In this document: positions 1-64,000 of the stretch, piece after piece
How positions within the stretch are numbered: the stretch's first letter is position 1
Layout of the letters: each line of letters opens with the position of its first letter
Origin: Sphingomonas naphthae
Lineage (GTDB): Bacteria; Pseudomonadota; Alphaproteobacteria; Sphingomonadales; Sphingomonadaceae
Length of the DNA: 64,000 nt
Assembly (NCBI RefSeq): GCF_028607085.1
Contig: NZ_CP117411.1
Location: forward strand, 1,550,001 to 1,614,000
Reading direction: 5' to 3'
Notes under the pieces: model-generated
What the model saw: the letters and a program-made list of their open reading frames with translations, nothing else
Databases searched by the model: none
Told to the model about the DNA's origin: nothing
Program-made: the position numbers and the translations under genes

Positions 1-877
1 GCGCGGCGAGCGGCTGGATGCCCAGCGCGCGCCATTCGCCCACCGTCAGCCAGCGGCTGTGGCGATCGAACACCTTCTGGCATTCGGGCGAGCGGGCCAG
101 CGGCGCGGTGGCAACGCGATCCAGGGTGGGCGGCACCCGCACCGGCACGCCCCACGGCACGCCCGGCTTCCACCCGGCATCGAGCAGGTAGCGCGCGATC
201 GAGGCCAGCGCATCGGCCTCGTTCGCCCAGATATCGACCTTGCCATCGCCATCGCCATCCGCGCCGAGACGGATGTAGGTGGAGGGCAGGAATTGCGGAT
301 AGCCCGTGGCGCCGGCCCAACTGCCCTTCAGCAGATCGCGCGGCGCGCCGCGATCGAGCATCTTGAGCGCGGCGATATATTCCCCGCTGAAGAGCGCGCG
401 GCGGCGGCCTTCATAGGCGAGCGATGCCAGCGAACGCAGCAGATCGAAATTGCCGGTGACCGCGCCATAGCCGGTCTCCTGCCCGTAGATCGCCAGCACG
501 ATCGCGCCCGACACGCCGGTCTGCGCCTCGATTCGCGCCAGCATCGGCGCCAGCGCCTCCATCTTCCGCTTGCCGCGGCCGATGCGATAGGGCTCGACAT
601 GCGCGGCCTTGTACGGCGCGAAGGGCGGCGGCGGCGCGGGATTGCCCGAGAAGCCCCCCGGCTGCGAGCGATCGAGATCGACGACCCGCTGGTTGAAGGT
701 GAGCGAAGCCAGCACGCTGTCGAACGTCTCGGGCCGCACCCCCTCGGCCAGCGCGCGCGGGCGCAGGCCGGTGAGATAGGTCCGCATCGCCGCATCGTGG
801 CCGGCGCCGTCCTGGGCATCGGCGGCGAGCGGCAGAAGGGCCAGGCAGAAGGCGAGAATAGCGGCGGTGCGGCGCAT
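1..877 (-). CDS. Lytic murein transglycosylase, MltB type (3' end outside window)
   Basis: Reading leftward from ATG at 877 gives an open frame to the window edge, so the C-terminus is missing. A signal peptide (MRRTAAILAFCLALLPLAADA) opens the protein. The MltB/SLT fold follows, with the catalytic glutamate in IYGQETGYG and the family block GSWAGATGYPQFLPS, then a DGDGDGKVDIW segment. Such enzymes cleave the MurNAc-GlcNAc bond of peptidoglycan in the periplasm with formation of 1,6-anhydro-MurNAc. The sequence AAGAGGGG just before the ATG is a good ribosome binding site. The gene is host chromosome, next to the tRNA used for prophage integration. Family assignment is secure; the choice among MltB-like subfamilies is not. 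Confidence 0.85.
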   Translation of the reverse strand, partial: MRRTAAILAFCLALLPLAADAQDGAGHDAAMRTYLTGLRPRALAEGVRPETFDSVLASLTFNQRVVDLDRSQPGGFSGNPAPPPPFAPYKAAHVEPYRIGRGKRKMEALAPMLARIEAQTGVSGAIVLAIYGQETGYGAVTGNFDLLRSLASLAYEGRRRALFSGEYIAALKMLDRGAPRDLLKGSWAGATGYPQFLPSTYIRLGADGDGDGKVDIWANEADALASIARYLLDAGWKPGVPWGVPVRVPPTLDRVATAPLARSPECQKVFDRHSRWLTVGEWRALGIQPLAA

Positions 878-971
878 CGCACCCCTCTTGGCACAGCCCG
901 CGCTGCATCGCAAAAGCCGATGCGCCCGCCGTTTGCATTTCAGGGCCGATCGGCTAGGCGCTGCGGCCGAC

Positions 972-1059
972 GGATGGGTGGCCGAGTGGTTTAAGGCAGC
1001 GGTCTTGAAAACCGCCGACGTGCAAGCGTCCGTGGGTTCGAATCCCACCCCATCCGCCA
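972..1059 (+). tRNA. tRNA-Ser (anticodon TGA)
   Basis: An 88-nt class II tRNA. Acceptor stem GGATGGG (972-978) pairs with CCCATCC (1049-1055), followed by discriminator G and encoded CCA (1057-1059). The anticodon arm GGTCTTGAAAACC presents TGA, the long variable arm is the serine type, and the T arm is GTGGGTTCGAATCCCAC. The 3' end lies inside the prophage attachment core, so integration leaves the tRNA intact. Confidence 0.96.
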
Positions 1060-1065
1060 TTTGCC
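1046..1065 (+). repeat. attL core (20 bp)
   Basis: CACCCCATCCGCCATTTGCC covers the 3' end of tRNA-Ser plus six bases beyond CCA. The same 20 bases recur at 45596-45615 and the flanks diverge on both sides. The integrase gene begins 150 bp downstream, the usual geometry for a tRNA-integrating element. Confidence 0.93.
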
Positions 1066-1172
1066 ACTTCCGGCCCCTGCCAACCGCGTCCGTTTTGGCT
1101 CGCTTTTCAGCCACTGTTCCCCTATTGTTTGCGCGATCGGGGTCCAGCCGCATCCAGTGCGACTGGCGCTCG

Positions 1173-1215
1173 GTTGGGGCCCGTTTGGGGGCTCCAGGTC
1201 AGAGATTGGGGGCCT
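1173..1215 (+). promoter_or_regulatory. Putative integrase arm-type sites, left arm
   Basis: Three G-rich near-repeats lie between attL and the integrase start: GTTGGGGCCC (1173-1182), GTTTGGGGGC (1183-1192) and ATTGGGGGCCT (1205-1215). The same motif occurs twice near attR (45510-45532). Repeats on both sides of the att core are the pattern of arm-binding sites for the integrase N-terminal domain. The last copy touches the int ATG, so binding there could also repress int. No binding data exist. Confidence 0.5.
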
Positions 1216-1216
1216 C

Positions 1217-2482
1217 ATGCTGAGCGATACTCAATGCCGCCGGGCCAAGGCGATCGACAAGCCAGTGAAGCTGTCGGACGAGAAGGGCCTGTATCTGTTC
1301 GTGACGCCAGCCGGCGGGCGCATCTGGCGGCTTAAGTATCGTTTCGCCGGCAAGGAAAAGAAGCTCGTGTTCGGGCCCTACCCGGAGGTGTCGCTCGCCG
1401 AGGCGCGCGATCTGCGCGACGAAGCTCGGCGGCTGCTGCGAGACCATCACGACCCGGCCGTCACGAAGAAAGCAGCGCTCGTGACCAGCCGCGCCGACAA
1501 CGCCAACACCTTCGAGCTGATCGCGACTCAGTGGCACGCTTTGAACAAGGGCATGTGGGCGACGCGACACGCGGAAGATGTCATCCACAGCCTAAAGCGC
1601 GATGTCTTCCCGGCGATCGGCGCCTTGCCCATCCGCGACATCAAGACGCCCAAAGTGCTGGAGCTTCTCCGCGCCATTGAGGCGCGACCGGCGATCGAGA
1701 CGGCGAAGCGCGTCCGGCAGCGGATTTCCGCTGTGTTCGTCTACGCGATCGGCGAGGGAATCGCCGACGATGATCCGGCCGCCGTGGTGAAGTCGGCCCT
1801 CAAGCCGCTGCATCGCGGCAAGCAGCCGGCGATCACCGATCTGGTGAAGGCCCGCAAGGTGCTGGCCGACGCCGAGGCCGAGGACGCCCACCCGGTCACG
1901 AAGCTGGCGCTGCGTCTGCTCGCACTGACGGCAGTTCGGCCGGGTGAGCTGCGCGGGGCGCGGTGGGACGAGATCGAGGGTATCGATTGGAGCGATCCAG
2001 CCGCTCAGCCGGTGGAGCCGTTGTGGCGTATCCCGGCCGCGCGGATGAAAGGGCGGCTGACCCGCAAGGAGGAAGTGGGCGGCGACCACCTTGTGCCGCT
2101 CTCCCGGCAGGCCATCGATGTCCTGCGCACCGCCTATAGCTTATCCGGTCGGGGCCCCCTGCCCTTCCCCAATGCCCGCCACTCGCACCGCCCCATGAGC
2201 GAAAACGCGATCGGCTATTTGTTGAACAGGGCCGGCTATCACCATCGCCATGTGCCGCACGGCTGGCGGGCGACCTTCTCGACCATCATGAATGAGCGCT
2301 TCAAGGCCGATCACGACATCATCGAACTGATGCTGGCCCACGTCGCGCAGAACAAGGTGAAGGCGGCCTACGATCGTGCCGCCCACCTCGATCGGCGCCG
2401 GGAGCTTGCCCAGCTATGGGCGGACCTGATTGCGGATGGCCTGCGGCCGGCGGCCGAAGTCATCATCGGCCCGCGCCGGTGA
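1217..2482 (+). CDS. int: Phage tyrosine integrase (DUF4102 type)
   Basis: 421 residues from ATG 1217. The N-terminal DUF4102 arm-binding domain (residues 1 to about 85) carries the family signature GPYPEVSLAEARD. A SAM-like core-binding domain follows, then the catalytic domain with R241 (TAVRPGELRG), H348 and R351 (HGWR), H375 (LAHV) and Y385 (AAYDRA), so all active-site residues are present. The enzyme recombines attP with the tRNA-Ser attB. It is transcribed away from attL and ends three bases from the stop of the convergent AlpA/Xis-like gene. The ATG was preferred to an upstream in-frame start at 1061, because that one lies inside the att core. Confidence 0.93.
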   Translation: MLSDTQCRRAKAIDKPVKLSDEKGLYLFVTPAGGRIWRLKYRFAGKEKKLVFGPYPEVSLAEARDLRDEARRLLRDHHDPAVTKKAALVTSRADNANTFELIATQWHALNKGMWATRHAEDVIHSLKRDVFPAIGALPIRDIKTPKVLELLRAIEARPAIETAKRVRQRISAVFVYAIGEGIADDDPAAVVKSALKPLHRGKQPAITDLVKARKVLADAEAEDAHPVTKLALRLLALTAVRPGELRGARWDEIEGIDWSDPAAQPVEPLWRIPAARMKGRLTRKEEVGGDHLVPLSRQAIDVLRTAYSLSGRGPLPFPNARHSHRPMSENAIGYLLNRAGYHHRHVPHGWRATFSTIMNERFKADHDIIELMLAHVAQNKVKAAYDRAAHLDRRRELAQLWADLIADGLRPAAEVIIGPRR

Positions 2483-2485
2483 TGA

Positions 2486-2686
2486 CTATGCAGCCTGGGT
2501 AAGCCTCTGCTCCATCCATGCGCGCACCTCGGATTCGAGCCAGATCACCTTGTTCGGGCCGATACGCTTCCGCGTGGGAAACGCCGGCGGGGTTTGCGCC
2601 ATCATGTCGTATATCGTCGACTTCTTGTAGCCGGTCATCTTCAAGACCTCCGGCAGGCACAGGAAGCGCTCACCGCTGGCGATCAT
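2486..2686 (-). CDS. AlpA-family HTH protein, probable excisionase/directionality factor
   Basis: 66 residues. Translation from ATG 2686 opens MIASGERFLCLPEVLKM, followed by TGYKKSTIYDMMA, the MerR-like winged HTH of AlpA/Xis proteins, and ends QRLTQAA. The start is set by a strong upstream GGAAGGAGG. AlpA-type proteins bend att DNA and favour excision, or activate int. It is the last gene of the leftward early operon and converges on int, so early transcription would make Xis while opposing int. It overlaps the preceding gene by 17 nt. The role is inferred from family and position. Confidence 0.75.
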   Translation of the reverse strand: MIASGERFLCLPEVLKMTGYKKSTIYDMMAQTPPAFPTRKRIGPNKVIWLESEVRAWMEQRLTQAA

Positions 2687-2969
2687 CACGCACCTCCTTC
2701 CATTCGACACGCGCCGATTCGATCGGCGCGCCATCGGCGGTTTCCAGCCAGCACACCAGGCCCGGCTGGCCACGCCTGCTCACGGCATAGAACCGCGGCG
2801 ACCAGCTTTTCGGCTTTGCTTTAGGCAGAGTGCGCGCCGCGCGAACTCTCAACGTCCAGACCGCTCGCCTCGGCCTACGTCGAAGCCAGAAATGGCGGAC
2901 CAATGACCGCACGAAGGCGCGCCATATGTTCACTGACAGCGTCCTTCCAGACGCAACGACGCGCCTCAT
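2670..2969 (-). CDS. Hypothetical early phage protein
   Basis: 99 residues, very basic in the first half (RRPRRAVWTLRVRAARTLPKA cluster), with a C-terminal part reading RFYAVSRRGQPGLVCWLE that looks like a short beta-rich fold. I do not recognise a family. The case for a real gene is architectural: its ATG overlaps the TGA of the upstream gene as ATGA (2966-2969) and its tail overlaps the next gene's start, in line with the translational coupling along this operon. Its true start could be further in. Confidence 0.55.
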   Translation of the reverse strand: MRRVVASGRTLSVNIWRAFVRSLVRHFWLRRRPRRAVWTLRVRAARTLPKAKPKSWSPRFYAVSRRGQPGLVCWLETADGAPIESARVEWKEVRDDRQR

Positions 2970-3367
2970 CCCTTTTCTCCCTCATCGACGCGAGCCTCTT
3001 GCCCGGCCGGGAGGACGGTGATGACGACGCCCTCCCGAACTGCCACTTCGGGCGAATGCGCCTCAGCCATGGCTTGAATTTCATCTTCAACCTCCGCCAT
3101 GTTCCAGCCACGAAACCGCTCGAGGAACCGCACGATTGCGTGATCGGTGATGACGAGCTTCGCCGGCTTTCGATTGCGGACAGCTTCAGTGACCAGTGAT
3201 TGCACCGTGGCGAGACGAGCGCGCTCTCGTTCACAAGCTCGGATCATGGCGCGAATTTCCAATTCGTAGCTGTGAAGAACGCTGTCCGGCACCTGATCGA
3301 ATGGGTTGTGGAGACGATGCAGGGTGTCTGAATGCCAGTGCGGCACATCAAGGCGGCGCTTGCTCAA
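2966..3367 (-). CDS. Hypothetical early phage protein
   Basis: 133 residues. The central segment KLVITDHAIVRFLERFRGW, followed by an acidic helix NMAEVEDEIQAM, resembles small phage/plasmid proteins with an H-x-x-x-R-F-x-x-R motif that often sit beside LexA-like DNA-binding proteins. No catalytic role is known to me. It is coupled to both neighbours by 4-bp start/stop overlaps. Confidence 0.65.
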   Translation of the reverse strand: MSKRRLDVPHWHSDTLHRLHNPFDQVPDSVLHSYELEIRAMIRACERERARLATVQSLVTEAVRNRKPAKLVITDHAIVRFLERFRGWNMAEVEDEIQAMAEAHSPEVAVREGVVITVLPAGQEARVDEGEKG

Positions 3368-3693
3368 CGCGCCCTCCCGCTTCCGATATCGACAGCTTCC
3401 TTCATGGAGCGATCCTCGCTGCTTGAAAGCAAGCCACGCCGCCGAACCTCGTCGATGAGCTGCTCGTCGGATATTCCTGCCAGAGAGGCACCGAGGACGG
3501 TGATACGGCGCGCCCGGTGCGGCTCACGGCTGATTAGGCCATGCTCCTCCAGGCGCTTAAGGCTGACGCTGACGGCGCCCCGGCTGGTGACGCCGGTGCC
3601 AATCATCATGTCGTCGAATGATGGCGACATGCCGTCGTGGCTGGCCTGATAGCGCTCGATGAAGCGCAGCAGTTCACGCTGAGCGGCCGTCAT
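3364..3693 (-). CDS. LexA-like winged-helix DNA-binding protein
   Basis: 109 residues from the ATG at 3693, which overlaps the upstream stop by 4 bp. The N-terminus MTAAQRELLRFIERYQASHDGMSPSFDDMM matches the LexA DNA-binding domain opening. It continues with GVTSRGAVSVSLKRLEEHGLISRE, the recognition helix and wing. There is no S24 protease domain, so it should be a non-cleavable regulator. It may compete for LexA-like operators or control the early operon; that is inference. Confidence 0.72.
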   Translation of the reverse strand: MTAAQRELLRFIERYQASHDGMSPSFDDMMIGTGVTSRGAVSVSLKRLEEHGLISREPHRARRITVLGASLAGISDEQLIDEVRRRGLLSSSEDRSMKEAVDIGSGRAR

Positions 3694-4175
3694 GCGACAT
3701 CCATTCCTGGTTGCGCGAAGGCGCCGTGATCGTCGGCGCACCCGGTGGCGGCGTCGGGATCAATCGGTCCCCGCAGGAGGTCGAGACCGCACTGAACCTC
3801 AAGGAGACGCATCACAGCGCCAGCGATCTCGATCGGCTGGATTGCTCCAGCGAAGATGACGTCTTTTGCATTATCCATCGTCATAGGCGTCCCGGCTGTA
3901 GCGGCAGCCCGGCGGTATTCCCGCAGCACCTCGTCAGCCACGATATGAGTGATCGCTAAGCGCCGGGCTTCAACAGCCTCCCCGCTCGTCCGGCTGACGA
4001 TGCGCGGCGCGATAGATCGCACGCTTCGCTCCAGGCCGTAGAGCCATTTGGCCCGAAGCAGGGCGGCGGTGTTGCCCGCTGCGAAGCGAAAATCGGCGTC
4101 CCGCCTTATGCGGTCGGCAATGCGATCCCGCATGGCTTCAGCCGATGCCAGTGCCAGCCGGTCGATTCTCTTCAT
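3690..4175 (-). CDS. Hypothetical early phage protein
   Basis: 161 residues starting MKRIDRLALASAEAM. The protein is alpha-helical and rich in Arg/Ala, without membrane segments or cysteine clusters. No recognised domain. The start at 4175 lies one base after the TGA of the upstream gene, and its end overlaps the next gene by 4 bp, so it is translated as part of the coupled operon. Confidence 0.6.
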   Translation of the reverse strand: MKRIDRLALASAEAMRDRIADRIRRDADFRFAAGNTAALLRAKWLYGLERSVRSIAPRIVSRTSGEAVEARRLAITHIVADEVLREYRRAAATAGTPMTMDNAKDVIFAGAIQPIEIAGAVMRLLEVQCGLDLLRGPIDPDAATGCADDHGAFAQPGMDVA

Positions 4176-4176
4176 G

Positions 4177-4446
4177 TCAGCGGGCTCCTGTATTTGGGAC
4201 CGGGCGCGCATTGGGGGAGCGCGGGTTGCTCGCCCGGTCCTGCTCGACACCGCCGGGGGGCGTGGCGGCGGCAAGCATCTCGTGATGGGTGATGGTCGCG
4301 ATCTCTTCGCACACGACGAAGGCGCTTCCGGGGGACTTGAGAGCTAGGCGGCCAGCCTCGGCGCAGGCCGCCCTCGCAGTGCTGTGGCGCTGCCGGCGCT
4401 GCGCGTGCCGGCGGCTCGTCTGCGCGACGAAGAACCGACCCGTCAT
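4177..4446 (-). CDS. Small hypothetical early phage protein
   Basis: 89 residues from ATG 4446: MTGRFFVAQTSRRHAQRRQR, a basic N-terminus, then SAFVVCEEIATITHHEML and a Pro/Arg-rich tail. Unrecognised. It overlaps the upstream 53-residue gene by 4 bp (4443-4446) and its TGA is one base before the next ATG. It is included mainly for this tight coupling and for continuous coding character. Confidence 0.5.
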   Translation of the reverse strand: MTGRFFVAQTSRRHAQRRQRHSTARAACAEAGRLALKSPGSAFVVCEEIATITHHEMLAAATPPGGVEQDRASNPRSPNARPVPNTGAR

Positions 4447-4604
4447 CGATAGATCGCCTTGCCGCAATGAATGCAGGCACACGGCAGGCCTCGCCGGACA
4501 TCGACGCCCATGCGCGCCACACGGCGCTTCCACGCATCGTGCGAGCCGATGTCATAGACGTGCAACCCAAGCAGGCAGCCGAGGCGCTGGAGGTCTAGCG
4601 GCAT
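4443..4604 (-). CDS. Small CxxC-like protein, 53 aa
   Basis: 53 residues, MPLDLQRLGCLLGLHVYDIG and on to a C-terminal GLPCACIHCGKAIYR. The CACIHC cluster could make half a zinc ribbon; the other ligands might be C10 and histidines, or the protein may dimerise. It overlaps the upstream gene by 10 nt and the downstream one by 4 nt. Similar short Cys-containing proteins are common in sphingomonad prophage early operons. Confidence 0.5.
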   Translation of the reverse strand: MPLDLQRLGCLLGLHVYDIGSHDAWKRRVARMGVDVRRGLPCACIHCGKAIYR

Positions 4605-4921
4605 TGCACGCCCTTTCGATTGAGGCGGGCCGGCTGCACCGCCATCCAGACTATCGCCATCTTGCCGCTCGCGTTGCGGCGGCGCTCTCCGGTGTCCCTG
4701 ATCTTGCCCAGGCGGCCGAGTTCGGTGACCCGGGGTCGAATGGACAGTATCGACCACCCTAGCCGCGCGGCCACCTGATCGGCTGTTAGGCCATTCGAGC
4801 GCTCCAGCACGTCGAGCGCCATCGTGCGAAGGATCGGCGCCGCCTCGGCCGCCGCCCGACGCGACGTGTCGCGATCTTGGGCGCCGGGCGCGCAAGGGTA
4901 GCGGAACAGGTCGCTCGTCAT
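4595..4921 (-). CDS. Winged-helix protein
   Basis: 108 residues from ATG 4921. The opening MTSDLFRYPCAPGAQDRDTS is followed by ILRTMALDVLERSNGLTADQ and a VAARLGWSILSIRPRVTELGRLGKI helix-turn-helix with wing residues RDTGERR. This is a known small phage/prophage layout. The cysteine and proline pattern at the N-terminus is typical of that group. Likely DNA-binding; target unknown. Coupled to the upstream gene by 4 bp. Confidence 0.68.
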   Translation of the reverse strand: MTSDLFRYPCAPGAQDRDTSRRAAAEAAPILRTMALDVLERSNGLTADQVAARLGWSILSIRPRVTELGRLGKIRDTGERRRNASGKMAIVWMAVQPARLNRKGVQCR

Positions 4922-5286
4922 GAGCCACTGTACTCGGCGGCAGGATAGGCTGGCGCTAAGCCACGCGCTTCTGCCTCCAGCATCGCGTCCCATCCGTCCG
5001 CGCCCCGTCCCTGCGCCCGCGCGACAAGGAACTTGAACGCGAAAGCCGCAGCATCGGGTGACGGGATCGCCATCAATCGATCCTCGGCATCGGTGCGAAC
5101 ATCTTGGAGGCGCTGGCTCTCGCCCCAAACCCCGCCTGGCACCGCCTCTACGAGCGCGCTACGCTCCGGGCCGATCGGGAGGTCGCGAAACCCGCAGACA
5201 TTGATGTGCGCGGAATCGAAAGCCCTCTCGGCATACGCGGCCGACAGATACGCCAGCTTGACCGCAATCCAGGTGGGATCAGCCAC
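4918..5286 (-). CDS. Hypothetical early phage protein
   Basis: 122 residues. MADPTWIAVKLAYLSAAYAE begins a helical N-terminus, later GPERSALVEAVPGGVWGESQ and FAFKFLVARAQGRGADGWD. No family recognised. Coupled by overlaps of 4 bp downstream and 8 bp upstream. Confidence 0.6.
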   Translation of the reverse strand: MADPTWIAVKLAYLSAAYAERAFDSAHINVCGFRDLPIGPERSALVEAVPGGVWGESQRLQDVRTDAEDRLMAIPSPDAAAFAFKFLVARAQGRGADGWDAMLEAEARGLAPAYPAAEYSGS

Positions 5287-5548
5287 GCGTGCCTCCCATC
5301 CCTATCGCGAGGTTCGCAACCGATCGCATTTCTCGGGTGGCCTCCGAATGAAGGCGGATCGCCAGCATGGTGATGTCATGCAAGCTGTCGCCCCGTATCC
5401 GCACCGCCTCCAGCGTCCAGCCATCACCGGCGTTAGCGATCTGATATGCCTTTTCGTCCAAAACCTTGAGCAGCGCCCCCACCTCGCTCAGGCGGGCCTC
5501 AAGGTCGGTCAGGCGGTCGTTCATTGATAAGATCCGAGAGGCAGTCAT
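5279..5548 (-). CDS. Small coiled-coil hypothetical protein
   Basis: 89 residues. Residues 9-40 (MNDRLTDLEARLSEVGALLK) show heptad-like Leu spacing, so a short coiled coil is likely. Start ATG 5548 follows GGGAGGTCGG and overlaps the upstream stop; an internal ATG at 5524 is possible. No function assigned. Confidence 0.55.
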   Translation of the reverse strand: MTASRILSMNDRLTDLEARLSEVGALLKVLDEKAYQIANAGDGWTLEAVRIRGDSLHDITMLAIRLHSEATREMRSVANLAIGMGGTRG

Positions 5549-6177
5549 GACCGACCTCCCAGCACGAGCCAGCCGTTGCTCGTGGGCAGCCCGAACCGGC
5601 GGATCACGCGCTTGATGTGGCTCCGGTTGGCGTACCGCTGGACGGCGTCGTTCATCCGCCGCCCGGCCGCGATGAGGTTTGCTCGCTCCATCTCGGGCGT
5701 GGCGAGATCAAGCAGACGGCTCGACAATCCGCCGGTCTCAATCCCTCCATCAGAGTCGATCATCACCCAGCCGCCGATGGCAAGGAAGCCGCGGATCGCT
5801 GCCGTGGTGCCTCTCGTGTCGGCCGGCAGGAAGTCGTTCACCGCGCCGCGCGATCGGAGAGCCTCCACGATCGCCTCGCGCCGACCGGCTGCGGAGTGCA
5901 TATGCTCCACGAGAAGATTGATCCGGATCGAGGTATCGCGAGTCATCGCTTCGTCCCGAATGCCGAGGTTCAACACCTCGGGCTGACCAGGACGAAGCTC
6001 AAGGCGAACGACAACGGCGATCGTCTGCATCGCTGCGAGCCAGAGCAGCGCATAGGTCTCAACGTCGTCGGAGAGCTGGTCGAGCCACCCGATCTGCTGT
6101 TCTATCGGCGGCGTGGCGTCGAGTAGATCGACGTTGCCCAACACTGGCTGAGCTTCGGCCTCCATCACAGCGCTCAT
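5545..6177 (-). CDS. Hypothetical early phage protein, 210 aa
   Basis: Starts MSAVMEAEAQPVLGNVDLLD at ATG 6177, which overlaps the upstream TGA as ATGA. The middle (IEQQIGWLDQLSDDVETYAL, then LLWLAAMQTIAVVVRLELRP) is helical. The C-terminus NRSHIKRVIRRFGLPTSNGW is basic and could bind nucleic acid. I do not recognise the family. An upstream in-frame ATG at 6288 would overlap the neighbour by 115 nt and is disfavoured. Confidence 0.6.
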   Translation of the reverse strand: MSAVMEAEAQPVLGNVDLLDATPPIEQQIGWLDQLSDDVETYALLWLAAMQTIAVVVRLELRPGQPEVLNLGIRDEAMTRDTSIRINLLVEHMHSAAGRREAIVEALRSRGAVNDFLPADTRGTTAAIRGFLAIGGWVMIDSDGGIETGGLSSRLLDLATPEMERANLIAAGRRMNDAVQRYANRSHIKRVIRRFGLPTSNGWLVLGGRS

Positions 6178-6734
6178 GCGACCGCTCCCGTCGCAATCGA
6201 CTGGGGCACTCGTTTGAGGTCGCGCACCGTCGGTGCTGGGCGGTAAAGCCCAACGATCGGACCAAGGATCATCTGCCGAAGGGCCCAATCGTAATAAGGC
6301 CCTTGCGGGTTGGCATAGCGCCGCTGGTCGTGGATCACCTTTGAATAGAGGGAGATCGTCTCCCAGCTATCGGGTCGCCTCGCGCAGCGGCGGACAAATG
6401 CGATTTCGCGCTCAATCTGCCGGCGCGAATCCGGCTGCGGTGCGAGCGGCGTCTGCCGCTCGATGCAATAGAAGCCCTCGACAGGCTCGTTGTACTTGGC
6501 CCACCCCTCTTCGTAGACCGCAACCTCACCGGGACGGAGCAGCGTCAGCCCATCATGGCGGACTGGCTCGATACCGAAACCGGGCAAAATGGTGTCGAAG
6601 ATCTGAAGCCTGAGGCAGTCGCCCCGCATTTCCACTTCGAGCGGCTCCGCCACCGCCCGCATAGCAGCCGCCGCAGCGGCCATGTTCGTCTGTTCACCGC
6701 GCACCCTAGGTGCGCCCAGTGCCTGGCTGGCCAT
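6174..6734 (-). CDS. First gene of leftward early operon, hypothetical 186 aa
   Basis: Begins MASQALGAPRVRGEQTNMAA after a clear GCGGGAGGCGG ribosome site. It contains the beta-rich segment LRLQIFDTILPGFGIEPVRH and an aromatic block YANPQGPYYDWALRQM near the C-terminus. No known domain. As promoter-proximal gene it should be the most abundant product of the operon, which makes it a reasonable candidate for an early takeover or regulatory function, but nothing in the sequence proves that. Confidence 0.6.
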   Translation of the reverse strand: MASQALGAPRVRGEQTNMAAAAAAMRAVAEPLEVEMRGDCLRLQIFDTILPGFGIEPVRHDGLTLLRPGEVAVYEEGWAKYNEPVEGFYCIERQTPLAPQPDSRRQIEREIAFVRRCARRPDSWETISLYSKVIHDQRRYANPQGPYYDWALRQMILGPIVGLYRPAPTVRDLKRVPQSIATGAVA

Positions 6735-6864
6735 GAGCCGCCTCCCGCTTGAGTGAGGCAGGCGGATCGGCGGAGGCTAGGGCTCGATAATCGCAGCCCG
6801 AAGCACGTCTTTCCCATCCTGCGCATCGGAGTCGGCCTTGCGGGCACTCATCCGATAGCCGCAG

Positions 6865-6892
6865 AGTATGAGAACACTTCGATATTCGTCAA
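6865..6892 (-). promoter_or_regulatory. Putative leftward early promoter
   Basis: On the minus strand TTGACG (plus 6887-6892) is followed after 16 bp by CATACT (plus 6865-6870). It sits 130 bp upstream of the first early gene and just past the repressor stop codon, where no gene is visible (6735-6907). Sigma70-type match judged by eye only. Confidence 0.4.
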
Positions 6893-6907
6893 CAGCAAAC
6901 TTGGGGG

Positions 6908-7573
6908 TCAGGCTCTTCGGCTTATACCCACGACACGCCCCACCACATGGAACTCGGAGCTATCCACCTCGAAATCACTGATAGATGGATTATCAGAAAT
7001 AATGAGGTAACGACCGCCCGGCAGTCGTCGGACGCGCTTCACCATGCCGAGGTCACCGTAGGCCAAAGCCCAAAGGCGATCCTGCTGGTTGATGAACTTT
7101 TGCTTCGTGTCGATGATCAGACGATCATTATCCAACAACGTCGGGAGCATTGAATCTCCCAGCCCCCTTGCAACAAACAACGACCCCGGGTCGCTGTCGG
7201 TCATCTCCCGAAGCCATTCGAGATCAAAGTGCCGAAAGCGCACCCCAGCGCCTTGCTGCGCGTCCAAAAACGTGCCGCCGCCCATCGCGTAACTCAGATC
7301 AAATTCCTGCACGCGGGCAAGCCCCTCGTCGGCCAGCGCTCGGGCTACAGCGGAGCGGCTATGGGCATGACCGGGCTCATCCGCCTCACCTTCAAGCCAA
7401 GCGATCGACACATCCAGCGCTCCGGCTATGTCGGGTATGTAGCGCGACTTGGAGGTGTGCCCCTTCAAGATCAGGCTGACGGCACCTTGGCTAACGCCGA
7501 TTTCACGCGCCAGCGCAGACTGGCTCATGCCCTTGTCCGCCATCGCAGACTTCAACCGCTCAACTATAATCAT
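6908..7573 (-). CDS. CI-like phage repressor with S24 autoprotease domain
   Basis: 221 residues. The N-terminal HTH (about residues 16-40, MSQSALAREIGVSQGAVSLI) is of the Xre/CI type. The C-terminal S24 domain has the catalytic serine S141 (GLGDSMLPTL) and lysine K179 (GMVKR). An Ala-Gly bond at 109-110 is a plausible RecA-stimulated self-cleavage site. The repressor would maintain lysogeny and be inactivated during SOS. It is divergent from the Cro-like gene with 71 bp between them containing an inverted repeat. Both catalytic residues are intact, so inducibility is expected. Confidence 0.88.
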   Translation of the reverse strand: MIIVERLKSAMADKGMSQSALAREIGVSQGAVSLILKGHTSKSRYIPDIAGALDVSIAWLEGEADEPGHAHSRSAVARALADEGLARVQEFDLSYAMGGGTFLDAQQGAGVRFRHFDLEWLREMTDSDPGSLFVARGLGDSMLPTLLDNDRLIIDTKQKFINQQDRLWALAYGDLGMVKRVRRLPGGRYLIISDNPSISDFEVDSSEFHVVGRVVGISRRA

Positions 7574-7582
7574 CCTTAAGTT

Positions 7583-7641
7583 CCTATCGCCCCCGTTGCG
7601 AGTTTGCTATTGAAGTGTCCTTGTAGCTTGGGCAATAGGAA
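7583..7641. promoter_or_regulatory. Putative lysis-lysogeny operator region
   Basis: TTCCTATCGCCC (7583-7594) and GGGCAATAGGAA (7630-7641) form an inverted pair matching at 11 of 12 positions and face each other across the repressor/Cro gap. A partial half-site CTATTG lies between them (about 7608-7613). TTGAAG-N17-CATAG-like elements can be drawn in both directions but are weak. The symmetric layout suggests shared binding by repressor and Cro. Confidence 0.45.
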
Positions 7642-7644
7642 ACT

Positions 7645-7920
7645 ATGACCACTCGAAACATCCCCCTCGGCGACGACGCCCCAGAACGCCTCGCATTGCT
7701 CCGCGCCATCAAGCTGCTCGGCGGCAATAAGTCGGAAGTCGCGCGGGTTTGCGGCTGCACGCAGGCCAACATCTTCCAGATCGTTGAATACCGTCGGCGG
7801 CTGCCCGCAGAGTTCGTCCTGCCGCTCGAAGCTCGAACCGGTGTGTCGCGTCATGAGCTTCGGCCTGACATCTACCCGCTCGAACCTGCCGTGTCGCGCG
7901 CAACCGACATCACCGCCTGA
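7645..7920 (+). CDS. YdaS/Cro-like antirepressor
   Basis: 91 residues. The segment LGGNKSEVARVCGCTQANIF is an HTH. It is followed by LPAEFVLPLEARTGVSRHEL, the characteristic second half of YdaS-type Cro analogues, with RPDIYP near the end. It is the first rightward gene and is followed after 3 bp by the replication genes. Expected to switch the phage from repressor expression to lytic early transcription. Confidence 0.8.
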   Translation: MTTRNIPLGDDAPERLALLRAIKLLGGNKSEVARVCGCTQANIFQIVEYRRRLPAEFVLPLEARTGVSRHELRPDIYPLEPAVSRATDITA

Positions 7921-7923
7921 TCC

Positions 7924-8913
7924 ATGGGTCAGAGGGGATCATCCAGACGCTCATCCCAGGCCGCGTTTCGCGCGGCCGTTGAGAAGGCGAAATCTCGGTA
8001 TGACCTGTCGGCCATCATCGGCCGTCATACCAAACTGACGAAGGCCGGGCCGCGCGCGTTGCGCGGCCTGTGCATGTTCCATCAGGAGCGATCCCCCAGC
8101 CTCCACGTCTATGACACGGACGGCGGCTTCCATTGCTTCGGCTGCGGGGCCAGCGGCGATGTGTTCGACTTCCTCAAGGCGAAAAACGGTCTCGGCTTCA
8201 TCGACGCAATCCGCTGGCTGGACGCGGCGGCCTTGCCGGAGGTCAGCGAGGCTGAGCGAGCCCGGCAGCGGGCCGAGGACGAGGCAGAACGCGCGGCGGC
8301 GATCGATCTGGCCCGCACCGTCTGGCGCGGCGCCACGCAAGCCGCTGGCAGCCCGGCGGAGGTCTATGCCCGCTCGCGCGGCATCACCGTGCCGCTGCCA
8401 CCGTCGATCCGCTTCGCCCGAACACCGGCATGGTATGACGCCGAAAGCGGCGAAGTCGGCCCCGCCATCCCGGCGGTGATCGGTTGCGTTCAGGACATGA
8501 GTGGAGCCTTCATCGGCATACAGCGCATCTTCCTCAGCCAAGGCGGGCGCGCCAAGGCGAAGATGCCGAACCCAAAGAAGACGCTCGGCAGGTTCAAGGG
8601 CGGCGCACTGCGGCTTGGCCCTGTCGCAGAGGGCATCACCTCGTGTGAGGGGCCGGAAGACGGCTGGACGCTAATGCAGGCGATGCCAGCCCAATCCATC
8701 TGGGTTGCGCTCGGAACCGCCAATCTCGCTTCGATGGTCCTGCCGCCCGAGGTCCGCCACCTCAGGATCGGGGGGGACAACGGGGCGGCTGGCCGCGCCG
8801 CCGTCGCCACTGCCGCCGAGGCTCACACGGCGCGCGGCGTCGAGGTGTCCGCCTTCTTCCCCGAGGATCGGTACAAAGATTTCAACGATGCTCTCCGGGG
8901 AATCTGCGCGTGA
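7924..8913 (+). CDS. Phage DNA primase, CHC2 zinc finger plus Toprim
   Basis: 329 residues. A CHC2-type zinc ribbon has C50, H53, C71 and C74 (LCMFH ... HCFGCGASGDVFDF). A mid region precedes a C-terminal Toprim-like part with EGPEDG (acidic ligand block) and GGDNGAAG. This is the DnaG-like primase of small replication modules. The stop overlaps the GTG of the DnaB-like helicase gene, so the two partners are made together. Start ATG 7924 lies three bases after the Cro-like stop codon. Confidence 0.85.
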   Translation: MGQRGSSRRSSQAAFRAAVEKAKSRYDLSAIIGRHTKLTKAGPRALRGLCMFHQERSPSLHVYDTDGGFHCFGCGASGDVFDFLKAKNGLGFIDAIRWLDAAALPEVSEAERARQRAEDEAERAAAIDLARTVWRGATQAAGSPAEVYARSRGITVPLPPSIRFARTPAWYDAESGEVGPAIPAVIGCVQDMSGAFIGIQRIFLSQGGRAKAKMPNPKKTLGRFKGGALRLGPVAEGITSCEGPEDGWTLMQAMPAQSIWVALGTANLASMVLPPEVRHLRIGGDNGAAGRAAVATAAEAHTARGVEVSAFFPEDRYKDFNDALRGICA

Positions 8914-10346
8914 GTGACATCGCCTTCCAGGAGATCGAACTAAGCGACCTGTCGATTGGCAGTCCTCGCGCCGAACTGGCGCTGTTGGGGGAGTTGCTGG
9001 GCGACAATAGCGGGATCGACATGACCGCCGACCGGCTGATGCCCGAGGATTTCTCAGTGCCGCTCTATGGGCGCGTCTTCGCCGTGATCGTGCGCGAGGC
9101 TTCACTGGGGCGCTCAGTCAACGCCATTACCCTCTCGCCCTATTTCCGTGACGATCGCGACTTCGAGGAACTCGATGCCCAGCGGCGGCTGAGCGACGCC
9201 GCGCGCGATAGCATCGGCGACTACCGGCCGACGCCATACCTCGACCAGATCCTGAGCCTCTCGAAGCGACGCCGGATCGTCGCCGGCTTGAGCCGCATCC
9301 AAGCCGAAGCCCGCAACCTTGAGATGTCTGTCGACGACATCCTCTCGGAAGCGGATGCCACCCTATCGACGATAGTGGACCGGGCTGAGGGAACGCATGA
9401 AGTCACCGGGGCCGACGCGCTGGGTGAGGTGATTGCCGAGTTCGGCCTGCCAGTGGTCGGTGTCCGATGCGGGACGATCGGCCAGATTGACGATCTGGCG
9501 GGGCCGCTGCGGCCGGGGCAGATGGTGATCGTCGCCGGCCGTCCCGGCATGGCGAAGACCGCTACAGCCGTCAGCTATGCGATCGGCGCAGCGCGCGCCG
9601 GCCACGGTACGCTGTTTGTCAGCCTCGAAATGTCGGCGAAGGAGCTTGGCGCGCGCATCGGTTCAGACCTGTGCTTCGATGTCGCGCAGGGCACAGGCGT
9701 CCCGTTTGAGGTCATCCGGGATCGCCGACCTTCGGTATCGCAAACGCTGCGCATTAGGGAAGCAAGGGTGTCCTTTTCCGACATGCCGCTCCAGATCGTG
9801 GATCGCGGCGGCTGCAAGATGGCGACCCTCGAAACGATGATCCGGCGGCACAAGCGGAAGATGGCTGCGGCCGGCCGCAAACTCGAACTGGTCATCGTCG
9901 ACTATTTGCAGCTGCTCAGCCCCGATCAGCCGATGCGGAGCAGTTACGAGGCGGTCTCCGAGATCAGCAAGCGGATCAAGCAGGCGGCGAAGAGCCAGGG
10001 TGTGGCGATCATGGCGCTGGCGCAGCTCTCCCGCAGCGTCGAGCAGCGCCCCGACCGTCGCCCCCAACTGTCCGATCTACGCGATAGCGGCCAGATTGAG
10101 CAGGACGCCGATACGGTCATCTTCCTCTACCGCGAAGCCTACTACACCAAGAAGGAAGAGCCGAAGCGCGGCACCAGCGAATGGTACGACTGGTCGGTGA
10201 AGTATGCGGAGATCGAGCGCCACATAGAGTTCATCTGCGCGAAGCGACGCGATGGCGCTGAAGGCCGGGGCGCTGGCCTATTCTTCGGTGAGTTTATGGC
10301 CGTTCGCGGCGGCGATTACTACGAGACCCGTGGAGAGTCCCTGTGA
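8910..10346 (+). CDS. Replicative DNA helicase, DnaB family
   Basis: 478 residues from GTG 8910. The N-terminal DnaB domain (PRAELALLGELLGD) interacts with primase. The RecA-like C-terminal domain has Walker A GRPGMAKT (210-217), Walker B VIVDYLQLLSP and a downstream LSDLRDSGQIEQDADTVIFL motif. The Walker A glycine before lysine is alanine here, unusual against the DnaB consensus GKT. Length is normal for the family. It loads on the phage origin together with the primase encoded just upstream. Confidence 0.9.
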   Translation: MSDIAFQEIELSDLSIGSPRAELALLGELLGDNSGIDMTADRLMPEDFSVPLYGRVFAVIVREASLGRSVNAITLSPYFRDDRDFEELDAQRRLSDAARDSIGDYRPTPYLDQILSLSKRRRIVAGLSRIQAEARNLEMSVDDILSEADATLSTIVDRAEGTHEVTGADALGEVIAEFGLPVVGVRCGTIGQIDDLAGPLRPGQMVIVAGRPGMAKTATAVSYAIGAARAGHGTLFVSLEMSAKELGARIGSDLCFDVAQGTGVPFEVIRDRRPSVSQTLRIREARVSFSDMPLQIVDRGGCKMATLETMIRRHKRKMAAAGRKLELVIVDYLQLLSPDQPMRSSYEAVSEISKRIKQAAKSQGVAIMALAQLSRSVEQRPDRRPQLSDLRDSGQIEQDADTVIFLYREAYYTKKEEPKRGTSEWYDWSVKYAEIERHIEFICAKRRDGAEGRGAGLFFGEFMAVRGGDYYETRGESL

Positions 10347-11092
10347 AGATGGAATGGCACAAGCGCGATCACCGCGCGGCGCTGGATGGTTACATGGGCC
10401 TGACGCTTGAAGAGCGGGGTGCCTACACGACGCTGCTTGATCTGATGTACGAGCGCGGCGAGGCCCTACCGGACAACGAGCGACTGATCGCCGGCCACCT
10501 CGAAACATCGGTCAGGAAGTACCGCGCGCTCCGCGATTCTCTGATCGCGAAGGGTAAAATCCAACGGGCCGACGGGGGGCGCCTCACCAACGCTCGCTTC
10601 GAGAAAGAGTGCGAAAGCTCCGTGAATGCTCGACGAACACTCCGCGAAAGCGGTGCGAAGGGTGGACGAAAGCGCGTCGAGAACCTGAAAAACGTCAATG
10701 AAAACAACGAAGGTGGTCAAGCCCGGCTTGAGCCTGCCTCAAGCTCGCGCGCGCGCTTAGAAGGAGAAAGAGATACGCTTACTAACGTAAGCGGCGCGGT
10801 CGCGCCGTTGGATGATCCAGTAAAGTCGATTTTTGACATCGGCGTCAGGCTTCTGGTCAGAGCCGGGACACCCGATCGACAGGCTCGATCCCTCATCGGA
10901 AAATGGCGGAGGGATGCATCGGACGCGGAACTGCTGGCCGTGCTGCCCGAAGCAGCTGGCAAGTCCGATCCGGCTGCGTGGATCACCGCCGCGCTGGCCG
11001 CCCGATCGCGCCCGACGTTCGACCGGCTGGCCGATAGCATTGAGAGATACCGGCACCTGCCGCCGGCCCCCAAGATTGTGGCCATCCAATGA
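10343..11092 (+). CDS. DUF1376 (YdaU-type) phage replication protein
   Basis: 249 residues from GTG 10343, overlapping the helicase stop. The first 70 residues (MEWHKRDHRAALDGYMGLTL, then EERGAYTTLLDLMYERGEAL) are the DUF1376 domain found in phage replication modules, where it often stands in for a helicase loader or initiator. A charged linker rich in Asn/Glu/Arg separates it from a C-terminal helical domain (GTPDRQARSLIGKWRRDASD). The exact role is not established for the family. Confidence 0.75.
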   Translation: MKMEWHKRDHRAALDGYMGLTLEERGAYTTLLDLMYERGEALPDNERLIAGHLETSVRKYRALRDSLIAKGKIQRADGGRLTNARFEKECESSVNARRTLRESGAKGGRKRVENLKNVNENNEGGQARLEPASSSRARLEGERDTLTNVSGAVAPLDDPVKSIFDIGVRLLVRAGTPDRQARSLIGKWRRDASDAELLAVLPEAAGKSDPAAWITAALAARSRPTFDRLADSIERYRHLPPAPKIVAIQ

Positions 11093-11289
11093 CCGCGCAG
11101 CGGTCGTCTCTGGCTGGCATCGCCCCGCTCAGCCGCGACCCGGACCCCGCCAAGGCCAGGCGGGCCGCCCGGGAGGCGTGGCAGGATCACGGGTTGATCC
11201 TCATCAATCCCGAGTGGCTCACCAGCTGGGTGGACAGAGCCCAAGCTGAGCAATTGGCGGTGAAGGTACACGGTAGGCGGGGGAAGTGA
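11089..11289 (+). CDS. Small hypothetical protein, 66 aa
   Basis: MTAQRSSLAGIAPLSRDPDP followed by a basic helix AKARRAAREAWQDHGLILIN. ATG 11089 overlaps the previous TGA by 4 bp and its own stop overlaps the next gene. No family recognised; small, basic and possibly nucleic-acid binding. Confidence 0.55.
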   Translation: MTAQRSSLAGIAPLSRDPDPAKARRAAREAWQDHGLILINPEWLTSWVDRAQAEQLAVKVHGRRGK

Positions 11290-11879
11290 TGGGATCGAAC
11301 ATCTTGGCTGATCGGTGGGCCATCCTGCGCACGTCGGGCGGCCGGACGCTGGCGCTGGCGGCGGCGCTGGCCGAGGCTGGCTACGACGCATGGACCCCGA
11401 TGCAGGTTCAGGATCGTCGCCGCGCGCGCGGCAGGCCGCCGACCGAGCAGCGCGTGCCGATCATGCCGACAGTCGTGTTCGTTCGCGCCGATCGCGTGTC
11501 CGATCTCTACCGGGCGCTCTCCCTGCCTGTGAACCCCTTCCCCGCATTCTCGATCTTCCAGCAAGCCGGGCGTGTGCCGGTCATCTCCGACTGGGAGTTG
11601 GATTGCCTGCGCTCGGCCGAGGAAAGGGCGGCCCGCGCCCGCATGAAGAGCGAGCGGCGGGAGTTCACGATTGGCGGCGCCGTGAAGGTCGCCGAGGGCA
11701 TCCTGCAAGGCATGGTGGGCGTGGTCGTCGACGCCAAGGGCAAGGCGCCGACGATCGACCTGGGCGGCGGCTGGGTGATGAAGATCGAGGGTTGGCTGTT
11801 GCGGCCGGATGATGTAGATGCTGACGACAGCACAGGCCGACAGGATCGGCAGAGGACTTATCGGCGCGAGCCGACGTAG
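11286..11879 (+). CDS. NusG-like phage transcription factor
   Basis: 197 residues from GTG 11286 (ATG 11289 equally possible). The N-terminal part (WAILRTSGGRTLALAAALAE, AGYDAWTPM, then PIMPTVVFVRA) follows the NGN domain pattern of NusG/RfaH. The region VAEGILQGMVGVVVDAKGKA looks like a KOW motif. NusG paralogues modify RNA polymerase for antitermination. Its place at the end of the replication block, before late genes, and just upstream of a perfect palindrome and a terminator-like hairpin suggests it controls late gene expression. Function inferred. Confidence 0.7.
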   Translation: MMGSNILADRWAILRTSGGRTLALAAALAEAGYDAWTPMQVQDRRRARGRPPTEQRVPIMPTVVFVRADRVSDLYRALSLPVNPFPAFSIFQQAGRVPVISDWELDCLRSAEERAARARMKSERREFTIGGAVKVAEGILQGMVGVVVDAKGKAPTIDLGGGWVMKIEGWLLRPDDVDADDSTGRQDRQRTYRREPT

Positions 11880-11945
11880 GGCTACCGGCCGGAAGGCGAA
11901 GCGGTAGCTCCATTCCCGTAGGGCTCGCCGGCATGTGTCGGCGGC

Positions 11946-11994
11946 CAATTCTAGAGAATTGCCTGACGCCCAGCCGCCGCGCTGGGCTTCGTCG
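11946..11994 (+). promoter_or_regulatory. Palindrome plus terminator-like hairpin downstream of NusG-like gene
   Basis: CAATTCT-AG-AGAATTG (11946-11961) is a perfect 7-bp-arm palindrome. Seven bases later GCCCAGC (11968-11974) pairs with GCTGGGC (11981-11987) around a 6-nt loop, followed by TTCGTCGTGTT. The pair could be a terminator with a control site, or an antitermination loading site for the NusG-like protein. The rest of 11880-12127 holds no gene I can support. Confidence 0.45.
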
Positions 11995-12127
11995 TGTTCA
12001 GGTCTGCCCACAGCGTTGGGCCGCAGGATGCCCGCGCTGACAGTGGAAACATTGTCGCACCGCGTCGTTTTTCGGGCTCTCAATCGCGGATTGCAGCCTG
12101 ACCGACGACGAAAGAGCCGAAGTTCTC

Positions 12128-12286
12128 GTGACGGCCAGTGGCTTGCTTCGTGAGCATCACCAGCACGCCGTCGAGCGAGCAAACGAGGAATATCTGCGCG
12201 CGATTAAGGCAGGTGACACCGCGTCCGCCAAGCATTGGGAGGGGGTTGTCGCCCTTCTGTCAGCGGGGATCCGCGACGTTTACTAA
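12128..12286 (+). CDS. Small hypothetical phage protein, 52 aa
   Basis: Frame from GTG 12128 to TAA 12284-12286 reads VTASGLLREHHQHAVERANE, EYLRAIKAGDTASAKHWEGV, VALLSAGIRDVY. Codon use and amphipathic helices look coding, and the open frame continues upstream (SLTDDERAEVL) without an ATG. The start is therefore uncertain and no ribosome site is obvious. Unknown function. Confidence 0.4.
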   Translation: MTASGLLREHHQHAVERANEEYLRAIKAGDTASAKHWEGVVALLSAGIRDVY

Positions 12287-12364
12287 CCTTCGCGGATCGA
12301 TTGTGCAGCGCAGCAGTTTAATGGATGCGGCCCTGCGAGCAGGCCGCGATCCCCTCCACCTTTT

Positions 12365-12397
12365 GCCCCGGCGGCTACGGTCGTCGGGGCTTTCGTT
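12365..12397 (+). terminator. Terminator-like hairpin
   Basis: GCCCCG (12365-12370) pairs with CGGGGC (12385-12390), with further pairs inside, followed by TTTCGTT. A second hairpin GCGGCC/GGCCGC lies just upstream around 12327-12347. Both are in the 180-bp gap before the packaging genes, where I see no gene. Confidence 0.45.
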
Positions 12398-12466
12398 GGT
12401 CAGCACGGCGCCATGCCGGGCTCTCGGGGAGGTAGCGCGCCTCCCCACATCATCGCGGGGTTGGCC

Positions 12467-12616
12467 ATGACAGACGAGGAGTTCCTCTTCGGCGATGGCC
12501 ATTCCGTCTATCGCGGTCTGCTGCCCAGCCACATGCCCGCCGTCCTGCCGCCTGCGACGTGGACGCGCCAGCGGAGGCGGCAGGCCAATCGCGCGGCGGC
12601 CTTGGCCGCGCGATAG
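12467..12616 (+). CDS. Small hypothetical protein upstream of HNH gene
   Basis: 49 residues, MTDEEFLFGDGHSVYRGLLP, then SHMPAVLPPATWTRQRRRQA and a basic Ala-rich tail. It ends one base before the ATG of the HNH gene, and similar short proteins precede HNH/terminase blocks in other phages. No domain recognised. Confidence 0.5.
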   Translation: MTDEEFLFGDGHSVYRGLLPSHMPAVLPPATWTRQRRRQANRAAALAAR

Positions 12617-12617
12617 C

Positions 12618-12977
12618 ATGGGTCGCCTTACCGGGCTGCCGCCCCGTCTCGCTGGCCTCCCGCCTCGGCTGGCATCCACGCCGATCGACGCGGCGGATCG
12701 CGACCGGAAGCGCAATGAGTTCCACCCGTGGCGCGCCTGGTACAAGACCCCGCTATGGCGGGCGCTGCGCATGGCCACGTTCACCCGCGACCTGTTCACC
12801 TGTACGATGTGCGGCAGGATCGAGGGCGACACCTCCAAGCTCGTGGCGGACCACGACACGCCCCACCGGGGCGATCGGGGCGTGTTCTTCGACCCGAACA
12901 ACCTGAAGACGCTCTGCGCCTCGCCCTGCCACTCCAAGCATAAGCAGCGGCTGGAGCAGGCCGCCGAGCATCGTTAG
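12618..12977 (+). CDS. HNH endonuclease, packaging associated
   Basis: 119 residues. The zinc/HNH core reads FTCTMCGRIEGDTSKLVADH (first CxxC and the HNH histidine in ADHD), then FFDPNNLKTLCASPCHSKHK with the second Cys pair and final HxxxH. In HK97-like cos phages an HNH nuclease encoded just before the terminase is needed for specific cos cleavage by TerL. Position and size match that group exactly. Cys and His ligands are all present. Confidence 0.85.
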   Translation: MGRLTGLPPRLAGLPPRLASTPIDAADRDRKRNEFHPWRAWYKTPLWRALRMATFTRDLFTCTMCGRIEGDTSKLVADHDTPHRGDRGVFFDPNNLKTLCASPCHSKHKQRLEQAAEHR

Positions 12978-13001
12978 GAAACGATGGTGGCCCCCACCGC
13001 T

Positions 13002-13193
13002 CTACGGCACGATTTCGAGAATGGTGAGCGGGAAGCTATCGGTCTTCACCTCATTCTTTTCGTTGAACCAGGTAACGTAGGCGTGGATCGGGCCATCGCC
13101 ACCCCAGCCGCTTCTTCCCACCGATGTCACCATCATCACCGGCCCGCCCGACCTCATCCGAACCTTGGCACCCTCTTCAATCGCAGCCGTCAT
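13002..13193 (-). CDS. DUF2158 (YodC-like) small protein
   Basis: 63 residues: a conserved VRMRSGGPVMMVTSV block and later YVTWFNEKNEVKTDSFP, matching DUF2158, a small beta-barrel-like fold. ATG 13193 is preceded by AAGGAGACGG. It lies on the opposite strand to the late operon, between HNH and the cos candidate, and converges on HNH. Function unknown in all relatives known to me. Confidence 0.7.
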   Translation of the reverse strand: MTAAIEEGAKVRMRSGGPVMMVTSVGRSGWGGDGPIHAYVTWFNEKNEVKTDSFPLTILEIVP

Positions 13194-13215
13194 CACCGTC
13201 TCCTTGAGGTGCGCT

Positions 13216-13434
13216 ATGGACGACGACCGTTCGCTTGAACTGGAGCTTGTTCAGCCACCGAGTCACGAACCGGTCGTGCTCGGCGACTTTGTTCTCCTTG
13301 CAAGCGGGAGTCCACAGGGACTGGTGATCGCAATCGAGAACTCGATGGCGACGGTCACATGGTTGCTCGGTAACGGACTGAGGTCGAACCTCCCTGTTGC
13401 GTGCCTGCGACCGAACGCAGTGCGACATCGCTGA
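13216..13434 (+). CDS. Small hypothetical protein, DUF2158-like
   Basis: 72 residues. The segment VVLGDFVLLASGSPQGLVIA, then ATVTWLLGNGLRSNLPVACL, resembles the SGGP-x-M-x-V...W pattern of the divergent neighbour, so the two may be distant paralogues. ATG 13216 follows CTTGAGGTGC. Divergent start-to-start distance is only 22 bp, so the two must share a control region. Confidence 0.5.
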   Translation: MDDDRSLELELVQPPSHEPVVLGDFVLLASGSPQGLVIAIENSMATVTWLLGNGLRSNLPVACLRPNAVRHR

Positions 13435-13567
13435 TCCCCGCCGGGCGGGAGGGGGGGGTGTCAAAGTCAGGGGCCGGCCAACCCCGTGGACCGCCCCTCG
13501 TGCCACGCGGAGATAATTTTCTGGTGGGTGTAGTCGGGTGCGAACTTTCGTCGGAAGGCGGTACTTG
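13435..13567. other. Candidate cos packaging region
   Basis: This 133-bp gap between the HNH/DUF2158 genes and terS has no gene. It begins with a G run (GGGAGGGGGGGG near 13448), passes a GGGGCCGGCCAACCCCG block around 13470-13490 and ends with an AT-rich GAGATAATTTTCTGG. An HNH gene, such a G-rich/GC-palindromic stretch and terS in this order is the cos layout of HK97-like phages. The cut positions cannot be read from sequence. Confidence 0.4.
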
Positions 13568-14119
13568 ATGGCTGTCCGAAAGACGACTGAGGAATGGCGC
13601 CGGATTGAGGCCGAATATTGCGGCAGCGACGATTCCATTCGCGAAATAGCTGATCGGCATGAGATTTCCGACACGGCTATTCGGAAGCGCGCTCGGGCCG
13701 ATGGCTGGGAACGCCCGGTTCGCACCGCGAACCGTCACGAACTTGACCGTCAGCCCCCGCCCCCGCCTGCCACGGACCCGGAACAGCCGGTCGACGCTGC
13801 GACGATCGCCGACGGTGGGCGCGGCCTCGTCATGAGGATGCTCGACGAACTGGACGTGGTGACCAGCCGCCGGGGCGAGCTGGAAGACATGATCGAGGCG
13901 GCGACCGAGAACGACGATGAGGACGATCGGCGGATCGCCATGGAGCGCGCCGTCAGCCTGCCGAGCCGGGCAAACACCGTGAAGACGCTGGCGTTGGCGC
14001 TCAAGACCCTGAACGAAGCGTCGGCGCCGCAAGGTAAGAAGGCCCAGGCGCAGGACCGCGCCAACGAAGTGGCCAGCCGCTTTCGTCCGATCGGCCCGCC
14101 GCAGCTGAAGGCTGTCTAG
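13568..14119 (+). CDS. terS: Terminase small subunit
   Basis: 183 residues from ATG 13568: MAVRKTTEEWRRIEAEYCGS, then an HTH REIADRHEISDTAIRKRARA and the typical DGWERP phrase that follows it in small terminases. A helical oligomerisation part (LVMRMLDELDVVTSRRGELE) and a basic tail end in KAV. The HTH recognises cos DNA and recruits TerL. The stop codon TAG now overlaps the target site of the IS insertion; before insertion it was probably TAA. Confidence 0.82.
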   Translation: MAVRKTTEEWRRIEAEYCGSDDSIREIADRHEISDTAIRKRARADGWERPVRTANRHELDRQPPPPPATDPEQPVDAATIADGGRGLVMRMLDELDVVTSRRGELEDMIEAATENDDEDDRRIAMERAVSLPSRANTVKTLALALKTLNEASAPQGKKAQAQDRANEVASRFRPIGPPQLKAV

Positions 14120-14960
14120 GCAGTGTCTGCATTTAGCGGATTCCATTTGGAAGACCGATCTGATTCAAGGCTGGTGAAGGAGCCAAGCCTTGAGCAGACG
14201 AACGCTGACGGACGAGCAATGGGATCGGATTGCGGGTCATCTTCCGGGTCGGGAGGGGACGCGAGGGCGGAGCGGTGTCGACAACCGGCTATTTGTGGAT
14301 GCGATCCTGTGGATGGCCGGCAATGCGGCGCGCTGGCGTGACCTGCCGGAGGTGTTCGGCAAGTGGACAGGGGTGCATGCGCGGTTCCGGCGGTGGTCGC
14401 ATGCCGGTGTATGGGAACGGCTTTTCCATAGCCTGGCCGACACGCCGGACTTCGAATACGTCCTGATCGACAGCACCATCTCGAAGGCGCACGCCGATGC
14501 GGCGGGCGCAAAAGGGGGGCTGAAGCTGCCGCGATCGGTCGGTCCCGCGGCGGGCTGACGACCAAGCTGCATGCGGCGGTCGACGCCATCGGCCTGCCGA
14601 TCCGTATCCATCCGACGCCCGGGCAATGGGGCGATCGCCCCCAGGCCGAAGCGCTGCTGACGGGCTTGAAGGGTGTCGGCCACGTCATCGCCGACGCCGC
14701 CTATGACGCCGATCCGCTACGCGTCTTCATCGCCGACAGTCTCGGTGCTACTGCCCACATCAAAGCCAATCCCAGCCGAACCGGAAAGCCTCCCATCGAC
14801 TGGCGCCTCTACAAGGAACGCCATCAGGTTGAGTGCTTCTTCAACAAGCTCAAGCGCTTCCGCCGCATCGCCTTGCGCTGCGAGAAGACCATCTCCGCCT
14901 TCATGGGCTTCGTTCACCTCGCATGCGCCATGATCTGGCTGCGCTAAATGCAGACGCGGC
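14120..14960 (+). mobile_element. IS5-family insertion sequence, 841 bp
   Basis: Terminal inverted repeats GCAGTGTCTGCATTTAGCG (14120-14138) and its counterpart at 14942-14960 match at 17 of 19 positions. Flanks are CTAG (14116-14119) and CTAA (14961-14964), consistent with a CTA/YTAR-type duplication. The element holds a two-frame transposase. Size, ends and A4G6 shift site fit the IS427 group of IS5. It sits precisely between terS and terL. Confidence 0.85.
14190..14947 (+). CDS. IS5-family transposase made by -1 frameshift
   Basis: The first frame starts at TTG 14190 behind AAGGAG and runs to a stop at 14558 (122 aa: MSRRTLTDEQWDRIAGHLPG, first Asp of the DDE triad in VLIDSTISKAHAD). At AAAAGGGGGG (14510-14519) a -1 shift joins it to the second frame, RSRGGLTTKLHAAVDAIGLP, with the second Asp in DAAYDAD and the Glu in YKERHQVECFFNKLKRFRRI. 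The DDE set is complete, so the element is probably active. Production of the full protein depends on the shift. Confidence 0.82.
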
Positions 14961-16669
14961 CTAACGTGCCCACATGGTCGACCGCTTGCCCGGATTGGCG
15001 CAAGCGGCTGAAGGCTCGCCGATCGCTGATCCCGTTCGACCCGCTGTTCCCGGATGTGGCCGACGCCAAGATGGCGCTGTTCACGTCGCTCCGGCTGATG
15101 GACGTGACCGGGCAGCCCACGATCGGGGAATCGTGCGACACCTGGCTCCTCGACTTCGTGCGGGCAGTGTTTGGCGCATACGATGCGGCTACCGGCCACC
15201 AGCTGATCCGCGAGTTCCTGCTGCTCGTGTCGAAGAAGAACACCAAGTCGACGATCGCGGCCGGCCTGATGGTGACCGAACTGGCGATGGGCTGGCGGGA
15301 CGAGGATGAAAATCTGATCCTCGCGCCGACGAAGGAGGTAGCGGACAACAGCTTCAAGCCCGCCGCCGCGATGATCCGCGCCGACGCAGACCTGAGTGAC
15401 CTTCTGCACATTCAGGATCACATGAAGCTCATCACCAACCGCACGACCAAAGCCACGCTGAAGGTGGTTGCGGCCGATAGCGCGACGGTCTCGGGAAAGA
15501 AGGCCAGCCGCGTTCTGGTCGACGAGCTATGGCTGTTCGGGAAGAAGGCCACCGCCGATTCCATGCTGAAGGAGGCGACAGGCGGGCAGGTTTCGCGGCC
15601 CGAAGGCTACACCCTGTTCCTGACCACCCAGTCGGACGAGCCGCCGAAGGGCGTGTTCAAGAAGAAGCTCGCCGAATATCGCGACATCCGCGACGGCAAG
15701 ATCATCCGGCCACACAAGCTGCCGGTGCTGTACGAGTTCCCGAGCGAGATGTTGAAGGCGGGCGACCACCTCGACCCGGCGAACTTCTATTACACGAACC
15801 CCAACCTTGGCCGATCGGTCAGCCAGGATTGGCTGGAGGAGCAATTCACCGACGCCCAGGCCGCCGACATGGCTGAGCGGCAGGTGTTCTTCGCCAAGCA
15901 TTTGAATGTCGAGATTGGCGTCGGCCTGCATCACGACGCGTGGGCTGGTGCCCCGCATTGGGCGAAGGCGACTGTCTCGCCCGAGGTATGGGACGGCTCG
16001 CTCGCGCATTTCCTCGAGATCGTCGAGGTGGCGGTCGCTGGCATCGACGGCGGCGGCCTGGACGATCTTCTCGGCCTCACGCTGTTGGGCCGCCTTCGTT
16101 CGGACCCGCGCATCTGGCTTTCGTGGTCGCATGCCTGGGCACAGCTGGACGTGTGGGAGCGGCGCAAGGACATCGTCTCCGCACTCGACGGCTTCATTGC
16201 CGACGGCGACCTGACCAAATGCGACGACCCCACCGCTGACCTGCGGGGCGTCGCCGACATTCTGCAACAGGTTTTGGAAGCGGGGCTGTTCCCTGGCGCC
16301 TTCGCCATCGGTCTCGACCCTCATGGCGTGGCCGCTCTGATCGACGAGTTGGTGGCCCGAGGCTTCACCGACAAACACCTCAACGCCGTCGCGCAGGGCT
16401 TTCGGCTGAATAGCGCCGTCATCGGCAGCGAGCGAAAGCTCAAGGATGGAACGCTTCGCCATGCCCGCCAGCGCCTCATGGATTGGTGCGTCGGCAATGC
16501 GAAGGTCGAGCAGAGAGGCAACGCCGTGCTCATCACCAAACAGATCGCCGGCAAGGCCAAGATCGATCCGCTGATCGCTCTCTTCAATGCCGTCATGCTC
16601 ATGAGCCGCAACCCGGAAGCGGCCGGCGGCGGCGTCGACGACTTCATCGCTCAGATGAAGGCGGCCTGA
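14948..16669 (+). CDS. terL: Terminase large subunit
   Basis: 573 residues from ATG 14948, which lies inside the IS right end; the ancestral start was probably GTG 14966 (VPTWSTACPDWRKRLKARRS). The ATPase domain has a Walker A-like VSKKNTKSTIAAG and Walker B VLVDELWLFG. The C-terminal nuclease domain starts with AGIDGGGLDDLLGL, whose Asp is a metal ligand. Terminase_1 family, cos or headful packaging motor. The IS has displaced the original ribosome site (GAAGG in the end of terS), so translation may be reduced. Confidence 0.88.
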   Translation: MQTRPNVPTWSTACPDWRKRLKARRSLIPFDPLFPDVADAKMALFTSLRLMDVTGQPTIGESCDTWLLDFVRAVFGAYDAATGHQLIREFLLLVSKKNTKSTIAAGLMVTELAMGWRDEDENLILAPTKEVADNSFKPAAAMIRADADLSDLLHIQDHMKLITNRTTKATLKVVAADSATVSGKKASRVLVDELWLFGKKATADSMLKEATGGQVSRPEGYTLFLTTQSDEPPKGVFKKKLAEYRDIRDGKIIRPHKLPVLYEFPSEMLKAGDHLDPANFYYTNPNLGRSVSQDWLEEQFTDAQAADMAERQVFFAKHLNVEIGVGLHHDAWAGAPHWAKATVSPEVWDGSLAHFLEIVEVAVAGIDGGGLDDLLGLTLLGRLRSDPRIWLSWSHAWAQLDVWERRKDIVSALDGFIADGDLTKCDDPTADLRGVADILQQVLEAGLFPGAFAIGLDPHGVAALIDELVARGFTDKHLNAVAQGFRLNSAVIGSERKLKDGTLRHARQRLMDWCVGNAKVEQRGNAVLITKQIAGKAKIDPLIALFNAVMLMSRNPEAAGGGVDDFIAQMKAA

Positions 16670-18042
16670 TGGGGATCGGCACGTGGGTCGGTTCGGCCCT
16701 GCGCTATTTCGGGACCGGCAGCGGCGAGAGCGGCAAGCTGTCGGGTGCGGCGGAAGATGAGCCCACCCGGATCAAGATCAAGTACGGCAGCCAGATCGAC
16801 ACCGGCGGCGAGGTCGTCAACCAGCGCAGCACGTTGGGACTATCCACCGCCTGGGCGTGCGTGACGCTCAAGTCCGAACTGTGCGGCGCGATGGGCGTGG
16901 GCGTGTTCGAGAAGAAGGCCGGCGGTCGCATCGCCCGGCCAGATCACTGGCTTTCGGATCTGGTCCACGAGGAACCGAACCGCGATCAGACGCCCACGGA
17001 GTTCTGGGCGGCGATGGTCGCCTGCATCGACCTGTGGGGCAATGGCTACGCCGAAAAGGAAACGCTGGGGAAGCGCACCACGGCGCTGACACCGCTCGCG
17101 CCGCAGCTGGTCACCTGCCGCCGCAGTCGGGACACCGGGGAACGGGAGTATGTCTATCTCGATCGCGGCAAGGCCGAGGTCATGCCGGCGGAGAAGGTGC
17201 TGCATCTTCGCGGGATGACGCTCGGAGGCGATGTCGGCCTCTCCGCGATCGAATATGGCCGCCGCACGATCGGCGGCGCCAATGCCGCCAACCGCGTTGC
17301 CGCGTCCACCTTCGCCTCCGGTCTGCAACTGGCCGGCTTCATGGAGACGGGATCGACCAAGCTCTCCCCCGATCAGCGGGCCGACCTGATCGAGATTTTC
17401 GACAGCTTCACAGGGCAGGCGATGCGCGGCCGAATCGTGCCGCTTGAGAAAGACTTCAAGTTCCAGGCGCTGAAGATGAACCCGGCCGAGGTCGAGTTGC
17501 TCGCGTCACGAGGCTGGGATGTCGAGGAACTGTGTCGCTGGTTCGGCATGTTGCCGATGCTGATTGGCCACGCGGCCAAGGGGCAGACGATGTGGGGCAG
17601 CGGCATCGAGCAGCTTCTGCTCGGCTGGCAAACCCTGCGGCTCAACCCCCTCCTCCGCAAGATCGAGCAGTCGATCAAGCTCCAGCTCCTGCCCCGCGAA
17701 GAGCGCAAGACGATCTACCCCGAGTTCAACCGCGAAGCGATGCTCGCCGCTGACAGCGCCGCGCGGGCGGCGCTCTACAGCGCGTTCGGACAGAACGGCG
17801 TGATGACGCGCGGCGAGATGCGCAGCCGGGAAAACCTGCCGACCATGGACGGCGACGACTTCCTGACCGTGCAGTCCAACCTCATCAAGTTGGCCGACCT
17901 CGGCAAGGCGCCCAGCGCCGAGCAGGGCGCGCGGTCGGCGCTCATGAACATGCTCTTCGGCGGCGATGTGGAAGCCGTGATCGATGCCCGCGTGAAGGCC
18001 GCGATGATTGGCCACAACGGCGGCCCGAAGCTGGAGGACTGA
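16669..18042 (+). CDS. HK97-type portal protein
   Basis: 457 residues. ATG 16669 overlaps the TerL TGA. Portal landmarks are QRSTLGLSTAWACVTLKSEL near the N-terminus, then MVACIDLWGNGYAEKE, VLHLRGMTLGG and the clip/crown helices around LGWQTLRLNPLLRKIEQSIK. The dodecameric portal forms the DNA channel at one capsid vertex. It is followed two bases later by the prohead protease, the standard HK97 order. Confidence 0.92.
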   Translation: MGIGTWVGSALRYFGTGSGESGKLSGAAEDEPTRIKIKYGSQIDTGGEVVNQRSTLGLSTAWACVTLKSELCGAMGVGVFEKKAGGRIARPDHWLSDLVHEEPNRDQTPTEFWAAMVACIDLWGNGYAEKETLGKRTTALTPLAPQLVTCRRSRDTGEREYVYLDRGKAEVMPAEKVLHLRGMTLGGDVGLSAIEYGRRTIGGANAANRVAASTFASGLQLAGFMETGSTKLSPDQRADLIEIFDSFTGQAMRGRIVPLEKDFKFQALKMNPAEVELLASRGWDVEELCRWFGMLPMLIGHAAKGQTMWGSGIEQLLLGWQTLRLNPLLRKIEQSIKLQLLPREERKTIYPEFNREAMLAADSAARAALYSAFGQNGVMTRGEMRSRENLPTMDGDDFLTVQSNLIKLADLGKAPSAEQGARSALMNMLFGGDVEAVIDARVKAAMIGHNGGPKLED

Positions 18043-18043
18043 C

Positions 18044-18748
18044 ATGGCAATGATTTCGAGCTTCGGTCGCAAGCACAGCGGCGCTCTCAAGGTCCGCGAC
18101 TTCGACCTGACCACCAAGTCGGTCGGCGATGACGGCACGTTCGACGGCTATGGCTCGGTCTGGGATGTCGTCGACAGCTATCAGGAGGTCGTGGCACGCG
18201 GCGCCTTCACGGAGAGCCTCGCGGAATTGAAGGCCAAGGGCCGCCCGGTGCCGGTGTTGTGGCAGCATAACGCCCGGCAGCCGATCGGGGCCTGGACCGA
18301 CCTGATCGAGGACGATCACGGCTTGGCGGGCAAAGGCGAACTTCTGATCGACGAGGTGGCGCTGGCGAAAGAGGCGCACGCCCTGATGAAGCGCCGGATC
18401 GTGACCGGCCTGTCGATCGGCTATTGGGTTCGCGAGAGCAGCTACGACGAAAAGACGGGCATCCGCACGCTCACCAAGCTGGACCTCGTCGAAATCAGTC
18501 TCGTCACCTTCCCCGCCAATGATGACGCTCGCGTCGAGGCGGTGAAGTTCAAGCTCGCCCACGGCGAACTGCCCACGGATCGAGAAATGGAGAAGTACCT
18601 GCGGGAGGCAGGCTTCTCGAAAACGCGCGCCGCCGGCCTCGTCAGCCACGGTCTCGCGGAACTGCGTCGGAGGGAGTCCGATCGCGAAACGACGATCACA
18701 CCGGCCCTGAAAAGCCTTTCGGACACCCTGGCCAGCTTCAAGCTGTAA
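18044..18748 (+). CDS. HK97-type prohead protease
   Basis: 234 residues from ATG 18044. Core motifs are SVWDVVDSYQEVVARGAF at the start, the catalytic His in WQHNARQPIGAW and the catalytic Ser in TGLSIGYWV. The C-terminal 60 residues (EKYLREAGFSKTRAAGLVSH) are a linker/self-cleaved tail. It removes the delta domain of the capsid protein during maturation. The capsid gene follows 26 bp later. Confidence 0.9.
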   Translation: MAMISSFGRKHSGALKVRDFDLTTKSVGDDGTFDGYGSVWDVVDSYQEVVARGAFTESLAELKAKGRPVPVLWQHNARQPIGAWTDLIEDDHGLAGKGELLIDEVALAKEAHALMKRRIVTGLSIGYWVRESSYDEKTGIRTLTKLDLVEISLVTFPANDDARVEAVKFKLAHGELPTDREMEKYLREAGFSKTRAAGLVSHGLAELRRRESDRETTITPALKSLSDTLASFKL

Positions 18749-18774
18749 GCCGCTCCACCAAGGAAAAATCTACC

Positions 18775-20049
18775 ATGAACATGATGACTTCCGCTGCGGC
18801 CATGGCCGCCGGCGCGACCCCGCTCGTCCGCGCGCCCGTTCCTGAGTTCGGCCGCAAGGATGGTGGCGAGCCGGACGCCAAGTCGATCGAGCAGCTTCAA
18901 AAGCAGCTCAGCGAGACGCTCGGCGAGGTGAAGGAGTTCGCCAAGGAGTTCCGCGCCAAGGATCGCGAGGGCACCAAGGTCGACACCGAGACCAAGGAGA
19001 AGGCGGACAAGGCGCTTTCCGAACTGACCGGCCTGCGGGGCGAGATCACCGAGCTTTCGCAGAAGCTGGCGCAGGGCCGCCGAGGCGGCGACGACGCGCC
19101 CGAACTGAAGTCGCTCGGTCACGAGGTCGCCAATCATGACGACGTGAAGTCGTATGTCGAGGGCGGCTGCAAGGGCACGATCGGCTTCTCGGTCAAGGCC
19201 GTGACCAGTGCCTCGGGTTCGGCCGGCAACCTCATCCGCCCCGATCGCCAGAGCGACATCGTCACCATGCCGCGCATGGGGCTGCGCGTGCGCGATCTGC
19301 TGACCCCCGGCCGCACCGAGGGCAACTCGATCGAGTATGCCTACCAGACCGTCCGCACCAACAACGCGGCCGGCACGGCGGAGGGCGCGCAGAAGCCCGA
19401 GAGCAACTACGGCTGGGATGTCGCCCAGTCGCCCGTCAAGACGATCGCGCACTGGGTGCCGGCGTCGCGGCAGGCGATGGACGATGTCCCGCAGTTGGAA
19501 AGCCTGATCGACGGCGAACTCCGCTGGGGCCTCGACGATGCCGAGGACGCCGAACTGCTGCTGGGCGACGGCACCGGCCAGCACCTTAACGGCCTCTATA
19601 CCCAGGCGACCGCCTATGCGGCTCCCTCGGGTGTCACGGTCTCGGGCGAGACCCGCATCGATCGCCTGCGGCTGGCCATCCTTCAGGTCGAGCTTGCCGA
19701 CTATGCGCCGGACGGCATCGTGCTTCACCCGACCGCCTGGGCCGGCATCGAACTGACCAAGGATGCGGCGTTCGGCTACATCTTCGCCAACCCCCAAGGC
19801 GTCGCCGGGCCGGTGCTGTGGGGTCGCCCGGTCGTGTCGACCAAGCGGATCGGCGCGGGCAACTATCTGACGGGCGCCTTCAAGCTCGCCGGCCAGATCT
19901 TCGACCGGATGGATACCGAGGTCCGCATCTCCGATCAGGACCGCGACAACTTCATCAAGAACATGCTCACGATCCGCGCGGAAAAGCGGCTGGCGCTCGT
20001 CGTCCGCCGCCCGGCCGCGCTCGTGAAGGGCAACTTCACCGGCCTTTAA
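18775..20049 (+). CDS. HK97-type major capsid protein
   Basis: 424 residues. The first 105 residues are a charged coiled coil (KSIEQLQKQLSETLGEVKEF onward), the delta scaffolding domain. The HK97 fold starts near residue 120 and includes PRMGLRVRDLLTPGRTEGN, AHWVPASRQAMDDVPQLESL, GDGTGQHLNGL and ending KRLALVVRRPAAL. Cleavage should fall around residue 105-130. A strong rho-independent terminator follows, so capsid mRNA can be produced in excess over downstream genes. Confidence 0.93.
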   Translation: MNMMTSAAAMAAGATPLVRAPVPEFGRKDGGEPDAKSIEQLQKQLSETLGEVKEFAKEFRAKDREGTKVDTETKEKADKALSELTGLRGEITELSQKLAQGRRGGDDAPELKSLGHEVANHDDVKSYVEGGCKGTIGFSVKAVTSASGSAGNLIRPDRQSDIVTMPRMGLRVRDLLTPGRTEGNSIEYAYQTVRTNNAAGTAEGAQKPESNYGWDVAQSPVKTIAHWVPASRQAMDDVPQLESLIDGELRWGLDDAEDAELLLGDGTGQHLNGLYTQATAYAAPSGVTVSGETRIDRLRLAILQVELADYAPDGIVLHPTAWAGIELTKDAAFGYIFANPQGVAGPVLWGRPVVSTKRIGAGNYLTGAFKLAGQIFDRMDTEVRISDQDRDNFIKNMLTIRAEKRLALVVRRPAALVKGNFTGL

Positions 20050-20059
20050 TCCCCAGCCT

Positions 20060-20089
20060 CCGGGGCGCCCTCACCGGCGCCCCGGCTTT
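20060..20089 (+). terminator. Rho-independent terminator after capsid gene
   Basis: CCGGGGCGCC (20060-20069) pairs perfectly with GGCGCCCCGG (20076-20085) around a 6-nt loop CTCACC, followed by CTTTTC. It lies 10 bp after the capsid stop codon. Partial termination would set the capsid to tail-gene ratio. Confidence 0.75.
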
Positions 20090-20147
20090 TCCCATCGCTC
20101 ACGGCGCCCGTGCCGCGCGCGATGCGAGAAGCTGAAGGAGATCGACG

Positions 20148-20429
20148 ATGTCGAAGAACGCTTTTGTCCTGGACGATCACTACGGCGACGACGGCGCCGC
20201 GCGCGAAGGCATGATCCTGCGCGATATGGCCATCGGCCGCTTCAACGAACTGGAGAAGAAGGGGCTCGTTCGCGAGGCCTCCTCCGAGGAAGTCGAGAAG
20301 GGTTACCAGCCCTCGATCGATGCCGACCCGTCCAAGGATGCCGAAGGCGAAGGCGACGGCGAGGGCGAGAAGGATGCGCCGAAGCCGGCGAACAAGGCCG
20401 CGCCGAAGCCCGCGAATAAGGCGGCCTGA
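20148..20429 (+). CDS. Small acidic phage head protein (hypothetical)
   Basis: 93 residues. N-terminal MSKNAFVLDDHYGDDGAARE and GMILRDMAIGRFNELEKKGL form a small folded part. The C-terminus is a low-complexity tail of DAEGEGDGEGEKDAPKPANK repeats with a duplicated PKPANKAA. It lies directly after the capsid gene, where decoration or head-completion proteins are usual. ATG follows GAAGGAGATCGACG. Role inferred from position only. Confidence 0.6.
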   Translation: MSKNAFVLDDHYGDDGAAREGMILRDMAIGRFNELEKKGLVREASSEEVEKGYQPSIDADPSKDAEGEGDGEGEKDAPKPANKAAPKPANKAA

Positions 20430-20432
20430 TCG

Positions 20433-20747
20433 ATGGCCCGCTCTGCGCGCCGCTCGCGCGGCTTCGTCTGCGTGCCGAAATTTTCGGTGGCGCCGTCGAT
20501 CACCGGCACGGCCAAGAGCGGGCAGACGCTCACGGGCGCCAGCGGCACGATCGTCGATGGCGTCATCGCGGCGCGCCAATGGCGGCGCAACGGTGTCGCC
20601 ATCAGCGGCGCGACCGCCGCGACCTATGTCTTGCAGGCCGCCGACATCGGCACTGTCACCACCCTCGCTGTCACCGCGACCAATGCACGGAACGGGGCCA
20701 ACACGGTGACCGCCGTGTCAGCCCCCACCGCCACGGTCATCGCCTGA
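20433..20747 (+). CDS. Ig-like domain phage protein, possible capsid decoration protein
   Basis: 104 residues. After a basic N-terminus the protein reads SGQTLTGASGTIVDGVIAAR, QWRRNGVAISGATAATYVLQ, AADIGTVTTLAVTATNARNG. The QWRRNG...GATAATYVL...GTVTTLAVTATN pattern is a bacterial Ig-like fold often found on phage capsids and tails. It follows the capsid block and precedes the connector genes, so surface decoration is plausible. Function not proven. Confidence 0.62.
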   Translation: MARSARRSRGFVCVPKFSVAPSITGTAKSGQTLTGASGTIVDGVIAARQWRRNGVAISGATAATYVLQAADIGTVTTLAVTATNARNGANTVTAVSAPTATVIA

Positions 20748-20749
20748 CG

Positions 20750-21304
20750 ATGCGCGTCGTCGTCATCACGCCGCCTGCCCCGGTCGTCACCTGGGATCAG
20801 GCTCGCGCTCAGCTGAAGCTGGAGGCGGATGACGATCGGCGCACACACGTCGAGGGCCTCGTTGCCGCCGCCACGGCGCATCTCGACTGCGAAACCGGTT
20901 GGATGGGACGCGCTTTGGGGGAGCAGACGCTGGAAGCGCGCTTCGACGGCCATGAGGCGGGCCATTGCGTGCGCCTGCCCTATCCGCCGGTCATTGCCAT
21001 CGAGAGCGTCATCTATCTCGATACCAGTCGCACCGCGATCACGGCCGATCCGAACAGTTACGAGGTGTTCGGCGCCGATCTGTCGGCGGACGGCTCTCCC
21101 CCCTGGACGGGCTGCCATGTCGGCCGCGAGGTGCTGCGGGTTCGGTATCGAGCTGGCTATCCCGACGGCATCCCGCCGCAGGTTGCCGTCTCCATCCTCA
21201 TGATCGTCGAGGATCTGTTCATGGGTCGCGCTACCAAGCCGGAGGATGCGCCCTCGGGCAGCCTCATCGGCGCCATGCTGGAGACGTTGCGCGTATGGCG
21301 ATGA
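20750..21304 (+). CDS. Head-tail connector protein (gp6-like)
   Basis: 184 residues from ATG 20750. Typical gp6-like pattern: PPAPVVTWDQARAQLKLEAD at the start, HVEGLVAAATAHLDCETGWM, a beta segment, VRYRAGYPDGIPPQVAVSIL and LMIVEDLFMGR near the end. These dodecameric adaptors attach to the portal and seal DNA in the head. It is followed by the other connector genes with tight overlaps. Confidence 0.82.
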   Translation: MRVVVITPPAPVVTWDQARAQLKLEADDDRRTHVEGLVAAATAHLDCETGWMGRALGEQTLEARFDGHEAGHCVRLPYPPVIAIESVIYLDTSRTAITADPNSYEVFGADLSADGSPPWTGCHVGREVLRVRYRAGYPDGIPPQVAVSILMIVEDLFMGRATKPEDAPSGSLIGAMLETLRVWR

Positions 21305-21672
21305 TTCCCCGCGCGCGGCTCAACCGCCGCGTCCGCTTTGAGGCAAAGGCACGCCCTGGCGGCCGAGGGAAGGCCGGGCAGGAAACGTGGACACCTGTCG
21401 CGATCCTCTGGGCCGAGCTTCAGGATGCGCTGCCCAGTCGCGGCGAACGCCTCGCCGAGGGCCTGACCATCGCAACCCGCCCCTCCCGCTTGCGGCTCGA
21501 CTATCGCGCCGGCCTCACCTCGGACATGCGCGTCCTGCTGCTGCGCAAGGATGGCGCCGATTATGTGGTGGATCGAACCATGGCGATCGTCGCCGGCCCG
21601 GCCGAACTCGGCGAGCGCGACGCGATCGAGTTCATGGTCGCCGACTATTCGACCAGCGGCACCGGCGCATGA
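21295..21672 (+). CDS. Head closure / head-tail joining protein
   Basis: 125 residues from ATG 21295 (ATG 21301 is also possible; GGAGACG upstream favours the first). MAMIPRARLNRRVRFEAKAR opens, with ETWTPVAILWAELQDALPSR and RPSRLRLDYRAGLTSDMRVL following, the SPP1 gp16-like small beta-barrel seen in head closure proteins. Position between gp6-like and gp10-like genes supports the assignment. Confidence 0.75.
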   Translation: MAMIPRARLNRRVRFEAKARPGGRGKAGQETWTPVAILWAELQDALPSRGERLAEGLTIATRPSRLRLDYRAGLTSDMRVLLLRKDGADYVVDRTMAIVAGPAELGERDAIEFMVADYSTSGTGA

Positions 21673-22199
21673 CATCCGCCGACAAGGTTCTGGCGGGTGT
21701 TCACGCCTTCCTCGGCAATATGATCCAGAACCTTGAGCCGAAGGTGCTGCGCGGCGCGCTGAAGGAGGGGGCCGAGGTCATCGCGGCCGGCGCGCGCGAG
21801 AACTGCCGATCGGACGAGGTGCGCGCCACCATCAAGACCAGCAGCCGTGCCGAACCCGGCATCGTGGTCGCCAAGGTGCAGACCAAGGGGCCGGGCGCCT
21901 ACATGGCCCCTTGGCTGGAGCATGGCACCGATCCGCACTTCATCAGCGTGGATGACAGCCAGAGCGGCGGGATGACCGTGCGCCGGATCAATCGCACGAC
22001 CAAGGAGGCGCTGATGATCGGCGGCGCTTTCGTGGGCACGACCGTATTCCACCCCGGCGCCAAGCCCTATCCGTTCATGCGCCCCGCCGCCGACACGCGC
22101 GCCGACATGGCGATCGAGGCCGTCGCCGGCCACATCACGAAGCATCTCACCAAGGAGGGGCTGGCCGGCCCCGCCCCCGCCGCCGAGCCGGACGAATGA
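21669..22199 (+). CDS. HK97 gp10-like tail-completion protein
   Basis: 176 residues, ATG overlapping the previous stop. Landmarks are VLRGALKEGAEVIAAGAREN, APWLEHGTDPHFISVDDSQS and the family ending GAKPYPFMRPAADTRADMAI. The PYPFMRPA motif is diagnostic of HK97 gp10 proteins, which help join head and tail. Overlaps the DUF3168-like gene by 4 bp. Confidence 0.85.
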   Translation: MTSADKVLAGVHAFLGNMIQNLEPKVLRGALKEGAEVIAAGARENCRSDEVRATIKTSSRAEPGIVVAKVQTKGPGAYMAPWLEHGTDPHFISVDDSQSGGMTVRRINRTTKEALMIGGAFVGTTVFHPGAKPYPFMRPAADTRADMAIEAVAGHITKHLTKEGLAGPAPAAEPDE

Positions 22200-22600
22200 G
22201 CGCGGTCGAGATCATCGGTGCGGTGCTGGCGGCGGACGCTGCATTCGTCGCCGCCGTGCCGGAAGGCCAGTTCGACTATTGGGATTTGCCGCAGGGCACG
22301 CCCCTGCCGTCGGTGTTGCTCACGGAGATCAGCCGCGTCGAGCCGCCGGCGCTGTCGGGAAAGACGTTGGGGCCGGTCATCGAGCGCATTCAGGCGACGG
22401 TGCGGGCGAATAGCGGCGAGGAACGCAAGGCCATCCTCGACCTGATCCGGGACGCCTGTCGCGGGCGCACCGGGACGATCGCCGGGTGTCTCAACGTCGC
22501 GGTGCTGCTTGCGGGCGACGGACCCCAGTTCAAGGACGCCGACGCCGCCATCTATATCGGCAGCACCGACCTGCGCGTCAGCTTCATCAAGCCCGCCTGA
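22196..22600 (+). CDS. DUF3168 tail terminator-like protein
   Basis: 134 residues. MSAVEIIGAVLAADAAFVAA, then GTPLPSVLLTEISRVEPPAL and RIQATVRANSGEERKAILDL match the DUF3168/gpU-like tail terminator that caps the tail tube at the head end. Terminal IGSTDLRVSFIKPA is the last beta strand. Canonical position before the tail tube gene. Confidence 0.78.
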   Translation: MSAVEIIGAVLAADAAFVAAVPEGQFDYWDLPQGTPLPSVLLTEISRVEPPALSGKTLGPVIERIQATVRANSGEERKAILDLIRDACRGRTGTIAGCLNVAVLLAGDGPQFKDADAAIYIGSTDLRVSFIKPA

Positions 22601-22625
22601 ACACCTTCACCTCTGGAGAACGACC

Positions 22626-22928
22626 ATGAAACGTCACGCCGTGGCGCTGCGCGCCTTCACCCATGCCGACGACAGCTTCCAGGCCGGGCAGACCATCCTC
22701 AACATGGAGCCGACCCGCTTCACCGATTGGTCCGCGCCCGGCGTGGACCTCGTGCGCGAGGCGACCGAGGCCGAGGTCGCGAAGGCGAAGGGCGGCAAGC
22801 CCACGACCGCCAACGCGCCCAGGACGATGCCGACGACCAAGCGCCCGGCCAAGAAGGCCGCCCCCGCTCCCGCTCCTGTCGCGGAGCTCGCGCCCCTGCC
22901 CATCCCCGAGGGTGACGCCACCCTCTGA
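22626..22928 (+). CDS. Small hypothetical tail-region protein
   Basis: 100 residues. MKRHAVALRAFTHADDSFQA, GQTILNMEPTRFTDWSAPGV, DLVREATEAEVAKAKGGKPT form a small folded head. The second half is a low-complexity Pro/Ala/Lys tail (KRPAKKAAPAPAPVAELAPL). Similar in style to the acidic protein after the capsid. ATG follows CTGGAGAACG. Two compact hairpins (TTTGCCC/GGGCAAA and CCCGC/GCGGG) follow between 22929 and 22970. Confidence 0.55.
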   Translation: MKRHAVALRAFTHADDSFQAGQTILNMEPTRFTDWSAPGVDLVREATEAEVAKAKGGKPTTANAPRTMPTTKRPAKKAAPAPAPVAELAPLPIPEGDATL

Positions 22929-22988
22929 TCGCTTTGCCCGCCGGGCAAAAACCCCCGCTGACGCGGGTCACCACCCAGGAGAAACGAG

Positions 22989-23438
22989 ATGACCTCTTCG
23001 ACTTCGGCGGGCTCGACGATCGGCCTTGTGCTGGCCGCACCCGCCACCTTCGACGCCGCCGGCTATGCCGCGCTGTCCTTCACGCTGGTCAACGGCGTGG
23101 AGAGCATCCCCGCCTTCGGCGCCCAGGTGCCGGTCAACCAGTTCCAGCCCCTCGCCGGCCCGGTCGAGAAGCATAAGGGGCCGCCGAACTACGGCTCGCT
23201 TCAGGTGCCGATGGCGCTGGACGATGCCGACGCCGGCCAAATTTTGCTGCGCGCCGCCGCCGAGCCCGACAACAACGCGCAATATTCGTTCTGCGTGACC
23301 TATCCGACCGGCGCCAAGCGGTATTTCCGTGGCCGCGTCTTCGGCTTTCAGGAGACGCCGGGTTCCGCGACGAACGTGCTGATGGGCACCTCGACAGTGG
23401 AGATCAACACGAAGATCATCCGCGCGCCGGCCCCCTGA
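22989..23438 (+). CDS. Major tail (tube) protein
   Basis: 149 residues. A beta-rich protein with GVESIPAFGAQVPVNQFQPL, GPVEKHKGPPNYGSLQVPMA, LDDADAGQILLRAAAEPDNN and FCVTYPTGAKRYFRGRVFGF, a pattern of siphovirus tail tube proteins. It precedes the chaperone pair. Its monomer hexamerises around the tape measure. AGGAGAAACGAG upstream is a good ribosome site. Confidence 0.8.
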   Translation: MTSSTSAGSTIGLVLAAPATFDAAGYAALSFTLVNGVESIPAFGAQVPVNQFQPLAGPVEKHKGPPNYGSLQVPMALDDADAGQILLRAAAEPDNNAQYSFCVTYPTGAKRYFRGRVFGFQETPGSATNVLMGTSTVEINTKIIRAPAP

Positions 23439-23543
23439 TCCTGATCCGGCGCCCGCGACGCCGGCCTACCCCATGCTCCGGCCCGTCCCGTCTGTCGCGG
23501 GCTGCGGGCGGGTCGGGGCACCACCTCCCGCGAAGGATATACC

Positions 23544-23966
23544 ATGTTCGACATCACCCAGTTCGCCCCGGCGGACACCGGCTTCATGCACCTCAAGAGC
23601 CCCCGTGACGAAGAGCCCATCTTCGTCGGTGCCGCCGCGAACCCCCTGCCCGTGGGCATCACCTTCCACGCGCCGGGCAGCGAAGCCTATGAGGCGGCCA
23701 ACAAGCGCCGCACCAATCGCTCGCTCGGCCGGAGCAAGAAGAAGATCGATCTGACCGCCGATCTGCTGCGATCGGACAATGTCACGTTCCTGACCGACAT
23801 CACCGTCTCGTTCGACAACCTCGCCTATCCGCCCGCCGCCGATCTGGCCGGTGCCGATCTGCATCGCGCGCTCTACGCCGACCCGAAATATGGCTGGGTG
23901 GTCGAACAGGCACAGTCGCACCTGGGCGATTGGGGAAATTTCTCGACGAAGCCGCCCGCGAGCTGA
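23544..23966 (+). CDS. Tail assembly chaperone (gpG analogue)
   Basis: 140 residues: MFDITQFAPADTGFMHLKSP, then EPIFVGAAANPLPVGITFHA and KKIDLTADLLRSDNVTFLTD. Siphophage gpG proteins keep the tape measure unfolded during assembly. The last 12 codons overlap a second frame that can be entered by a -1 shift at 23933-23939, giving a G-T fusion of about 281 residues. Gene position between tail tube and tape measure is canonical. Confidence 0.8.
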   Translation: MFDITQFAPADTGFMHLKSPRDEEPIFVGAAANPLPVGITFHAPGSEAYEAANKRRTNRSLGRSKKKIDLTADLLRSDNVTFLTDITVSFDNLAYPPAADLAGADLHRALYADPKYGWVVEQAQSHLGDWGNFSTKPPAS

Positions 23967-24388
23967 TCCTCCACGTCCGGCAGGTTGCCTGGCTGACCGC
24001 GCTGCCTCGACACAAGCTGTCGACCGGCGAGGAGATCAGGCAACCTGCTCGGGCGGAAGCCTACAAGACCGGCGGGACCGAGCCGCCCCTCCCACCCAAG
24101 GGCGATGTGGCCCACGTCTTCGACTGGTTCATGGAACTCGGCCAGATCGAGGTGACGGGGATGGGGCGCGCGGCCTTGTCGTGGCGTGAAATCGACGCCT
24201 GGGCATCGCGGACCTTCACCCCCATGACGGCATGGGAGGCGAGATTGCTCCGCCGGCTGTCCGTGGCGTTTCTGGCCGAAAGTGGCGCGGCCGAAAGCCC
24301 CTACCATCCCGCGCCGTGGGTCGAGCGCATCACCAGCCAGGCGGCGCGGGATGCGGCCGAGCGCCAGTTGCGATCGGTGCTGGGCTGA
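23930..24388 (+). CDS. Tail assembly chaperone T domain, expressed by -1 frameshift
   Basis: Open frame of about 150 residues without an ATG at its start. After the slip it reads GKFLDEAARELILHVRQVAW, then IRQPARAEAYKTGGTEPPLP and SWREIDAWASRTFTPMTAWE. It lies at -1 relative to the G gene, so it should be made only as the C-terminal part of a gpGT fusion, the minor partner that contacts the tape measure. An independent start seems unlikely because no ribosome site precedes it. Confidence 0.75.
   Translation: MGKFLDEAARELILHVRQVAWLTALPRHKLSTGEEIRQPARAEAYKTGGTEPPLPPKGDVAHVFDWFMELGQIEVTGMGRAALSWREIDAWASRTFTPMTAWEARLLRRLSVAFLAESGAAESPYHPAPWVERITSQAARDAAERQLRSVLG
23933..23939 (+). promoter_or_regulatory. 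Programmed -1 ribosomal frameshift site G-GGA-AAT
   Basis: In the zero frame the codons are TGG GGA AAT TTC, so GGGAAAT fits X-XXY-YYZ with GGG, AAA and T. Lambda uses GGGAAAG at the same place in G/T. Shifting by -1 gives GGG AAA TTT CTC GAC, continuing into the T frame. Eight codons after the slip the zero frame stops. Confidence 0.82.
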
Positions 24389-24439
24389 CTCCTCATCTCG
24401 TGAGATCGCGCGTAGGGTTGCCCCAATCAGGGAGGCAGT

Positions 24440-24805
24440 ATGCGCGCGATCATCATGGCGATCGGACTTCTGGCAACACCGGCGCTCGCCGCCGATCAGT
24501 TCGACCTCATCTGCACCGCCAAGAAGACGACAGTGCGCTATCGCGTCGATCTAGCACGGGGCGAATGGTGCGATGGAGATTGCAAGGTCACCCGCAAAAT
24601 TACGGCAGTGACGACAGGTTTTCTAACGCTGGTCGATGAAAATCCGACTTCTGAACATGCATATCGCGAGAGTACTACCGTCAATCGGGTTGATGGCAGT
24701 TGGTACACGATGAGCTATTTTACTTGGTCGAGCCGCGTTCCTTCGGCGACTAAGGGGACTTGCGAGCCGACGGCCTTCACGGGCTTTCCCGCAGCCAAAT
24801 TCTAG
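24440..24805 (+). CDS. Secreted moron protein, unknown function
   Basis: 121 residues with a signal peptide MRAIIMAIGLLATPALA (cleavage before AD) and four cysteines, so a periplasmic or surface protein with one or two disulfides. It reads FDLICTAKKTTVRYRVDLAR, GEWCDGDCKVTRKITAVTTG. No known domain. It interrupts the tail operon between the chaperones and the tape measure, has its own terminator downstream, and is locally AT-richer than its neighbours. These are marks of a moron gene expressed from the prophage. Confidence 0.68.
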   Translation: MRAIIMAIGLLATPALAADQFDLICTAKKTTVRYRVDLARGEWCDGDCKVTRKITAVTTGFLTLVDENPTSEHAYRESTTVNRVDGSWYTMSYFTWSSRVPSATKGTCEPTAFTGFPAAKF

Positions 24806-24843
24806 TTTTGCTCCGCCGCATCAGCGGCATCATGATTGATCGC

Positions 24844-24871
24844 AGGGCGGCCCATCTCGGCCGCCCTTTTT
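24844..24871 (+). terminator. Strong rho-independent terminator after the moron gene
   Basis: AGGGCGGCC (24844-24852) pairs perfectly with GGCCGCCCT (24859-24867) around CATCTC, followed by TTTTT. It lies 40 bp after the moron stop and 23 bp before the tape measure ATG, so late transcription must read through it. Confidence 0.85.
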
Positions 24872-24893
24872 CGTGCGCGAAGGGAGGCGGATC

Positions 24894-27800
24894 ATGGGCC
24901 AGAAGGTCGCGTCTCTCGAAATCGAACTGGCCATGGCCACCGGCGGGGCAATCGCCGACCTGAACCGCTTCGGTGGCGTGATGGACAAGACCACCGCCCA
25001 CACGCTTCAGGCGATCAACAAGATCGACGACGCCATGAAGGGCGCGATCGATCTCGATCCCGCCACCCAGCAGATGGTGAAGCTGGCGGAGCAATCGGCC
25101 AAGACCGCCGTTGAGAGCGCGCGCGAGTTCAATCGCATCGAGCGCGCGGGCGAGCGGATGGCGGCGCAGCTTGAACGCCAGCTGTCCGTATTTGGCAAGA
25201 CGACGGGCGAAGTGCGGTCGCTGAAGGCCGAGACCGCTGCGCTGGCCGCCGAACAGGCTGGCCAAGCTGAGCTTGCCGCCCGCATCCGTGCCGCCGAAGC
25301 CGCTCTATACGATCAAGAGTTTGCGGCCACGCGCCGTGCCCGGCAGGAGCAGGAAGCGGCTGCGGAAGATCGCGCCATCGCCGCCGACCAGGCAGAGAAG
25401 GCCGCTTCGCGCGAGGCGACCGCGCTGCGCGAGGCGGCCCACGCCCATCAGATGTTCGAGGCCCGCGCCCGCGCGGGAGCAATTGCGCTGCGCGACGCCG
25501 AGACTGCCGCCGCCGCCGATGCCATCGCGGTCGCCCGGCTGCGGGAGATGCTCGATCCCGCTGCGGCGGCACAGGACCGGCTCACAAACGAAATCGCCGA
25601 AGCGCGCCGAGTCATGATCGCGGCCGGCTTCAGCGCCGAGGAATTGGCGCGGGCCGAAGGTCTGCTCACCCAGCGTCATGGCGGCCTCATCGCCAGCAAC
25701 GGCCAGATGAAGGCCGGGATGCAGCAGCTATCGTTCCAGGCCAACGATATGGCGACGATGTGGGCGATGCAGGCCAAACCGATGCAGATCTTCGCATCGC
25801 AGGCCGGGCAGGTCATTCAGGCGCTTCAACTGATGTCGGGGAACTCCAAGGGGTTGCTCGGCTTTCTAGGTGGCCCGTGGGGCATGGGCATCACCACCGC
25901 CGCCGTCGTTCTGGCGCCGTTCGTGGCCAAACTGTTCGAGAGTTCGGAGGCGAGCAAGGAGGCGGAAAAGGCTTTCGACAGCTTTGTTAAGCATCAGGCC
26001 GACATCGCCAATTTCATCGATCTGGCCACCGGCAAACTGACCGAGCAGAATGCCGAGCTGGTGCGCAACGCCATCCTCACGCGGCAGGCGCAGATCGACA
26101 AGAACATCGCCGACACCGCAGACCAGCGCCGGACGGGCCTCAATCTCGCCCGCACGGCAAGTCAGGGGGGCTATCTCAGTCGTCTCGGCAATGCCGCGCA
26201 AGGATATCTCACGCGCGGCGGCGACCCCTATGCAAACCTTGGCCCCGACGCATGGTTCGGTGACGCCGACGTGCGATCCGCCATGCTGGACGCGGCCGGC
26301 GATGTCGGCAAGCTGTCGAGCAGCATCTATAAGCTGTCGCAGACGACGCGACCGGACCTGCGCGGCCTCGCCCTCGACATCTCCAACCAGGCGGGCCAAG
26401 CCATTCTGGCGGCGCGCGAAAACGAGCGCCTGCGGAAGGAGATGAGCGCCCTCGGCGGCGACACCACCGCGCTTTCGGGCGCCAATCTCAAGCTGATCGA
26501 GACGCAGGTCGCCATCGCCGCCGCCACGACGCCGTTGGAGAAAGCGCAGGCAAATCTGTCGGCTGTCCGCCAGCGGGCGGGCGCGATCGAGAAGATGACC
26601 GGTGATGCGCAGAAGGTCGCCGCCGCCGGCTATCGGACGGACCTTCTTGCCGCCACGCAGGCGGTCAAGGCCGCCGAACAGGCGGAGAAGGACGCACGCG
26701 TCGCCAAGGTCGCCCACAACAAGGAGGTGCGGGACGCCAACAAGGAGGCGCGCGAGGCAGCGGCGCTCCAGCGCGAACTGGCGTCGACCTATGACGGACT
26801 GTTGGCGAAGCTCGACCCGGCCGGTGGTGCGCAGAAGGCGTATATCGACACGCTGAACGATATCGGGCGACTGGAGGCCGCGAACCTGCTCAGCCGACAG
26901 GATTCGGTCGCGTGGCAGCTTCGTGCCAATCAGCAACTGGCGAAGTCGCTGGAGGAAGTCCGCAAGGCGTCGGAGGTGTCGATCGGCACGCCGGACCTTG
27001 ATGGTATTCTCGAACGGGGCCTCAAGCCTCTCAACGACGCCCTCGAAGCGCCGGGCAAGATGCTCGATGACCTCGCCCAGCGGGCGGACGATGCCGCGTC
27101 GGCGATGGAGCGCGCATTCGGCCGGGTCGGCGGTGCGATCGGCGATGCCACGGCGCTGCTGGCCGATTACGGGAAGCGCCAAGCCGAAATCGACGCTCAA
27201 CGCGAGGCGGCAGGGACCAATCAGGAGAAGCTGGACGGCTTGGCGAAAGATAGCGCCAACCTCCGCCTATCCACCATGATCGGGCTCACCGGCGCGGCGA
27301 AGAACCTCTTCAACGAACATTCCAAGGGCTACAAGGCGATGGAGGCGGCCGAGAAGGCGCTGACCATCCTCCAGCTGGCGCGCACCGCCGTCGATGTGGC
27401 GGGCGGCGCCGCCAAGATGTTCGCGCACCTCGGCCCCTGGGCGTTCCCCGCTGTCGCCGCGATGCTGGGCGTGATGGCCAGCCTCGGCTTCTCCGGTGGC
27501 GCCAACGTCAGCATGGAGGATTACACCAAGGGCAACACCGGCGCCGGCACCGTCCTGGGCGATAGCGACGCGAAGAGCGAAAGCCTGCTCCGCTCGATCG
27601 ACATGCTCCGTGATGTCGAGGACGCCACCCTGAACGTCAGCCGCAGCATGTTGAACAGCCTGCGGTCGATCGAGAGCCGGATCAGCGGCCTGTCGAGCCT
27701 CCTTGTTCGCACCGGCAGCATCGATGGAGCCTCCGCCGGCGTGGAAACCGGCTTCAACTCCTCGCTGTCGGGCGGGCTGGTCGGCAGCGCCTTGTTCGGC

Positions 27801-29441
27801 TCGCTCGGCCTCATCAACAATACGATCGGCAAGCTCCCTATCGTCGGCGGCATCATCAACGGCGTCACCGGCGTCATCAAGTCGCTGTTCGGGACCAAAA
27901 CGACCGTCGTGGGCGGTGGCATCTATGGCAATGGGCAGACGATCGGGGACATTCTCTCCAACGGGTTCGACGCGCAGACCTACAGCGACATTCAGAAAAA
28001 GAAGAAGTTCCTCGGGATCACGTCGGGCACCAGCTATTCGACCGTCTTCGGTGGCGCGGTCGATGATGACATCACGAACCAGTTCGCCCTGATCTTGCGC
28101 GGCTTCAACGATACGATCATCGCGGCGGCCGGCCCGCTTGGGGCTTCGACTTCCGCTATCAGCGACACCCTATCGCATTTCGTGGTCGATATCGGCAAGA
28201 TCGACCTTCAGGGCCTCTCGGGCACCGAAATCCAAGAGAAGCTGGAGGCGGTGTTCGGCGCGGCGGCCGACGGCATGGCAGCGGCGGCCTTCCCCGGCCT
28301 CGAACGCTTCCAGAAGGTCGGCGAAGGCGCCTTCGAGACGCTGGTGCGGGTCGCCAGCACGGTCGAGCAGGTCGATGCCACGTTCCAGCGGCTGGGTGTC
28401 ACGACCACCTCGCTCGGCGTCGATATCGACATGGCGGTGGCCGGCCTGTTCGACACGGTGGGGGACTTCACCGGCGCCGCCGACGACTATTTCCGCACCT
28501 TCTACAGCGAGGCTGAGCAGACCGCCGCCAAGGCGTTGCAGATGGGTCGGGCGTTCAACAGCCTCGGTCTCACGATGCCCGACACGCTGGCCGGCTTCCG
28601 CCAGCTGGTCGAGGCGCAGGACTTGGCGACCGCCGCCGGCCAGCAGACCTATGCCACCCTGCTCCAGCTCGCCCCGGCCTTCGCCGACCTGAAGGGCGCG
28701 ATGGAGGGCGCCGCGTCGGCGGCGGCGATCGTTCGCCAGCGCGAGGATCTGCAAAGCAAGCTGCTCCAGCTTGAGGGTGACACCACCGCGATCCGGGCCG
28801 CCGAGTTGGCGCGCCTCGATCCCAGCAACCGCGCTCTCCAAGAGCAGATTTACGCCATTCAGGATGCGCAGGAGGCGGCCAAGGCCGCCGAGGAACTGCG
28901 CAAGGCCTGGAGTTCGGTGGGGGATAGCATCATGGACGAGGTGCGCCGCATCCGTGGCCTGACCGACGCCACCGGCGCCGGCAGCTATGCCACCCTGCTC
29001 GGCCAGTTCAACGCGGCCAGCTTGGCGGCGCGCGCGGGCGATCAGGACGCGGCCAAGACCCTGCCCCAGCTGTCCCGCTCGATGCTGGACGCCGCCAAGC
29101 TGGCCGCGACGAGCCGGCAGGAACTGGACCGTGTGCAGGCGCAGACCGCCGCCAGCCTTGAGGCGACCTATGCGGAAATCCGGGCGATGGGCGACACGAC
29201 AGCGTCCAGCGCCACCACCGAGTCTACGCTGGATGCGCTGGCCGCCTCGCAGGCCACCTCCACCACGTCGACGGAAAGCGATCTGCTTTCCGAAATGCGA
29301 GCGATGCGGGAGGAACTGGCTCAACTTCGCAGCGACACCAACACCGGCAATGCGACGATCGCCAGCAACACCGGCGCGATGCGGCGGACGTTGGAGAACG
29401 TCAGCCCCACCGGCGACGCGATTATGGTTCGCGCCGCGTGA
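24894..29441 (+). CDS. Tail tape measure protein
   Basis: 1515 residues from ATG 24894 behind GAAGGGAGGCGG (an in-frame GTG 24873 is the alternative). A long Ala/Glu/Arg-rich coiled coil covers roughly residues 40-300. Hydrophobic segments lie near 321-350 (GITTAAVVLAPFVAKLF), 836-868 (GPWAFPAVAAMLGVMASLGF) and about 960-1000. It sets tail length; at about 0.15 nm per residue the tail should be near 225 nm. The C-terminus overlaps the GTG of the next tail gene. Confidence 0.93.
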   Translation: MGQKVASLEIELAMATGGAIADLNRFGGVMDKTTAHTLQAINKIDDAMKGAIDLDPATQQMVKLAEQSAKTAVESAREFNRIERAGERMAAQLERQLSVFGKTTGEVRSLKAETAALAAEQAGQAELAARIRAAEAALYDQEFAATRRARQEQEAAAEDRAIAADQAEKAASREATALREAAHAHQMFEARARAGAIALRDAETAAAADAIAVARLREMLDPAAAAQDRLTNEIAEARRVMIAAGFSAEELARAEGLLTQRHGGLIASNGQMKAGMQQLSFQANDMATMWAMQAKPMQIFASQAGQVIQALQLMSGNSKGLLGFLGGPWGMGITTAAVVLAPFVAKLFESSEASKEAEKAFDSFVKHQADIANFIDLATGKLTEQNAELVRNAILTRQAQIDKNIADTADQRRTGLNLARTASQGGYLSRLGNAAQGYLTRGGDPYANLGPDAWFGDADVRSAMLDAAGDVGKLSSSIYKLSQTTRPDLRGLALDISNQAGQAILAARENERLRKEMSALGGDTTALSGANLKLIETQVAIAAATTPLEKAQANLSAVRQRAGAIEKMTGDAQKVAAAGYRTDLLAATQAVKAAEQAEKDARVAKVAHNKEVRDANKEAREAAALQRELASTYDGLLAKLDPAGGAQKAYIDTLNDIGRLEAANLLSRQDSVAWQLRANQQLAKSLEEVRKASEVSIGTPDLDGILERGLKPLNDALEAPGKMLDDLAQRADDAASAMERAFGRVGGAIGDATALLADYGKRQAEIDAQREAAGTNQEKLDGLAKDSANLRLSTMIGLTGAAKNLFNEHSKGYKAMEAAEKALTILQLARTAVDVAGGAAKMFAHLGPWAFPAVAAMLGVMASLGFSGGANVSMEDYTKGNTGAGTVLGDSDAKSESLLRSIDMLRDVEDATLNVSRSMLNSLRSIESRISGLSSLLVRTGSIDGASAGVETGFNSSLSGGLVGSALFGSLGLINNTIGKLPIVGGIINGVTGVIKSLFGTKTTVVGGGIYGNGQTIGDILSNGFDAQTYSDIQKKKKFLGITSGTSYSTVFGGAVDDDITNQFALILRGFNDTIIAAAGPLGASTSAISDTLSHFVVDIGKIDLQGLSGTEIQEKLEAVFGAAADGMAAAAFPGLERFQKVGEGAFETLVRVASTVEQVDATFQRLGVTTTSLGVDIDMAVAGLFDTVGDFTGAADDYFRTFYSEAEQTAAKALQMGRAFNSLGLTMPDTLAGFRQLVEAQDLATAAGQQTYATLLQLAPAFADLKGAMEGAASAAAIVRQREDLQSKLLQLEGDTTAIRAAELARLDPSNRALQEQIYAIQDAQEAAKAAEELRKAWSSVGDSIMDEVRRIRGLTDATGAGSYATLLGQFNAASLAARAGDQDAAKTLPQLSRSMLDAAKLAATSRQELDRVQAQTAASLEATYAEIRAMGDTTASSATTESTLDALAASQATSTTSTESDLLSEMRAMREELAQLRSDTNTGNATIASNTGAMRRTLENVSPTGDAIMVRAA

Positions 29442-32062
29442 AGGTCGTGACGGCAGCCAGCGAGGTCATCGATCTCGGGACGACCGAGACGACCCCGACC
29501 GTCGGGATCGTCGATTACAGCCGCCGCGAGACCGACGAGTTCGGCGTCACGACCGTCGTGCAGCGCGGGTTCGCGCGGCGCATGTCGGTGCGCTTCGCCC
29601 TCCCGTTCGATCAGGTGGACGGGGTGCAGCGTCGCCTCGCGGACCTGCGCGCGACCTCGGCCCGATGGGTGGCCGACGACCGGTTCGCCAGCCTCGCGGT
29701 GAACGGCTTCTTCAAGGATTTCGAGCTTGATCTGAACGTGCCGCCCGTCAGCCATTGCACGTTGACGGTCGAGGGCCTCACGGTCACCGAGCCACTGACG
29801 GACAGCGGGGCGGACCCGGCGCCGGACGATCAAAGCTCGAGCCTTCAGCTGCTTCGCCCCGCCGTTGTTACCACCGGCGCCCTGATCGCCGCCAGCGTGC
29901 CGGAAGACGATCACGCCGAATGGTCGGCGGGCGCCACCTATCTGATCGGCGCACGGGTGATCCGGGCGGCGACGCACCGGGTCTACGAGAGCCTGACCAC
30001 GGGCAACGTGGGCAACGATCCGGCCGGCGCCGGGGCAACCGCTTGGCTCGATGTCGGCCCGACCAACCGCTGGGCGATGTTCGACCAGGCGCTCGGCACC
30101 GCCACGGTCGCGACCGGAGTCATGGCCGTCACGCTGTCCGCAGGCTTCGTGAACGCGGTCGCCCTGCTCGACGTGACAGCGAACACAGTGCGGGTTCAGG
30201 CCCCAGGCTACGACCGGACGGTGTCGGCCAGCGGCGGCACCGTCACGTTCCTCGACGTGCCGGCGACCACCGGCCAGGTGACGGTGACGATCGCGGGCAG
30301 CGGCCCGATCTCGGTGGGAACCCTGCTCGCTGGCCAGCTCATGGGCCTGGGGATCACGGAAGCGTCGCCCACGGCCGGGATCACCGATTTCAGCCGCAAG
30401 GAAGTGGACGATTTCGGCGAGGTGACCATCGTCCAGCGCGCCTGGGCGAAGCGGATGACCGCCCGCGCGCTGATCGAGACGACCGCTCTGGATGATGTGA
30501 TGGCCCGGATCGCGGCGGTACGTGCGCGGCCGGTCCTGTGGATCGGCAAGGCGGGCACCGACGCGCTGACGATCTATGGCTTCTTCCGCGATTTCTCGAT
30601 CGAGGTGGACCAGAACGTCAGCAAGCTGTCGCTGTCGATCGAGGGATTGAGCACGGCGGCGCCGCCCTCAGCCGGGCTCCCGGCGGCCACCGTGCCGTGG
30701 ACCGGCGTGGGGGATGAAGATCCGACCAGACCACGTCCGCAAGATGGCGCAACGGTAGGCGCCCCCACCGGCACGAATGTCGCGGGCGTGCCGGCCCAAC
30801 AATTGATCGACGATCTCGATCAGGTGATCGAAAATCTCGATATTGCGCGTCAGGATATCAACATTCACACGCCGTCGATCTTCGATCTCGCCAAGACGGT
30901 GGCGCTGCTGAACGGCCTGATGCAGGCCAAGACAACGCTCGACGGCAAGCCAATCGGCACCGTGGTGTCTGATGTGCGGACGATCGGCGAAAGCACGGTC
31001 GAAGAGCTTCATCTGATCGGCGCGAAGAATGGCGCCGGCACCGCCTTTCTGATGAATCTCGGCACCGTGCAGGTGGCGGCGGGCGTCTCGCTGGCGCAGC
31101 GGTTCGATCAGCTGGAGGCCCATGCGAACGATGCGGCGTCGGCCGTGTCCACTTCGCTGAGCCAGGCTATCGCGGACGAGGCCGAGCAGCGCGCCATCCA
31201 GATCAACACGGTGCGAGCCGAGCTTGAGGACGGTATCGATGCGGCGACGCAATCGACGGTCGAGGCGTTCACCTCGGCCGACGAGGCGCTGGCCCAGCGG
31301 ATCGACGAGGGAGAGGCGAACTTCGGCGACCTTTCAGGGCAGTTTACGGATAGCCTGGCCGCGCAGGCGGACATCAATGGCGCAACCAGCGATGCGCTGG
31401 CCCAGGTGGCAGCGACTCTTGAAGGCCCTGACGGCCTGGAGGCGCGTACCAGCTTCCTGATGTCGGCGGCTGTCGATGTAGGAGGAGGGACGGTTTCCAA
31501 GGCGGTGTTGAGCCTGGTGGCCGGCCCGGCGGGAAGCCTTCGGGTGGCCGGCATCGTCGCGACCAACACCGGCGAGACCAGCACGCTCGATCTCGATTTC
31601 GACAGCACCCGCATCTTTCAGCCTGACGGCGAACTGCTGTTCGAGGCGAATGGCGATGGGGTGTTCATGCCGCGCGCGCGCGTTACGCGGCTGACCGGCA
31701 ATGCGGCGGTCATCCCGATCACCGTGATCCGTGTCGATCCGATAACCCCGACCGGGCGAGCGAATTACATCACTGCGGCGACGGCGACCTTCGACTTGCC
31801 CGAGCGCGGGGTGGTGGAGGTATCCTGCAACATCAAGCAGGATTTCTCGACGCAGACTGCGTACGGCTTCCGCATCCTGTTGAACGGCTCGATTGCCTTC
31901 GACGAAGGCGCCTTTGGCGATCAGGATTTCATCCAGATCGAGGCCGATGACGAGATCGAGGCGGGCGCGGTGACGGCGGAGCTGCAATATGCGGCCGACG
32001 CAGGTTCGACCCTGAAGCGCCGAAGCATGAAGATCCGCGCCTATCCCAATACCGAGGGCTGA
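29438..32062 (+). CDS. Tail tip / minor tail protein with internal duplication
   Basis: 874 residues from GTG 29438. A roughly 110-residue domain occurs twice: near residue 15 (TPTVGIVDYSRRETDEFG ... GFARRM) and near residue 308 (SPTAGITDFSRKEVDDFG ... AWAKRM), each with a later GFFKDF/GFFRDF strand. Between them is a carbohydrate-binding-like stretch EWSAGATYLIGARVIRAATH. A helical linker (residues 450-690) and a C-terminal beta domain FRILLNGSIAFDEGAFG follow. It likely forms the tail tip after the tape measure. Exact homologue unknown. Confidence 0.7.
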   Translation: MKVVTAASEVIDLGTTETTPTVGIVDYSRRETDEFGVTTVVQRGFARRMSVRFALPFDQVDGVQRRLADLRATSARWVADDRFASLAVNGFFKDFELDLNVPPVSHCTLTVEGLTVTEPLTDSGADPAPDDQSSSLQLLRPAVVTTGALIAASVPEDDHAEWSAGATYLIGARVIRAATHRVYESLTTGNVGNDPAGAGATAWLDVGPTNRWAMFDQALGTATVATGVMAVTLSAGFVNAVALLDVTANTVRVQAPGYDRTVSASGGTVTFLDVPATTGQVTVTIAGSGPISVGTLLAGQLMGLGITEASPTAGITDFSRKEVDDFGEVTIVQRAWAKRMTARALIETTALDDVMARIAAVRARPVLWIGKAGTDALTIYGFFRDFSIEVDQNVSKLSLSIEGLSTAAPPSAGLPAATVPWTGVGDEDPTRPRPQDGATVGAPTGTNVAGVPAQQLIDDLDQVIENLDIARQDINIHTPSIFDLAKTVALLNGLMQAKTTLDGKPIGTVVSDVRTIGESTVEELHLIGAKNGAGTAFLMNLGTVQVAAGVSLAQRFDQLEAHANDAASAVSTSLSQAIADEAEQRAIQINTVRAELEDGIDAATQSTVEAFTSADEALAQRIDEGEANFGDLSGQFTDSLAAQADINGATSDALAQVAATLEGPDGLEARTSFLMSAAVDVGGGTVSKAVLSLVAGPAGSLRVAGIVATNTGETSTLDLDFDSTRIFQPDGELLFEANGDGVFMPRARVTRLTGNAAVIPITVIRVDPITPTGRANYITAATATFDLPERGVVEVSCNIKQDFSTQTAYGFRILLNGSIAFDEGAFGDQDFIQIEADDEIEAGAVTAELQYAADAGSTLKRRSMKIRAYPNTEG

Positions 32063-32063
32063 G

Positions 32064-32261
32064 ATGCGAGCCGCGATCCACGATGACGCCGGCATGATCC
32101 TTCAGGTCATGCGCGGAACGGAAGCCACCGTTACCGCCACGGCGAACGAACTCGCCGTCAGCTGGATCGAGGTTCCCGCCGACATGGACCGGGCCGCCTT
32201 CGATCATCTGACCATCACCCACCGCGTCGCGGCCGGCGCGCTCGTACCCATCACCGCCTGA
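32064..32261 (+). CDS. Small hypothetical tail protein
   Basis: 65 residues, MRAAIHDDAGMILQVMRGTE, ATVTATANELAVSWIEVPAD, MDRAAFDHLTITHRVAAGAL. Starts one base after the previous stop. A short beta-rich fold, family not recognised. It sits between the tail tip and fibre genes. Confidence 0.55.
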   Translation: MRAAIHDDAGMILQVMRGTEATVTATANELAVSWIEVPADMDRAAFDHLTITHRVAAGALVPITA

Positions 32262-32277
32262 CCTGAAGGAGCTGTCC

Positions 32278-32550
32278 ATGCCTGACACCGACGCGGAGGC
32301 GCTGGCCTCCGCGCGTGCGATCCTGCACGCGCACAAGACCGAGCAGCTGGCCGCGTTGCAAGCGGTGGCCGCATCGCCCGCCTGGGGCGAGATCGAGGCG
32401 GCTATCGCCGCCGCGTGCGCCGCCGGCTTCGAGGATCCGGCCATGGCGGTCCACCTCAACGCCATGGCGGGGTGCTTCGACCGGCTGCCGCGTGCGATCG
32501 GCGCTTTCGAGAAGCGGCTCGCGGCGTCTGCCCCCGCGCAGAGCGCCTGA
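32278..32550 (+). CDS. Small hypothetical tail protein
   Basis: 90 residues, helical and Ala-rich: MPDTDAEALASARAILHAHK, TEQLAALQAVAASPAWGEIE, AAIAAACAAGFEDPAMAVHL. ATG follows TGAAGGAGCTGTCC. It ends 2 bp before the fibre/SGNH gene and may be a chaperone or small structural partner; no direct evidence. Confidence 0.55.
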   Translation: MPDTDAEALASARAILHAHKTEQLAALQAVAASPAWGEIEAAIAAACAAGFEDPAMAVHLNAMAGCFDRLPRAIGAFEKRLAASAPAQSA

Positions 32551-32552
32551 CG

Positions 32553-34907
32553 ATGCCTGTCACGTCGGCCGAAGCCGCAGCGATGATCGCGGCGACCAAC
32601 CAGCTGGTCGGTACCGTCGCGGAATGGAAGGCCATCGCCACCGGCACGGTCAACGGCGGGCCGAACGGGACGGGCGACTATCCCGTCACCATGCCGGACG
32701 GCACGGTGCTGCTCACGCCGTCGATCGCGAAGATCGCTGCGATGAACGGCGATCCGGCGGCGGCGGCGACCACGTTGCAGGGCTATGTCAACGCGGTGGA
32801 GGCACACCGCCAGGCGGTGGCCGACATGCGGGCGGAGGTGTGGGACGCCAAGGATGAGGCGCTCGACGCGGCGGCGTCGGCTGCGGCGGATGTCATCGCG
32901 CAGACGACTGCCTCGACCTCCGCGCAGCTGGCCGCCGCGCAGGCGACGCTCGACGGCAAGGTGGCGGCGGCGAACGCCGGCAAAGCCGGCGCCGAGACGG
33001 CGCGATCCGGGGCGGAAGCGGCGGCGGCGCTGGCGCAGACCATCACCGACTTCCTCGGCGCGGTGATGACGGCCAGCGGGGGCGAGGGCCTTCGCTTCGT
33101 CGACAAGCGCGGCAAGATCGGCGTGCTGCTCAACCAGATCGGGCTGACGCTGGCCGGGAAGCTGATCGCCAACGAGGTGAGCGCCAATCTGGCGACCATC
33201 ATGTCGGCCGCCGTCGGCAGCCTGTCGTTCGGCAGCGTGATGCTCTCCGCGACCAGCGACGGCATGATCCGGGTGACCGACAAGCGCGGGCAGATCGGAT
33301 TCCAGATCAGCGCCACCGGCCTCGTCTCGGTCGTCGCGCTGGCCGTGCAGACGATGGCGGTCTCCTCGCTGACCAGCGACACGCTGGCGACGGGCTCGAT
33401 CAGCCTCGGCCCCCTGTCGCTCCAGATCGGCCCGAGCGGTCTGCGTTTGACGGACAAGCGGGGCAACATTGGCCTCGAGTTCACCACGGCCGGCGAACTG
33501 AAGGTCTATAAGCTCAGCGCCTCGATCCTAGCCGGCGCGGGGAGCGGCAGCGGGGTGGCCGCACCGGCTATCCGGCGCCGGATAGCCTCGAACCATGGCG
33601 GCTGGCGCCCGCCCAAGACCCTCGTGAAGAGCAATGGCACAACGCAGCTGAGCGGCACGGATCGCTTCACCTGGACGCCCAATACCGATGTCCAGGGCGT
33701 CCAGTTCGTGCTGGTCAACGCGCTGGCCGGCGGCGTCGTGGTTCTGACCGGGCCGGGCAACGCGATCAAGCTCTGCCTCGCGGTCGAGGCGAGCAACAGC
33801 TACAACCTCACCTATCCGCGTATCGGCTCGTCGAGCGGTATTCCGATCAGCAGCGGCGGCAAGACGGGCAGCTGGCTCGGCGACGGAGAGATCGCGATCT
33901 CGGCGCCGGCCTATACAGGCGTGCTGGCAAAGAGCTCATCGCAATATTACCGGCTCCATAAGGCGGTAAACAGCGGCGAGTACTGGCCGCTCAACGCGGC
34001 GGCCGACGATCAGACCTGGGGCGGCGTGGCCACCACCGATCCAGTGATGGGCGGCAGCGTGACCAACGGGTCGGATCAGACGAAGTCCTATTTGGGCAGC
34101 ACGGCCTATGCCGCGTTCAAGGATACCACGTCCGCGACCGGCGCCTTCATGGCGACGGCCGTGATCGCCGAGCAGATTACGCCGGTGCCGGTTGTGATGA
34201 TCGCCGGAGACAGCATTTCGGACGGCTATGGCGGCGCAAAGCTCGGGCTCGGCTATCTCGGGCGGGCGTTCACCGATCGCAACGTCGCGTGGTGCAACTT
34301 CGGCAATCCCGGCTCGAACATGCTCTCACTGTCCTATCATGGCGCCGTGACGGCCCAGATGGTCGAATATGTCGATCATATCGTCTGCCACATCGGCACC
34401 AATGACCTGGGCAGCACCGCGCCGACGCTAGAAATCTTCAAGGCCAACATGCTCACTCTGGCGAAGACGTGGCTGCGAGCGCATTCGAAGATCTGGTTCG
34501 CCACGATCGTGCCTCGAAACACGTCGACCGACAGCTGGGCAACCTATGCGAACCAAGCCGTTCGCACGGATGTGCCAAGCGGCGGAACGCAGACGCTCGA
34601 AGCGCTGCGGGTGTCGGTGAACAACTGGCTGCGCGACACATCGCCCTCGGGCGCCGTCGCGTGGCTTCAGGCCAATCTGAAGGTCGGCACGGTGGCCGGG
34701 ATCATCGATCCGTGCCTCGCGGTCGAGCGCAACGCGGATGGTTCGGCGCTGGCGCTGGTCGGCGGCCAACAGACGGCGGGCACCGGTGGGCGCTGGATCG
34801 TGAATGGTGCCGCCAATTACGCCACCGGCGACGGCATCCACCCGAGCGACGCCGGGCAGATTTTGATGGCCACTACCATCCCGGCCGCTTCGGCTTTCGC
34901 GCTTTAA
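32553..34907 (+). CDS. Tail fibre/spike with C-terminal SGNH (GDSL) hydrolase
   Basis: 784 residues. Residues about 100-170 are a coiled coil. Three repeats of a DKRGxIG motif follow near residues 184, 242 and 300, then a beta-rich region. The C-terminal third is an SGNH hydrolase: nucleophile S554 in IAGDSISDG (block I), GNPGSN (block II), N617 in HIGTNDLGS (block III), D760 and H763 in DGIHPSDAGQ (block V). Such domains deacylate or deacetylate cell-surface polysaccharide. The protein probably binds and modifies the host surface glycan during adsorption. Confidence 0.82.
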   Translation: MPVTSAEAAAMIAATNQLVGTVAEWKAIATGTVNGGPNGTGDYPVTMPDGTVLLTPSIAKIAAMNGDPAAAATTLQGYVNAVEAHRQAVADMRAEVWDAKDEALDAAASAAADVIAQTTASTSAQLAAAQATLDGKVAAANAGKAGAETARSGAEAAAALAQTITDFLGAVMTASGGEGLRFVDKRGKIGVLLNQIGLTLAGKLIANEVSANLATIMSAAVGSLSFGSVMLSATSDGMIRVTDKRGQIGFQISATGLVSVVALAVQTMAVSSLTSDTLATGSISLGPLSLQIGPSGLRLTDKRGNIGLEFTTAGELKVYKLSASILAGAGSGSGVAAPAIRRRIASNHGGWRPPKTLVKSNGTTQLSGTDRFTWTPNTDVQGVQFVLVNALAGGVVVLTGPGNAIKLCLAVEASNSYNLTYPRIGSSSGIPISSGGKTGSWLGDGEIAISAPAYTGVLAKSSSQYYRLHKAVNSGEYWPLNAAADDQTWGGVATTDPVMGGSVTNGSDQTKSYLGSTAYAAFKDTTSATGAFMATAVIAEQITPVPVVMIAGDSISDGYGGAKLGLGYLGRAFTDRNVAWCNFGNPGSNMLSLSYHGAVTAQMVEYVDHIVCHIGTNDLGSTAPTLEIFKANMLTLAKTWLRAHSKIWFATIVPRNTSTDSWATYANQAVRTDVPSGGTQTLEALRVSVNNWLRDTSPSGAVAWLQANLKVGTVAGIIDPCLAVERNADGSALALVGGQQTAGTGGRWIVNGAANYATGDGIHPSDAGQILMATTIPAASAFAL

Positions 34908-34918
34908 GGAGACAGGAC

Positions 34919-35689
34919 ATGAGCGGCCTCGACATCAATCTGGGCGACATCGAGTTCACCAACTCGCTCGGCCTCGCGCTCCCCGTCACGCGGGGGCTGA
35001 TGCGGATGTTTCTGCCCGGCTCCGCCGCTTACAGTGACGCGGACCTATCGGGCAGCGGTACGTCGGCCGTCCTGTGGAATGGCGCCGCCAATAACACGCG
35101 CAATGCCTGGACGATCGATTTCGCGGCATTGTCGGGGTATCAGGCGGGTGGCTACGACCCCAATATTCCGCTCGCCTCGACGCCCAAGCCGCCGATCACG
35201 CTGATCGGGGTTGGTCGGAACGGCATCTGCATCGGCGACTACTACAACGCCAGCACACTGACTTCGACCGCCTACGTCGAGGTTATTGACGGCGTCCTCG
35301 CCTGCCAGAGTCAGACGGCGATCGGCGCCGCGCCACTAGACATCGCCACCCTGTCAGGGGGCGCATACGCGACCGAGTATAATTTCTATGCCGGCGTCAT
35401 GGACTGGGTGTCGGGCGGGCAGTCCCGGCAGACCACCTATTACGGCCGCAACAATGTCCTGACGGCTTCGGCGACCGCCCAGCAGGCGGCGGTCGCGCAA
35501 AGCGCCGCGATCAACTATCAGATCAGCACCAATCGCGGCACCAACCCCGTGAAAAACGGGAGCACGACGAGCGGCGCGCGTTCGATCGCGGCCCAGCTTA
35601 TCTTCAATGTCGCCCTCACCCCTACCGAAGTCCGCAACGTCTATCAGTGGCTCCGCCGATACTTCGACGGCCGGATCGCCGGACTGTGA
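34919..35689 (+). CDS. Tail/receptor-binding protein, hypothetical
   Basis: 256 residues from ATG 34919 (AAGGAGACAGG upstream). It opens MSGLDINLGDIEFTNSLGLA and reads like a LamG/concanavalin-type beta sandwich: LIGVGRNGICIGDYYNAS, EYNFYAGVMDWVSGGQSRQT, and ends FNVALTPTEVRNVYQWLRRY, a typical lectin-fold closing. It is the last gene of the rightward tail block. Function as receptor-binding or fibre-tip protein is inferred. Confidence 0.65.
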   Translation: MSGLDINLGDIEFTNSLGLALPVTRGLMRMFLPGSAAYSDADLSGSGTSAVLWNGAANNTRNAWTIDFAALSGYQAGGYDPNIPLASTPKPPITLIGVGRNGICIGDYYNASTLTSTAYVEVIDGVLACQSQTAIGAAPLDIATLSGGAYATEYNFYAGVMDWVSGGQSRQTTYYGRNNVLTASATAQQAAVAQSAAINYQISTNRGTNPVKNGSTTSGARSIAAQLIFNVALTPTEVRNVYQWLRRYFDGRIAGL

Positions 35690-35692
35690 AGA

Positions 35693-35866
35693 TCATTCGG
35701 CCGAAGGCGTGGACAGAAGGCGGACGACCCGCGCCCAATGCGCGAGGTTCCCAAGGTCACCCTCCTCGCCCGCGCGGAACATGCGGGCATTCGCCTCTTC
35801 GAGCGCCCGATCGCCATATTTCTTTCGTAGGTGTGCAGCGTCGAACGCTGCCAGCAACTCGACCAC
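35693..35866 (-). CDS. Small hypothetical protein, 57 aa, antisense to late genes
   Basis: GTG 35866 preceded by GAGAGGGTCGCC. The product reads VVELLAAFDAAHLRKKYGDR, ALEEANARMFRAGEEGDLGN, LAHWARVVRLLSTPSAE. Amphipathic, regular helices with typical coding composition; no stop interrupts it. It converges on the receptor-binding gene with 3 bp between stops. It resembles small helical prophage proteins of unknown role. The start may lie further upstream but no ATG is present. Confidence 0.55.
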   Translation of the reverse strand: MVELLAAFDAAHLRKKYGDRALEEANARMFRAGEEGDLGNLAHWARVVRLLSTPSAE

Positions 35867-36153
35867 CGGCGACCCTCTCGCGCTGAATGATTTCAGCGGT
35901 TTACGGCAGATATGTCGCCGCCTTTACGATGGGGCGGCGGACCGCAACGGGGTCGGGTAAAGGCAGCACGATAAGCTCGCCACTCAACCAAGGCGGGCCG
36001 CCCCGTGGAACGAGGCGGCCCTAGGGACCGGAGGCTGCGTCCGCCGCCGCCTCCAAGCATAAGACGGCGCCGTGTCGGCGCATCCACATCGGAGATAATC
36101 GACATGAACGACATTGCCCCCGCCGCGTCTGCGGTGGCGCAGGCGCGCGCCTC
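35867..36153. other. Non-coding structured stretch before lysis genes
   Basis: No gene beyond a possible 17-codon leader (ATG 36104 to TGA overlapping the next GTG). Hairpins: GGGCCGCC (35995-36002) with GGCGGCCC (36014-36021), and GGAGGC/GCCTCC near 36030-36053. Probably a transcription boundary between tail and lysis modules. No T tract, so termination is not certain. Confidence 0.4.
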
Positions 36154-36687
36154 GTGAGCGTCAACAGCCTTGTCGCGCAGTCGGTCGCCTCCGGGCCGGC
36201 CACTCAGGCGCCGCTCAGCTTCAACGGCGACCCGTCGTTGTTCATGTTCAACCTCTTCCTCATGACGGCCATGTTCTTTCTGGGCGCGATGATGGCGGGC
36301 AAACAGGGCGGGCGCATCTGGCAACAGCGGCGCTTCGACCATCCGCTTGATCCGATCACGATCTATCGCTTGATCCTGATGTTCGCCGGGACGGGCATAT
36401 CCCTCCGGTGCGGCGCCGAGGCGATGTACCTGTGGAGCTGGAACCCGGATGCGCCGGCCATGGTCGCGCGGACGGCGATGGCGAAACGCTGGCTCGATCC
36501 GATCGCCTGCGCGGCCGGCGCCATTTGGATGACGCTGGCGATCCTCGGCGAGCCCGGCATCGAGCATCAGCTTCGCAAGGCGCCCCTGCCGGTCGATATG
36601 TGGTCGCGCTGGCCCGCGCTGGCCCGCGCCCTCGGCGTCGTCATGGTCAGCTTCGTGGCCGCCTTCGCCGCTGTTGTGCTTCGGTGA
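36154..36687 (+). CDS. Polytopic membrane protein of the lysis module
   Basis: 177 residues from GTG 36154. Four hydrophobic segments: PSLFMFNLFLMTAMFFLGAM, ITIYRLILMFAGTGISL, LDPIACAAGAIWMTLAILGE and LGVVMVSFVAAFAAVVL. It starts four bases inside a 17-codon upstream frame and overlaps the next membrane gene by 4 bp. Holin or antiholin role is likely from the position just before the endolysin; no holin family recognised. Confidence 0.6.
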   Translation: MSVNSLVAQSVASGPATQAPLSFNGDPSLFMFNLFLMTAMFFLGAMMAGKQGGRIWQQRRFDHPLDPITIYRLILMFAGTGISLRCGAEAMYLWSWNPDAPAMVARTAMAKRWLDPIACAAGAIWMTLAILGEPGIEHQLRKAPLPVDMWSRWPALARALGVVMVSFVAAFAAVVLR

Positions 36688-37064
36688 ACCAGATCGCGGG
36701 GGCGGGGGCCGCCGCAACGATCCCTGTGGTTTGGAGCTTCTTCGGCTTCGACTTCCAAGCTGGCCCCGTGATCGTCGGCGTCTGCGCCGTCGTCATCACC
36801 CGGCTCACCATCACCCTCAACAGCAAGACCCGGCCGCGCATCGTTCTCGACGTGTTGGTCACCAGCCTATGCGCGCTGCTGACCGCACTATGGATCCAGG
36901 CTCATACGCTTGATCTGCTCAAGGCGGGCGTCACGGGCATCGGGATCGCATCCCTCGGCCTCGGTGTGATCGGCATCGCCAAGAGCCAGGTCGGCACCGC
37001 CCTCCGGCTCGGCATCCAGACCGCGCTCAAGGCGCTCGCCGGCAGCGACACCACCAAGCCCTAA
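36684..37064 (+). CDS. Putative holin
   Basis: 126 residues from GTG 36684. Three hydrophobic stretches: IPVVWSFFGFDFQAGPVIVG-type N-terminal helix, VLDVLVTSLCALLTALWIQA and TGIGIASLGLGVIGIAKSQ. Size, charge (basic C-terminus) and position directly before the endolysin fit a class I holin that permeabilises the inner membrane. The neighbour upstream may be its partner. Confidence 0.62.
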   Translation: MNQIAGAGAAATIPVVWSFFGFDFQAGPVIVGVCAVVITRLTITLNSKTRPRIVLDVLVTSLCALLTALWIQAHTLDLLKAGVTGIGIASLGLGVIGIAKSQVGTALRLGIQTALKALAGSDTTKP

Positions 37065-37082
37065 CCTCCACAGGAGACATCG

Positions 37083-37676
37083 ATGGAACCCCTCCCCGCC
37101 GCCTATCGGTGGCTGAATAGCCATGTCCCGCTCCCGAAAATCGTGACGGCTGCGCTCGAGCAGCTCGGTACGGTGGAGGTGCCCGGCAAAGCAAACTCGT
37201 CGGTCATCATGGGCTGGGCGGATGAAGTCGGCGTCGGCGCGATCGGCTATCGCTACACCGGCGATGACGTGCCGTGGTGCGGCTTGTTCATGGCCGCGAT
37301 GGCCAAGCGGGCCGGGAAGCCGATCCCGGCCGGGCCGCTCTATGCGCTGAACTGGGCGCAGTTCGGCGACATGGTGGCCTCGCGCGCCAGCCTCGACACC
37401 GCCAAGCCGCTGCGCGCCTTCAATGGGCGGGTGCCGTCGCTTGGCGACGTGCTGGTGTTCCGTCGGCCGACGGGCGGCCATGTCGGGCTGTATGTCGGCG
37501 AGGATGCCAACGCCTTCCACGTCCTCGGCGGCAACCAGGGGGATCGCGTCTGCATCCTCCGCATCGCGAAGGCGCGCTGTGTCGCGGTGCGCCGGCCGCC
37601 GATGTCCATTCCGCCCGCATCGGTTCGGCCGTTCCAGCTTGCGGCGGCCGGGGCGCTGTCGAAGGACGAAGCGTGA
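37083..37676 (+). CDS. Endolysin, NlpC/P60-CHAP-like (TIGR02594 type)
   Basis: 197 residues. Catalytic Cys in DDVPWCGLFMAAMAKRAG and His in GGHVGLYVGEDANAFHVLGG give the cysteine-peptidase/amidase pair of the TIGR02594 phage lysin family. It lacks a signal peptide, so it needs the holin. The first 15 residues EPLPAAYRWLNSHV are a short N-terminal helix. It cleaves peptidoglycan peptide or amide bonds at host lysis. Confidence 0.8.
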   Translation: MEPLPAAYRWLNSHVPLPKIVTAALEQLGTVEVPGKANSSVIMGWADEVGVGAIGYRYTGDDVPWCGLFMAAMAKRAGKPIPAGPLYALNWAQFGDMVASRASLDTAKPLRAFNGRVPSLGDVLVFRRPTGGHVGLYVGEDANAFHVLGGNQGDRVCILRIAKARCVAVRRPPMSIPPASVRPFQLAAAGALSKDEA

Positions 37677-37843
37677 TCGGTCGGTTGCTGCTCGGCTGGG
37701 CGATCGGCGAGGCCCTGGCGGAAGTGTCGGCGGCGCTGGCGCGGCGGCGTGCGCGCAAGGCGGCTGCGATCGAAAGCGGCCGGGGCGTGGAGGCCCCAGC
37801 CACCAACGATGGCGTCAGACCGAAGGAATCGCCTCGGCCGTGA
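37673..37843 (+). CDS. Small protein after endolysin, possible spanin-like
   Basis: 56 residues from GTG 37673, overlapping the lysin stop. An N-terminal amphipathic/hydrophobic stretch MIGRLLLGWAIGEALAEVSA is followed by a basic run ARRRARKAAAIES. Position after the lysin is where spanins occur, but the hydrophobic segment is short and there is no lipobox. It converges on the next gene with a 29-bp overlap. Confidence 0.45.
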   Translation: MIGRLLLGWAIGEALAEVSAALARRRARKAAAIESGRGVEAPATNDGVRPKESPRP

Positions 37844-38276
37844 ACGCCGGGACGGCTTGGCCGGAAACCATCACCGCCGACTTGCCGGTGATGAACATCG
37901 AGCCGAGCAGCGCGCCGACCGTGTTGCCGCGCCCTTCCTGGCGATGCTTGCCCTTCAGGGCATAGGCCTTGCCGTGGACGGTCACGGTGTTGAAGGTCAG
38001 CTCGAATTTCGCCGACTTGCCGCCGATCCCCTTGCCGGTGCGATAGGTGATCGTGGCTTTCACGGGCGAGCCGCGCGGGATGATGACAACACCGTTCTCC
38101 GCCACATCGGCGGCAACCTGAAGCATCTGGCTATCACCGACCTTCATGTCGATCGACGTGATCTCGGTGACTGGCGTGACCTGGATAATGGTGTCCATCG
38201 GCAGTGTCACGACCGCCTGTTGTGCCACAGCAGACGCAGAAACCACCGCCAGCGCGGCGGCGAACATCATTCGCAT
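37815..38276 (-). CDS. Secreted hypothetical protein
   Basis: 153 residues from ATG 38276. Signal peptide MRMMFAAALAVVSASAVAQQ, then a beta-rich domain DTIIQVTPVTEITSIDMKVG, GVVIIPRGSPVKATITYRTG, FELTFNTVTVHGKAYALKGK. The pattern is seen in small periplasmic proteins of alphaproteobacterial accessory DNA; no function known to me. It ends a leftward gene set and has an 8-bp inverted repeat just upstream. Expressed from a prophage, it could alter the lysogen surface. Confidence 0.62.
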   Translation of the reverse strand: MRMMFAAALAVVSASAVAQQAVVTLPMDTIIQVTPVTEITSIDMKVGDSQMLQVAADVAENGVVIIPRGSPVKATITYRTGKGIGGKSAKFELTFNTVTVHGKAYALKGKHRQEGRGNTVGALLGSMFITGKSAVMVSGQAVPAFTAEAIPSV

Positions 38277-38292
38277 TGAAATTCCCCTCTGG

Positions 38293-38312
38293 ATCGCATC
38301 CCCCGATGCGAT
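38293..38312. promoter_or_regulatory. Perfect inverted repeat upstream of secreted-protein gene
   Basis: ATCGCATC (38293-38300) and GATGCGAT (38305-38312) are exact inverted copies separated by CCCC, 17 bp before the ATG. It may be an operator for the winged-helix regulator encoded just upstream, or a stem in the 5' untranslated RNA. Confidence 0.4.
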
Positions 38313-38386
38313 GCGCGCAAGAGCACCACAATCTCCGCAAACGTCAACAAATCTGCGATCCATTTTGGACCAATCTGCGGAGCCCC

Positions 38387-38818
38387 TCAGATGTCGGTCA
38401 GCAAGGCGGATAGCTCCGCCAGCGCGGAAGGCGACAGCGCCACATTAATCCTCCGGCCATCGGCCTTGGCCGGGCGCCTTTCGATCAGACCGCGCGCTTC
38501 GAGCAGCACCAGATGACGCAGCGCCGTGGTGGGTGGTACAGCGGAGGCGAGACAAGCGCTGCTGACCGAGATGCGACGGCCGGCGGCCTCCGCTACGAAA
38601 AGGTCGAGCAGCATATCCCACGCGGGATCGGCGAAGAGGCCCTTGCCCAGCACCGCCTCCCGTCGTCGGCGGATTCGGAGGAGCCGGTTGGCGATTTCGA
38701 CAGGATCGGCGGCGAAGTGGCCGATCGCCGGGAGCGGCGCGATGCGATCGGCAACCGCCTCGCACAAGGTGATCGCGCGGCGCAGGAGGTCAGCGGGATG
38801 CGGCGGCTGGGCGGTCAT
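38387..38818 (-). CDS. Winged-helix transcriptional regulator (MarR-like)
   Basis: 143 residues from ATG 38818. The second half is a winged helix: DMLLDLFVAEAAGRRISVSS, ACLASAVPPTTALRHLVLLE, ARGLIERRPAKADGRRINVA. The N-terminal half is helical, probably for dimerisation. Overlaps the upstream membrane gene by 29 nt, so both are one transcript. The target may be this operon or host genes. Confidence 0.72.
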   Translation of the reverse strand: MTAQPPHPADLLRRAITLCEAVADRIAPLPAIGHFAADPVEIANRLLRIRRRREAVLGKGLFADPAWDMLLDLFVAEAAGRRISVSSACLASAVPPTTALRHLVLLEARGLIERRPAKADGRRINVALSPSALAELSALLTDI

Positions 38819-39344
38819 CGGCCGCCACCCTGCCGGCGTGGATCGGCATACGCCGCCGCAGCGGCCCTGGCACAATGTGCCGCGTGAGACGATGCAGGGC
38901 TGTCTCCCACGCCGCTGCATCGGTGCGAAGCCGATACCGCAGGGTGCCCAGCGCGAGCGCCGCCAACTGCGGATAAATCCAAAGCTGGGTGGCATTCTTG
39001 TAATAGGCCGGAAACGGTATCGGCTTCAGGATCATCGCCATGTGCATGAGCATGACGACGGCCTGCATCGACGCCACCCAGATCGGCCAGAAGCGATCGG
39101 CGCGCAGGGCCAGCGCCAGCATCGCCGAAAACGCCAGCCCATCGACGATCGCGACGCCCACCTCCGCATCCTCGAACCGGTGCACGATCGGCGAGATGGC
39201 GAACCAGGCCGCCACCCTGCCGACCGTGAGGATGACCACCATCCAACGCTCGGCCGATCCGCCCCGCCCGATCGCGTAGCCGCAGGCGAGCAGGTAAAGC
39301 AGATTGAATACGATCACGCGGATCTGAAGTAGAGTGAGCAGCAT
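38790..39344 (-). CDS. Polytopic membrane protein
   Basis: 184 residues from ATG 39344. Hydrophobic segments: IRVIVFNLLYLLACGYAIG, WMVVILTVGRVAAWFAISPI, VGVAIVDGLAFSAMLALALR, WVASMQAVVMLMHMAMILKP and LWIYPQLAALALGTLRY, so four or five spans, with a basic cytoplasmic C-terminus. No recognised family. Overlap with the downstream regulator suggests a membrane sensor paired with a DNA-binding protein. Alternative start further upstream is unlikely. Confidence 0.6.
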   Translation of the reverse strand: MLLTLLQIRVIVFNLLYLLACGYAIGRGGSAERWMVVILTVGRVAAWFAISPIVHRFEDAEVGVAIVDGLAFSAMLALALRADRFWPIWVASMQAVVMLMHMAMILKPIPFPAYYKNATQLWIYPQLAALALGTLRYRLRTDAAAWETALHRLTRHIVPGPLRRRMPIHAGRVAADDRPAAASR

Positions 39345-39399
39345 GGGACTGACCGACCACGAGCCGGTATGATCGGTCAAGGGTCGGCCAGCCCATCGG

Positions 39400-39744
39400 T
39401 CAGCCGACCGCGTGCAGCGAGTGGAGCGAACCCCTCGTGCTGGCGGGGTTCTGCTGGCAGTCATCGCCGACGCTCGTGATCGGCAGGCCGGCGGCCTGCC
39501 CGAGCGAAACGAACCCCTCATGTGCCTCGATGCAGACAGCCTGCAACTCGATCGCGCCACCGATGACACGGTGCATTCGCTTGAGCAGGTCATGGCCGGT
39601 CGTCACCGGCAGGCCCCGTGCCTGCCGCGCGTCGATCATCGTTTTCAGGAACTCCCCGGTAACGGCGATCGTCTGATCCTGTGTTGCCTCAACAGCGCGA
39701 ATGCCGCGTGCCAGGGCGATATCGGTACGGATGAAATCGGACAT
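39400..39744 (-). CDS. Small helical hypothetical protein
   Basis: 114 residues, MSDFIRTDIALARGIRAVEA, TQDQTIAVTGEFLKTMIDAR, LLKRMHRVIGGAIELQAVCI. Soluble, helical, two cysteines. AGGGGGAAGCT precedes the ATG. It lies between the HTH-membrane gene and the polytopic gene in the same direction with 55-72 bp gaps. No family recognised. Confidence 0.58.
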   Translation of the reverse strand: MSDFIRTDIALARGIRAVEATQDQTIAVTGEFLKTMIDARQARGLPVTTGHDLLKRMHRVIGGAIELQAVCIEAHEGFVSLGQAAGLPITSVGDDCQQNPASTRGSLHSLHAVG

Positions 39745-39816
39745 AGCTTCCCCCTCGCGGCCAGCGAGGTGACCGCGTCGTCGTGTTCGTCAGAATTTGA
39801 TGGCGTGGACGGGCGC

Positions 39817-40257
39817 CTAGCCGCCCCAAACCCACATTAGGCTGACCGCGACGGCGCCGAGCAGGGCCGTGCGGAAGATAATGATCGAGATACGCTCTAT
39901 CGCGTCATGCCGGTTATGCCTCCCGTCTGGGGGAGCAAGCGGCCCGCCGATATTAGGGTCGGGCTGCGGCTCCATGGTGCTGGGAGCCGCATCTGGCGGG
40001 GGCGGTGGGGCAGTGGGGAGGGTGATTTTGCGAGGGGGGTTTTTATCCCCCCATCCCTCAGCGTCAGCGAGTATCTGAGCGGCGTGGCGGCGAGCGACGT
40101 TGCCCAGTTTTTCACGCGCCGAATCGATCCGCTTGTTCACCGAACCTTCGGAAATGTCCTCAAGATACGCGATCTCGATGCTCGTTCGGCCAAGATAGAC
40201 GTGACGCAGCATCGCCTTCTCGCGCGGCGTCAGCCTGTCAACTCGATCATCCGCCAC
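39817..40257 (-). CDS. LuxR-type HTH protein with C-terminal membrane anchor
   Basis: 146 residues. N-terminal GerE/LuxR HTH: RLTPREKAMLRHVYLGRTSI, EIAYLEDISEGSVNKRIDSA, REKLGNVARRHAAQIL. A Pro-rich linker (PTAPPPPPDAAPSTMEPQP) leads to one transmembrane helix ISIIIFRTALLGAVAVSLMW. A membrane-tethered DNA-binding protein of this layout is typical of sphingomonads. First gene of the leftward set. Whether the HTH is released by proteolysis is unknown. Confidence 0.75.
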   Translation of the reverse strand: MADDRVDRLTPREKAMLRHVYLGRTSIEIAYLEDISEGSVNKRIDSAREKLGNVARRHAAQILADAEGWGDKNPPRKITLPTAPPPPPDAAPSTMEPQPDPNIGGPLAPPDGRHNRHDAIERISIIIFRTALLGAVAVSLMWVWGG

Positions 40258-40372
40258 GCGGCTTGTGCACCCGAATATCCGTCCCGATCACGAACCTAAT
40301 CCATATTGGAGCGCGTTCGTCCATTGCGGAGTTCGTCTTGCAGATTCTATGTAATCGAGCGAATGGACCGCG

Positions 40373-40654
40373 GTGACCATTACCGACGCCATCGACTGGG
40401 CTGCGCCGTCCGAATTTTTCGAGGCGGCGAGGGTGGGTTCTTCCCAGATGCTGCACCGCAGGCGCATGACGCTGAAAGCCGCCATATCCCGCTTCATGGC
40501 TCTGCCTGCCGATTTGCAGCCGGGAGCAGGGGTGGGCCTGATCGAGCCGATCGAGATTTCGGACGGCGTCACGCTGGGCTGGCTGGCTGCGGAACAGTGC
40601 CGCGAGCTGGGCAACCTTATGGCGGACAGTGAGCAGCCCGACCAACAGCGTTGA
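40373..40654 (+). CDS. Small hypothetical protein (paralogue A)
   Basis: 93 residues from GTG 40373: MTITDAIDWAAPSEFFEAAR, RRRMTLKAAISRFMALPADL, QPGAGVGLIEPIEISDGVTL. The core ALPA...AGVGLIEPIEI aligns with AGIGVIDPI in the gene at 42422, so they are distant paralogues. Divergent from the HTH-membrane gene with 115 bp between starts. Function unknown. Confidence 0.5.
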   Translation: MTITDAIDWAAPSEFFEAARVGSSQMLHRRRMTLKAAISRFMALPADLQPGAGVGLIEPIEISDGVTLGWLAAEQCRELGNLMADSEQPDQQR

Positions 40655-40712
40655 TCAGCCCGGGCGCTGACTGAGCCATCGGCAGCGCTGGCGCGCCGCC
40701 GCGCCTGTTAGG

Positions 40713-40991
40713 TCAAAGGCCGGCGGCTTTCCGCACCGCGTCGTTGATGCGCGTCTGCCAGCCAGGTCCGTCCGCGCGGAACCGCTCCAGCGCATCCTTG
40801 TCCAGCCGGAGGCTCACCCGTTCCTTGTTCGACGTGGCGGAGCCGACCGGGCGACCGCGCCCACGCTTGCCGAAGGCGGCGAGAACCTCCGGCGACAGCA
40901 CCTCGGCGGCGGGCCGGGCGCGGGCGAAATCCTCTTCCGTCCACTCGGGGTTGTCCTCGTCGAATACGATGGGGGGCTTATCAGAGGCCAT
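40713..40991 (-). CDS. brnA: BrnA antitoxin
   Basis: 92 residues. The C-terminus RVSLRLDKDALERFRADGPG, WQTRINDAVRKAAGL is the ribbon-helix-helix DNA-binding part of BrnA. The N-terminal part (DNPEWTEEDFARARPAAEVL) wraps the toxin. It binds BrnT and the promoter for autoregulation. It overlaps brnT by 11 nt on the same transcript with the toxin first, the usual brnTA order. Confidence 0.85.
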   Translation of the reverse strand: MASDKPPIVFDEDNPEWTEEDFARARPAAEVLSPEVLAAFGKRGRGRPVGSATSNKERVSLRLDKDALERFRADGPGWQTRINDAVRKAAGL

Positions 40992-41244
40992 AGCGGCTCA
41001 TCTCCTTTTCGTGGGCGCGACGGTAGCTGATCGCGCGGACTGCGGTAGCGGTGACGGTGAACACGAGGCAGCGGCCCTCGCCATCGACCCGCGCGAAAGC
41101 GCGCTGGCGATCCTCACCGTACTCGCGGCGATCGTCAGCAACGACGACGGCGGAGGAAATCGGGAAGAGCCCCGCGTCGGCGAGCGACAGGCCATGCTTG
41201 GCGATGTTCGCTTCGTTTTTGGCGGGGTCAAATTCGATGTCCAT
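40981..41244 (-). CDS. brnT: BrnT ribonuclease toxin
   Basis: 87 residues: MDIEFDPAKNEANIAKHGLS is the invariant BrnT opening, then the fold through GRCLVFTVTATAVRAISYRR and AHEKEMSRYG. BrnT toxins are RelE-like ribonucleases that inhibit translation. The pair could stabilise the prophage or abort competing phage infections. No ribosome site precedes the ATG, and a promoter fits so close that the mRNA may be leaderless. Confidence 0.87.
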   Translation of the reverse strand: MDIEFDPAKNEANIAKHGLSLADAGLFPISSAVVVADDRREYGEDRQRAFARVDGEGRCLVFTVTATAVRAISYRRAHEKEMSRYGL

Positions 41245-41298
41245 GAATTATCTGTAGTGACGGATAATTCAGCGGTCAACGATTTATTTGTCATGACA
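41244..41298 (-). promoter_or_regulatory. brnTA promoter with inverted repeats
   Basis: On the minus strand TTGACC (plus 41274-41279), 17 bp, TACAGA (plus 41251-41256). TGAATTATC (41244-41252) and GATAATTCA (41263-41271) are perfect inverted copies overlapping the -10 and spacer, a likely BrnA operator. A second palindrome TGTCATGACA lies at 41289-41298. Confidence 0.55.
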
Positions 41299-41310
41299 GA
41301 AAATAGAACA

Positions 41311-41431
41311 CGTCCGTTCGGCTCCGGCCGGACGGGGGTTCCGGGCTGGCACCCGGAAACCGACGGACCAGAGATCCGTCACGCGCGGCTGGCCTAGCCG
41401 CAACGCCCCGCACCCGCGCAACGGGCGGGGC
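41311..41431 (+). ncRNA. Array of five hairpins upstream of mom-like gene
   Basis: Stems: CGTCCG/CGGACG (41311-41334); GGTTCCGGG with CCCGGAAACC, one bulge (41337-41361); GACGGA/TCCGTC (41362-41380); GCGGCT/AGCCGC (41385-41401); GCCCCG plus CCCG with CGGG plus CGGGGC (41405-41431). They are almost adjacent and end 20 bp before the mom ATG. No tRNA fold and no terminal T tract. Reads as a structured 5' leader or an independent RNA; which one is unknown. Confidence 0.5.
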
Positions 41432-41451
41432 ATGTGTGAGCATATTTCCCC

Positions 41452-42216
41452 ATGGAGTCTCGATTCGCGTTCAACACCCCGTCGGCTTTCGTCGGCGGCG
41501 CTGCCGGCGAACCTGCCGGATACCTCTTCGACCCCGCCGATTTGACCGGCCGCCGCGAGGCGATCGGCTTTGGCGAGGCCGACTTTCACGTCCGTCTGCT
41601 CGATCGCGAGATCGCCAACGGCATCGTGATCGCCCACCACTACAGCCGGCGCGTCTATCGCGCGTCCACCCTGCACCTTGGCGTCTGGATCGGCGGGCAT
41701 CTGCTCGGCGTGCTGCAATACGGCTATGCCATGAACCCGGCATCGGCTGGCAGCGTCGTCACCGGCACGGCCATGAACGAATACCTCGAACTCAACCGCA
41801 TGTGGCTGGCGGACGAGGCGCCTCGCAACAGCGAGAGCCGGGCGTTGGCCTATTCGATCCGGTTCATTCGCCGCGCCCGGCCGGCGGTGAAGTGGCTGCA
41901 ATCGTTCGCTGACGAGCGGTGCGGGCTATTCGGCACCGTGTACCAGGCGGCCGGCTTCACCTTCCATGGCGAGCATCTCGGGCGCTTCTGGGAGCTGGAT
42001 GGCGAATGGTATCACGACAGCCTGATGACGAACGGCCGGACGGCGACCAGCCCGCGCGCGGCGCACCTGCGGGCGAACCGCGATCGGGCGACGAAGCACC
42101 TGCTGCGCCAGTTCCGCTATCTGCGCTTCCTGAAGCCCCGCTTTGCCAAGGGGTGCCGGTATCCGGTGAAGCCATTCCCGAAGCCCGACTATCGGGGTGC
42201 CGAACCGATGACATAA
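41452..42216 (+). CDS. mom: Mom-like DNA modification protein
   Basis: 254 residues. Motifs of the Mu Mom family in order: HHYSRRVYRASTLHLGVWIG (61-80), LGVLQYGYAMNPASAG, VTGTAMNEYLELNRMWLADE (104-122), APRNSESRALAYSIRFIRR (123-141), KWLQSFADERCGLFGTVYQA (147-166) and WELDGEWYHDSL. Mom has a GNAT-like fold and converts adenine to N6-methylcarbamoyl-adenine, protecting phage DNA from restriction. All blocks seem intact. No com gene is recognisable beside it, so control must differ from Mu. Two GANTC (CcrM) sites lie in the first 15 bases of the gene. Confidence 0.82.
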   Translation: MESRFAFNTPSAFVGGAAGEPAGYLFDPADLTGRREAIGFGEADFHVRLLDREIANGIVIAHHYSRRVYRASTLHLGVWIGGHLLGVLQYGYAMNPASAGSVVTGTAMNEYLELNRMWLADEAPRNSESRALAYSIRFIRRARPAVKWLQSFADERCGLFGTVYQAAGFTFHGEHLGRFWELDGEWYHDSLMTNGRTATSPRAAHLRANRDRATKHLLRQFRYLRFLKPRFAKGCRYPVKPFPKPDYRGAEPMT

Positions 42217-42421
42217 ATCGGGACGGCGGATCAGCGACTTAGCCGCGTCGCGGACGAACGAAGCATATAACCCATCGCCTGTTGACGGCAGGCCGATGAG
42301 CAGTAGCAGGAAGGCGCGGCCCGTCCAGACGACGAGCCCCCGCCCAGGGGGTGCGAGGACGGTGGGAGCCCGTCGGGCCGCTCCACTCTAATGCGAGATC
42401 GCCGATCGTGGGCCAGAGCCA
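42217..42421. other. Non-coding stretch between mom and paralogue B
   Basis: Contains GC-rich hairpins (CCCCC/GGGGG around 42336-42350; GGAGC/GCTCC at 42365-42384) but no gene with good signals. A TTG-started minus-strand frame with CYCSSACRQ exists and is not supported as a gene. Confidence 0.35.
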
Positions 42422-42613
42422 ATGGGATCGGGAAGTTGCGCTGATCTAGTTGCCGGTCGTGCAGCTTCGCCCTTGGCGCGAGCGTATAACATTGCGGGCA
42501 GGGCGCTGGAAGCGTTCAGCGCCCTGCCCGCGCCGGTTGAGGACGCGGCCGGCATCGGCGTGATCGATCCAATACCGGCTATGATCGACAGTCGGCCAGC
42601 ACTGCTTGGCTAG
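42422..42613 (+). CDS. Small hypothetical protein (paralogue B)
   Basis: 63 residues: MGSGSCADLVAGRAASPLAR, AYNIAGRALEAFSALPAPVE, DAAGIGVIDPIPAMIDSRPA. The ALPAP...AGIGVIDPI stretch resembles the protein at 40373. Shorter at the C-terminus, so it may be a degenerate copy. No function recognised. Confidence 0.45.
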   Translation: MGSGSCADLVAGRAASPLARAYNIAGRALEAFSALPAPVEDAAGIGVIDPIPAMIDSRPALLG

Positions 42614-42663
42614 GACACCGCTAAGGCATGTCGCAGGCTAGCGAGCGCGATGCCAGCCCCTGA

Positions 42664-42960
42664 TTAAGCTGCTTGAGGAACGCGTAAGGCGTTGCGAAAG
42701 CAACGCCCAATCATGTCGTTGATCTGCCGCGTACCTCGAACGATGCGGAGCTTGGCCCTGATATCGTCAAACGACATTGTCTCAAGCAACGGCACTAATC
42801 CCGAATTTACAAAAGACGAGGTTACATCGCCCACCCCGTGGAAAGAGAGTGTCACCGTCCCTTTCCCTGCTAGGTGCCTTTGCAGGATAGCGAGGATAAT
42901 GTCGCCATCTTCGCCTGTATAGCAGCGCGCGACGTGATCGAGCGCCGTGATGGTTACCAC
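42664..42960 (-). CDS. DUF4325 / STAS-like domain protein
   Basis: 98 residues. Beta-alpha STAS-like pattern: DIILAILQRHLAGKGTVTLS, FHGVGDVTSSFVNSGLVPLL, ETMSFDDIRAKLRIV. The DVTSSFVNSGLVPLLE segment is the DUF4325 hallmark. It overlaps the STAS-GHKL ATPase gene by 7 bp and is the second gene of that pair. In partner-switching systems a STAS protein is the substrate of a GHKL kinase, here with S or T candidates in VTSSFVNSG. The pairing is clear; the activity is inferred. Confidence 0.78.
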   Translation of the reverse strand: MVTITALDHVARCYTGEDGDIILAILQRHLAGKGTVTLSFHGVGDVTSSFVNSGLVPLLETMSFDDIRAKLRIVRGTRQINDMIGRCFRNALRVPQAA

Positions 42961-43832
42961 TGCATGTCCTCCTCTTCGTCATCATCGCCCACAAATGCGT
43001 GCGTTGGCAGTGCGATATCGACCAACGTACCAGGATAGCTTCCGTTGCCGAGATGTGCCTGACGCTCCTGATAGGGAGCCGCGAGCAAGGAACCCGAAAA
43101 CGAGTAGATACCAACCCGACCGCCGTTCGATAGCACGGTTGTAATCAGATAATCCAGACCCACCCCTCGGTTGTTCGGCGTCGTCTTCGCAGTCACACCC
43201 TCCTGCGCCGCCTTCCAGATCGCAACATCGTCGCGCAAATCGCCATAGCGCGATCTCATGCTTGACGGTATTCCGCGACCGAAATCAGATATCGTTATAC
43301 CGATTTGCTTTATGTTCGGATAATGCTGAACATGGACACAACCGATGTCCTCTGTTGAATGATCTCGAATGTTATTAAAAATCTCCTTGACACAAACCTT
43401 TAAGCTATACAACTTTCTATCCGGTACATTAACTATTGGACATAGCCAAGGAGATAGTTTGAAATCTAGCCATCCCGGCCCCTCACTGTGCCTAACACGA
43501 GAGCATGGAATGGTTGTAGACTTAACGCGGCTAAATATGCTCACCTTCTGTCCAAGATAATTTTCAAAAAAACCACAAGAATCAAGATAAAATATCGCGT
43601 TAGATCGATTTACATTATGATTACTAAAAAAACATTTTACTGATCGGTTAAACAACCAATCCAATGTATTAGTTAAAACCGTCAAACCGACGCCATCTAT
43701 AAAATTCAAATACCCAAAATCGAAGGTTATCTCGCCATCTTTCGGCTCACCCTCCGGAGTCACGAACTGATCGCAAAAGTGATAGAGCGCGCCAATCTTG
43801 AACGTGCTGGGGAGGATGATTGTTATAGCCAT
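42954..43832 (-). CDS. STAS-like plus GHKL ATPase fusion protein
   Basis: 292 residues. Residues 30-95 look STAS-like (EITFDFGYLNFIDGVGLTVL, then LDSCGFFENYL). Residues 140-275 are a GHKL ATPase: N box E150-IFNN-IRDHS, G1 box D183-FG-R-G187 (ISDFGRGIPSSM), G2 box NNRGVGL (G223/G225). The tail is acidic (DDDEEED). All ATP-binding boxes are intact; there is no histidine-kinase phosphoacceptor domain. The gene is markedly AT-rich (notably 43300-43830) against the rest of the window, so recent transfer is likely. It forms a two-gene unit with the DUF4325 protein. Function unproven. Confidence 0.78.
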   Translation of the reverse strand: MAITIILPSTFKIGALYHFCDQFVTPEGEPKDGEITFDFGYLNFIDGVGLTVLTNTLDWLFNRSVKCFFSNHNVNRSNAIFYLDSCGFFENYLGQKVSIFSRVKSTTIPCSRVRHSEGPGWLDFKLSPWLCPIVNVPDRKLYSLKVCVKEIFNNIRDHSTEDIGCVHVQHYPNIKQIGITISDFGRGIPSSMRSRYGDLRDDVAIWKAAQEGVTAKTTPNNRGVGLDYLITTVLSNGGRVGIYSFSGSLLAAPYQERQAHLGNGSYPGTLVDIALPTHAFVGDDDEEEDMQW

Positions 43833-43901
43833 CTGACGCCCTTATCGGTTCAGTGGCCTAATTTCATCCCCGTTTGCACCCTACCGCGCAGTGGTAATCT
43901 G

Positions 43902-44195
43902 CTAAGCCGCTTCCCGCTCCTTCACCTGTTCCGGCTCGATCAGGCATCCCAGCCGCCAGCCGTTGCCGCCGAACCATTCGTTCGCGGCGGCATCGACAGC
44001 GGCCTGAGGATCTCCATCGGCCATCCCCTCCCGCACCCGCGCCATCACGTCGAACGGCATCCCCAGCCTGGGGAACAGCGGGTCGCGCTCGGCCGCTCGC
44101 GCGAGGTCGCCGATCCATCCCGGCCGGCGCCGCTGGTCGAGCAGCCATAGGCCGAACGGCTTGGTCGGGCGGCATGACTTCGCTTGCAATGTCAT
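43902..44195 (-). CDS. YozE/SAM-like domain protein (copy 1)
   Basis: 97 residues: FGLWLLDQRRRPGWIGDLAR, AAERDPLFPRLGMPFDVMAR, MADGDPQAAVDAAANEW. This follows the YozE_SAM_like pattern (WL..Q...IGDLA..A..DP.FP). GGAGGTGAA precedes the ATG. Homologous to the gene at 44519. Function of the family is unknown. Confidence 0.65.
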   Translation of the reverse strand: MTLQAKSCRPTKPFGLWLLDQRRRPGWIGDLARAAERDPLFPRLGMPFDVMARVREGMADGDPQAAVDAAANEWFGGNGWRLGCLIEPEQVKEREAA

Positions 44196-44301
44196 TTCAC
44201 CTCCAACTATGCATATGATAATATTGCATTTATTTTCTGCGTCATGGGGCCATTACGCCCAGCCACCTGTTCTCTAAATTCAGCGCAACAGGTGACACAT
44301 T

Positions 44302-44499
44302 TTGAACAACTCCGACTTTTGGTCGGTGACGGCTATCGCCTTAAGCGCCGTTTCCATGACATCCACGCTCACCATCAGGCGCGACATCGCGAGAGTAACT
44401 CAGAGCACAAGCGTCGATATTCGACACGCGGCCACTACAACCGAGACTAAGGCGCGCGACTATGATCTCGACCATCCGAACCGCATTGAGATCGGTTAA
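44302..44499 (+). CDS. Small hypothetical protein, possible membrane anchor
   Basis: 65 residues from TTG 44302 behind AGGTGAC. N-terminal hydrophobic stretch FWSVTAIALSAVSMTSTLTI followed by a polar, Thr/Arg-rich tail. It lies alone between two leftward YozE-like genes. Start codon and expression are uncertain. Confidence 0.35.
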   Translation: MNNSDFWSVTAIALSAVSMTSTLTIRRDIARVTQSTSVDIRHAATTTETKARDYDLDHPNRIEIG

Positions 44500-44518
44500 A
44501 GCGTTATCGGTGGGTGCG

Positions 44519-44881
44519 TCATAGCCGCTCCCATTCGCGCTCGGCATCGTCGATCGCCTCGAACACATCGCCGTCGGCGCCCCGGCCGGACAGGTACTTG
44601 CGCACTTCCTCGGGATCACCCGCCTTGGGAAAGCCCGGATCGGCCTTGGCCGCCTTGGCGAGGTTGGCGATCCATTCGCTGCGATGCGTGACCTGCTTCA
44701 CCAGCCAGCCGCCGAACGGCTGGCGGTGGATAGCGGGTTCCTCCGCATAGAATGTCGGGAGGCTGTCTGTAACGGGCTGCGCGATGGCCGGCGCCGACGG
44801 GTACACCCTGACAGGGCCATCGCCGGTTGGCATCTCCATTTGCATGGCGGCTGATGTCGCTCGCTTAGCTGCGCGGGGCAT
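44519..44881 (-). CDS. YozE/SAM-like domain protein (copy 2)
   Basis: 120 residues. An N-terminal extension of about 50 residues precedes FGGWLVKQVTHRSEWIANLA, KAAKADPGFPKAGDPEEVRK, YLSGRGADGDVFEAIDDAER, the YozE-like fold. Aligns with the 43902 protein over about 65 residues (WL..Q....WI..LA.AA..DP.FP...). Probably an old duplication. It is divergent from the HIRAN gene. Confidence 0.65.
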   Translation of the reverse strand: MPRAAKRATSAAMQMEMPTGDGPVRVYPSAPAIAQPVTDSLPTFYAEEPAIHRQPFGGWLVKQVTHRSEWIANLAKAAKADPGFPKAGDPEEVRKYLSGRGADGDVFEAIDDAEREWERL

Positions 44882-44923
44882 GGCGTTTCCTCTTGCACGA
44901 CTCGACTGCCAGCCATCATATAT

Positions 44924-44938
44924 GTTCCACGTTTGTTC
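44924..44938. promoter_or_regulatory. LexA (SOS) box, GTTC-N7-GTTC
   Basis: GTTC (44924-44927), seven bases, GTTC (44935-44938) is an exact match to the alphaproteobacterial LexA operator. It lies 18 bp before the HIRAN ATG and downstream of a possible promoter TTGCAC (44893-44898)-N18-CATATA. It also faces the divergent YozE-like gene. Confidence 0.72.
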
Positions 44939-44955
44939 TACAATCGGAGGGCCTG

Positions 44956-45399
44956 ATGGGCTGGATCGAGTTCACGCTTCCCGCGACCGGCCGTCTGGGG
45001 AAGCGGCGGAAGGCGGCGGCGATCAAGGATGCGCAGGCAGCCGCTCAGGGTCGGCGCATCTGTCATGCCCCGCCCTCACCCGCTGGCGTGCGCCTCAACG
45101 TGGTCGGCGGGTTCTACGATAACGAGGATGGCACCAGTCGGCAGAAGGAGACCCGTAAGCTGCGACCGGGCGATCCCGTTCAGCTACGGCGCGAACCGGA
45201 AAACCGCTTCGACCCTTCGGCTGTTGGCGTGTATCCGGCGGCCGGCGTGCGCATCGGCTACATCGGCGAACAACGCACCGCCTGGATCGGATCGAAGATC
45301 GATCGGGGTATGGTGACTGGCGCGACGGTCGAGCGGATCATCGGCAAGGTACGCGAGGGCAATTTGAAGCCCGTGCTGCGGATAGAGATCGAACCCTGA
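44956..45399 (+). CDS. HIRAN-domain protein
   Basis: 147 residues from ATG 44956 behind CGGAGGG. The HIRAN fold covers residues about 35-130: RLNVVGGFYDNEDGTSRQKE, RPGDPVQLRREPENRFDPSA, VGVYPAAGVRIGYIGEQRTA. The NRFDPSAV...IGYI pattern is typical. HIRAN domains in Rad5/HLTF recognise 3' DNA ends at stalled forks. Here the domain is almost the whole protein. The LexA box just upstream makes it an SOS gene, the last one before attR. Confidence 0.82.
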   Translation: MGWIEFTLPATGRLGKRRKAAAIKDAQAAAQGRRICHAPPSPAGVRLNVVGGFYDNEDGTSRQKETRKLRPGDPVQLRREPENRFDPSAVGVYPAAGVRIGYIGEQRTAWIGSKIDRGMVTGATVERIIGKVREGNLKPVLRIEIEP

Positions 45400-45509
45400 T
45401 CCCCCCTCTCCCCACCCTTGGCCGAGTTCGACGGACGGCAGAAAATGTTGGAGCTATCGCGCATTCGAATTTCCGAACACCCGAGTCGGCGCCGCGCCAT
45501 CCTTGTTCA

Positions 45510-45532
45510 AGTGGGGGCCTATTTGGGGGCCT
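45510..45532 (+). promoter_or_regulatory. Putative integrase arm-type sites, right arm
   Basis: AGTGGGGGCCT (45510-45520) and ATTTGGGGGCCT (45521-45532) are tandem, near-identical to the three copies beside attL at 1173-1215, and lie 64 bp from attR. They support the P and P' arms of attP being joined in the excised phage. The rest of 45400-45595 has no gene. Confidence 0.5.
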
Positions 45533-45595
45533 TGCCGGAAACGGCCGATATAGGATCGGCGATAATTAGCCAAAAACGCGACCTTATGGGACGGA

Positions 45596-45615
45596 CACCC
45601 CATCCGCCATTTGCC
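45596..45615 (+). repeat. attR core (20 bp)
   Basis: CACCCCATCCGCCATTTGCC, identical to attL at 1046-1065. The left flank is phage DNA; the right flank leads into the DUF5990-like gene. It contains only the last bases of tRNA-Ser, not a second tRNA. Confidence 0.92.
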
Positions 45616-45634
45616 GTCGCTCCAGTGGCCGGTC

Positions 45635-46066
45635 TCAATCTTTCGCGATCCCACGCCGGATCGGCTTGGCCGTGGCGCATGTCGGCGTGCCGTCCTTCGC
45701 GGTGCCGATGATCACCAGTTCGATCGGCTTGCCGGTCAGCGGAGCACGTTGCAGCAGATCGTCGTCGAGATCGTGGATGTCGATCTTGATCCGGCGCGAC
45801 CAGGGCGAGGCGGGGTCGCCGGCCAGTTGGCCGACGCGAACATAGACGAACCGCCGCACCGGGCCTTCGCGCCGCACCTGCTCGCCGAAGAATTTCGGAC
45901 CCGGGGCGATGCGGATCGGCATGTCGAAGGAGAGTGGCTCGCCACCCCGCGACCATTTCGGATCGAGCGGCGCGTCATCCTTTGCCTGAAGGCTATGCAG
46001 CACGCCGATCACCGGCTGCTCGATCACGATCCGCAGAGTGATCCCGATCTGATCCGCCTTGGCCAT
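45635..46066 (-). CDS. DUF5990-like protein
   Basis: 143 residues: MAKADQIGITLRIVIEQPVI, FVYVRVGQLAGDPASPWSRR, IKIDIHDLDDDLLQRAPLTG. The order of strands and the RFVYVRVGQLAGD...WSRRIKI block match DUF5990 proteins of unknown function. First chromosomal gene right of attR, transcribed toward the prophage. The stop lies 20 bp from the att core, so integration does not damage it. Confidence 0.7.
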   Translation of the reverse strand: MAKADQIGITLRIVIEQPVIGVLHSLQAKDDAPLDPKWSRGGEPLSFDMPIRIAPGPKFFGEQVRREGPVRRFVYVRVGQLAGDPASPWSRRIKIDIHDLDDDLLQRAPLTGKPIELVIIGTAKDGTPTCATAKPIRRGIAKD

Positions 46067-46145
46067 GTACCCTGAGATATCATGATCGCCCAGGTCGGGG
46101 AAAGGCAGGGCAAGCGCATCTTGGAGCCGCCCTGCCCTTGCCCCT

Positions 46146-48356
<2,211 letters not shown>

Positions 48357-48554
48357 TCAGCCGATCCCTTGTTGCGGACGAAAATTGCGCGAATGGCGCC
48401 GAAGGTCCAACATTGAAAATTGCTGACACTGATCGACGCACGGTTCGTCGATTTCACCGGGCACCGTCACGGCTTGCCGGACAGATTGTGCGCTTGGCAA
48501 AGCCGCCGCCCCCGTGCATGGGTCGATCATTCGGCGAGAGGGGGGCTGGCTCGG

Positions 48555-48884
48555 ATGGTGGCGTTGCCAAGGATTACCGAGGTCAAACGCTATGCCGAGC
48601 CGGGCGAGATCCTGCTTTCCGTGACGTTGCGCAACGAGGGCGACGCGAAACTCGCGCGCGGCGTGCTGGCGGCGACGGTGATCCGCCCCGGCCACAGCGA
48701 TTCCCTCTCCTCCGCGATCAACAGCACCGAACTGGCGGCCGGCCAGTACATCCGCCTGTTCGTGAGCCTGCCCGAAGGGGCCAGGGAGGGCCGCGACTGG
48801 GTGTATATCGAGGATGAGGGCGGCGAGGAATTCAAGGTCGCCGGGGTGCTGAAGAAGAAGCTGTTCGGCTGGGCGATCGGTTAA
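48555..48884 (+). CDS. Hypothetical protein, 109 aa
   Basis: MVALPRITEVKRYAEPGEIL, LSVTLRNEGDAKLARGVLAA, EFKVAGVLKKKLFGWAIG. A small beta-rich protein with no signal peptide. No recognised domain. Start 48555 lies after GGGGGCTGGCTCGG; the 216 bp between it and katG contain no other gene. Confidence 0.6.
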   Translation: MVALPRITEVKRYAEPGEILLSVTLRNEGDAKLARGVLAATVIRPGHSDSLSSAINSTELAAGQYIRLFVSLPEGAREGRDWVYIEDEGGEEFKVAGVLKKKLFGWAIG

Positions 48885-48885
48885 A

Positions 48886-49014
48886 AATCCTCCCCCGGAG
48901 GGGGGCGGCAGCCCGCAGCGCTGACGGAGGGGTATCCGCCTATCGAGCGTGGATTACTCCTCCACCACCGGCTTCGCCGGCGGTCCCCCTCCCCCCGCTA
49001 CGCAGGGGAGGATT
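48886..49014. repeat. Interspersed repeat with 10-bp inverted ends
   Basis: AATCCTCCCC (48886-48895) and GGGGAGGATT (49005-49014) are exact inverted ends. Inner parts form further GC hairpins (CCGGAGGGGG; CCGGCTTCGCCGG). A shortened version of the same ends recurs at 50897-50921. Such elements are common between genes in sphingomonads. Confidence 0.65.
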
Positions 49015-49393
49015 ATGTTCGCGGCGGATAGACCCCGCGCAACCCCGCCAGCAGCAGCGAGGCGATCGCCAGCGCCACCGCCGACGCCAGCATGTCGGCA
49101 CCGAGATCGGCCCAGCTCGCGTCGCGATGGAGCGCCGGGATCGCCTGGGTCAGCTCGATCAGCGCGCCGAAGCCGGTGAAGACGAGGAATTGCTTCCACG
49201 CCGCCACATGCGGCCAGGCGAAGCGCGCCAGGAAGGAGATCGTCGCGAAGGCCAGCATATGCTGCCACTTGTCATGCCCCTCGAACGGCATTCGGGGCGG
49301 GCGCGGCAGGCAGGCCAGCACATAGGCGAACAGAGCGGCCGCCCAGCAGGCGGCGGCGAACAGGCGCGGCAGGAGCTTCATGGGCGCCTTCAT
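49013..49393 (-). CDS. VanZ-like membrane protein
   Basis: 126 residues from ATG 49393. Four hydrophobic segments: AAACWAAALFAYVLACLPR, MLAFATISFLARFAWPHVA, FLVFTGFGALIELTQAIPA, MLASAVALAIASLLLAGL. The HDKWQHMLAF and LIELTQAIP motifs are VanZ/YqxA-like. Function not known; envelope stress or cell wall related in some relatives. The stop codon lies in the end of the repeat. Confidence 0.72.
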   Translation of the reverse strand: MKAPMKLLPRLFAAACWAAALFAYVLACLPRPPRMPFEGHDKWQHMLAFATISFLARFAWPHVAAWKQFLVFTGFGALIELTQAIPALHRDASWADLGADMLASAVALAIASLLLAGLRGVYPPRT

Positions 49394-49454
49394 GCACGTT
49401 CGCAGGCGCAGCATCAACATTGCCCCACAGCCGCCACGATGGCAGAGGCGTCGT

Positions 49455-50396
49455 ATGACGACGGACATAACCACCCGCCCCGAACTCGATCGGCTGATCG
49501 ACACCGCCCGCGCCTGGGCCGGCGCCCCGCTGGCCTTGGCGACGGTGACCGACACCTGGGGTTCGGCCCCCCGCCCGCGCGGCAGCCATATGCTGGTCCA
49601 TGCCGATGGCCGGTTCGAGGGGTCGGTCTCGGGCGGCTGCGTGGAGGGCGAGGTGCTGGCGGCGGCGGCCGAGACGATCGCCGACGGCCGCCCGCGCAGC
49701 CTGCGCTACGGCGTGGCGGACGCCTCGGCCTGGGAGGTCGGCCTGCCCTGCGGCGGCGAGATCGCGCTGGTGGTGCAGCAGGTGGCGCCAGGGGCGTTCG
49801 ACCCCGCCCTGTTCGACGCGATCGCCGAGGCGCGGGCCGATGGCCGCTCGCTCGCCATCGCGACGGATATCGACAGTGGCGAGAGCCGGGTCGGCGAGGC
49901 GAGCGACCGCTTCGTCAACCGCTACGCCCCGCCGCGCCGCCTGCTGGTGATCGGCGCGGTGCAGATCGCGCAATCGCTCGTCCGCCTCGCCAGCGCGGTG
50001 GATTTCACGCCGACGGTGATCGATCCTCGCGCGCGCTTCCTCACCGCCGAGCGGTTTCCCGGCGTGGCGCTCGACGATCGCTGGCCGGATGAGGCGGTGG
50101 CGGCGCTACGCCCCGATCCGGCGACGGCGGTGGTAACGCTCAGCCACGACCCCAAGATCGACGATCCCGCCTTGATCGCCGCCCTCGCCTCCTCCGCCGG
50201 CTATGTCGCCGCGCTGGGATCGAAACGCAGCCATGCCGCGCGGGTGGCGCGGTTGCAGGCGGCGGGGGTGCGCGACGAGGCGATCGCGCGGATCGAGGCG
50301 CCGGCGGGACTTTCGATCGGCGCGATCGGGCCGGCGGAGATCGCGCTATCGGTGACGGCGGGGATGGTGAAAGCGTTGCGGGGTGTACCTAACTGA
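49455..50396 (+). CDS. XdhC/CoxF family protein
   Basis: 313 residues from ATG 49455. The XdhC N-terminal domain has TVTDTWGSAPRPRGSHMLVH, FEGSVSGGCVEGEVLAAAAE and WEVGLPCGGEIALVVQQV. The Rossmann-like C-terminal domain runs RRLLVIGAVQIAQSL, VVTLSHDPKIDDPALIAALA, VAALGSKRSHAARVARL. XdhC proteins load sulfurated molybdenum cofactor into xanthine dehydrogenase-type enzymes. No such enzyme is visible in the window. GSKRSHAAR and PIGxxxPAEIA-like ending are family marks. Confidence 0.87.
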   Translation: MTTDITTRPELDRLIDTARAWAGAPLALATVTDTWGSAPRPRGSHMLVHADGRFEGSVSGGCVEGEVLAAAAETIADGRPRSLRYGVADASAWEVGLPCGGEIALVVQQVAPGAFDPALFDAIAEARADGRSLAIATDIDSGESRVGEASDRFVNRYAPPRRLLVIGAVQIAQSLVRLASAVDFTPTVIDPRARFLTAERFPGVALDDRWPDEAVAALRPDPATAVVTLSHDPKIDDPALIAALASSAGYVAALGSKRSHAARVARLQAAGVRDEAIARIEAPAGLSIGAIGPAEIALSVTAGMVKALRGVPN

Positions 50397-50410
50397 CGCC
50401 TTATCCCTTT

Positions 50411-50471
50411 CGTCCCGAGCGCAGTCGAGGGACGTGCCCCGCGCGCCAAGTGTCTCGACTTCGCTCGACAC
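50411..50471. repeat. REP-like palindromic repeat
   Basis: Two hairpins: CGTCCC (50411-50416) with GGGACG (50429-50434), and GTGTC (50450-50454) with GACAC (50467-50471) around CGACTTCGCTCG. Intergenic, between xdhC-like and rpmE. Resembles repeats scattered through sphingomonad genomes. Confidence 0.5.
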
Positions 50472-50501
50472 GAACGGTTCGGGGTAAAGCGATAGACCTA
50501 G

Positions 50502-50540
50502 ACAAACAAAAGGCCCCGCTCCCTTGCGGAAGCGAGGCCC
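50502..50540 (-). terminator. Rho-independent terminator of rpmE
   Basis: On the minus strand a 12-bp stem (plus 50512-50523 with 50528-50539, few mismatches) with a GCAA loop is followed by TTTTGTTTG. It lies 32 bp after the rpmE stop. Confidence 0.82.
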
Positions 50541-50571
50541 TTCGATGCAGCGCAGCCCCGCAGGGCGCGGC

Positions 50572-50802
50572 TTACTTCTTGCCGAGCGAGAGACCGCCGA
50601 AACGCTTGTTGAAGCGCGCCACCTGACCGCCGGCGTCGAGCATCTGGCCACGGCCACCGGTCCAGGCCGGGTGGACGGTGGGGTCGATGTCGAGTTGCAG
50701 CGTGTCACCCTCGTTGCCCCAGGTGGTCTTGGTCTGGAAGGTGGTGCCATCCGTCATCTGGACGGTGATCATGTGATAGGCCGGGTGGATGTTCTTCTTC
50801 AT
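50572..50802 (-). CDS. rpmE: 50S ribosomal protein L31
   Basis: 76 residues, [76 protein letters not shown]. This is the zinc-free (C-minus) long-type L31: the CxxC motifs are absent. HPAYH start and [10 protein letters not shown] are family hallmarks. Single gene with its own terminator. Confidence 0.96.
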
Positions 50803-50896
50803 GGATGTCGCTCCGTGCGGCTGGTTCCGACCAGCCCGAAAGGGAAGCGCGGCCCGTAGCGAGCCGCGCCCCGAAATGCAAGTGTTGCCCATCCTT

Positions 50897-50921
50897 ATCC
50901 TCCCCCGCCAGGGGGGAGGAT
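50897..50921. repeat. Short hairpin repeat
   Basis: ATCCTCCCCC and GGGGGGAGGAT (50897-50906; 50911-50921) around GCCA. Same ends as the repeat at 48886-49014 with the centre missing. It lies just past the fabZ stop and may also act as its terminator. Confidence 0.5.
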
Positions 50922-50929
50922 CTGTGGCG

Positions 50930-51406
50930 TCACGCCTTGGGCGGGTCGGCGATCATCGCGGTGAAATTGGCTTCGGCGGCCAACTGCCCGTCCACCAGCG
51001 CGCGGCCGGCGAACTTGCAGACGCTGGCGCGCTTCTGGACGAATTCCACCTCGAGCCGCAGCAGCACGCCCGGCTCGACCGGCTTGCGGAACTTCGCGTT
51101 CTCGATCGCCATGAAATAGACGAGCTTGCCCGATCCGGCGAGACCGAGGCTCTCGACCGCGAGGACGCCGGCGGCCTGCGCCAGCGCCTCGACGATCAGA
51201 ACGCCCGGCATGATCGGCCGACCGGGGAAATGGCCCTGAAAGAAGCCCTCGTTGAACGACACCGCCTTGATCGCCGCGATCGACCGGTCGGGGATGATCT
51301 CCTCGACGCGATCGACCAGCAGCATCGGATAGCGATGCGGCAGCGCCGCCAGGACCGCCCGAATGTCGAGCGGCCCCCGCGCTACCGGGGTTTCGGCGTC
51401 GCTCAC
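50930..51406 (-). CDS. fabZ: (3R)-hydroxyacyl-ACP dehydratase FabZ
   Basis: 158 residues. Hot-dog fold with the catalytic His in [20 protein letters not shown] and Glu in the same helix; [12 protein letters not shown] and [20 protein letters not shown] are conserved. It dehydrates 3-hydroxyacyl-ACP in fatty acid synthesis. It overlaps skp by 4 bp, and no lpxD lies between them or lpxA after it. Confidence 0.96.
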
Positions 51407-52026
51407 CGGCCGGCGGCGGGCTTCGCGGTGCCGGCAGCGGCAGGCGCCGGCGCGGCGGCCTGCTGCGACTGGCCGGGCTGCCAGTTGGCCGGAACGGCGA
51501 TCGAGGCGGTCTTGACGAGCGCGTCGAGCTGGGTGGTGATGTCACCGGTCAGGTCGCCGGCGGGTGCGGCGGCGAGCACCGATTCCGGCTGCACGAGCAG
51601 CACGACATTCTTGGCGGTCATCGCCTGGCGCACGGCCTGGTCGAGCTTGGCCGCGACCTGCTCCTGCGCATAAGCGTTGGGGCGGGCGAACGGCAGCGAC
51701 AGAGTCTGCAACTCGCGCTGGGCCGACTGGATGCGCGTCTGATACGCGGTCGTCTTGGCCTGAAGCGTCGCAGGCGGGGTGTTGCCGGCGGCCTGCAGAG
51801 TCTGCAACTCGCTCGCGAGCGGCTGGATTTCCTTCTGGAGAGCCTGCTCGCGCGCCGCCGAAGCGTCGATCTGCGCCTTGTACTGGGTCTGGATCTGGGT
51901 GCGCGCCGCCTTCATCGCGGCCGAATTGGCGACGGCGGCGTCCAGATTGGCGGTCGCGACCTGCGCGAACGCGGGCACCGCCATGAGAGCGACGGCGGCG
52001 ATGGCCGCCTTGAACATGATCTTCAT
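51403..52026 (-). CDS. skp: OmpH/Skp-family periplasmic chaperone
   Basis: 207 residues with signal peptide [22 protein letters not shown] coiled-coil body follows: [60 protein letters not shown], then [11 protein letters not shown] and a Pro/Ala-rich tail. Skp holds unfolded outer-membrane proteins for BamA. Its ATG overlaps the bamA stop by 1 bp. Confidence 0.85.
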
Positions 52027-54737
52027 CAGAATTGCGTCCCTACGTTGAAGCTGAACAATTTGGTGTTGTCGCCGGGCGACTTCAGCAGCGCCTTGGCGAG
52101 ATCGATCCGGAGGGGACCGAAGGGGGAATTCCAGTTGACGCCGATACCCACCGAGAGACGCGGCTTCGGCGTGTTGCCGAAATATTCCTCACGGAACGGC
52201 GTGATCGTGTTGCCGACGGCGGTGGTGGTGGCGGTGGGCACGGTGACATAGGTGCCATCCGCTTCCAGATACAACGGGTTACCGGCATTGTCTCGAACCG
52301 GAATGAAGGTGCCCGTGCAGGGGTTGGTGGCCGACGACCCCGCGCAATTATCCAGCAGCTGCGGCTTGCGGACGTTGAACACCGCACCCGCGTCGGCGAA
52401 GATCGAGGGACGCAGGCCCAGTTCGCGCGCGCCGTTGCCGAGCGGCAGTTCCAGTTCGAGGCGGCCGAGATAGTAAGCGTTACCGCCCAGCGCGTCGTCG
52501 GTATATTGCTGGCGATCGGCCACCAGCACGGGGTTCGCCGGATCGCTGATGTCATACGGCTTGCGGATCACGCGCGGGCCGACGCCACGGATGTTGAAGC
52601 CGCGGATCTGCGGCTCGCCCAGCTGGAAACGATCGATCAGGCGGACCTGCTGGCCGATGCCCTTGATGTAGCCGCCCTCGACGCTGGTCGAGAAGATGAA
52701 GCCCGAGCCGATGTTGAAATATTTCTTCGCGCTCGCCGTCGTCCGCAGATAGCGCACGTCACCGCCGACACCGGCGAAATCCTGGCTGAACAGCAGGCGG
52801 TTGCCGCGCGTCGGCCGGATGCGGTTGTCGAGATTGTCATAGGCCAGCGAATAGCCGACCGACGACGTGAAGCGATTGCCGATCGAGTCGCACAGATAGC
52901 GGCCGGCCAGCAGCGGCGAACATTCCCCGTTGAGATAGAAGGAATTCCGATCGAGCGTGACCTGATCGTAGCTCAGGCCGTAGCGCAGCGCGAGGCTCCA
53001 ATATTCCGTCAGCGGCACGCCCGCGCGGAGCTGGAAGCCGGTCGTCGTCTGCTGATAGGTCGTATTACGTTCATTATCATTGATATAGTTGAAGCTGTTG
53101 TAATCGCGGCGGAAGATATCGCCACCGACCGCGATGTTCTTGTCGAACACGTAAGGCTCGGTGAAGCCGACGCTGACCGACTTGGAGTAGCGCGACCAGT
53201 CGGCCGAGGCGCGCAGTTCCTGGCCCTTGCCCATGAAGTTGCGCTGCGTGACCGAAAGGTTGACGATGAAGCGTTCGAGGCTGGAATAGCCGGCCGACAC
53301 CTGAAGTTCGCCGGTCGACTTCTCTTCGACGTTCGCCTCCAGGATGACTTTGTCGGGCGCGGAGCCCTGCTTCTGCTCGATCTCCAGCTTGTCCTGGAAA
53401 TAACCAAGCGATTGAATGCGATCGCGCGAACGCTTCACACGGAATCCGTTGAACGCATCGCCTTCCGCCAGGCGAAATTCGCGGCGGACGACCTTGTCGC
53501 GCGTGATCGTGTTGCCGTTGATATCGACCCGCTCGACATAGACGCGCGGGGATTCGGCGATGCGGAAGGTGACCGACATGGTCAGCTTCTCGGGATCGCG
53601 ATCGAAGTCCGGCCGCACGTCGGCGAAGGCATAGCCCAGCAGGCCGGCGGTCTCGTTGATCGCGTCGACCGTGTCTTCCACCAGCTTGGCGTTGTACCAG
53701 GCACCGTCCTGCGCCTTCACGAACGCCTTGGCGACCTCAGGCTTCAGATCATGAATGTCGCTTTCGACATTGATATTGCCGAATTTATACCTTTTGCCCT
53801 CTTCCACCACATAGGTGATGATGAAGTTGCGCTTGTCGGGCGTCAGCTCCGCCACGGCCGAAACCACGCGGAAATCGGCATAGCCCTGCGTCAGGTAGAA
53901 TTGGCGCATCTTCTGCTGATCGTAGGACATGCGATCGGGATCGTAGCTGGTGCCCGACGAGAAGATCTTGGTGAGGCCGGTCTGCTTGGTGGCCATCTCG
54001 CCGCGCAGGCGGCCGTCCGAAAATTCCTTGTTGCCGATGATGTTGATGCGCCGGACCTTGGACTTGGCGCCCTCGCTGATCTCGAACACGATATCGACGC
54101 GGTTCTGATCGAGCTGCACCATCTTTGGCTCGACGGTAGCGGCATAGCGCCCCTGCCGCTGATAGAGCTGGATGATGCGCGCGACATCGGCGCGGGCCTT
54201 GGAACGGGTGAAGATCTGGCGCGGCGAGAGCTTGATCTCGGGCCGGATCTTGTCTTCCTTCAGCCGCTTGTTGCCTTCCAGCACGATGCGGTTGACGACC
54301 GGATTCTCGCGCACCTGGATGATGAGGTTGCCGGTATCCGCGCCGGCGATCTGCACGTCGGCGAACAATTCAGTGGCGTAGAGATCCTTGAGCGCCTGAT
54401 CGAGCGACTCGCGGGTATAGGGCTCGCCCGCACGCAGCTTCACATAGGAGCGCACCGTATCGGCCTCGAGCCGCTGGGCACCGCTCACGCCGATCGACCG
54501 GATCGTGCCGGAGCCCGGCAGCGGCGCGGCGGCCGGCTGCGACGAGGTGTCGGCCGGCGGCTTGACCGCGAGCTTCGGCGCGGCCTGGCCCCAAACCGGC
54601 GCGCCGCCGAGGGCGGTGCCGGCGAGGAACAGCGCGCTCGCTGCCGCCATACGCCTGTTGTGGACCTTCAAGGCCCCGATGCTGCTCAGGCTCACCAATC
54701 CCCGCCCTTTACTCAGAAACACGAAGGCCATGCGCAT
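52026..54737 (-). CDS. bamA: Outer membrane assembly factor BamA
   Basis: 903 residues from ATG 54737. The signal sequence MAAASALFLAGTALGGAPVW begins only at residue 28, so ATG 54656 or GTG 54695 (good AAGGGCGGGG upstream) may be the true start. Five POTRA domains cover about residues 80-430 (first: IRSIGVSGAQRLEADTVRSY). The beta barrel ends with FSFNVGTQF, the C-terminal Phe signal. RGFNIRGVGPRV carries the VRGF-like motif of loop L6. Essential inserter of outer-membrane proteins. Confidence 0.94.
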   Translation of the reverse strand: MRMAFVFLSKGRGLVSLSSIGALKVHNRRMAAASALFLAGTALGGAPVWGQAAPKLAVKPPADTSSQPAAAPLPGSGTIRSIGVSGAQRLEADTVRSYVKLRAGEPYTRESLDQALKDLYATELFADVQIAGADTGNLIIQVRENPVVNRIVLEGNKRLKEDKIRPEIKLSPRQIFTRSKARADVARIIQLYQRQGRYAATVEPKMVQLDQNRVDIVFEISEGAKSKVRRINIIGNKEFSDGRLRGEMATKQTGLTKIFSSGTSYDPDRMSYDQQKMRQFYLTQGYADFRVVSAVAELTPDKRNFIITYVVEEGKRYKFGNINVESDIHDLKPEVAKAFVKAQDGAWYNAKLVEDTVDAINETAGLLGYAFADVRPDFDRDPEKLTMSVTFRIAESPRVYVERVDINGNTITRDKVVRREFRLAEGDAFNGFRVKRSRDRIQSLGYFQDKLEIEQKQGSAPDKVILEANVEEKSTGELQVSAGYSSLERFIVNLSVTQRNFMGKGQELRASADWSRYSKSVSVGFTEPYVFDKNIAVGGDIFRRDYNSFNYINDNERNTTYQQTTTGFQLRAGVPLTEYWSLALRYGLSYDQVTLDRNSFYLNGECSPLLAGRYLCDSIGNRFTSSVGYSLAYDNLDNRIRPTRGNRLLFSQDFAGVGGDVRYLRTTASAKKYFNIGSGFIFSTSVEGGYIKGIGQQVRLIDRFQLGEPQIRGFNIRGVGPRVIRKPYDISDPANPVLVADRQQYTDDALGGNAYYLGRLELELPLGNGARELGLRPSIFADAGAVFNVRKPQLLDNCAGSSATNPCTGTFIPVRDNAGNPLYLEADGTYVTVPTATTTAVGNTITPFREEYFGNTPKPRLSVGIGVNWNSPFGPLRIDLAKALLKSPGDNTKLFSFNVGTQF

Positions 54738-54784
54738 CATCGCGATGGCCAGAAACAGTAGCGAAACGCCCTGCCCGATCCGCC

Positions 54785-55915
54785 TCAACCGATCAAGCCG
54801 GCAAGCCGCTGCCACAGGCCGAACGAGCCCAGATCGTTGAACGTCACGAACAGCATGAAGCCCAGCAGCACGAGCAGGCCGGACCGGAAGGCCCATTCCT
54901 GCGCGATCGCCGGCAGCGGCCGGCGACGGATCGCCTCGAAAACATAGAAGATCAAATGTCCGCCATCCAGCATGGGGATTGGCAAGAGATTGATGAACCC
55001 CAGATTTATCGAGATCATCGCCATCAGCATGATGACGTTGACGAGGCCCAGCGACGCCTGCTGGCCGGAGATCTGCGCGATCTTCAGCGGCCCGCCCAGT
55101 TCCTGCACCGAACGGCGGCCGGTGATGATCTGGACGATGGTATCGACCATCGAGCGCAGCATGGAAAAGGTCTGCGCGGTGGCGCGCGGCAGCACGTTGA
55201 CGACGCTGACGGGCACCACCACCTGCGGCGCCGACATCACGCCGATCGCGCCCATGCGATAGCGATTGCCGAAGCGATCGACCTCCTCGATGGTGGCGGG
55301 GGTGACGATCGTATGGCGCGCCTGCCCGGCCCGCTCGTAATCGACGCTGAGCGCCTCACCGGGGCGCAGGCGGACCATTTCCACCACGTCGCCGAACGTA
55401 TCGACCGACCGGCCGGCGATGCGGGTGAAGCGGTCGCCGGGCTGGAGGCCGGCCTGGCGCGCGACCGACACCTCGGTCAGCGCCTCGATCACCGGCGGGG
55501 TGCGCAATTCGCCATAGCTCAGCAGCAATCCGGCGACGATCGCGATGGCGACGAGGAAATTGGCGATCGGCCCGGCGGCGACGATGATGAAGCGCTGCCA
55601 CACCGGCTTGGCCTGAAAGGTCCGCGCGCGCTCCTCGGGCGGCAGCGAAAGCCATTCGTCGGTGGGCTGGCTCGCCGGGTTCATGTCGCCGGCGAACTTC
55701 ACATAGCCGCCCATCGGCATCCAGCCGACCTTCCAGCGCGTGCCGCGCCGGTCGCTCCAGCCGAATACCTCGCGGCCGAAGCCGATCGAGAAGGTCTCGG
55801 CATGGACGCCGAAGGCGCGGCCGGCGGCATAATGGCCGAGTTCGTGCAAGAAGATCAGCGGGCCGATGACCGCGAGGAAACTCAAGGCTGCCAGCAACAC
55901 ACCCGATCCCATCAC
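54785..55915 (-). CDS. rseP: Site-2 intramembrane protease RseP
   Basis: 376 residues. Zinc site HELGH in IFLHELGHYAAGRAFG and the third ligand in NLLPIPMLDGGHLIFYVFEA, with a PDZ domain (GLQPGDRFTRIAGRSVDTFG) between. Four membrane helices. Cleaves anti-sigma factors and leftover signal peptides. ATG overlaps the dxr stop by 4 bp. Confidence 0.94.
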   Translation of the reverse strand: MMGSGVLLAALSFLAVIGPLIFLHELGHYAAGRAFGVHAETFSIGFGREVFGWSDRRGTRWKVGWMPMGGYVKFAGDMNPASQPTDEWLSLPPEERARTFQAKPVWQRFIIVAAGPIANFLVAIAIVAGLLLSYGELRTPPVIEALTEVSVARQAGLQPGDRFTRIAGRSVDTFGDVVEMVRLRPGEALSVDYERAGQARHTIVTPATIEEVDRFGNRYRMGAIGVMSAPQVVVPVSVVNVLPRATAQTFSMLRSMVDTIVQIITGRRSVQELGGPLKIAQISGQQASLGLVNVIMLMAMISINLGFINLLPIPMLDGGHLIFYVFEAIRRRPLPAIAQEWAFRSGLLVLLGFMLFVTFNDLGSFGLWQRLAGLIG

Positions 55916-57072
55916 GCCACCCGCCTCATCGCAGCCGCAGCTACGTCCCGGGCGCCTGTATCCACGCTGAATACATCATCCAGGTTAACGGGCGCGGGGG
56001 GATCATAGCCGTCCAGCACGCGCGCGACCATGTCGGCGATGGCGAGGAAGCCGATCCGCCCGTCGAGGAAGGCGGCGACCGCGATCTCGTTGGCGGCGTT
56101 CAGCACCGCTGGGCGCGCGCCGCCCGCCGCCAGCGCCGCCTTGGCCAGCGCCAGCGCGGGGAAGGCCGAAAGGTCGGGCTCCTCGAAATCGAGCCGGCCG
56201 ACCTTGGCCAGATCGAGCGGCGCGCACGGCGTCGCCATCCGGTCGGGCCAGGCCAGGGTATGCGCGATCGGGGTGCGCATGTCGGGCGTGCCCATCTGCG
56301 CCAGCACCGATCCATCGACATATTCGACCATCGAATGGACGACCGACTGCGGGTGGACCAGCACGTCGAGCCGATCCGCGCCTACCGGGAACAGATGATG
56401 CGCCTCGATCAGTTCCAGCCCCTTGTTCATCAGGGTGGCGCTATCGACCGAGATCTTGGCGCCCATCGACCAGTTCGGGTGCCGCACCGCCTGCGCCGGG
56501 GTGACAGACATCATCTCGGCGCGGCTGCGACCCCGGAACGGCCCGCCGCTGGCGGTCAGGATGATCCGCCGCACCCGCTCGGGCGCGTCGTGCGGATAGC
56601 ATTGGAAGATGGCATTATGTTCGGAATCGACCGGGAGGAGCGTCGCGCCGGTTGCGCGGGCGGCGGCCATCATCAGCGCGCCAGCCGAAACGAGCGATTC
56701 CTTGTTGGCCAGTGCCACCGTCCGGCCCCGCTTGAGCGCGGCGAGGACGGGGCGGAGACCGGCGGTGCCGACGATCGCGGCCATCGTCCAGTCGGCCTCC
56801 ATCGCGGCGGCCTCGACGATCGCGTCCAGCCCGGCGGCGACGGTGGTTGTGGTGCCGGCGAGCAAGGCGCGTACCTCGCCGAGCTTCGCGGGATCGGCGA
56901 TGGCGACATGCGCGGCACGGGTGCGGCGGGCGGCGGCGGCCAGCCCTTCGGCATCGCGGGCGGCGGTCAGCGCCACGACGCGATAGAGATCGGGATGGCG
57001 CTCGATCAGGTCGAGGGTCGAGGTGCCGATCGATCCGGTCGCGCCTAGGATAGTGACGCTGCGCAGGCTCAC
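55912..57072 (-). CDS. dxr: 1-deoxy-D-xylulose 5-phosphate reductoisomerase
   Basis: 386 residues from GTG 57072, which overlaps the cdsA TGA. NADPH site GATGSIGTSTLDLI at the start, metal/substrate residues in LLPVDSEHNAIFQC and ASGGPFRGRSRAEM, and MGAKISVDSATLMNKGLELI. Second step of the MEP isoprenoid pathway. Confidence 0.95.
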   Translation of the reverse strand: MSLRSVTILGATGSIGTSTLDLIERHPDLYRVVALTAARDAEGLAAAARRTRAAHVAIADPAKLGEVRALLAGTTTTVAAGLDAIVEAAAMEADWTMAAIVGTAGLRPVLAALKRGRTVALANKESLVSAGALMMAAARATGATLLPVDSEHNAIFQCYPHDAPERVRRIILTASGGPFRGRSRAEMMSVTPAQAVRHPNWSMGAKISVDSATLMNKGLELIEAHHLFPVGADRLDVLVHPQSVVHSMVEYVDGSVLAQMGTPDMRTPIAHTLAWPDRMATPCAPLDLAKVGRLDFEEPDLSAFPALALAKAALAAGGARPAVLNAANEIAVAAFLDGRIGFLAIADMVARVLDGYDPPAPVNLDDVFSVDTGARDVAAAAMRRVA

Positions 57073-57851
57073 AGCGCCCCGCCCGCGAACAAGGCCGCGA
57101 TCAGGGTGGCGACCGGCACCACGCCGTCGAGCCGATCGAGCGCGCCGCCGTGGCCCGGCAGGAAGCGCCCGGAATCCTTCACGCCCGCGCGGCGCTTGAG
57201 CCAGCTTTCGAACAGGTCGCCCGATTGCGCCAGAAGCGCCATCGGCGCGCCCAGCCAGCGCAGCGGCGCGGGCAGGCCCGCCAGCGCGGCGATCAGCAGG
57301 CCGACGAGCCCCGCCGCGACCACGCCGCCGCCCAGCCCCGCCCAGGTCTTGCTGGGCGAGACGCGCGGCGCCAGCTTCGGCCCGCCGATCGCGCGGCCGG
57401 CGAAATAGGCGCCCGTATCGGTCGCCCACACGATCGCCAGCGCCCACAGGGTGAGCAACGCACCGTTGGGTAGCCCGCGCAGATACATCAGGCCGATCGT
57501 CGGGAGCCCCGCGAACAGCAGGCCGAGGCCGAGACGCCCCTGCCCCGTCACGATCGCCACCATGATGCCGGCGATGCCCAGCACCGCCACCGTGTCGCGC
57601 TCCGCCCCCCACAGCAGGGGGCAGGCCAGCGCGATCGGCAGGATCATCGCCGCCACCGACAGGCGGATGCGCCCCTGCGAGGCATGGGCCAGCCCGGCCC
57701 ATTCGGCCACCATCAACATCGCGGCGACGCTTGCCAGCAGCCAGAACACCACGCCGCCCAGCCACAGCGCCGCTACGGCCACCACGATCAGGGCGACGCC
57801 GGTGACGAGACGGGCGTTGAGATCGGAACTGCGCGCCAATGCGGCGGTCAT
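57069..57851 (-). CDS. cdsA: Phosphatidate cytidylyltransferase
   Basis: 260 residues. Six to eight membrane helices. The CDS signature is seen in VSPSKTWAGLGGGVVAAGLV and ending KDSGRFLPGHGGALDRLDG. Makes CDP-diacylglycerol from phosphatidic acid and CTP, the substrate of the PssA encoded further right. Confidence 0.93.
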   Translation of the reverse strand: MTAALARSSDLNARLVTGVALIVVAVAALWLGGVVFWLLASVAAMLMVAEWAGLAHASQGRIRLSVAAMILPIALACPLLWGAERDTVAVLGIAGIMVAIVTGQGRLGLGLLFAGLPTIGLMYLRGLPNGALLTLWALAIVWATDTGAYFAGRAIGGPKLAPRVSPSKTWAGLGGGVVAAGLVGLLIAALAGLPAPLRWLGAPMALLAQSGDLFESWLKRRAGVKDSGRFLPGHGGALDRLDGVVPVATLIAALFAGGAL

Positions 57852-57852
57852 G

Positions 57853-58611
57853 TCAGACGCCGCCGTAGCGCCGTTCGCGCGCGGAAAAGCTCTCGATGGC
57901 GCGGGCCAGCGGCTCGGCGCCGAAATCGGGCCAGAGAATGTCGGTGAACACCAGTTCGGCATAGGCCGCCTGCCACAGCAGGAAGTTCGACAGGCGCTGC
58001 TCGCCCGAGGTGCGGATCAGCAGGTCGAGCGGCGGCAGATCGGCGGTATCGAGCCGGGCTTCGATCGCGGCGGCGTCGATCGCCTGCGGATCGAGCGTGC
58101 CGGCGGCGACTTCGCTGGCCAAGGCGCGGGTGGCGCGGACCAGCTCGTCCTGCGCGCCGTAATTGAGCGCCAGCACGAAATCCATGCGGCGGTTGCCGGC
58201 GGTCAGCGCGATCGCTTCGTCCAGGCTCGCCACCAGATCGGGCTCCAGCCGCCGCCAGTCGCCGATCAGCTTGAGGCGGATGCCGTTGGAATGGATTTCG
58301 GCCAGTTCGCGGCGCAGATAATGGCGCAGCAGCCCCATCAAATCGGTGACTTCGTCGGCCGGACGGCGCCAGTTTTCCGACGAGAAAGCGTAGAGCGTCA
58401 GTGCGCCGATGCCCATGCGGGCGGCGGCCTTCAGCGTCTCGCGCAGCGCCTCGGCGCCCCGGCGATGGCCGGCGACACGCGGCAGGTGGCGCGCCTTGGC
58501 CCAGCGGCCATTGCCGTCCATGATGATCGCGACATGACGCGGCACGGCGGGGCCGCCGCCCGAACCGCCGGCCAAGTCCGCTGGAGCGGGGCTGGCCGAA
58601 GCCGGCGTCAC
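57853..58611 (-). CDS. uppS: Undecaprenyl diphosphate synthase
   Basis: 252 residues from GTG 58611, overlapping the frr stop. Catalytic Asp in [20 protein letters not shown], then [20 protein letters not shown] and [20 protein letters not shown]. cis-Prenyltransferase making the lipid carrier of cell-wall synthesis. Confidence 0.95.
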
Positions 58612-59165
58612 TTGGTCAGGATTTCCTTTTCCTTCGACAGCGTGGCAGCGTCGATATCGGCGATCGTCGTGTCGGTGATCTTCTGAAGCTCGGTCTCGCG
58701 GCGCTTGCGCTCGTCCTCGCCGAACTCGCCCTTCTTCTCGTCGGTCTTGAGCGCGTCCATGCCGTCGCGGCGCACGTTGCGCGCGGCGATCTTGGCCTTC
58801 TCCGAATATTGGTTGGCGAGCTTCGCCAGTTCCTTGCGACGCTCCTCGGTCAGATCGGGGATCGGCAGGCGCAGCGTCTGGCCATCGACGATCGGGTTGA
58901 GGCCGAGGCCGGCCGAGCGGATCGCCTTGTCGACCGGGCCGACGTTCGACTTGTCCCACACCTGCACCGACAGCAGGCGCGGTTCCGGCGCGGAGACGGT
59001 GGCGACCTGCACGATCGGCATCATCGCGCCATAGACTTCCACCTTGACCGGATCGAGGAGGGTGACAGAGGCGCGGCCGGTCCGCAGGCCCTGGAGATCG
59101 TGCTTGAGCGAATCCACCGCGCCGGTCATGCGGCGTTCGATATCGGCCTTGTCATAGGCGGGCAT
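58608..59165 (-). CDS. frr: Ribosome recycling factor
   Basis: 185 residues from ATG 59165, normal length. Conserved [20 protein letters not shown] and [20 protein letters not shown], then [31 protein letters not shown]. Splits post-termination ribosomes together with EF-G. It overlaps uppS. Confidence 0.97.
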
Positions 59166-59191
59166 GGGAATTTCCTCGGTCTGTCCTTGGC

Positions 59192-59914
59192 TTACGCGGC
59201 CGCCTGGACGGTCGTCGCGGTGGCTTCGCCCGCCAACACACGCACCAGATTGCCGCGTTCGCGGATGTTGAATACCACGATCGGGATGTTGTTGTCGCGG
59301 CAAAGTGCCACGGCGCTCGCGTCCATCACCTTCAGATTGGCCGCGAGAACCGTATCGTAAGTCACGGTTTCATAACGCTTCGCGCCCGGCACGGTCTTGG
59401 GATCGGCATCATAGACGCCATCGACCGACGTGCCCTTGAACAAGGCGTCGCACTTCATCTCGGCGGCGCGCAGCGCGGCACCGGAATCGGTGGTGAAGAA
59501 GGGGCTGCCGACACCGGCGGCGAAGATCACCACGCGGCCTTTTTCCAGGTGGCGATCGGCCCGGCGGCGGATGAAGGGCTCGCACACCGACGCCATCGGA
59601 ATGGCCGACTGGACGCGCGTTTCGATACCGATCTGCTCCAGCGCGTTCTGCACCGCCAGCGCGTTCATCACCGTCGCCAGCATGCCCATATAATCGGCGG
59701 TGGCGCGCTCGAAGCCCTTGGCGGCGGCGGCCAGGCCCCGGAAGATATTGCCCCCGCCCACGACGATGCACAGTTCGTAGCCCATCGCCTTGGCATCGGC
59801 GATCTCGCCCGCGACGCGGCCGGTGACGGCGGGATCGATCGACAGACCGCCCTCCCCCATCAACACTTCGCCCGACAGCTTCAGCAGGATCCGTTTGAAG
59901 CGCGGGGCTGTCAT
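59192..59914 (-). CDS. pyrH: UMP kinase
   Basis: 240 residues from ATG 59914. [50 protein letters not shown] and [19 protein letters not shown] are UMPK motifs. Phosphorylates UMP to UDP. Precedes frr by 26 bp. Confidence 0.96.
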
Positions 59915-59996
59915 GCGGGGGTCTGTGTCCGTTTCGTCTGGAGGAAGTGCCACCTTAGGGCGGCGCTCGGAGGGGGGAAACCCCAAACATGACGAT

Positions 59997-60040
59997 CCCG
60001 CCGCCCATCCGTCGCAATGCTGCGGCGGACGGACGGCGGG
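59997..60040 (-). terminator. Hairpin between tsf and pyrH
   Basis: CCCGCCG (59997-60003) pairs with CGGCGGG (60034-60040) and further inner pairs are possible. It lies 13 bp past the tsf stop on the transcribed strand but has no clear U tract, so it may attenuate rather than terminate. Confidence 0.35.
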
Positions 60041-60052
60041 ACGGTCAGGCGA

Positions 60053-60976
60053 TCAGACGCCGGCGGCCGCGGCCACTTCGGCGGCGAAGTCGCTCGTTTC
60101 CTTCTCGATGCCTTCGCCGAGCTGGAAGCGGACATAGTCCGTCAGCACGATCGTGCCACCGGCGGCCTTGGCGGCGGCGGCGATGACGTCGGCGATCTTC
60201 GACTTGTTATCCATGACGAAGATCTGGCTGAGGAGTGCCGCTTCCTTGCGGAACTTGGCGACCGCGCCCTCGATCATCTTCTCGATGATGTTGGCGGGCT
60301 TGCCCGATTCGGCGGCCTTTTCGGACGCGATCGCGCGCTCGCGCTCGACCAGCGCCTCGTCGAGGCCCTCTTCGTGCAGCGCCAGCGGGCTGGCGGCGGC
60401 GATGTGCATCGCCAGTTGCTTGCCGAGCGCCTCGATGTCGGCGAGCGGGGCATCACCCTCGAGCGCGACCAGCACGCCGATCTTGCCGAGGCCCGGGCCG
60501 GCGGCGTTGTGGACGTAAGGCACCACGGCGCCCTGCTTCACTTCGACGACCTTCGCGCGGCGCAGCGTCTGGTTCTCGCCGATGGTGGCGATGTTGGCGG
60601 TCAGCTTCTCGGAGACCGTGCCGCCGCCCGGATAGGTGGCGTTGGCCAGCGCCTCGATGCTGCCGTCGCCGGCGAGCGCCAGCTGGGTGACGGTGCGCAC
60701 GAAATCCTGGAACTGGTCGTTCTTCGACACGAAGTCGGTCTCGGAATTGACCTCGACGGCCGCGCCCTTGGTGCCCTGCACGGCGACGCCGACGAGGCCC
60801 TCGGCCGCGACGCGGCCCGACTTCTTGGCGGCGGTGGCCAGGCCCTTGGCGCGCAGCCAGTCGACCGCGGCTTCCATGTCGCCGTTGTTCTCGACCAGCG
60901 CCTTCTTGCAATCCATCATGCCGGCGCCCGAGCGCTCGCGCAGATCCTTGACGGCCGCAGCGGTGATATCCGCCAT
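60053..60976 (-). CDS. tsf: Elongation factor Ts
   Basis: 307 residues from ATG 60976. N-terminal UBA-like [40 protein letters not shown], core with [20 protein letters not shown] and [11 protein letters not shown]. Nucleotide exchange factor of EF-Tu. Downstream of rpsB as usual. Confidence 0.97.
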
Positions 60977-61091
60977 GTCCTTGTCCTTTCTTTGGGTGCG
61001 GGGAGGATGAAGCTGCTCCACCCTCAACCCGTTACAGGCTGATGACTTGGCCGGGCGCCCGCCGCGAAAAGCGGGCGCCCGGTATCAGGGT

Positions 61092-61844
61092 TCAGGCCAG
61101 CGCTTCTTCGGCCGGCGCGTCTACGGCGGCGCCGAGATCCTCGCCACGGGCGATGCGGCCACCGGTGTTGCCACGGGTCGCGGCGGCGGCGATCGCGTCG
61201 CAATACAGGCGGATGGCCCGCGAGGCGTCATCGTTGGCCGGGATCGGGAAGGCGATACCGTCGGGCGAGACGTTCGAATCGAGGATCGCCACGACCGGGA
61301 TGCCCAGCGTGTTGGCTTCCTTGATCGCCAACTCTTCCTTGTTGGCGTCGATCACGAACATCACGTCGGGGATGCCGCCCATGTCGCGGATGCCGCCCAG
61401 CGACAGCTCGAACTTGTCGCGCTGGCGGGTGAGCTGAAGGATTTCCTTCTTGGTCAGGCCGTGAATGTCGCCGGCGAGCTGCTCTTCCATCGCCTTGAAG
61501 CGCTTGATCGAGCCCGAGATCGTCTTCCAGTTGGTGAGCATCCCGCCCAGCCAGCGATGGTTGACGAAATGCTGGCCCGAAGCGCGCGCGGCCTCGGCAA
61601 TCGGCTCCTGCGCCTGGCGCTTGGTGCCGACGAACAACACCTTGCCGCCGCTCGCGACGGTCTGGCTGATGAAGTCGAGCGCGCGCGCGAACAGCGGCAC
61701 GGTCTGCGACAGATCGATGATGTGGATACCGTTACGATCGCCGAAGATGTAGGGCTTCATCTTCGGGTTCCAGCGGTGCGTCTGGTGACCGAAATGCGCG
61801 CCCGATTCGAGCAGCGCCTGCATGGAGACGGTAGGGACCGCCAT
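61092..61844 (-). CDS. rpsB: 30S ribosomal protein S2
   Basis: 250 residues from ATG 61844 behind AAGGAGA. Conserved [60 protein letters not shown] and [20 protein letters not shown]. First gene of the rpsB-tsf unit. Confidence 0.97.
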
Positions 61845-61977
61845 GATATTTCTCCTTACCCGGTTAACCGCTGCGGAACAGTGACTTCGGCGTCTCGCGA
61901 CGTCTGAAGCACCGGTATGTGCGTCCCGCATGTGGAATGGCAGCGCGCTTAATCGCGTTTTTCGCACAGATCAAGTG

Positions 61978-62007
61978 TTGACTTGAGGAACATATCATGA
62001 ACATAAG
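61978..62007 (+). promoter_or_regulatory. Promoter with embedded LexA (SOS) box
   Basis: TTGACT (61978-61983) and CATAAG (62002-62007, 18-bp spacer; ACATAA with 17 bp also possible) point to the gene at 62078. The spacer contains GAAC (61988-61991), seven bases, GAAC (61999-62002), which on the other strand is GTTC-N7-GTTC, the alphaproteobacterial LexA operator. rpsB, divergent, is an unlikely target. Confidence 0.65.
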
Positions 62008-62077
62008 GAACAACGACAGGGCGTGACGGTTTCGTGACCAAGCGATTACCGCCCGCCCCGAAAGGGAGGTTCTTCCG

Positions 62078-62317
62078 ATGCTTCAAATGGTTGCGACCCT
62101 GTTTTATGCCACGACCGGCCTGCTGGCCCTGGCCGTGATCGCGCAGGCCCTGCTTGATTATCGCGACGAGATCCGCGTGGCGCTTACCGGGCGCAATGCG
62201 CCAGCGGCCAATGTGGCGCGGGTGCGTCTGGTGGGCCGGCCGCGCCGGACCCGGTCGATCAGGATGCGTCCGAACTCGCTGGCGGAAGGCTCCGCCCCGC
62301 TGCGCGCTGCCGCCTGA
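62078..62317 (+). CDS. Small single-pass membrane protein under probable SOS control
   Basis: 79 residues from ATG 62078 behind AAAGGGAGG. One N-terminal membrane helix (VATLFYATTGLLALAVIAQA, residues 5-27), then YRDEIRVALTG and a basic, disordered tail (VGRPRRTRSIRMRP). No known domain. A small bitopic SOS-regulated membrane protein is the profile of division inhibitors such as Caulobacter SidA, but no sequence similarity is claimed. Its end overlaps the convergent pssA by 59 bp. Confidence 0.62.
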   Translation: MLQMVATLFYATTGLLALAVIAQALLDYRDEIRVALTGRNAPAANVARVRLVGRPRRTRSIRMRPNSLAEGSAPLRAAA

Positions 62318-63086
62318 TGCGGCCATAGCTGCGGGCCGAGAAAGGGATCGTCGCCGCATAGACGATCATCAACCCGCTCGCCGTGACCCACGGCGCGGTC
62401 AGCAGCGATCCACCGACCAGCGCCACCACCACCAGCAAGGCCAGTCGCCACTCGCGGCGCAGGCGGATCGATCCCCAACTGTAGGTTGCCACGCTCGACA
62501 CCATCAGGAAGGCGCACAGTAGGGTCCACGGCGCCACGACGTAGAGCGAGCGGATGCTGTCTTCGCCGGTCGCCAGCCACAGGATGATCGGCAACAAGGT
62601 CATGCCCGCGCCGGTGGGGGCCGGGACGCCGGTGAGGAAGCCGGCCGACTTCATCGGCTGCTCCTCGGCATCCAGGCTGGAATTGAAGCGGGCCAGGCGC
62701 AGCGCGCAGCACACCGCATGGCTCAGCGCCACGATCCAGCCGAATTTGGGCCAGGTTTGGAGGATCCACAGATAGAGGATCACCGCCGGCGACACGCCGA
62801 AGGCGATCACGTCGGACAGCGAATCGAGTTCTGCGCCGAAGCGGCTCTGGCCGTTGAGCAGGCGGGCGATGCGCCCGTCGAGCCCGTCCAGCACACCGGC
62901 GCCGGCGATCATCGCCACCGCCAGCATCCAGTGGGTCACGTCCCCGCTCTGCGCGGCGGCTATGGCGAAGCGCACGCCGGTCAGGCCGAAGCACAAAGCG
63001 AGCGCGGTCACCGCATTGGGCGGCAACGCCCGCAACGGGATACCGCGACGCTCGCTCGGGCGGGCTCGGGAAAGCGGGGGACGCAT
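62259..63086 (-). CDS. pssA: CDP-diacylglycerol--serine O-phosphatidyltransferase
   Basis: 275 residues from ATG 63086. CDP-alcohol phosphatidyltransferase motif DGLDGRIARLLNGQSRFGAE followed by LDSLSD, giving the D-G-x2-A-R-x8-G-x3-D-x3-D set. About eight membrane helices. It makes phosphatidylserine for the psd product encoded 13 bp upstream. Confidence 0.93.
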   Translation of the reverse strand: MRPPLSRARPSERRGIPLRALPPNAVTALALCFGLTGVRFAIAAAQSGDVTHWMLAVAMIAGAGVLDGLDGRIARLLNGQSRFGAELDSLSDVIAFGVSPAVILYLWILQTWPKFGWIVALSHAVCCALRLARFNSSLDAEEQPMKSAGFLTGVPAPTGAGMTLLPIILWLATGEDSIRSLYVVAPWTLLCAFLMVSSVATYSWGSIRLRREWRLALLVVVALVGGSLLTAPWVTASGLMIVYAATIPFSARSYGRIRRQRAAGRSLPPASSDAS

Positions 63087-63099
63087 CGATCGCGCCGCC

Positions 63100-63834
63100 C
63101 TAGAGCGGCTGCCCCTCGACGAGGGTGGTTTCCCCGAAGCGGCCCAGCACCGTCTCGCCGGCGATGCACCGCTGGCCGAGCGCAACGCGGGGCGCGGTGC
63201 CTTCGGGCAGGAACACGTCGACCCGGCTGCCGAAGCGGATCAGGCCGATGCGCTGGCCCTTGGCGACGATATCGCCGTCCTTCACGAAGGGCACGATGCG
63301 GCGGGCGACGAGGCCGGCGATCTGGGTGAAGCCGATGCGGCGCCCCTCCCCGTCCTCGACCAATATGTGCTGGCGCTCATTCTCCTCGCTGGCCTTGTCG
63401 AGGCTGGCGTTGAGGAACTTGCCCGAAATATAGACCACGCGGCGGACGATGCCGGCCACCGGCGCGCGATTGATGTGCACGTCGAACACCGACATGAAGA
63501 TCGACACGCGCACCATCGGCAGGTCGCCCAGCGCGTCCGGCCCGGCCAGCTCGCGCGGCACGGGCACGCGCTGGATCATCGTCACCAGCCCGTCGGCGGG
63601 CGAAATGATCAGTTCCTTGTCCTTCGGCACCGAGCGGATCGGATCGCGGAAGAAGGCGGCGACCCACAGGGTCACGCCTGCCATCGGCCAGGCGAGGGTT
63701 TCCCATGCGCACCAGGCGAGGATCAAAGTGATCGCGGCGGCGATCACGACATATTTGCGGCCTTCGGGGTGGATCGCGGGCCAGCGCCATTCGGCACTGG
63801 GGGTTCCGGCGCCGGTCGGTTCGATCGAGCTCAT
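63100..63834 (-). CDS. psd: Phosphatidylserine decarboxylase, short type
   Basis: 244 residues from ATG 63834. N-terminal membrane helix ([20 protein letters not shown]), [41 protein letters not shown] and [13 protein letters not shown], where the Gly-Ser bond is the self-cleavage site that forms the pyruvoyl cofactor. Makes phosphatidylethanolamine. Operon with pssA. Confidence 0.94.
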
Positions 63835-63977
63835 GATGCGCGTTGTAGGTGGATGGGACACCCATGACAATCGCAACCGGCAGGTGGTGAGCGCGCAACC
63901 GGCGGTTGATCCCGGCGGATCATCACCCTACAGCCGCGCGCAACCCACACTTTGGCAGTATGAGGAAGCGGCGCGAT

Positions 63978-64000
63978 ATGGCGAAGATCAAGGTAAACAC
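63978..64000 (+). CDS. Start of a gene, probably isocitrate dehydrogenase
   Basis: ATG 63978 behind AGGAAGCGG opens MAKIKVN before the window ends. NADP-dependent isocitrate dehydrogenases of alphaproteobacteria begin MAKIKV. Seven codons are too few for certainty. The 143 bp between it and psd hold no other gene. Confidence 0.4.

Follow-up and report, generated by a model that had tools for sequence, protein, structure and literature searches.

The prophage and the array ahead of its mom gene

The window, by which we mean the whole stretch of 64,000 nucleotides of Sphingomonas naphthae DNA analysed here, contains a prophage with the terminase and portal of tailed phages. At one end a tRNA (972-1056) is adjoined by a gene at 1217-2482, which we read from its letters as that of a tyrosine integrase. 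A 20-bp direct repeat lies at the end of the tRNA gene (1046-1065) and again downstream (45596-45615), and its two copies are likely to be attL and attR of the prophage that bears mom. We take the prophage not to be Mu-like, as the integrase-like gene next to the tRNA and the att-like repeat both speak against it, although the Mom protein still belongs to the Mu Mom family. This protein of 254 aa, encoded at 41452..42216 on the + strand, is a DNA modification enzyme of the Mom family (PF25680, 225.6 bits; phrog_1384). On the other strand, and divergent from the leader of mom, is a BrnT/BrnA toxin-antitoxin pair (40713-41244), and at 39817-40257 (- strand) is a small prophage protein with GerE/sigma-region-4-type matches, a possible regulator. 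Small divergent pairs resembling toxin-antitoxin genes were found by reading at the same place in L002, L005, L115, L124, L126 and L132, and BrnTA is annotated beside dam in a plasmid of Rhizobium rhizoryzae (L283).

The leader itself is a structured RNA at 41308..41431 of the + strand, with bounds drawn from a covariance model and the fold. It consists of five consecutive paired stems, designated P1 to P5, the last paired base of which is 20 nt from the mom ATG at 41452. The preliminary description had reported five consecutive stems ending 20 bp before this ATG, and they were recovered exactly there. P1 (41314-41322/41327-41335) has 9 bp, with a conserved outer CCG/CGG and an apical part of variable length. 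P2 (41336-41345/41352-41361), with 8 bp in the MFE structure, carries a 6-nt loop that reads CTGGCA in the window and most frequently CGTCAA, CGCCAA or CTGCAA among the copies described below; its 3' side includes a conserved unpaired A, and it is the site of most of the strongest covarying pairs in the RNA. P3 (41362-41367/41375-41380, 6 bp) is of the type GACGRG...CYCGTC with a variable loop, and P4 (41383..41404) has a core of 7 bp (41385-41391/41395-41401) and a probable outer extension of two pairs. P5 (41405-41414/41423-41431, 9 bp) reads CCCCG(CA)CCCG...CGGGCGGGG, contains a 2-nt bulge, and has its base 20 nt 5' of the start codon. The hairpins are set 0-4 nt apart. The linker that joins P5 to the start codon holds TGTGAGC (41435..41441), a purine-rich and putative Shine-Dalgarno (SD)-like stretch, and the start codon stands in the context ATGGAGTC (41452..41459), which is common to the Mom and Dam genes found behind the leader. 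A closing helix P0, pairing the 5' end with bases after P5, is present in the window fold; it lies outside the 70 strongest covarying column pairs and was left out of the structure.

Taken alone, the fold energy is only moderately unusual for DNA this rich in G+C. Folding of the 181-nt region gives -82.7 kcal/mol, the mean for shuffled sequences being -71.7 (z -2.5; 2/200 shuffles equal it), and the energy of the 128-nt core is matched by 7 of 998 tiles of 128 nt on the + strand of the window and by 13 on the - strand. A promoter scan found no sigma-70-like promoter between 41180 and 42350, and a terminator scan no intrinsic terminator at the window leader. The decisive evidence for the reality of the array is, on sequence grounds, its conservation and not its energy.

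Conservation and distribution of the RNA

Copies of the RNA were sought with three covariance models, of which R1 was built from the first alignment of eight sequences, R2 from 33 sequences and R3 from 79 copies. The window scores 150, 137 and 130 bits with R1, R2 and R3, respectively (41308-41454, + strand), values that are high by construction given that its copy is in the training sets. R1 gave matches, some of them doubtful, in 29 of the 397 genomes of the window's family, and R2 gave matches in 13/296 genomes of the order, 8/385 of the class and 11/398 of the phylum, samples that overlap and that each include the window's own genome. A search of viral contigs with Mom relatives placed the array before mom in the six closest of 80, in five by direct reading and in the sixth (L005) by the model at 36.4 bits. 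The more distant 74 of these 80 loci have no such RNA, and the 404 kb around them, used as a negative control, returned 0 matches at E<=1 with R2 and with R3. Among 94 loci picked solely for a Dam relative, a choice independent of the RNA, the coding strand bears the RNA immediately ahead of Dam in 51 at E<=0.01, and R3 adds 9 more at the same threshold. A scan of genome contigs with a single Dam protein supplied 5 loci. Named phages also carry the RNA directly before dam, as in the Sinorhizobium phages StopSmel (34.9 bits with R3) and Aussie (32.7 bits) and the Rhizobium phage RR1-B (31.9 bits); a marginal R3 match lies before dam in the Microcystis phage Mwe-Yong1 (19.3 bits, E 0.011).

The set used for comparison, A5, draws on 82 sources with 79 matches at E<=1e-6. 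Before A3 and A5, four of the 35 family places (L145-L148) were dropped, one as tRNA-like by its letters and the others as unlike the model by eye, together with L143, which is partial, and L116, which duplicates L001; L142 and L144 stand outside A3 and inside A5. Doubtful matches that were not counted as RNAs are L152-L154, L162, L163 and L272, the last scoring 27.8 bits before a gene that looks by eye to be of transporter type. L169 and L171, as repeats of L164 and L166, were kept outside the scans.

The preliminary description had set compensatory changes in homologous loci as the test of the array, and the outcome is strongly positive. In the 79 aligned copies, an alignment that was fitted to the covariance model and on which the covariation counts rest, 25 of the 33 pairs have changed on both sides while 93.5% of cells remain paired. 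Cells with changes on both sides number 366, against a shuffle mean of 108; the score is reached in 0/500 shuffles, no shuffle attains any of the five covariation measures, and covariation is lost when the partners are slid by 1-3 columns. Compensatory changes were already present in 9/33 pairs of the first 8 sequences, which were aligned by MAFFT and given their own RNAalifold structure. A scan of all columns against all others, with an effective 74 sequences, placed its nine strongest pairs inside the structure, and two more, at A5 columns 156-215 and 157-214, extended P4. Outside the stems, conserved letters include the A that follows P2, the AC that follows P3 and one C of the P5 bulge. 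It is this record of compensatory change that identifies the array, as far as comparison of sequences can do so, as a functional RNA and not a run of chance hairpins.

Genes behind the leader and the distance to their start codons

The element is not confined to mom. A D12 adenine methylase lies behind most copies and com behind some, and Mom is the enzyme of the window and its close relatives. A Mom or Dam gene follows within 2.6 kb in 69/79 copies, a set fetched in part through Mom or Dam, and in 27/37 of the copies found through the RNA itself, the window included. The Dam proteins belong to the D12 class of adenine methylases (PF02086 for the query) and have no meaningful similarity to the Mom proteins by blastp (best E 1.8). 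A usable start codon was found in 65 of the 69 leaders, with L131 omitted by hand because Com and Dcm intervene, and in all 65 the end of P5 lies 15-27 nt from it; as start codon we took whichever in-frame candidate lay closest to 21 nt, a choice that favours a narrow spread. The linkers contain an SD-like 4-mer in 58/65 cases, and ATGGAGTC occurs exactly in 24/65 leaders, comprising 6/7 of those before Mom and 18/58 of those before Dam. What was found is a conserved structure at a fixed distance before a start codon, as in a leader RNA. The genes upstream are co-directional in 52/77 cases and divergent in 25/77. Several of the co-directional ones code for about 350 residues, and these we take, from sequence, to be the portal gene of P2-like phages.

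The likeness to an inhibitory leader of the Mu type that the preliminary description implied was not borne out by the predicted folds. Compared with 142 control genes of the same loci, the leaders leave the ribosome-binding region slightly more open, with mean accessibilities of 0.47 vs 0.40 at the SD and 0.51 vs 0.40 at the start codon; the window leader has 0.58 and 0.51 at these sites, against control means of 0.40. Sequestration of the start site was looked for and is not seen in these folds.

The identity of the enzyme and the history of the leader do not run in parallel. On a tree of the RNA (124 columns, poorly resolved), the seven Mom leaders do not form one clade and are interleaved with Dam leaders; the Mom/Dam label changes 5 times on the best tree, at least 2 of these changes are forced by well-supported branches, and the AU test gives p 0.028. 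Over the P2-P5 core, the window leader shares 90% and 91% identity with the Dam leaders L117 and L182, and 84%, 84% and 86% with the Mom leaders L003, L004 and L001. Such interleaving indicates, at the level of the tree, that unrelated enzymes have been swapped behind one leader.

Ten of the 79 copies have no Mom or Dam relative behind them. L140 and L160 precede Dam remnants, and by reading a transposase-type frame comes next at L115. At L142 (RNA 2159-2293, - strand) what lies behind is a small frame, a product weakly matching both ABC-ATPase and GNAT, and another of formyltransferase type, which together possibly constitute an undescribed DNA-modification set. L127, L128, L136 and L141 are copies without a Mom or Dam relative and without explanation. 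Finally, at L135 and L144 the RNA lies immediately behind the stop codon of a gene from a Ser/Thr-rich host protein family, which has no NCBIfam match. L262 and L263, two copies additional to the 79, are placed in the same way, and at none of these four loci does a start codon come after the RNA. A search of 118 genomes for this family was positive in 4, that of the source included; in three of those genomes (L261, L262 and L263, not L264) the RNA lies behind the host gene, as it likewise does in L144.

Com is the regulator associated with mom in phage Mu, and the preliminary description had noted that no com-like gene is visible here. A PF10122 search agrees, with no Com in the window's genome nor in 28 of the 29 RNA-bearing genomes. 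The sole positive, L131, has the RNA, Com, a cytosine methylase and Dam in that order. Outside the host's class, the RNA lies directly before a Com-like reading frame at 8 loci in 7 genomes; seven of the eight frames score above the PF10122 cut-off, and in the eighth (L268) half of a Com continues into a cytosine methylase. Next in line are Dam (5 loci), Mom (2) or a cytosine methylase (1). As the RNA is directly before Com at these loci, with the enzyme behind, it goes with whichever gene opens the unit, whether or not Com is present. By tblastn, the 94 Dam loci contain one clear Com, in L244, which is without the RNA, and a chance-level match in L165; the 74 Mom loci contain one clear and one marginal match. 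By reading, small proteins with paired CxxC motifs unlike Com adjoin the RNA-dam unit in L118, L119 and L123.

In Mu, as described in PMC6483171, the mom start is exposed by Com, which attaches to a hairpin next to an inhibitory structure lying 5' of that start, and the core motif of Com from SELEX is CC(N)2-3GAG. The window system resembles com-mom of Mu in that a phage DNA-modification gene is associated with RNA structure near its start and in that the enzyme is of the Mom family, and some relatives of the leader have com beside dam or mom. It differs in that the Mu structure is inhibitory and opened by Com, whereas here the array precedes the first gene of its unit, the start is not predicted to be hidden and Com is usually absent; moreover, phage Mu has com-mom, and model scans of it found no such RNA. 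Pseudomonas phage B3 is alike in that its com and dam overlap and in that com is preceded by a stretch of the same size that is rich in hairpins. Its match to R2 before the annotated com-dam is weak (12.9 bits, E 0.05 and 0.016 in two scans) and is not reported by R3 at E<=0.1, and B3 differs further in that the window is without com. JD024 and UMP151 look like B3 by eye only.

A candidate switch for phage DNA modification

The timing of DNA modification matters to a phage: modification that comes too early may burden the cell, and modification that comes too late leaves genomes packaged unprotected against restriction. The textbook answer to this problem is Com of phage Mu. The RNA described here probably controls when phage DNA-modification genes are made. 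For the window, the reading we prefer, with a probability of roughly 0.6, is that 41308-41431 is a cis-acting structured leader in the mom mRNA that controls translation of the first gene of its unit. Action on translation initiation is suggested because the spacing from the start codon is kept whichever gene follows; a distance that is constant across unrelated genes, combined with indifference to the upstream context, points to this step. The compact array would thus stand at the 5' edge of the ribosome landing site, where a bound factor, most likely encoded by the host, would decide whether ribosomes load, either helping or hindering them, and the synthesis of a modification enzyme that is potentially harmful or costly would be delayed until late in infection. 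A platform for such a factor is favoured because the predicted folds do not hide the start, and a host factor is the likelier kind because the RNA is found beside a host gene as well and can do without Com.

A broader proposal is more tentative, and we hold it somewhat less probable than its negation: that phage DNA-modification operons throughout the Proteobacteria have this previously undescribed RNA class as their common leader, a portable element that is read by a host factor, that will combine with any modification enzyme (Mom, an adenine or a cytosine methylase, possibly the ABC-ATPase/GNAT/formyltransferase set), that dispenses with Com, and that a host gene family has adopted as a 3' element.

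Several other readings of the array were weighed against control of translation initiation. It might instead be a constitutive insulator or stabiliser of the mRNA, shielding it from nucleases or blocking ribosomes that arrive from upstream, with no response to any signal. In 31 of the 52 co-directional cases the RNA starts between -14 and +12 nt from the stop codon of the upstream gene, it is also found behind the stop codon of a host gene, and the leaders fold at a mean of -66.6 kcal/mol, far below the -49.9 kcal/mol of control leaders, all of which would suit such a role; a mere roadblock, however, would have no need of conserved letters in loop, bulge and spacer, nor of near-restriction to DNA-modification units, and we regard it as unlikely. 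A transcription attenuator, or an antitermination element acting in the nascent RNA as does the put RNA of phage HK022, would account for closely packed hairpins, alike in outline, at the head of a unit that is placed after late genes. Against this, a T-rich stretch (at least 5 T in 8) follows P5 in just 4/79 copies, there is often one short gene behind, and the distance from P5 to the start codon is maintained, which control of transcription would not need; this reading is decidedly improbable. No better are the prospects of a stand-alone small RNA that lies before the gene by chance. The host-gene copies at L135, L144, L262 and L263, with no start following, are what it would predict, and the fixed distance to the start codons of unrelated genes (65/65) and the ATGGAGTC context that Mom and Dam have in common are what it leaves unexplained. 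The preliminary description had offered a translational switch, a target for an RNA-binding protein or a stand-alone RNA; the first two fit the constant place of the array before unrelated start codons, and the third fits poorly except for these few host-gene copies.

Two further readings have very little probability. One holds that the leader is a binding site for Com acting in trans, as in Mu. Com genes behind the RNA at the 8 loci outside the class and at L131 lend it some colour, as does the occurrence of the CC(N)2-3GAG core in 52/79 leaders vs 35.2 +- 4.9 in mononucleotide shuffles, a crude control. It is nonetheless highly improbable when PF10122 is present in 1/29 RNA-bearing genomes and Mu has com-mom without this RNA. 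The other, that the array acts as DNA, through protein-binding repeats or a cruciform, and not as RNA, is harder still to credit. Inverted repeats can serve as DNA sites, and a strand-choice count of the paired columns, with 67 G-U vs 96 A-C cells, does not favour the coding strand as the RNA, an A-C excess that we think is partly one mismatch kept in many copies (A5 columns 124-153). Yet neither the orientation nor the distance to the start codon changes, and the stem sequences vary freely with their pairing kept.

A leader that controls translation initiation would bear on two questions. With Com lacking from nearly all of the leader-bearing genomes examined, a conserved RNA at the place of control is a testable candidate for the timing of DNA modification. 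In addition, its sequence and structure provide a signature by which phage DNA-modification (anti-restriction) genes may be found, including ones not yet recognised as such.

Searches of Rfam 15 with the window leader and 50 related loci returned no family above the gathering cut-off at the leader, the only hits being tRNAs elsewhere, and at higher E-values scattered chance-like matches with none consistent at the leader. A similar element is the D12-methyl RNA motif, reportedly put forward by Weinberg et al. in 2017 as a candidate for cis regulation of the D12-class methylase genes that it precedes; both are structured RNAs upstream of D12-class DNA methylases. Unless it proves identical with this motif, the RNA described here is previously uncatalogued. 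No description of the RNA was found in the literature, within a limited coverage of subscription papers, and the passages available from PMC10085705 and PMC3091744 do not describe it.

At the edges of its distribution the RNA has neighbours of uncertain kinship. The phage and host records of the class L274, L276, L278, L282, L283 and L284 have hairpin-rich stretches before dam, in which R3 reports no match at E<=0.1. Another conserved leader, with GCGCGCGTAGCCGACGTG-like letters and unmatched by the models, lies just before dam in L183, L184, L236, L237, L250 and L257. The leaders of L173, L178, L229, L249, L256, L258, L275, L277 and L279 have CCCGNC..ATAACCGTCGCAxCCG-like letters in common and are perhaps a divergent branch of the same RNA; three of them, L275, L277 and L279, match R3.

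What the first reader, a model, noticed from the sequence alone, without database searches (positions are those of the whole stretch)
42664..43832. AT-rich two-gene unit: STAS-GHKL ATPase fusion plus a separate DUF4325/STAS-like protein
Sequence shows intact N, G1 and G2 ATP-binding boxes (E150/N153, D183-G185-G187, G223-G225) behind a STAS-like N-terminus, and a 98-residue STAS-like partner overlapping by 7 bp. Known GHKL/STAS pairs (SpoIIAB/SpoIIAA, RsbW/RsbV) work by partner switching on sigma factors; here STAS is present both in cis and in trans and no sigma or anti-sigma target is nearby. Low GC, location between a Mom-like gene and attR among toxin-antitoxin and SOS genes, suggest an acquired defence or superinfection-control switch. 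I know of no characterised function for this pair.
Basis: partly seen in the sequence, partly recalled or inferred. Interest (0 to 1): 0.82.

Follow-up and report, generated by a model that had tools for sequence, protein, structure and literature searches.

The report
Toxinless phage STAS kinase switch
A prophage carries a two-gene protein switch, a kinase plus the small protein it probably phosphorylates, that belongs to a recently described family of bacterial DNA-damage/immune switches but lacks the toxin or DNA-binding part those switches use, so its target is open.

Summary
The two genes are real and intact: K (42954-43832, minus strand, STAS + GHKL) and S (42664-42960, minus strand, STAS-like), overlapping by 7 bp, about 1.8 kb inside attR of a 44.6-kb tailed prophage in tRNA-Ser. 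K's ATP residues are invariant in 76 non-redundant relatives. The closest characterised protein is Escherichia VapS (PDB 9z7o; profile E 6e-13), and S Ser48 aligns without gaps with its phosphosite Ser48. So the pair belongs with CapKS/VapKSC (EMBO J 2026), where a DNA-damage-activated STAS-GHKL kinase phosphorylates a STAS partner. It is neither published type: K has no HTH, S has no winged helix and no toxin-inhibiting tail, and no VapC follows. Such pairs form their own clade across Pseudomonadota and Bacillota, sit near prophage ends beside lysis or integrase genes, and have no conserved third gene; known defence genes nearby are rare. Best reading: a phage-borne, effectorless branch of the CapK/VapK phosphoswitch, probably damage-responsive, acting in trans on an unknown target. 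The biochemistry is inferred by homology and the defence role is unproven. New variant of a known kind.

The parts
42954..43832 (-). K: STAS-GHKL protein, predicted ssDNA/DNA-damage-responsive serine kinase (292 aa)
   Evidence: phrog_3364 E 1.9e-36; profile vs SpoIIAB and prestin STAS; AF2 pLDDT 93.1; SpoIIAB fold match; invariant E150/N154/H158/D183/G185/G187/G223/G225 in 76/76
42664..42960 (-). S: STAS-like (DUF4325) predicted kinase substrate, 98 aa, Ser48 the likely phosphosite
   Evidence: PF14213 E 1e-5; phrog_9989 E 9e-22; PDB 9z7o VapS E 3e-4 alone, 6e-13 by profile; position 48 Ser/Thr in 70/71
42954..42960 (-). 7-bp overlap: last K codons (Q-W-stop) contain the start codon of S; the GAAGAGGAGGA just upstream (codons for EEED in K) looks like the Shine-Dalgarno of S
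   Evidence: sequence; 70/71 S starts overlap K and 59/71 have a 5-nt SD inside K against 3% background
1046..45615 (.). host prophage, attL (1046-1065, tRNA-Ser 3' end) to attR (45596-45615)
   Evidence: perfect 20-bp direct repeat, tRNA-Ser, integrase, primase, DnaB-like helicase, terminase, major head protein
43902..44195 (-). small YozE-SAM-like ORF 69 bp upstream of K on the same strand, possibly co-transcribed
   Evidence: promoter-like site 44245-44218 (not above chance)

Best explanation
The pair is a phage-borne, effectorless member of the CapK/VapK kinase plus CapS/VapS substrate superfamily. K is a STAS-GHKL serine/threonine kinase and S is its STAS substrate. In an undisturbed lysogen K is idle and S is unphosphorylated. 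When single-stranded DNA or DNA damage appears (superinfection, SOS, prophage induction), K phosphorylates S on Ser48, and S lets go of (or takes up) a partner protein not encoded next to it. Shown here: homology, intact catalytic residues, conserved acceptor position, strict pairing with overlapping genes, prophage-end location, absence of VapC, wHTH and HTH. Inferred: kinase activity, ssDNA activation, the acceptor residue. Unknown: the target, and whether the outcome is defence or control of the prophage itself.
For: S profile vs VapS 9z7o E 6e-13; window Ser48 on VapS Ser48 in an ungapped alignment. In VapS, S48E releases VapC and S48A abolishes phage protection; CapK phosphorylates CapS at the matching Ser54 and is activated by ssDNA. 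K has E-x3-N-x3-H and the G1/G2 boxes in 76/76 phage-type, and E150, N154, H158, D183, G185, G223, G225 in 113/113 relatives. Residue 44, likely the CapK W68/VapK F54 aromatic, is F/Y/W in 67/76, and W in three of four VapKs with a PIN toxin. S position 48 Ser/Thr in 70/71; F50 and N52 in 71/71. The phage-type clade (support 99/88) is distinct from VapK with PIN (100/99). Five more distant relatives have K and S fused into one protein. KS within 5 kb of a contig end in 36 of 42 viral contigs against 10.7 expected.
Against: No biochemical data for any member of the phage-type clade. The Escherichia VapK sequence was not on hand, so equivalence of residue 44 with VapK F54 is inferred. The AF2 model of S gives no significant PDB fold match (best E 0.11, though prestin, a sulfate transporter and RsbS head the list). 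S has two adjacent serines (48, 49), so the acceptor is not certain.
Confidence: 0.68

Rival explanations
1. Anti-phage or superinfection defence unit: damage-activated K releases S from a host protein whose freed activity stops growth or phage replication (VapKSC logic with a host-encoded target). This is one possible outcome of the switch in the best explanation.
For: VapKSC protects E. coli about 100-fold against phage Bas42; the pair sits in the variable end region of prophages where lysogeny-expressed accessory genes are usual (general knowledge); in the window it lies near BrnT/BrnA.
Against: No toxin or effector is conserved next to it (0 PIN in phage-type loci; no Pfam family in more than 3 of 66 downstream genes); few or no known defence genes adjacent.
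Confidence: 0.35
2. Prophage induction or lysis timer: the switch reports DNA damage to the phage's own regulators or lysis genes, tuning when the prophage leaves.
For: Endolysin/amidase and integrase are the commonest neighbours; LexA-like boxes upstream in a few loci (4 against 0.95 expected for each of two patterns) and one at 44924-44938 in the window.
Against: KS orientation relative to the lysin varies; no single phage gene is always present; some copies lie beside host genes such as GroEL or RF-1-domain genes.
Confidence: 0.25
3. Classical partner-switching anti-sigma system: K is an anti-sigma kinase and S its antagonist.
For: K shares fold and motif with SpoIIAB; a LuxR/sigma-region-4-like protein is 2.4 kb away.
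Against: K has an extra N-terminal STAS domain as in CapK/VapK; S is closer to VapS than to any other solved protein; no sigma factor is conserved beside the pair.
Confidence: 0.1
4. Counter-defence decoy: the phage S mimics VapS/CapS to absorb a host VapC, VapK or CapK.
For: S resembles VapS and lacks its toxin-blocking tail.
Against: A decoy would not need an active kinase, yet K's catalytic residues are invariant and K stands directly before S in the surveyed loci.
Confidence: 0.08

Closest known systems
VapKSC (VapK kinase, VapS antitoxin, VapC PIN toxin; Chambers et al., EMBO J 2026, PMC13373217; VapS structure 9z7o)
   Same: K has STAS + GHKL without HTH; S is a STAS protein with Ser at the VapS Ser48 position; K directly followed by S; mobile DNA (Deinococcus plasmid L063 shows K, S, PIN in a row).
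   Different: No VapC gene; S is 98 aa and lacks the VapS 94-116 tail that blocks VapC; separate, well-supported clade; N-box neighbours differ (NNIxDH here, SNxxxH in two of four VapKs with PIN).
CapK/CapS (DNA-damage-responsive controllers of CBASS, Bub and other immune operons; same paper)
   Same: STAS-GHKL kinase next to a STAS substrate; conserved acceptor serine.
   Different: CapK carries an N-terminal HTH and CapS a C-terminal winged helix, both absent here; no immune operon downstream.
SpoIIAB/SpoIIAA and RsbW/RsbV partner switching
   Same: GHKL serine kinase fold (SpoIIAB, TM-score 0.69 by target length) with E-x3-N-x3-H, and a STAS partner with a conserved Ser.
   Different: Extra STAS domain in K; no sigma target conserved; S is DUF4325-type, not a classical STAS family member.
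PHROG phrog_3364 + phrog_9989 (phage families of unknown function)
   Same: The window proteins are members (E 2e-36, 9e-22); Streptococcus phages LYGO9 and Javan39 carry the pair directly after the lysin.
   Different: PHROGs give no function for either family.

Membership tests
VapKSC | STAS-GHKL kinase without HTH, immediately followed by a STAS protein | tested here: met
VapKSC | Conserved Ser/Thr in S at the VapS Ser48 position | tested here: met
   ungapped alignment to 9z7o puts window S48 on VapS S48; Ser/Thr in 70/71
VapKSC | Third gene vapC (PIN RNase) | tested here: not met
   no PIN ORF near the window pair or any phage-type pair; found only in L063, L040, L045, L048
VapKSC | S C-terminal tail (VapS 94-116) that inhibits VapC | tested here: not met
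   S ends at residue 98; phage-type median 99 aa against 112-125 aa beside PIN genes
VapKSC / CapKS | Aromatic residue in the K STAS domain for ssDNA (CapK W68, VapK F54) | tested here: inconclusive
CapKS | N-terminal HTH on K and C-terminal winged helix on S | tested here: not met
   K begins at the STAS domain; S ends at residue 98
CapKS | Immune operon directly downstream | tested here: not met
   Mom gene is convergent, 447 bp away; no conserved downstream family
CapKS / VapKSC | ssDNA-stimulated phosphorylation of S by K | not testable with these tools
   needs purified proteins
SpoIIAB/RsbW anti-sigma kinases | Binds and inhibits a sigma factor | not testable with these tools
   no sigma factor conserved nearby

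The most novel reading that the evidence does not exclude
Temperate phages of several bacterial phyla carry a self-contained, damage-triggered STAS phosphoswitch with no dedicated effector: S itself is the output and acts in trans on a host or phage protein (superinfection block, or induction/lysis timing), a third mode of the CapK/VapK module beside transcriptional control and toxin release.
Probability: 0.45. Interest if true: 0.72.

Novelty: new variant of a known kind. Interest (0 to 1): 0.55.

Why it matters
The CapK/VapK module was shown in 2026 to turn ssDNA or DNA damage into immune gene expression or toxin release. Here a whole clade of it, mostly in prophages from Streptococcus to Sphingomonas, has neither output attached. 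Finding what the phage S protein binds would show either a new way for prophages to defend their host or a new way for them to sense damage and time their exit, and it puts a testable function on two PHROG families now labelled unknown.

Tried and rejected
(1) Acidic K tail ending in EW as an SSB-like or DNA-mimic tail: present in 76/76 phage-type K, but in 59/71 the acidic codons contain the Shine-Dalgarno of S and the Trp codon overlaps its start codon, so overlap constraint alone may explain it; Bacteroidota members and L063, whose S start does not sit on the last K codons in this way, also end acidic + aromatic, so it is left open. (2) Hidden third gene: no PIN, no shared downstream or upstream family, no Rfam element. 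(3) Defence-island neighbourhood: little support. (4) SOS boxes: weak excess, inconclusive. (5) DrmA match of K in PADLOC (55 of 60 members): only about 100 residues of the GHKL domain in a 1750-position model; not DISARM. (6) Docking of K and S: only single chains could be predicted and no coordinates are returned. (7) Escherichia VapK sequence: VapS fragment searches of plasmids, phages and viral contigs gave only Deinococcus VapKSC and an unannotated scaffold.

Full report
WHAT IS THERE. The two ORFs are as described: K, 292 aa, 42954-43832 minus; S, 98 aa, 42664-42960 minus, starting with GTG inside the last codons of K (7-bp overlap). K scores weakly with Pfam HATPase_c and HATPase_c_2, and S is a DUF4325 (STAS-like) protein. 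Both belong to phage families of unknown function, phrog_3364 and phrog_9989. The region is AT-rich (GC 0.485 in 43001-44000 against about 0.65). It is the only copy of K and the only DUF4325 gene found in the 4.3-Mb genome.

SETTING. A perfect 20-bp repeat at 1046-1065 (overlapping the tRNA-Ser 3' end) and 45596-45615 marks attL and attR. Inside are integrase, primase, DnaB-like helicase, terminase and major head genes. The pair lies about 1.8-2.9 kb inside attR, opposite in strand to the late genes, convergent with a Mom gene (PF25680) and downstream of a small YozE-like ORF. BrnT/BrnA genes lie at 40713-41244. A HIRAN gene with a LexA-like box (44924-44938, GTTC-N7-GTTC) lies between the pair and attR; three such boxes occur in the window against 1.5 expected, so this is only suggestive.

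FOLD AND CATALYSIS. A profile of 60 K proteins finds SpoIIAB (residues 109-198) and, for residues 14-98, STAS domains of prestin. The AlphaFold model of K is confident (pLDDT 93.1, pTM 0.91) and its GHKL half matches SpoIIAB (TM-score 0.69 by target length) as well as GyrB and Hsp90. E150, N154, H158, D183, G185, G187, G223 and G225 are present in all 76 non-redundant phage-type K. E-x3-N-x3-H is the N-box form of SpoIIAB-type serine kinases (established knowledge, not tested here).

THE SMALL PROTEIN. By sequence, S finds one credible solved structure, Escherichia VapS (9z7o): E 3e-4 with the single sequence, 6e-13 with a profile of 32 S proteins. The single-sequence alignment has no gaps and an offset of 18 residues. 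That equals the excess of the 134-residue crystal chain over the 116-residue VapS inferred from the paper, and it puts window Ser48 on VapS Ser48. Position 48 is Ser or Thr in 70 of 71 phage-type S, position 49 Ser in 68, and F50 and N52 are invariant. The AF2 model (pLDDT 94.7) gives only non-significant PDB matches, led by STAS proteins; 9z7o was not among those listed.

THE KNOWN SYSTEMS. Chambers et al. (EMBO J 2026, PMC13373217) describe CapK (HTH-STAS-GHKL) and CapS (STAS-wHTH). CapK is activated by ssDNA and phosphorylates CapS Ser54, which splits the CapS dimer and derepresses an immune operon. They also describe VapKSC, in which VapK is thought to phosphorylate VapS Ser48 and so free a PIN toxin; the operon gives about 2 logs of protection against phage Bas42. 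The parts of the text read here do not discuss a two-gene phage form, and other literature searches found none.

RELATIVES. One genome scan and one viral scan returned 64 and 68 loci. After removing near-copies and distant members, 76 phage-type K remain, from Pseudomonadota (alpha and beta classes), a Thermodesulfobacteriota genome, Bacillota, one Bacteroidota MAG, and many viral contigs. They form one group in the tree (99/88); VapK with PIN (100/99) and a Bacteroidota group (100/100) are separate. S follows K in at least 71 of the 76; in 70 of those 71 the S start overlaps K. Five more distant relatives have K and S fused in one chain, and three have an S with a long C-terminal extension that reads as a winged helix (L059-L061, judged by eye). 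A PIN gene follows S only in L063 (Deinococcus gobiensis plasmid P5), L040, L045 and L048. So all the known outputs exist in the superfamily, and the window's clade has none of them.

NEIGHBOURHOOD OF THE CLADE. In 36 of 42 viral contigs KS is within 5 kb of an end against 10.7 expected (contigs are not all independent and some ends are truncations). The commonest neighbours are endolysins/amidases and integrases. No Pfam family occurs in more than 3 of 66 downstream genes. PADLOC families are absent from 53 viral neighbours and rare among 79 genome neighbours. Gene calls for these neighbours are crude (own script), so single misses are possible.

K TAIL. All 76 K proteins have Trp in the last eight residues, nearly all after an acidic stretch. 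This looks like a functional tail, but the codons GAGGAGGA...ATGG are also the Shine-Dalgarno and start codon of S (59/71 against 3% background). The Bacteroidota K and the Deinococcus VapK also end acidic plus aromatic although their S start does not sit on those codons, so a function is not excluded.

MECHANISM AND LIMITS. The most economical reading is a kinase-substrate phosphoswitch answering to DNA damage or ssDNA, as in CapKS/VapKSC. Kinase activity and ssDNA sensing are inferred from homology. With no wHTH, toxin or conserved neighbour, S must act in trans. Defence and prophage self-control are both open; I lean slightly to a lysogeny-expressed protective function because of the prophage-end location, but the neighbourhood test did not support it. 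As to kind, this is a new variant: same module, output missing.

Noticed in passing
window 42954-43000 and phage-type loci: K C-terminus (acidic residues then Trp) doubles as Shine-Dalgarno and start codon of the overlapping S gene in most relatives: one stretch of DNA serves protein tail and ribosome binding site.
   Followed up: partly
window 44924-44938: GTTCCACGTTTGTTC, an alphaproteobacterial LexA-type box, between a divergent YozE-like gene and a HIRAN gene; similar boxes upstream of K in close relatives L064 and L129.
   Followed up: partly
window 39817-40257: Small protein with LuxR/sigma-region-4 HTH and an apparent C-terminal hydrophobic helix inside the prophage.
   Followed up: no
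window 7645-7920: YdaS-like protein (PF15943, E 5e-12) just upstream of the prophage replication genes.
   Followed up: no
L026/L057, L017/L049, L020/L052, L024/L056, L015/L047: Single-chain K-S fusions in other bacteria; in four of them the residue aligned with Ser48 is His while the next residue is Ser.
   Followed up: partly
L085, L088, L075, L087: Some phage-type pairs sit beside host genes (GroEL, RF-1-domain protein), perhaps remnants after prophage decay or independent capture.
   Followed up: no
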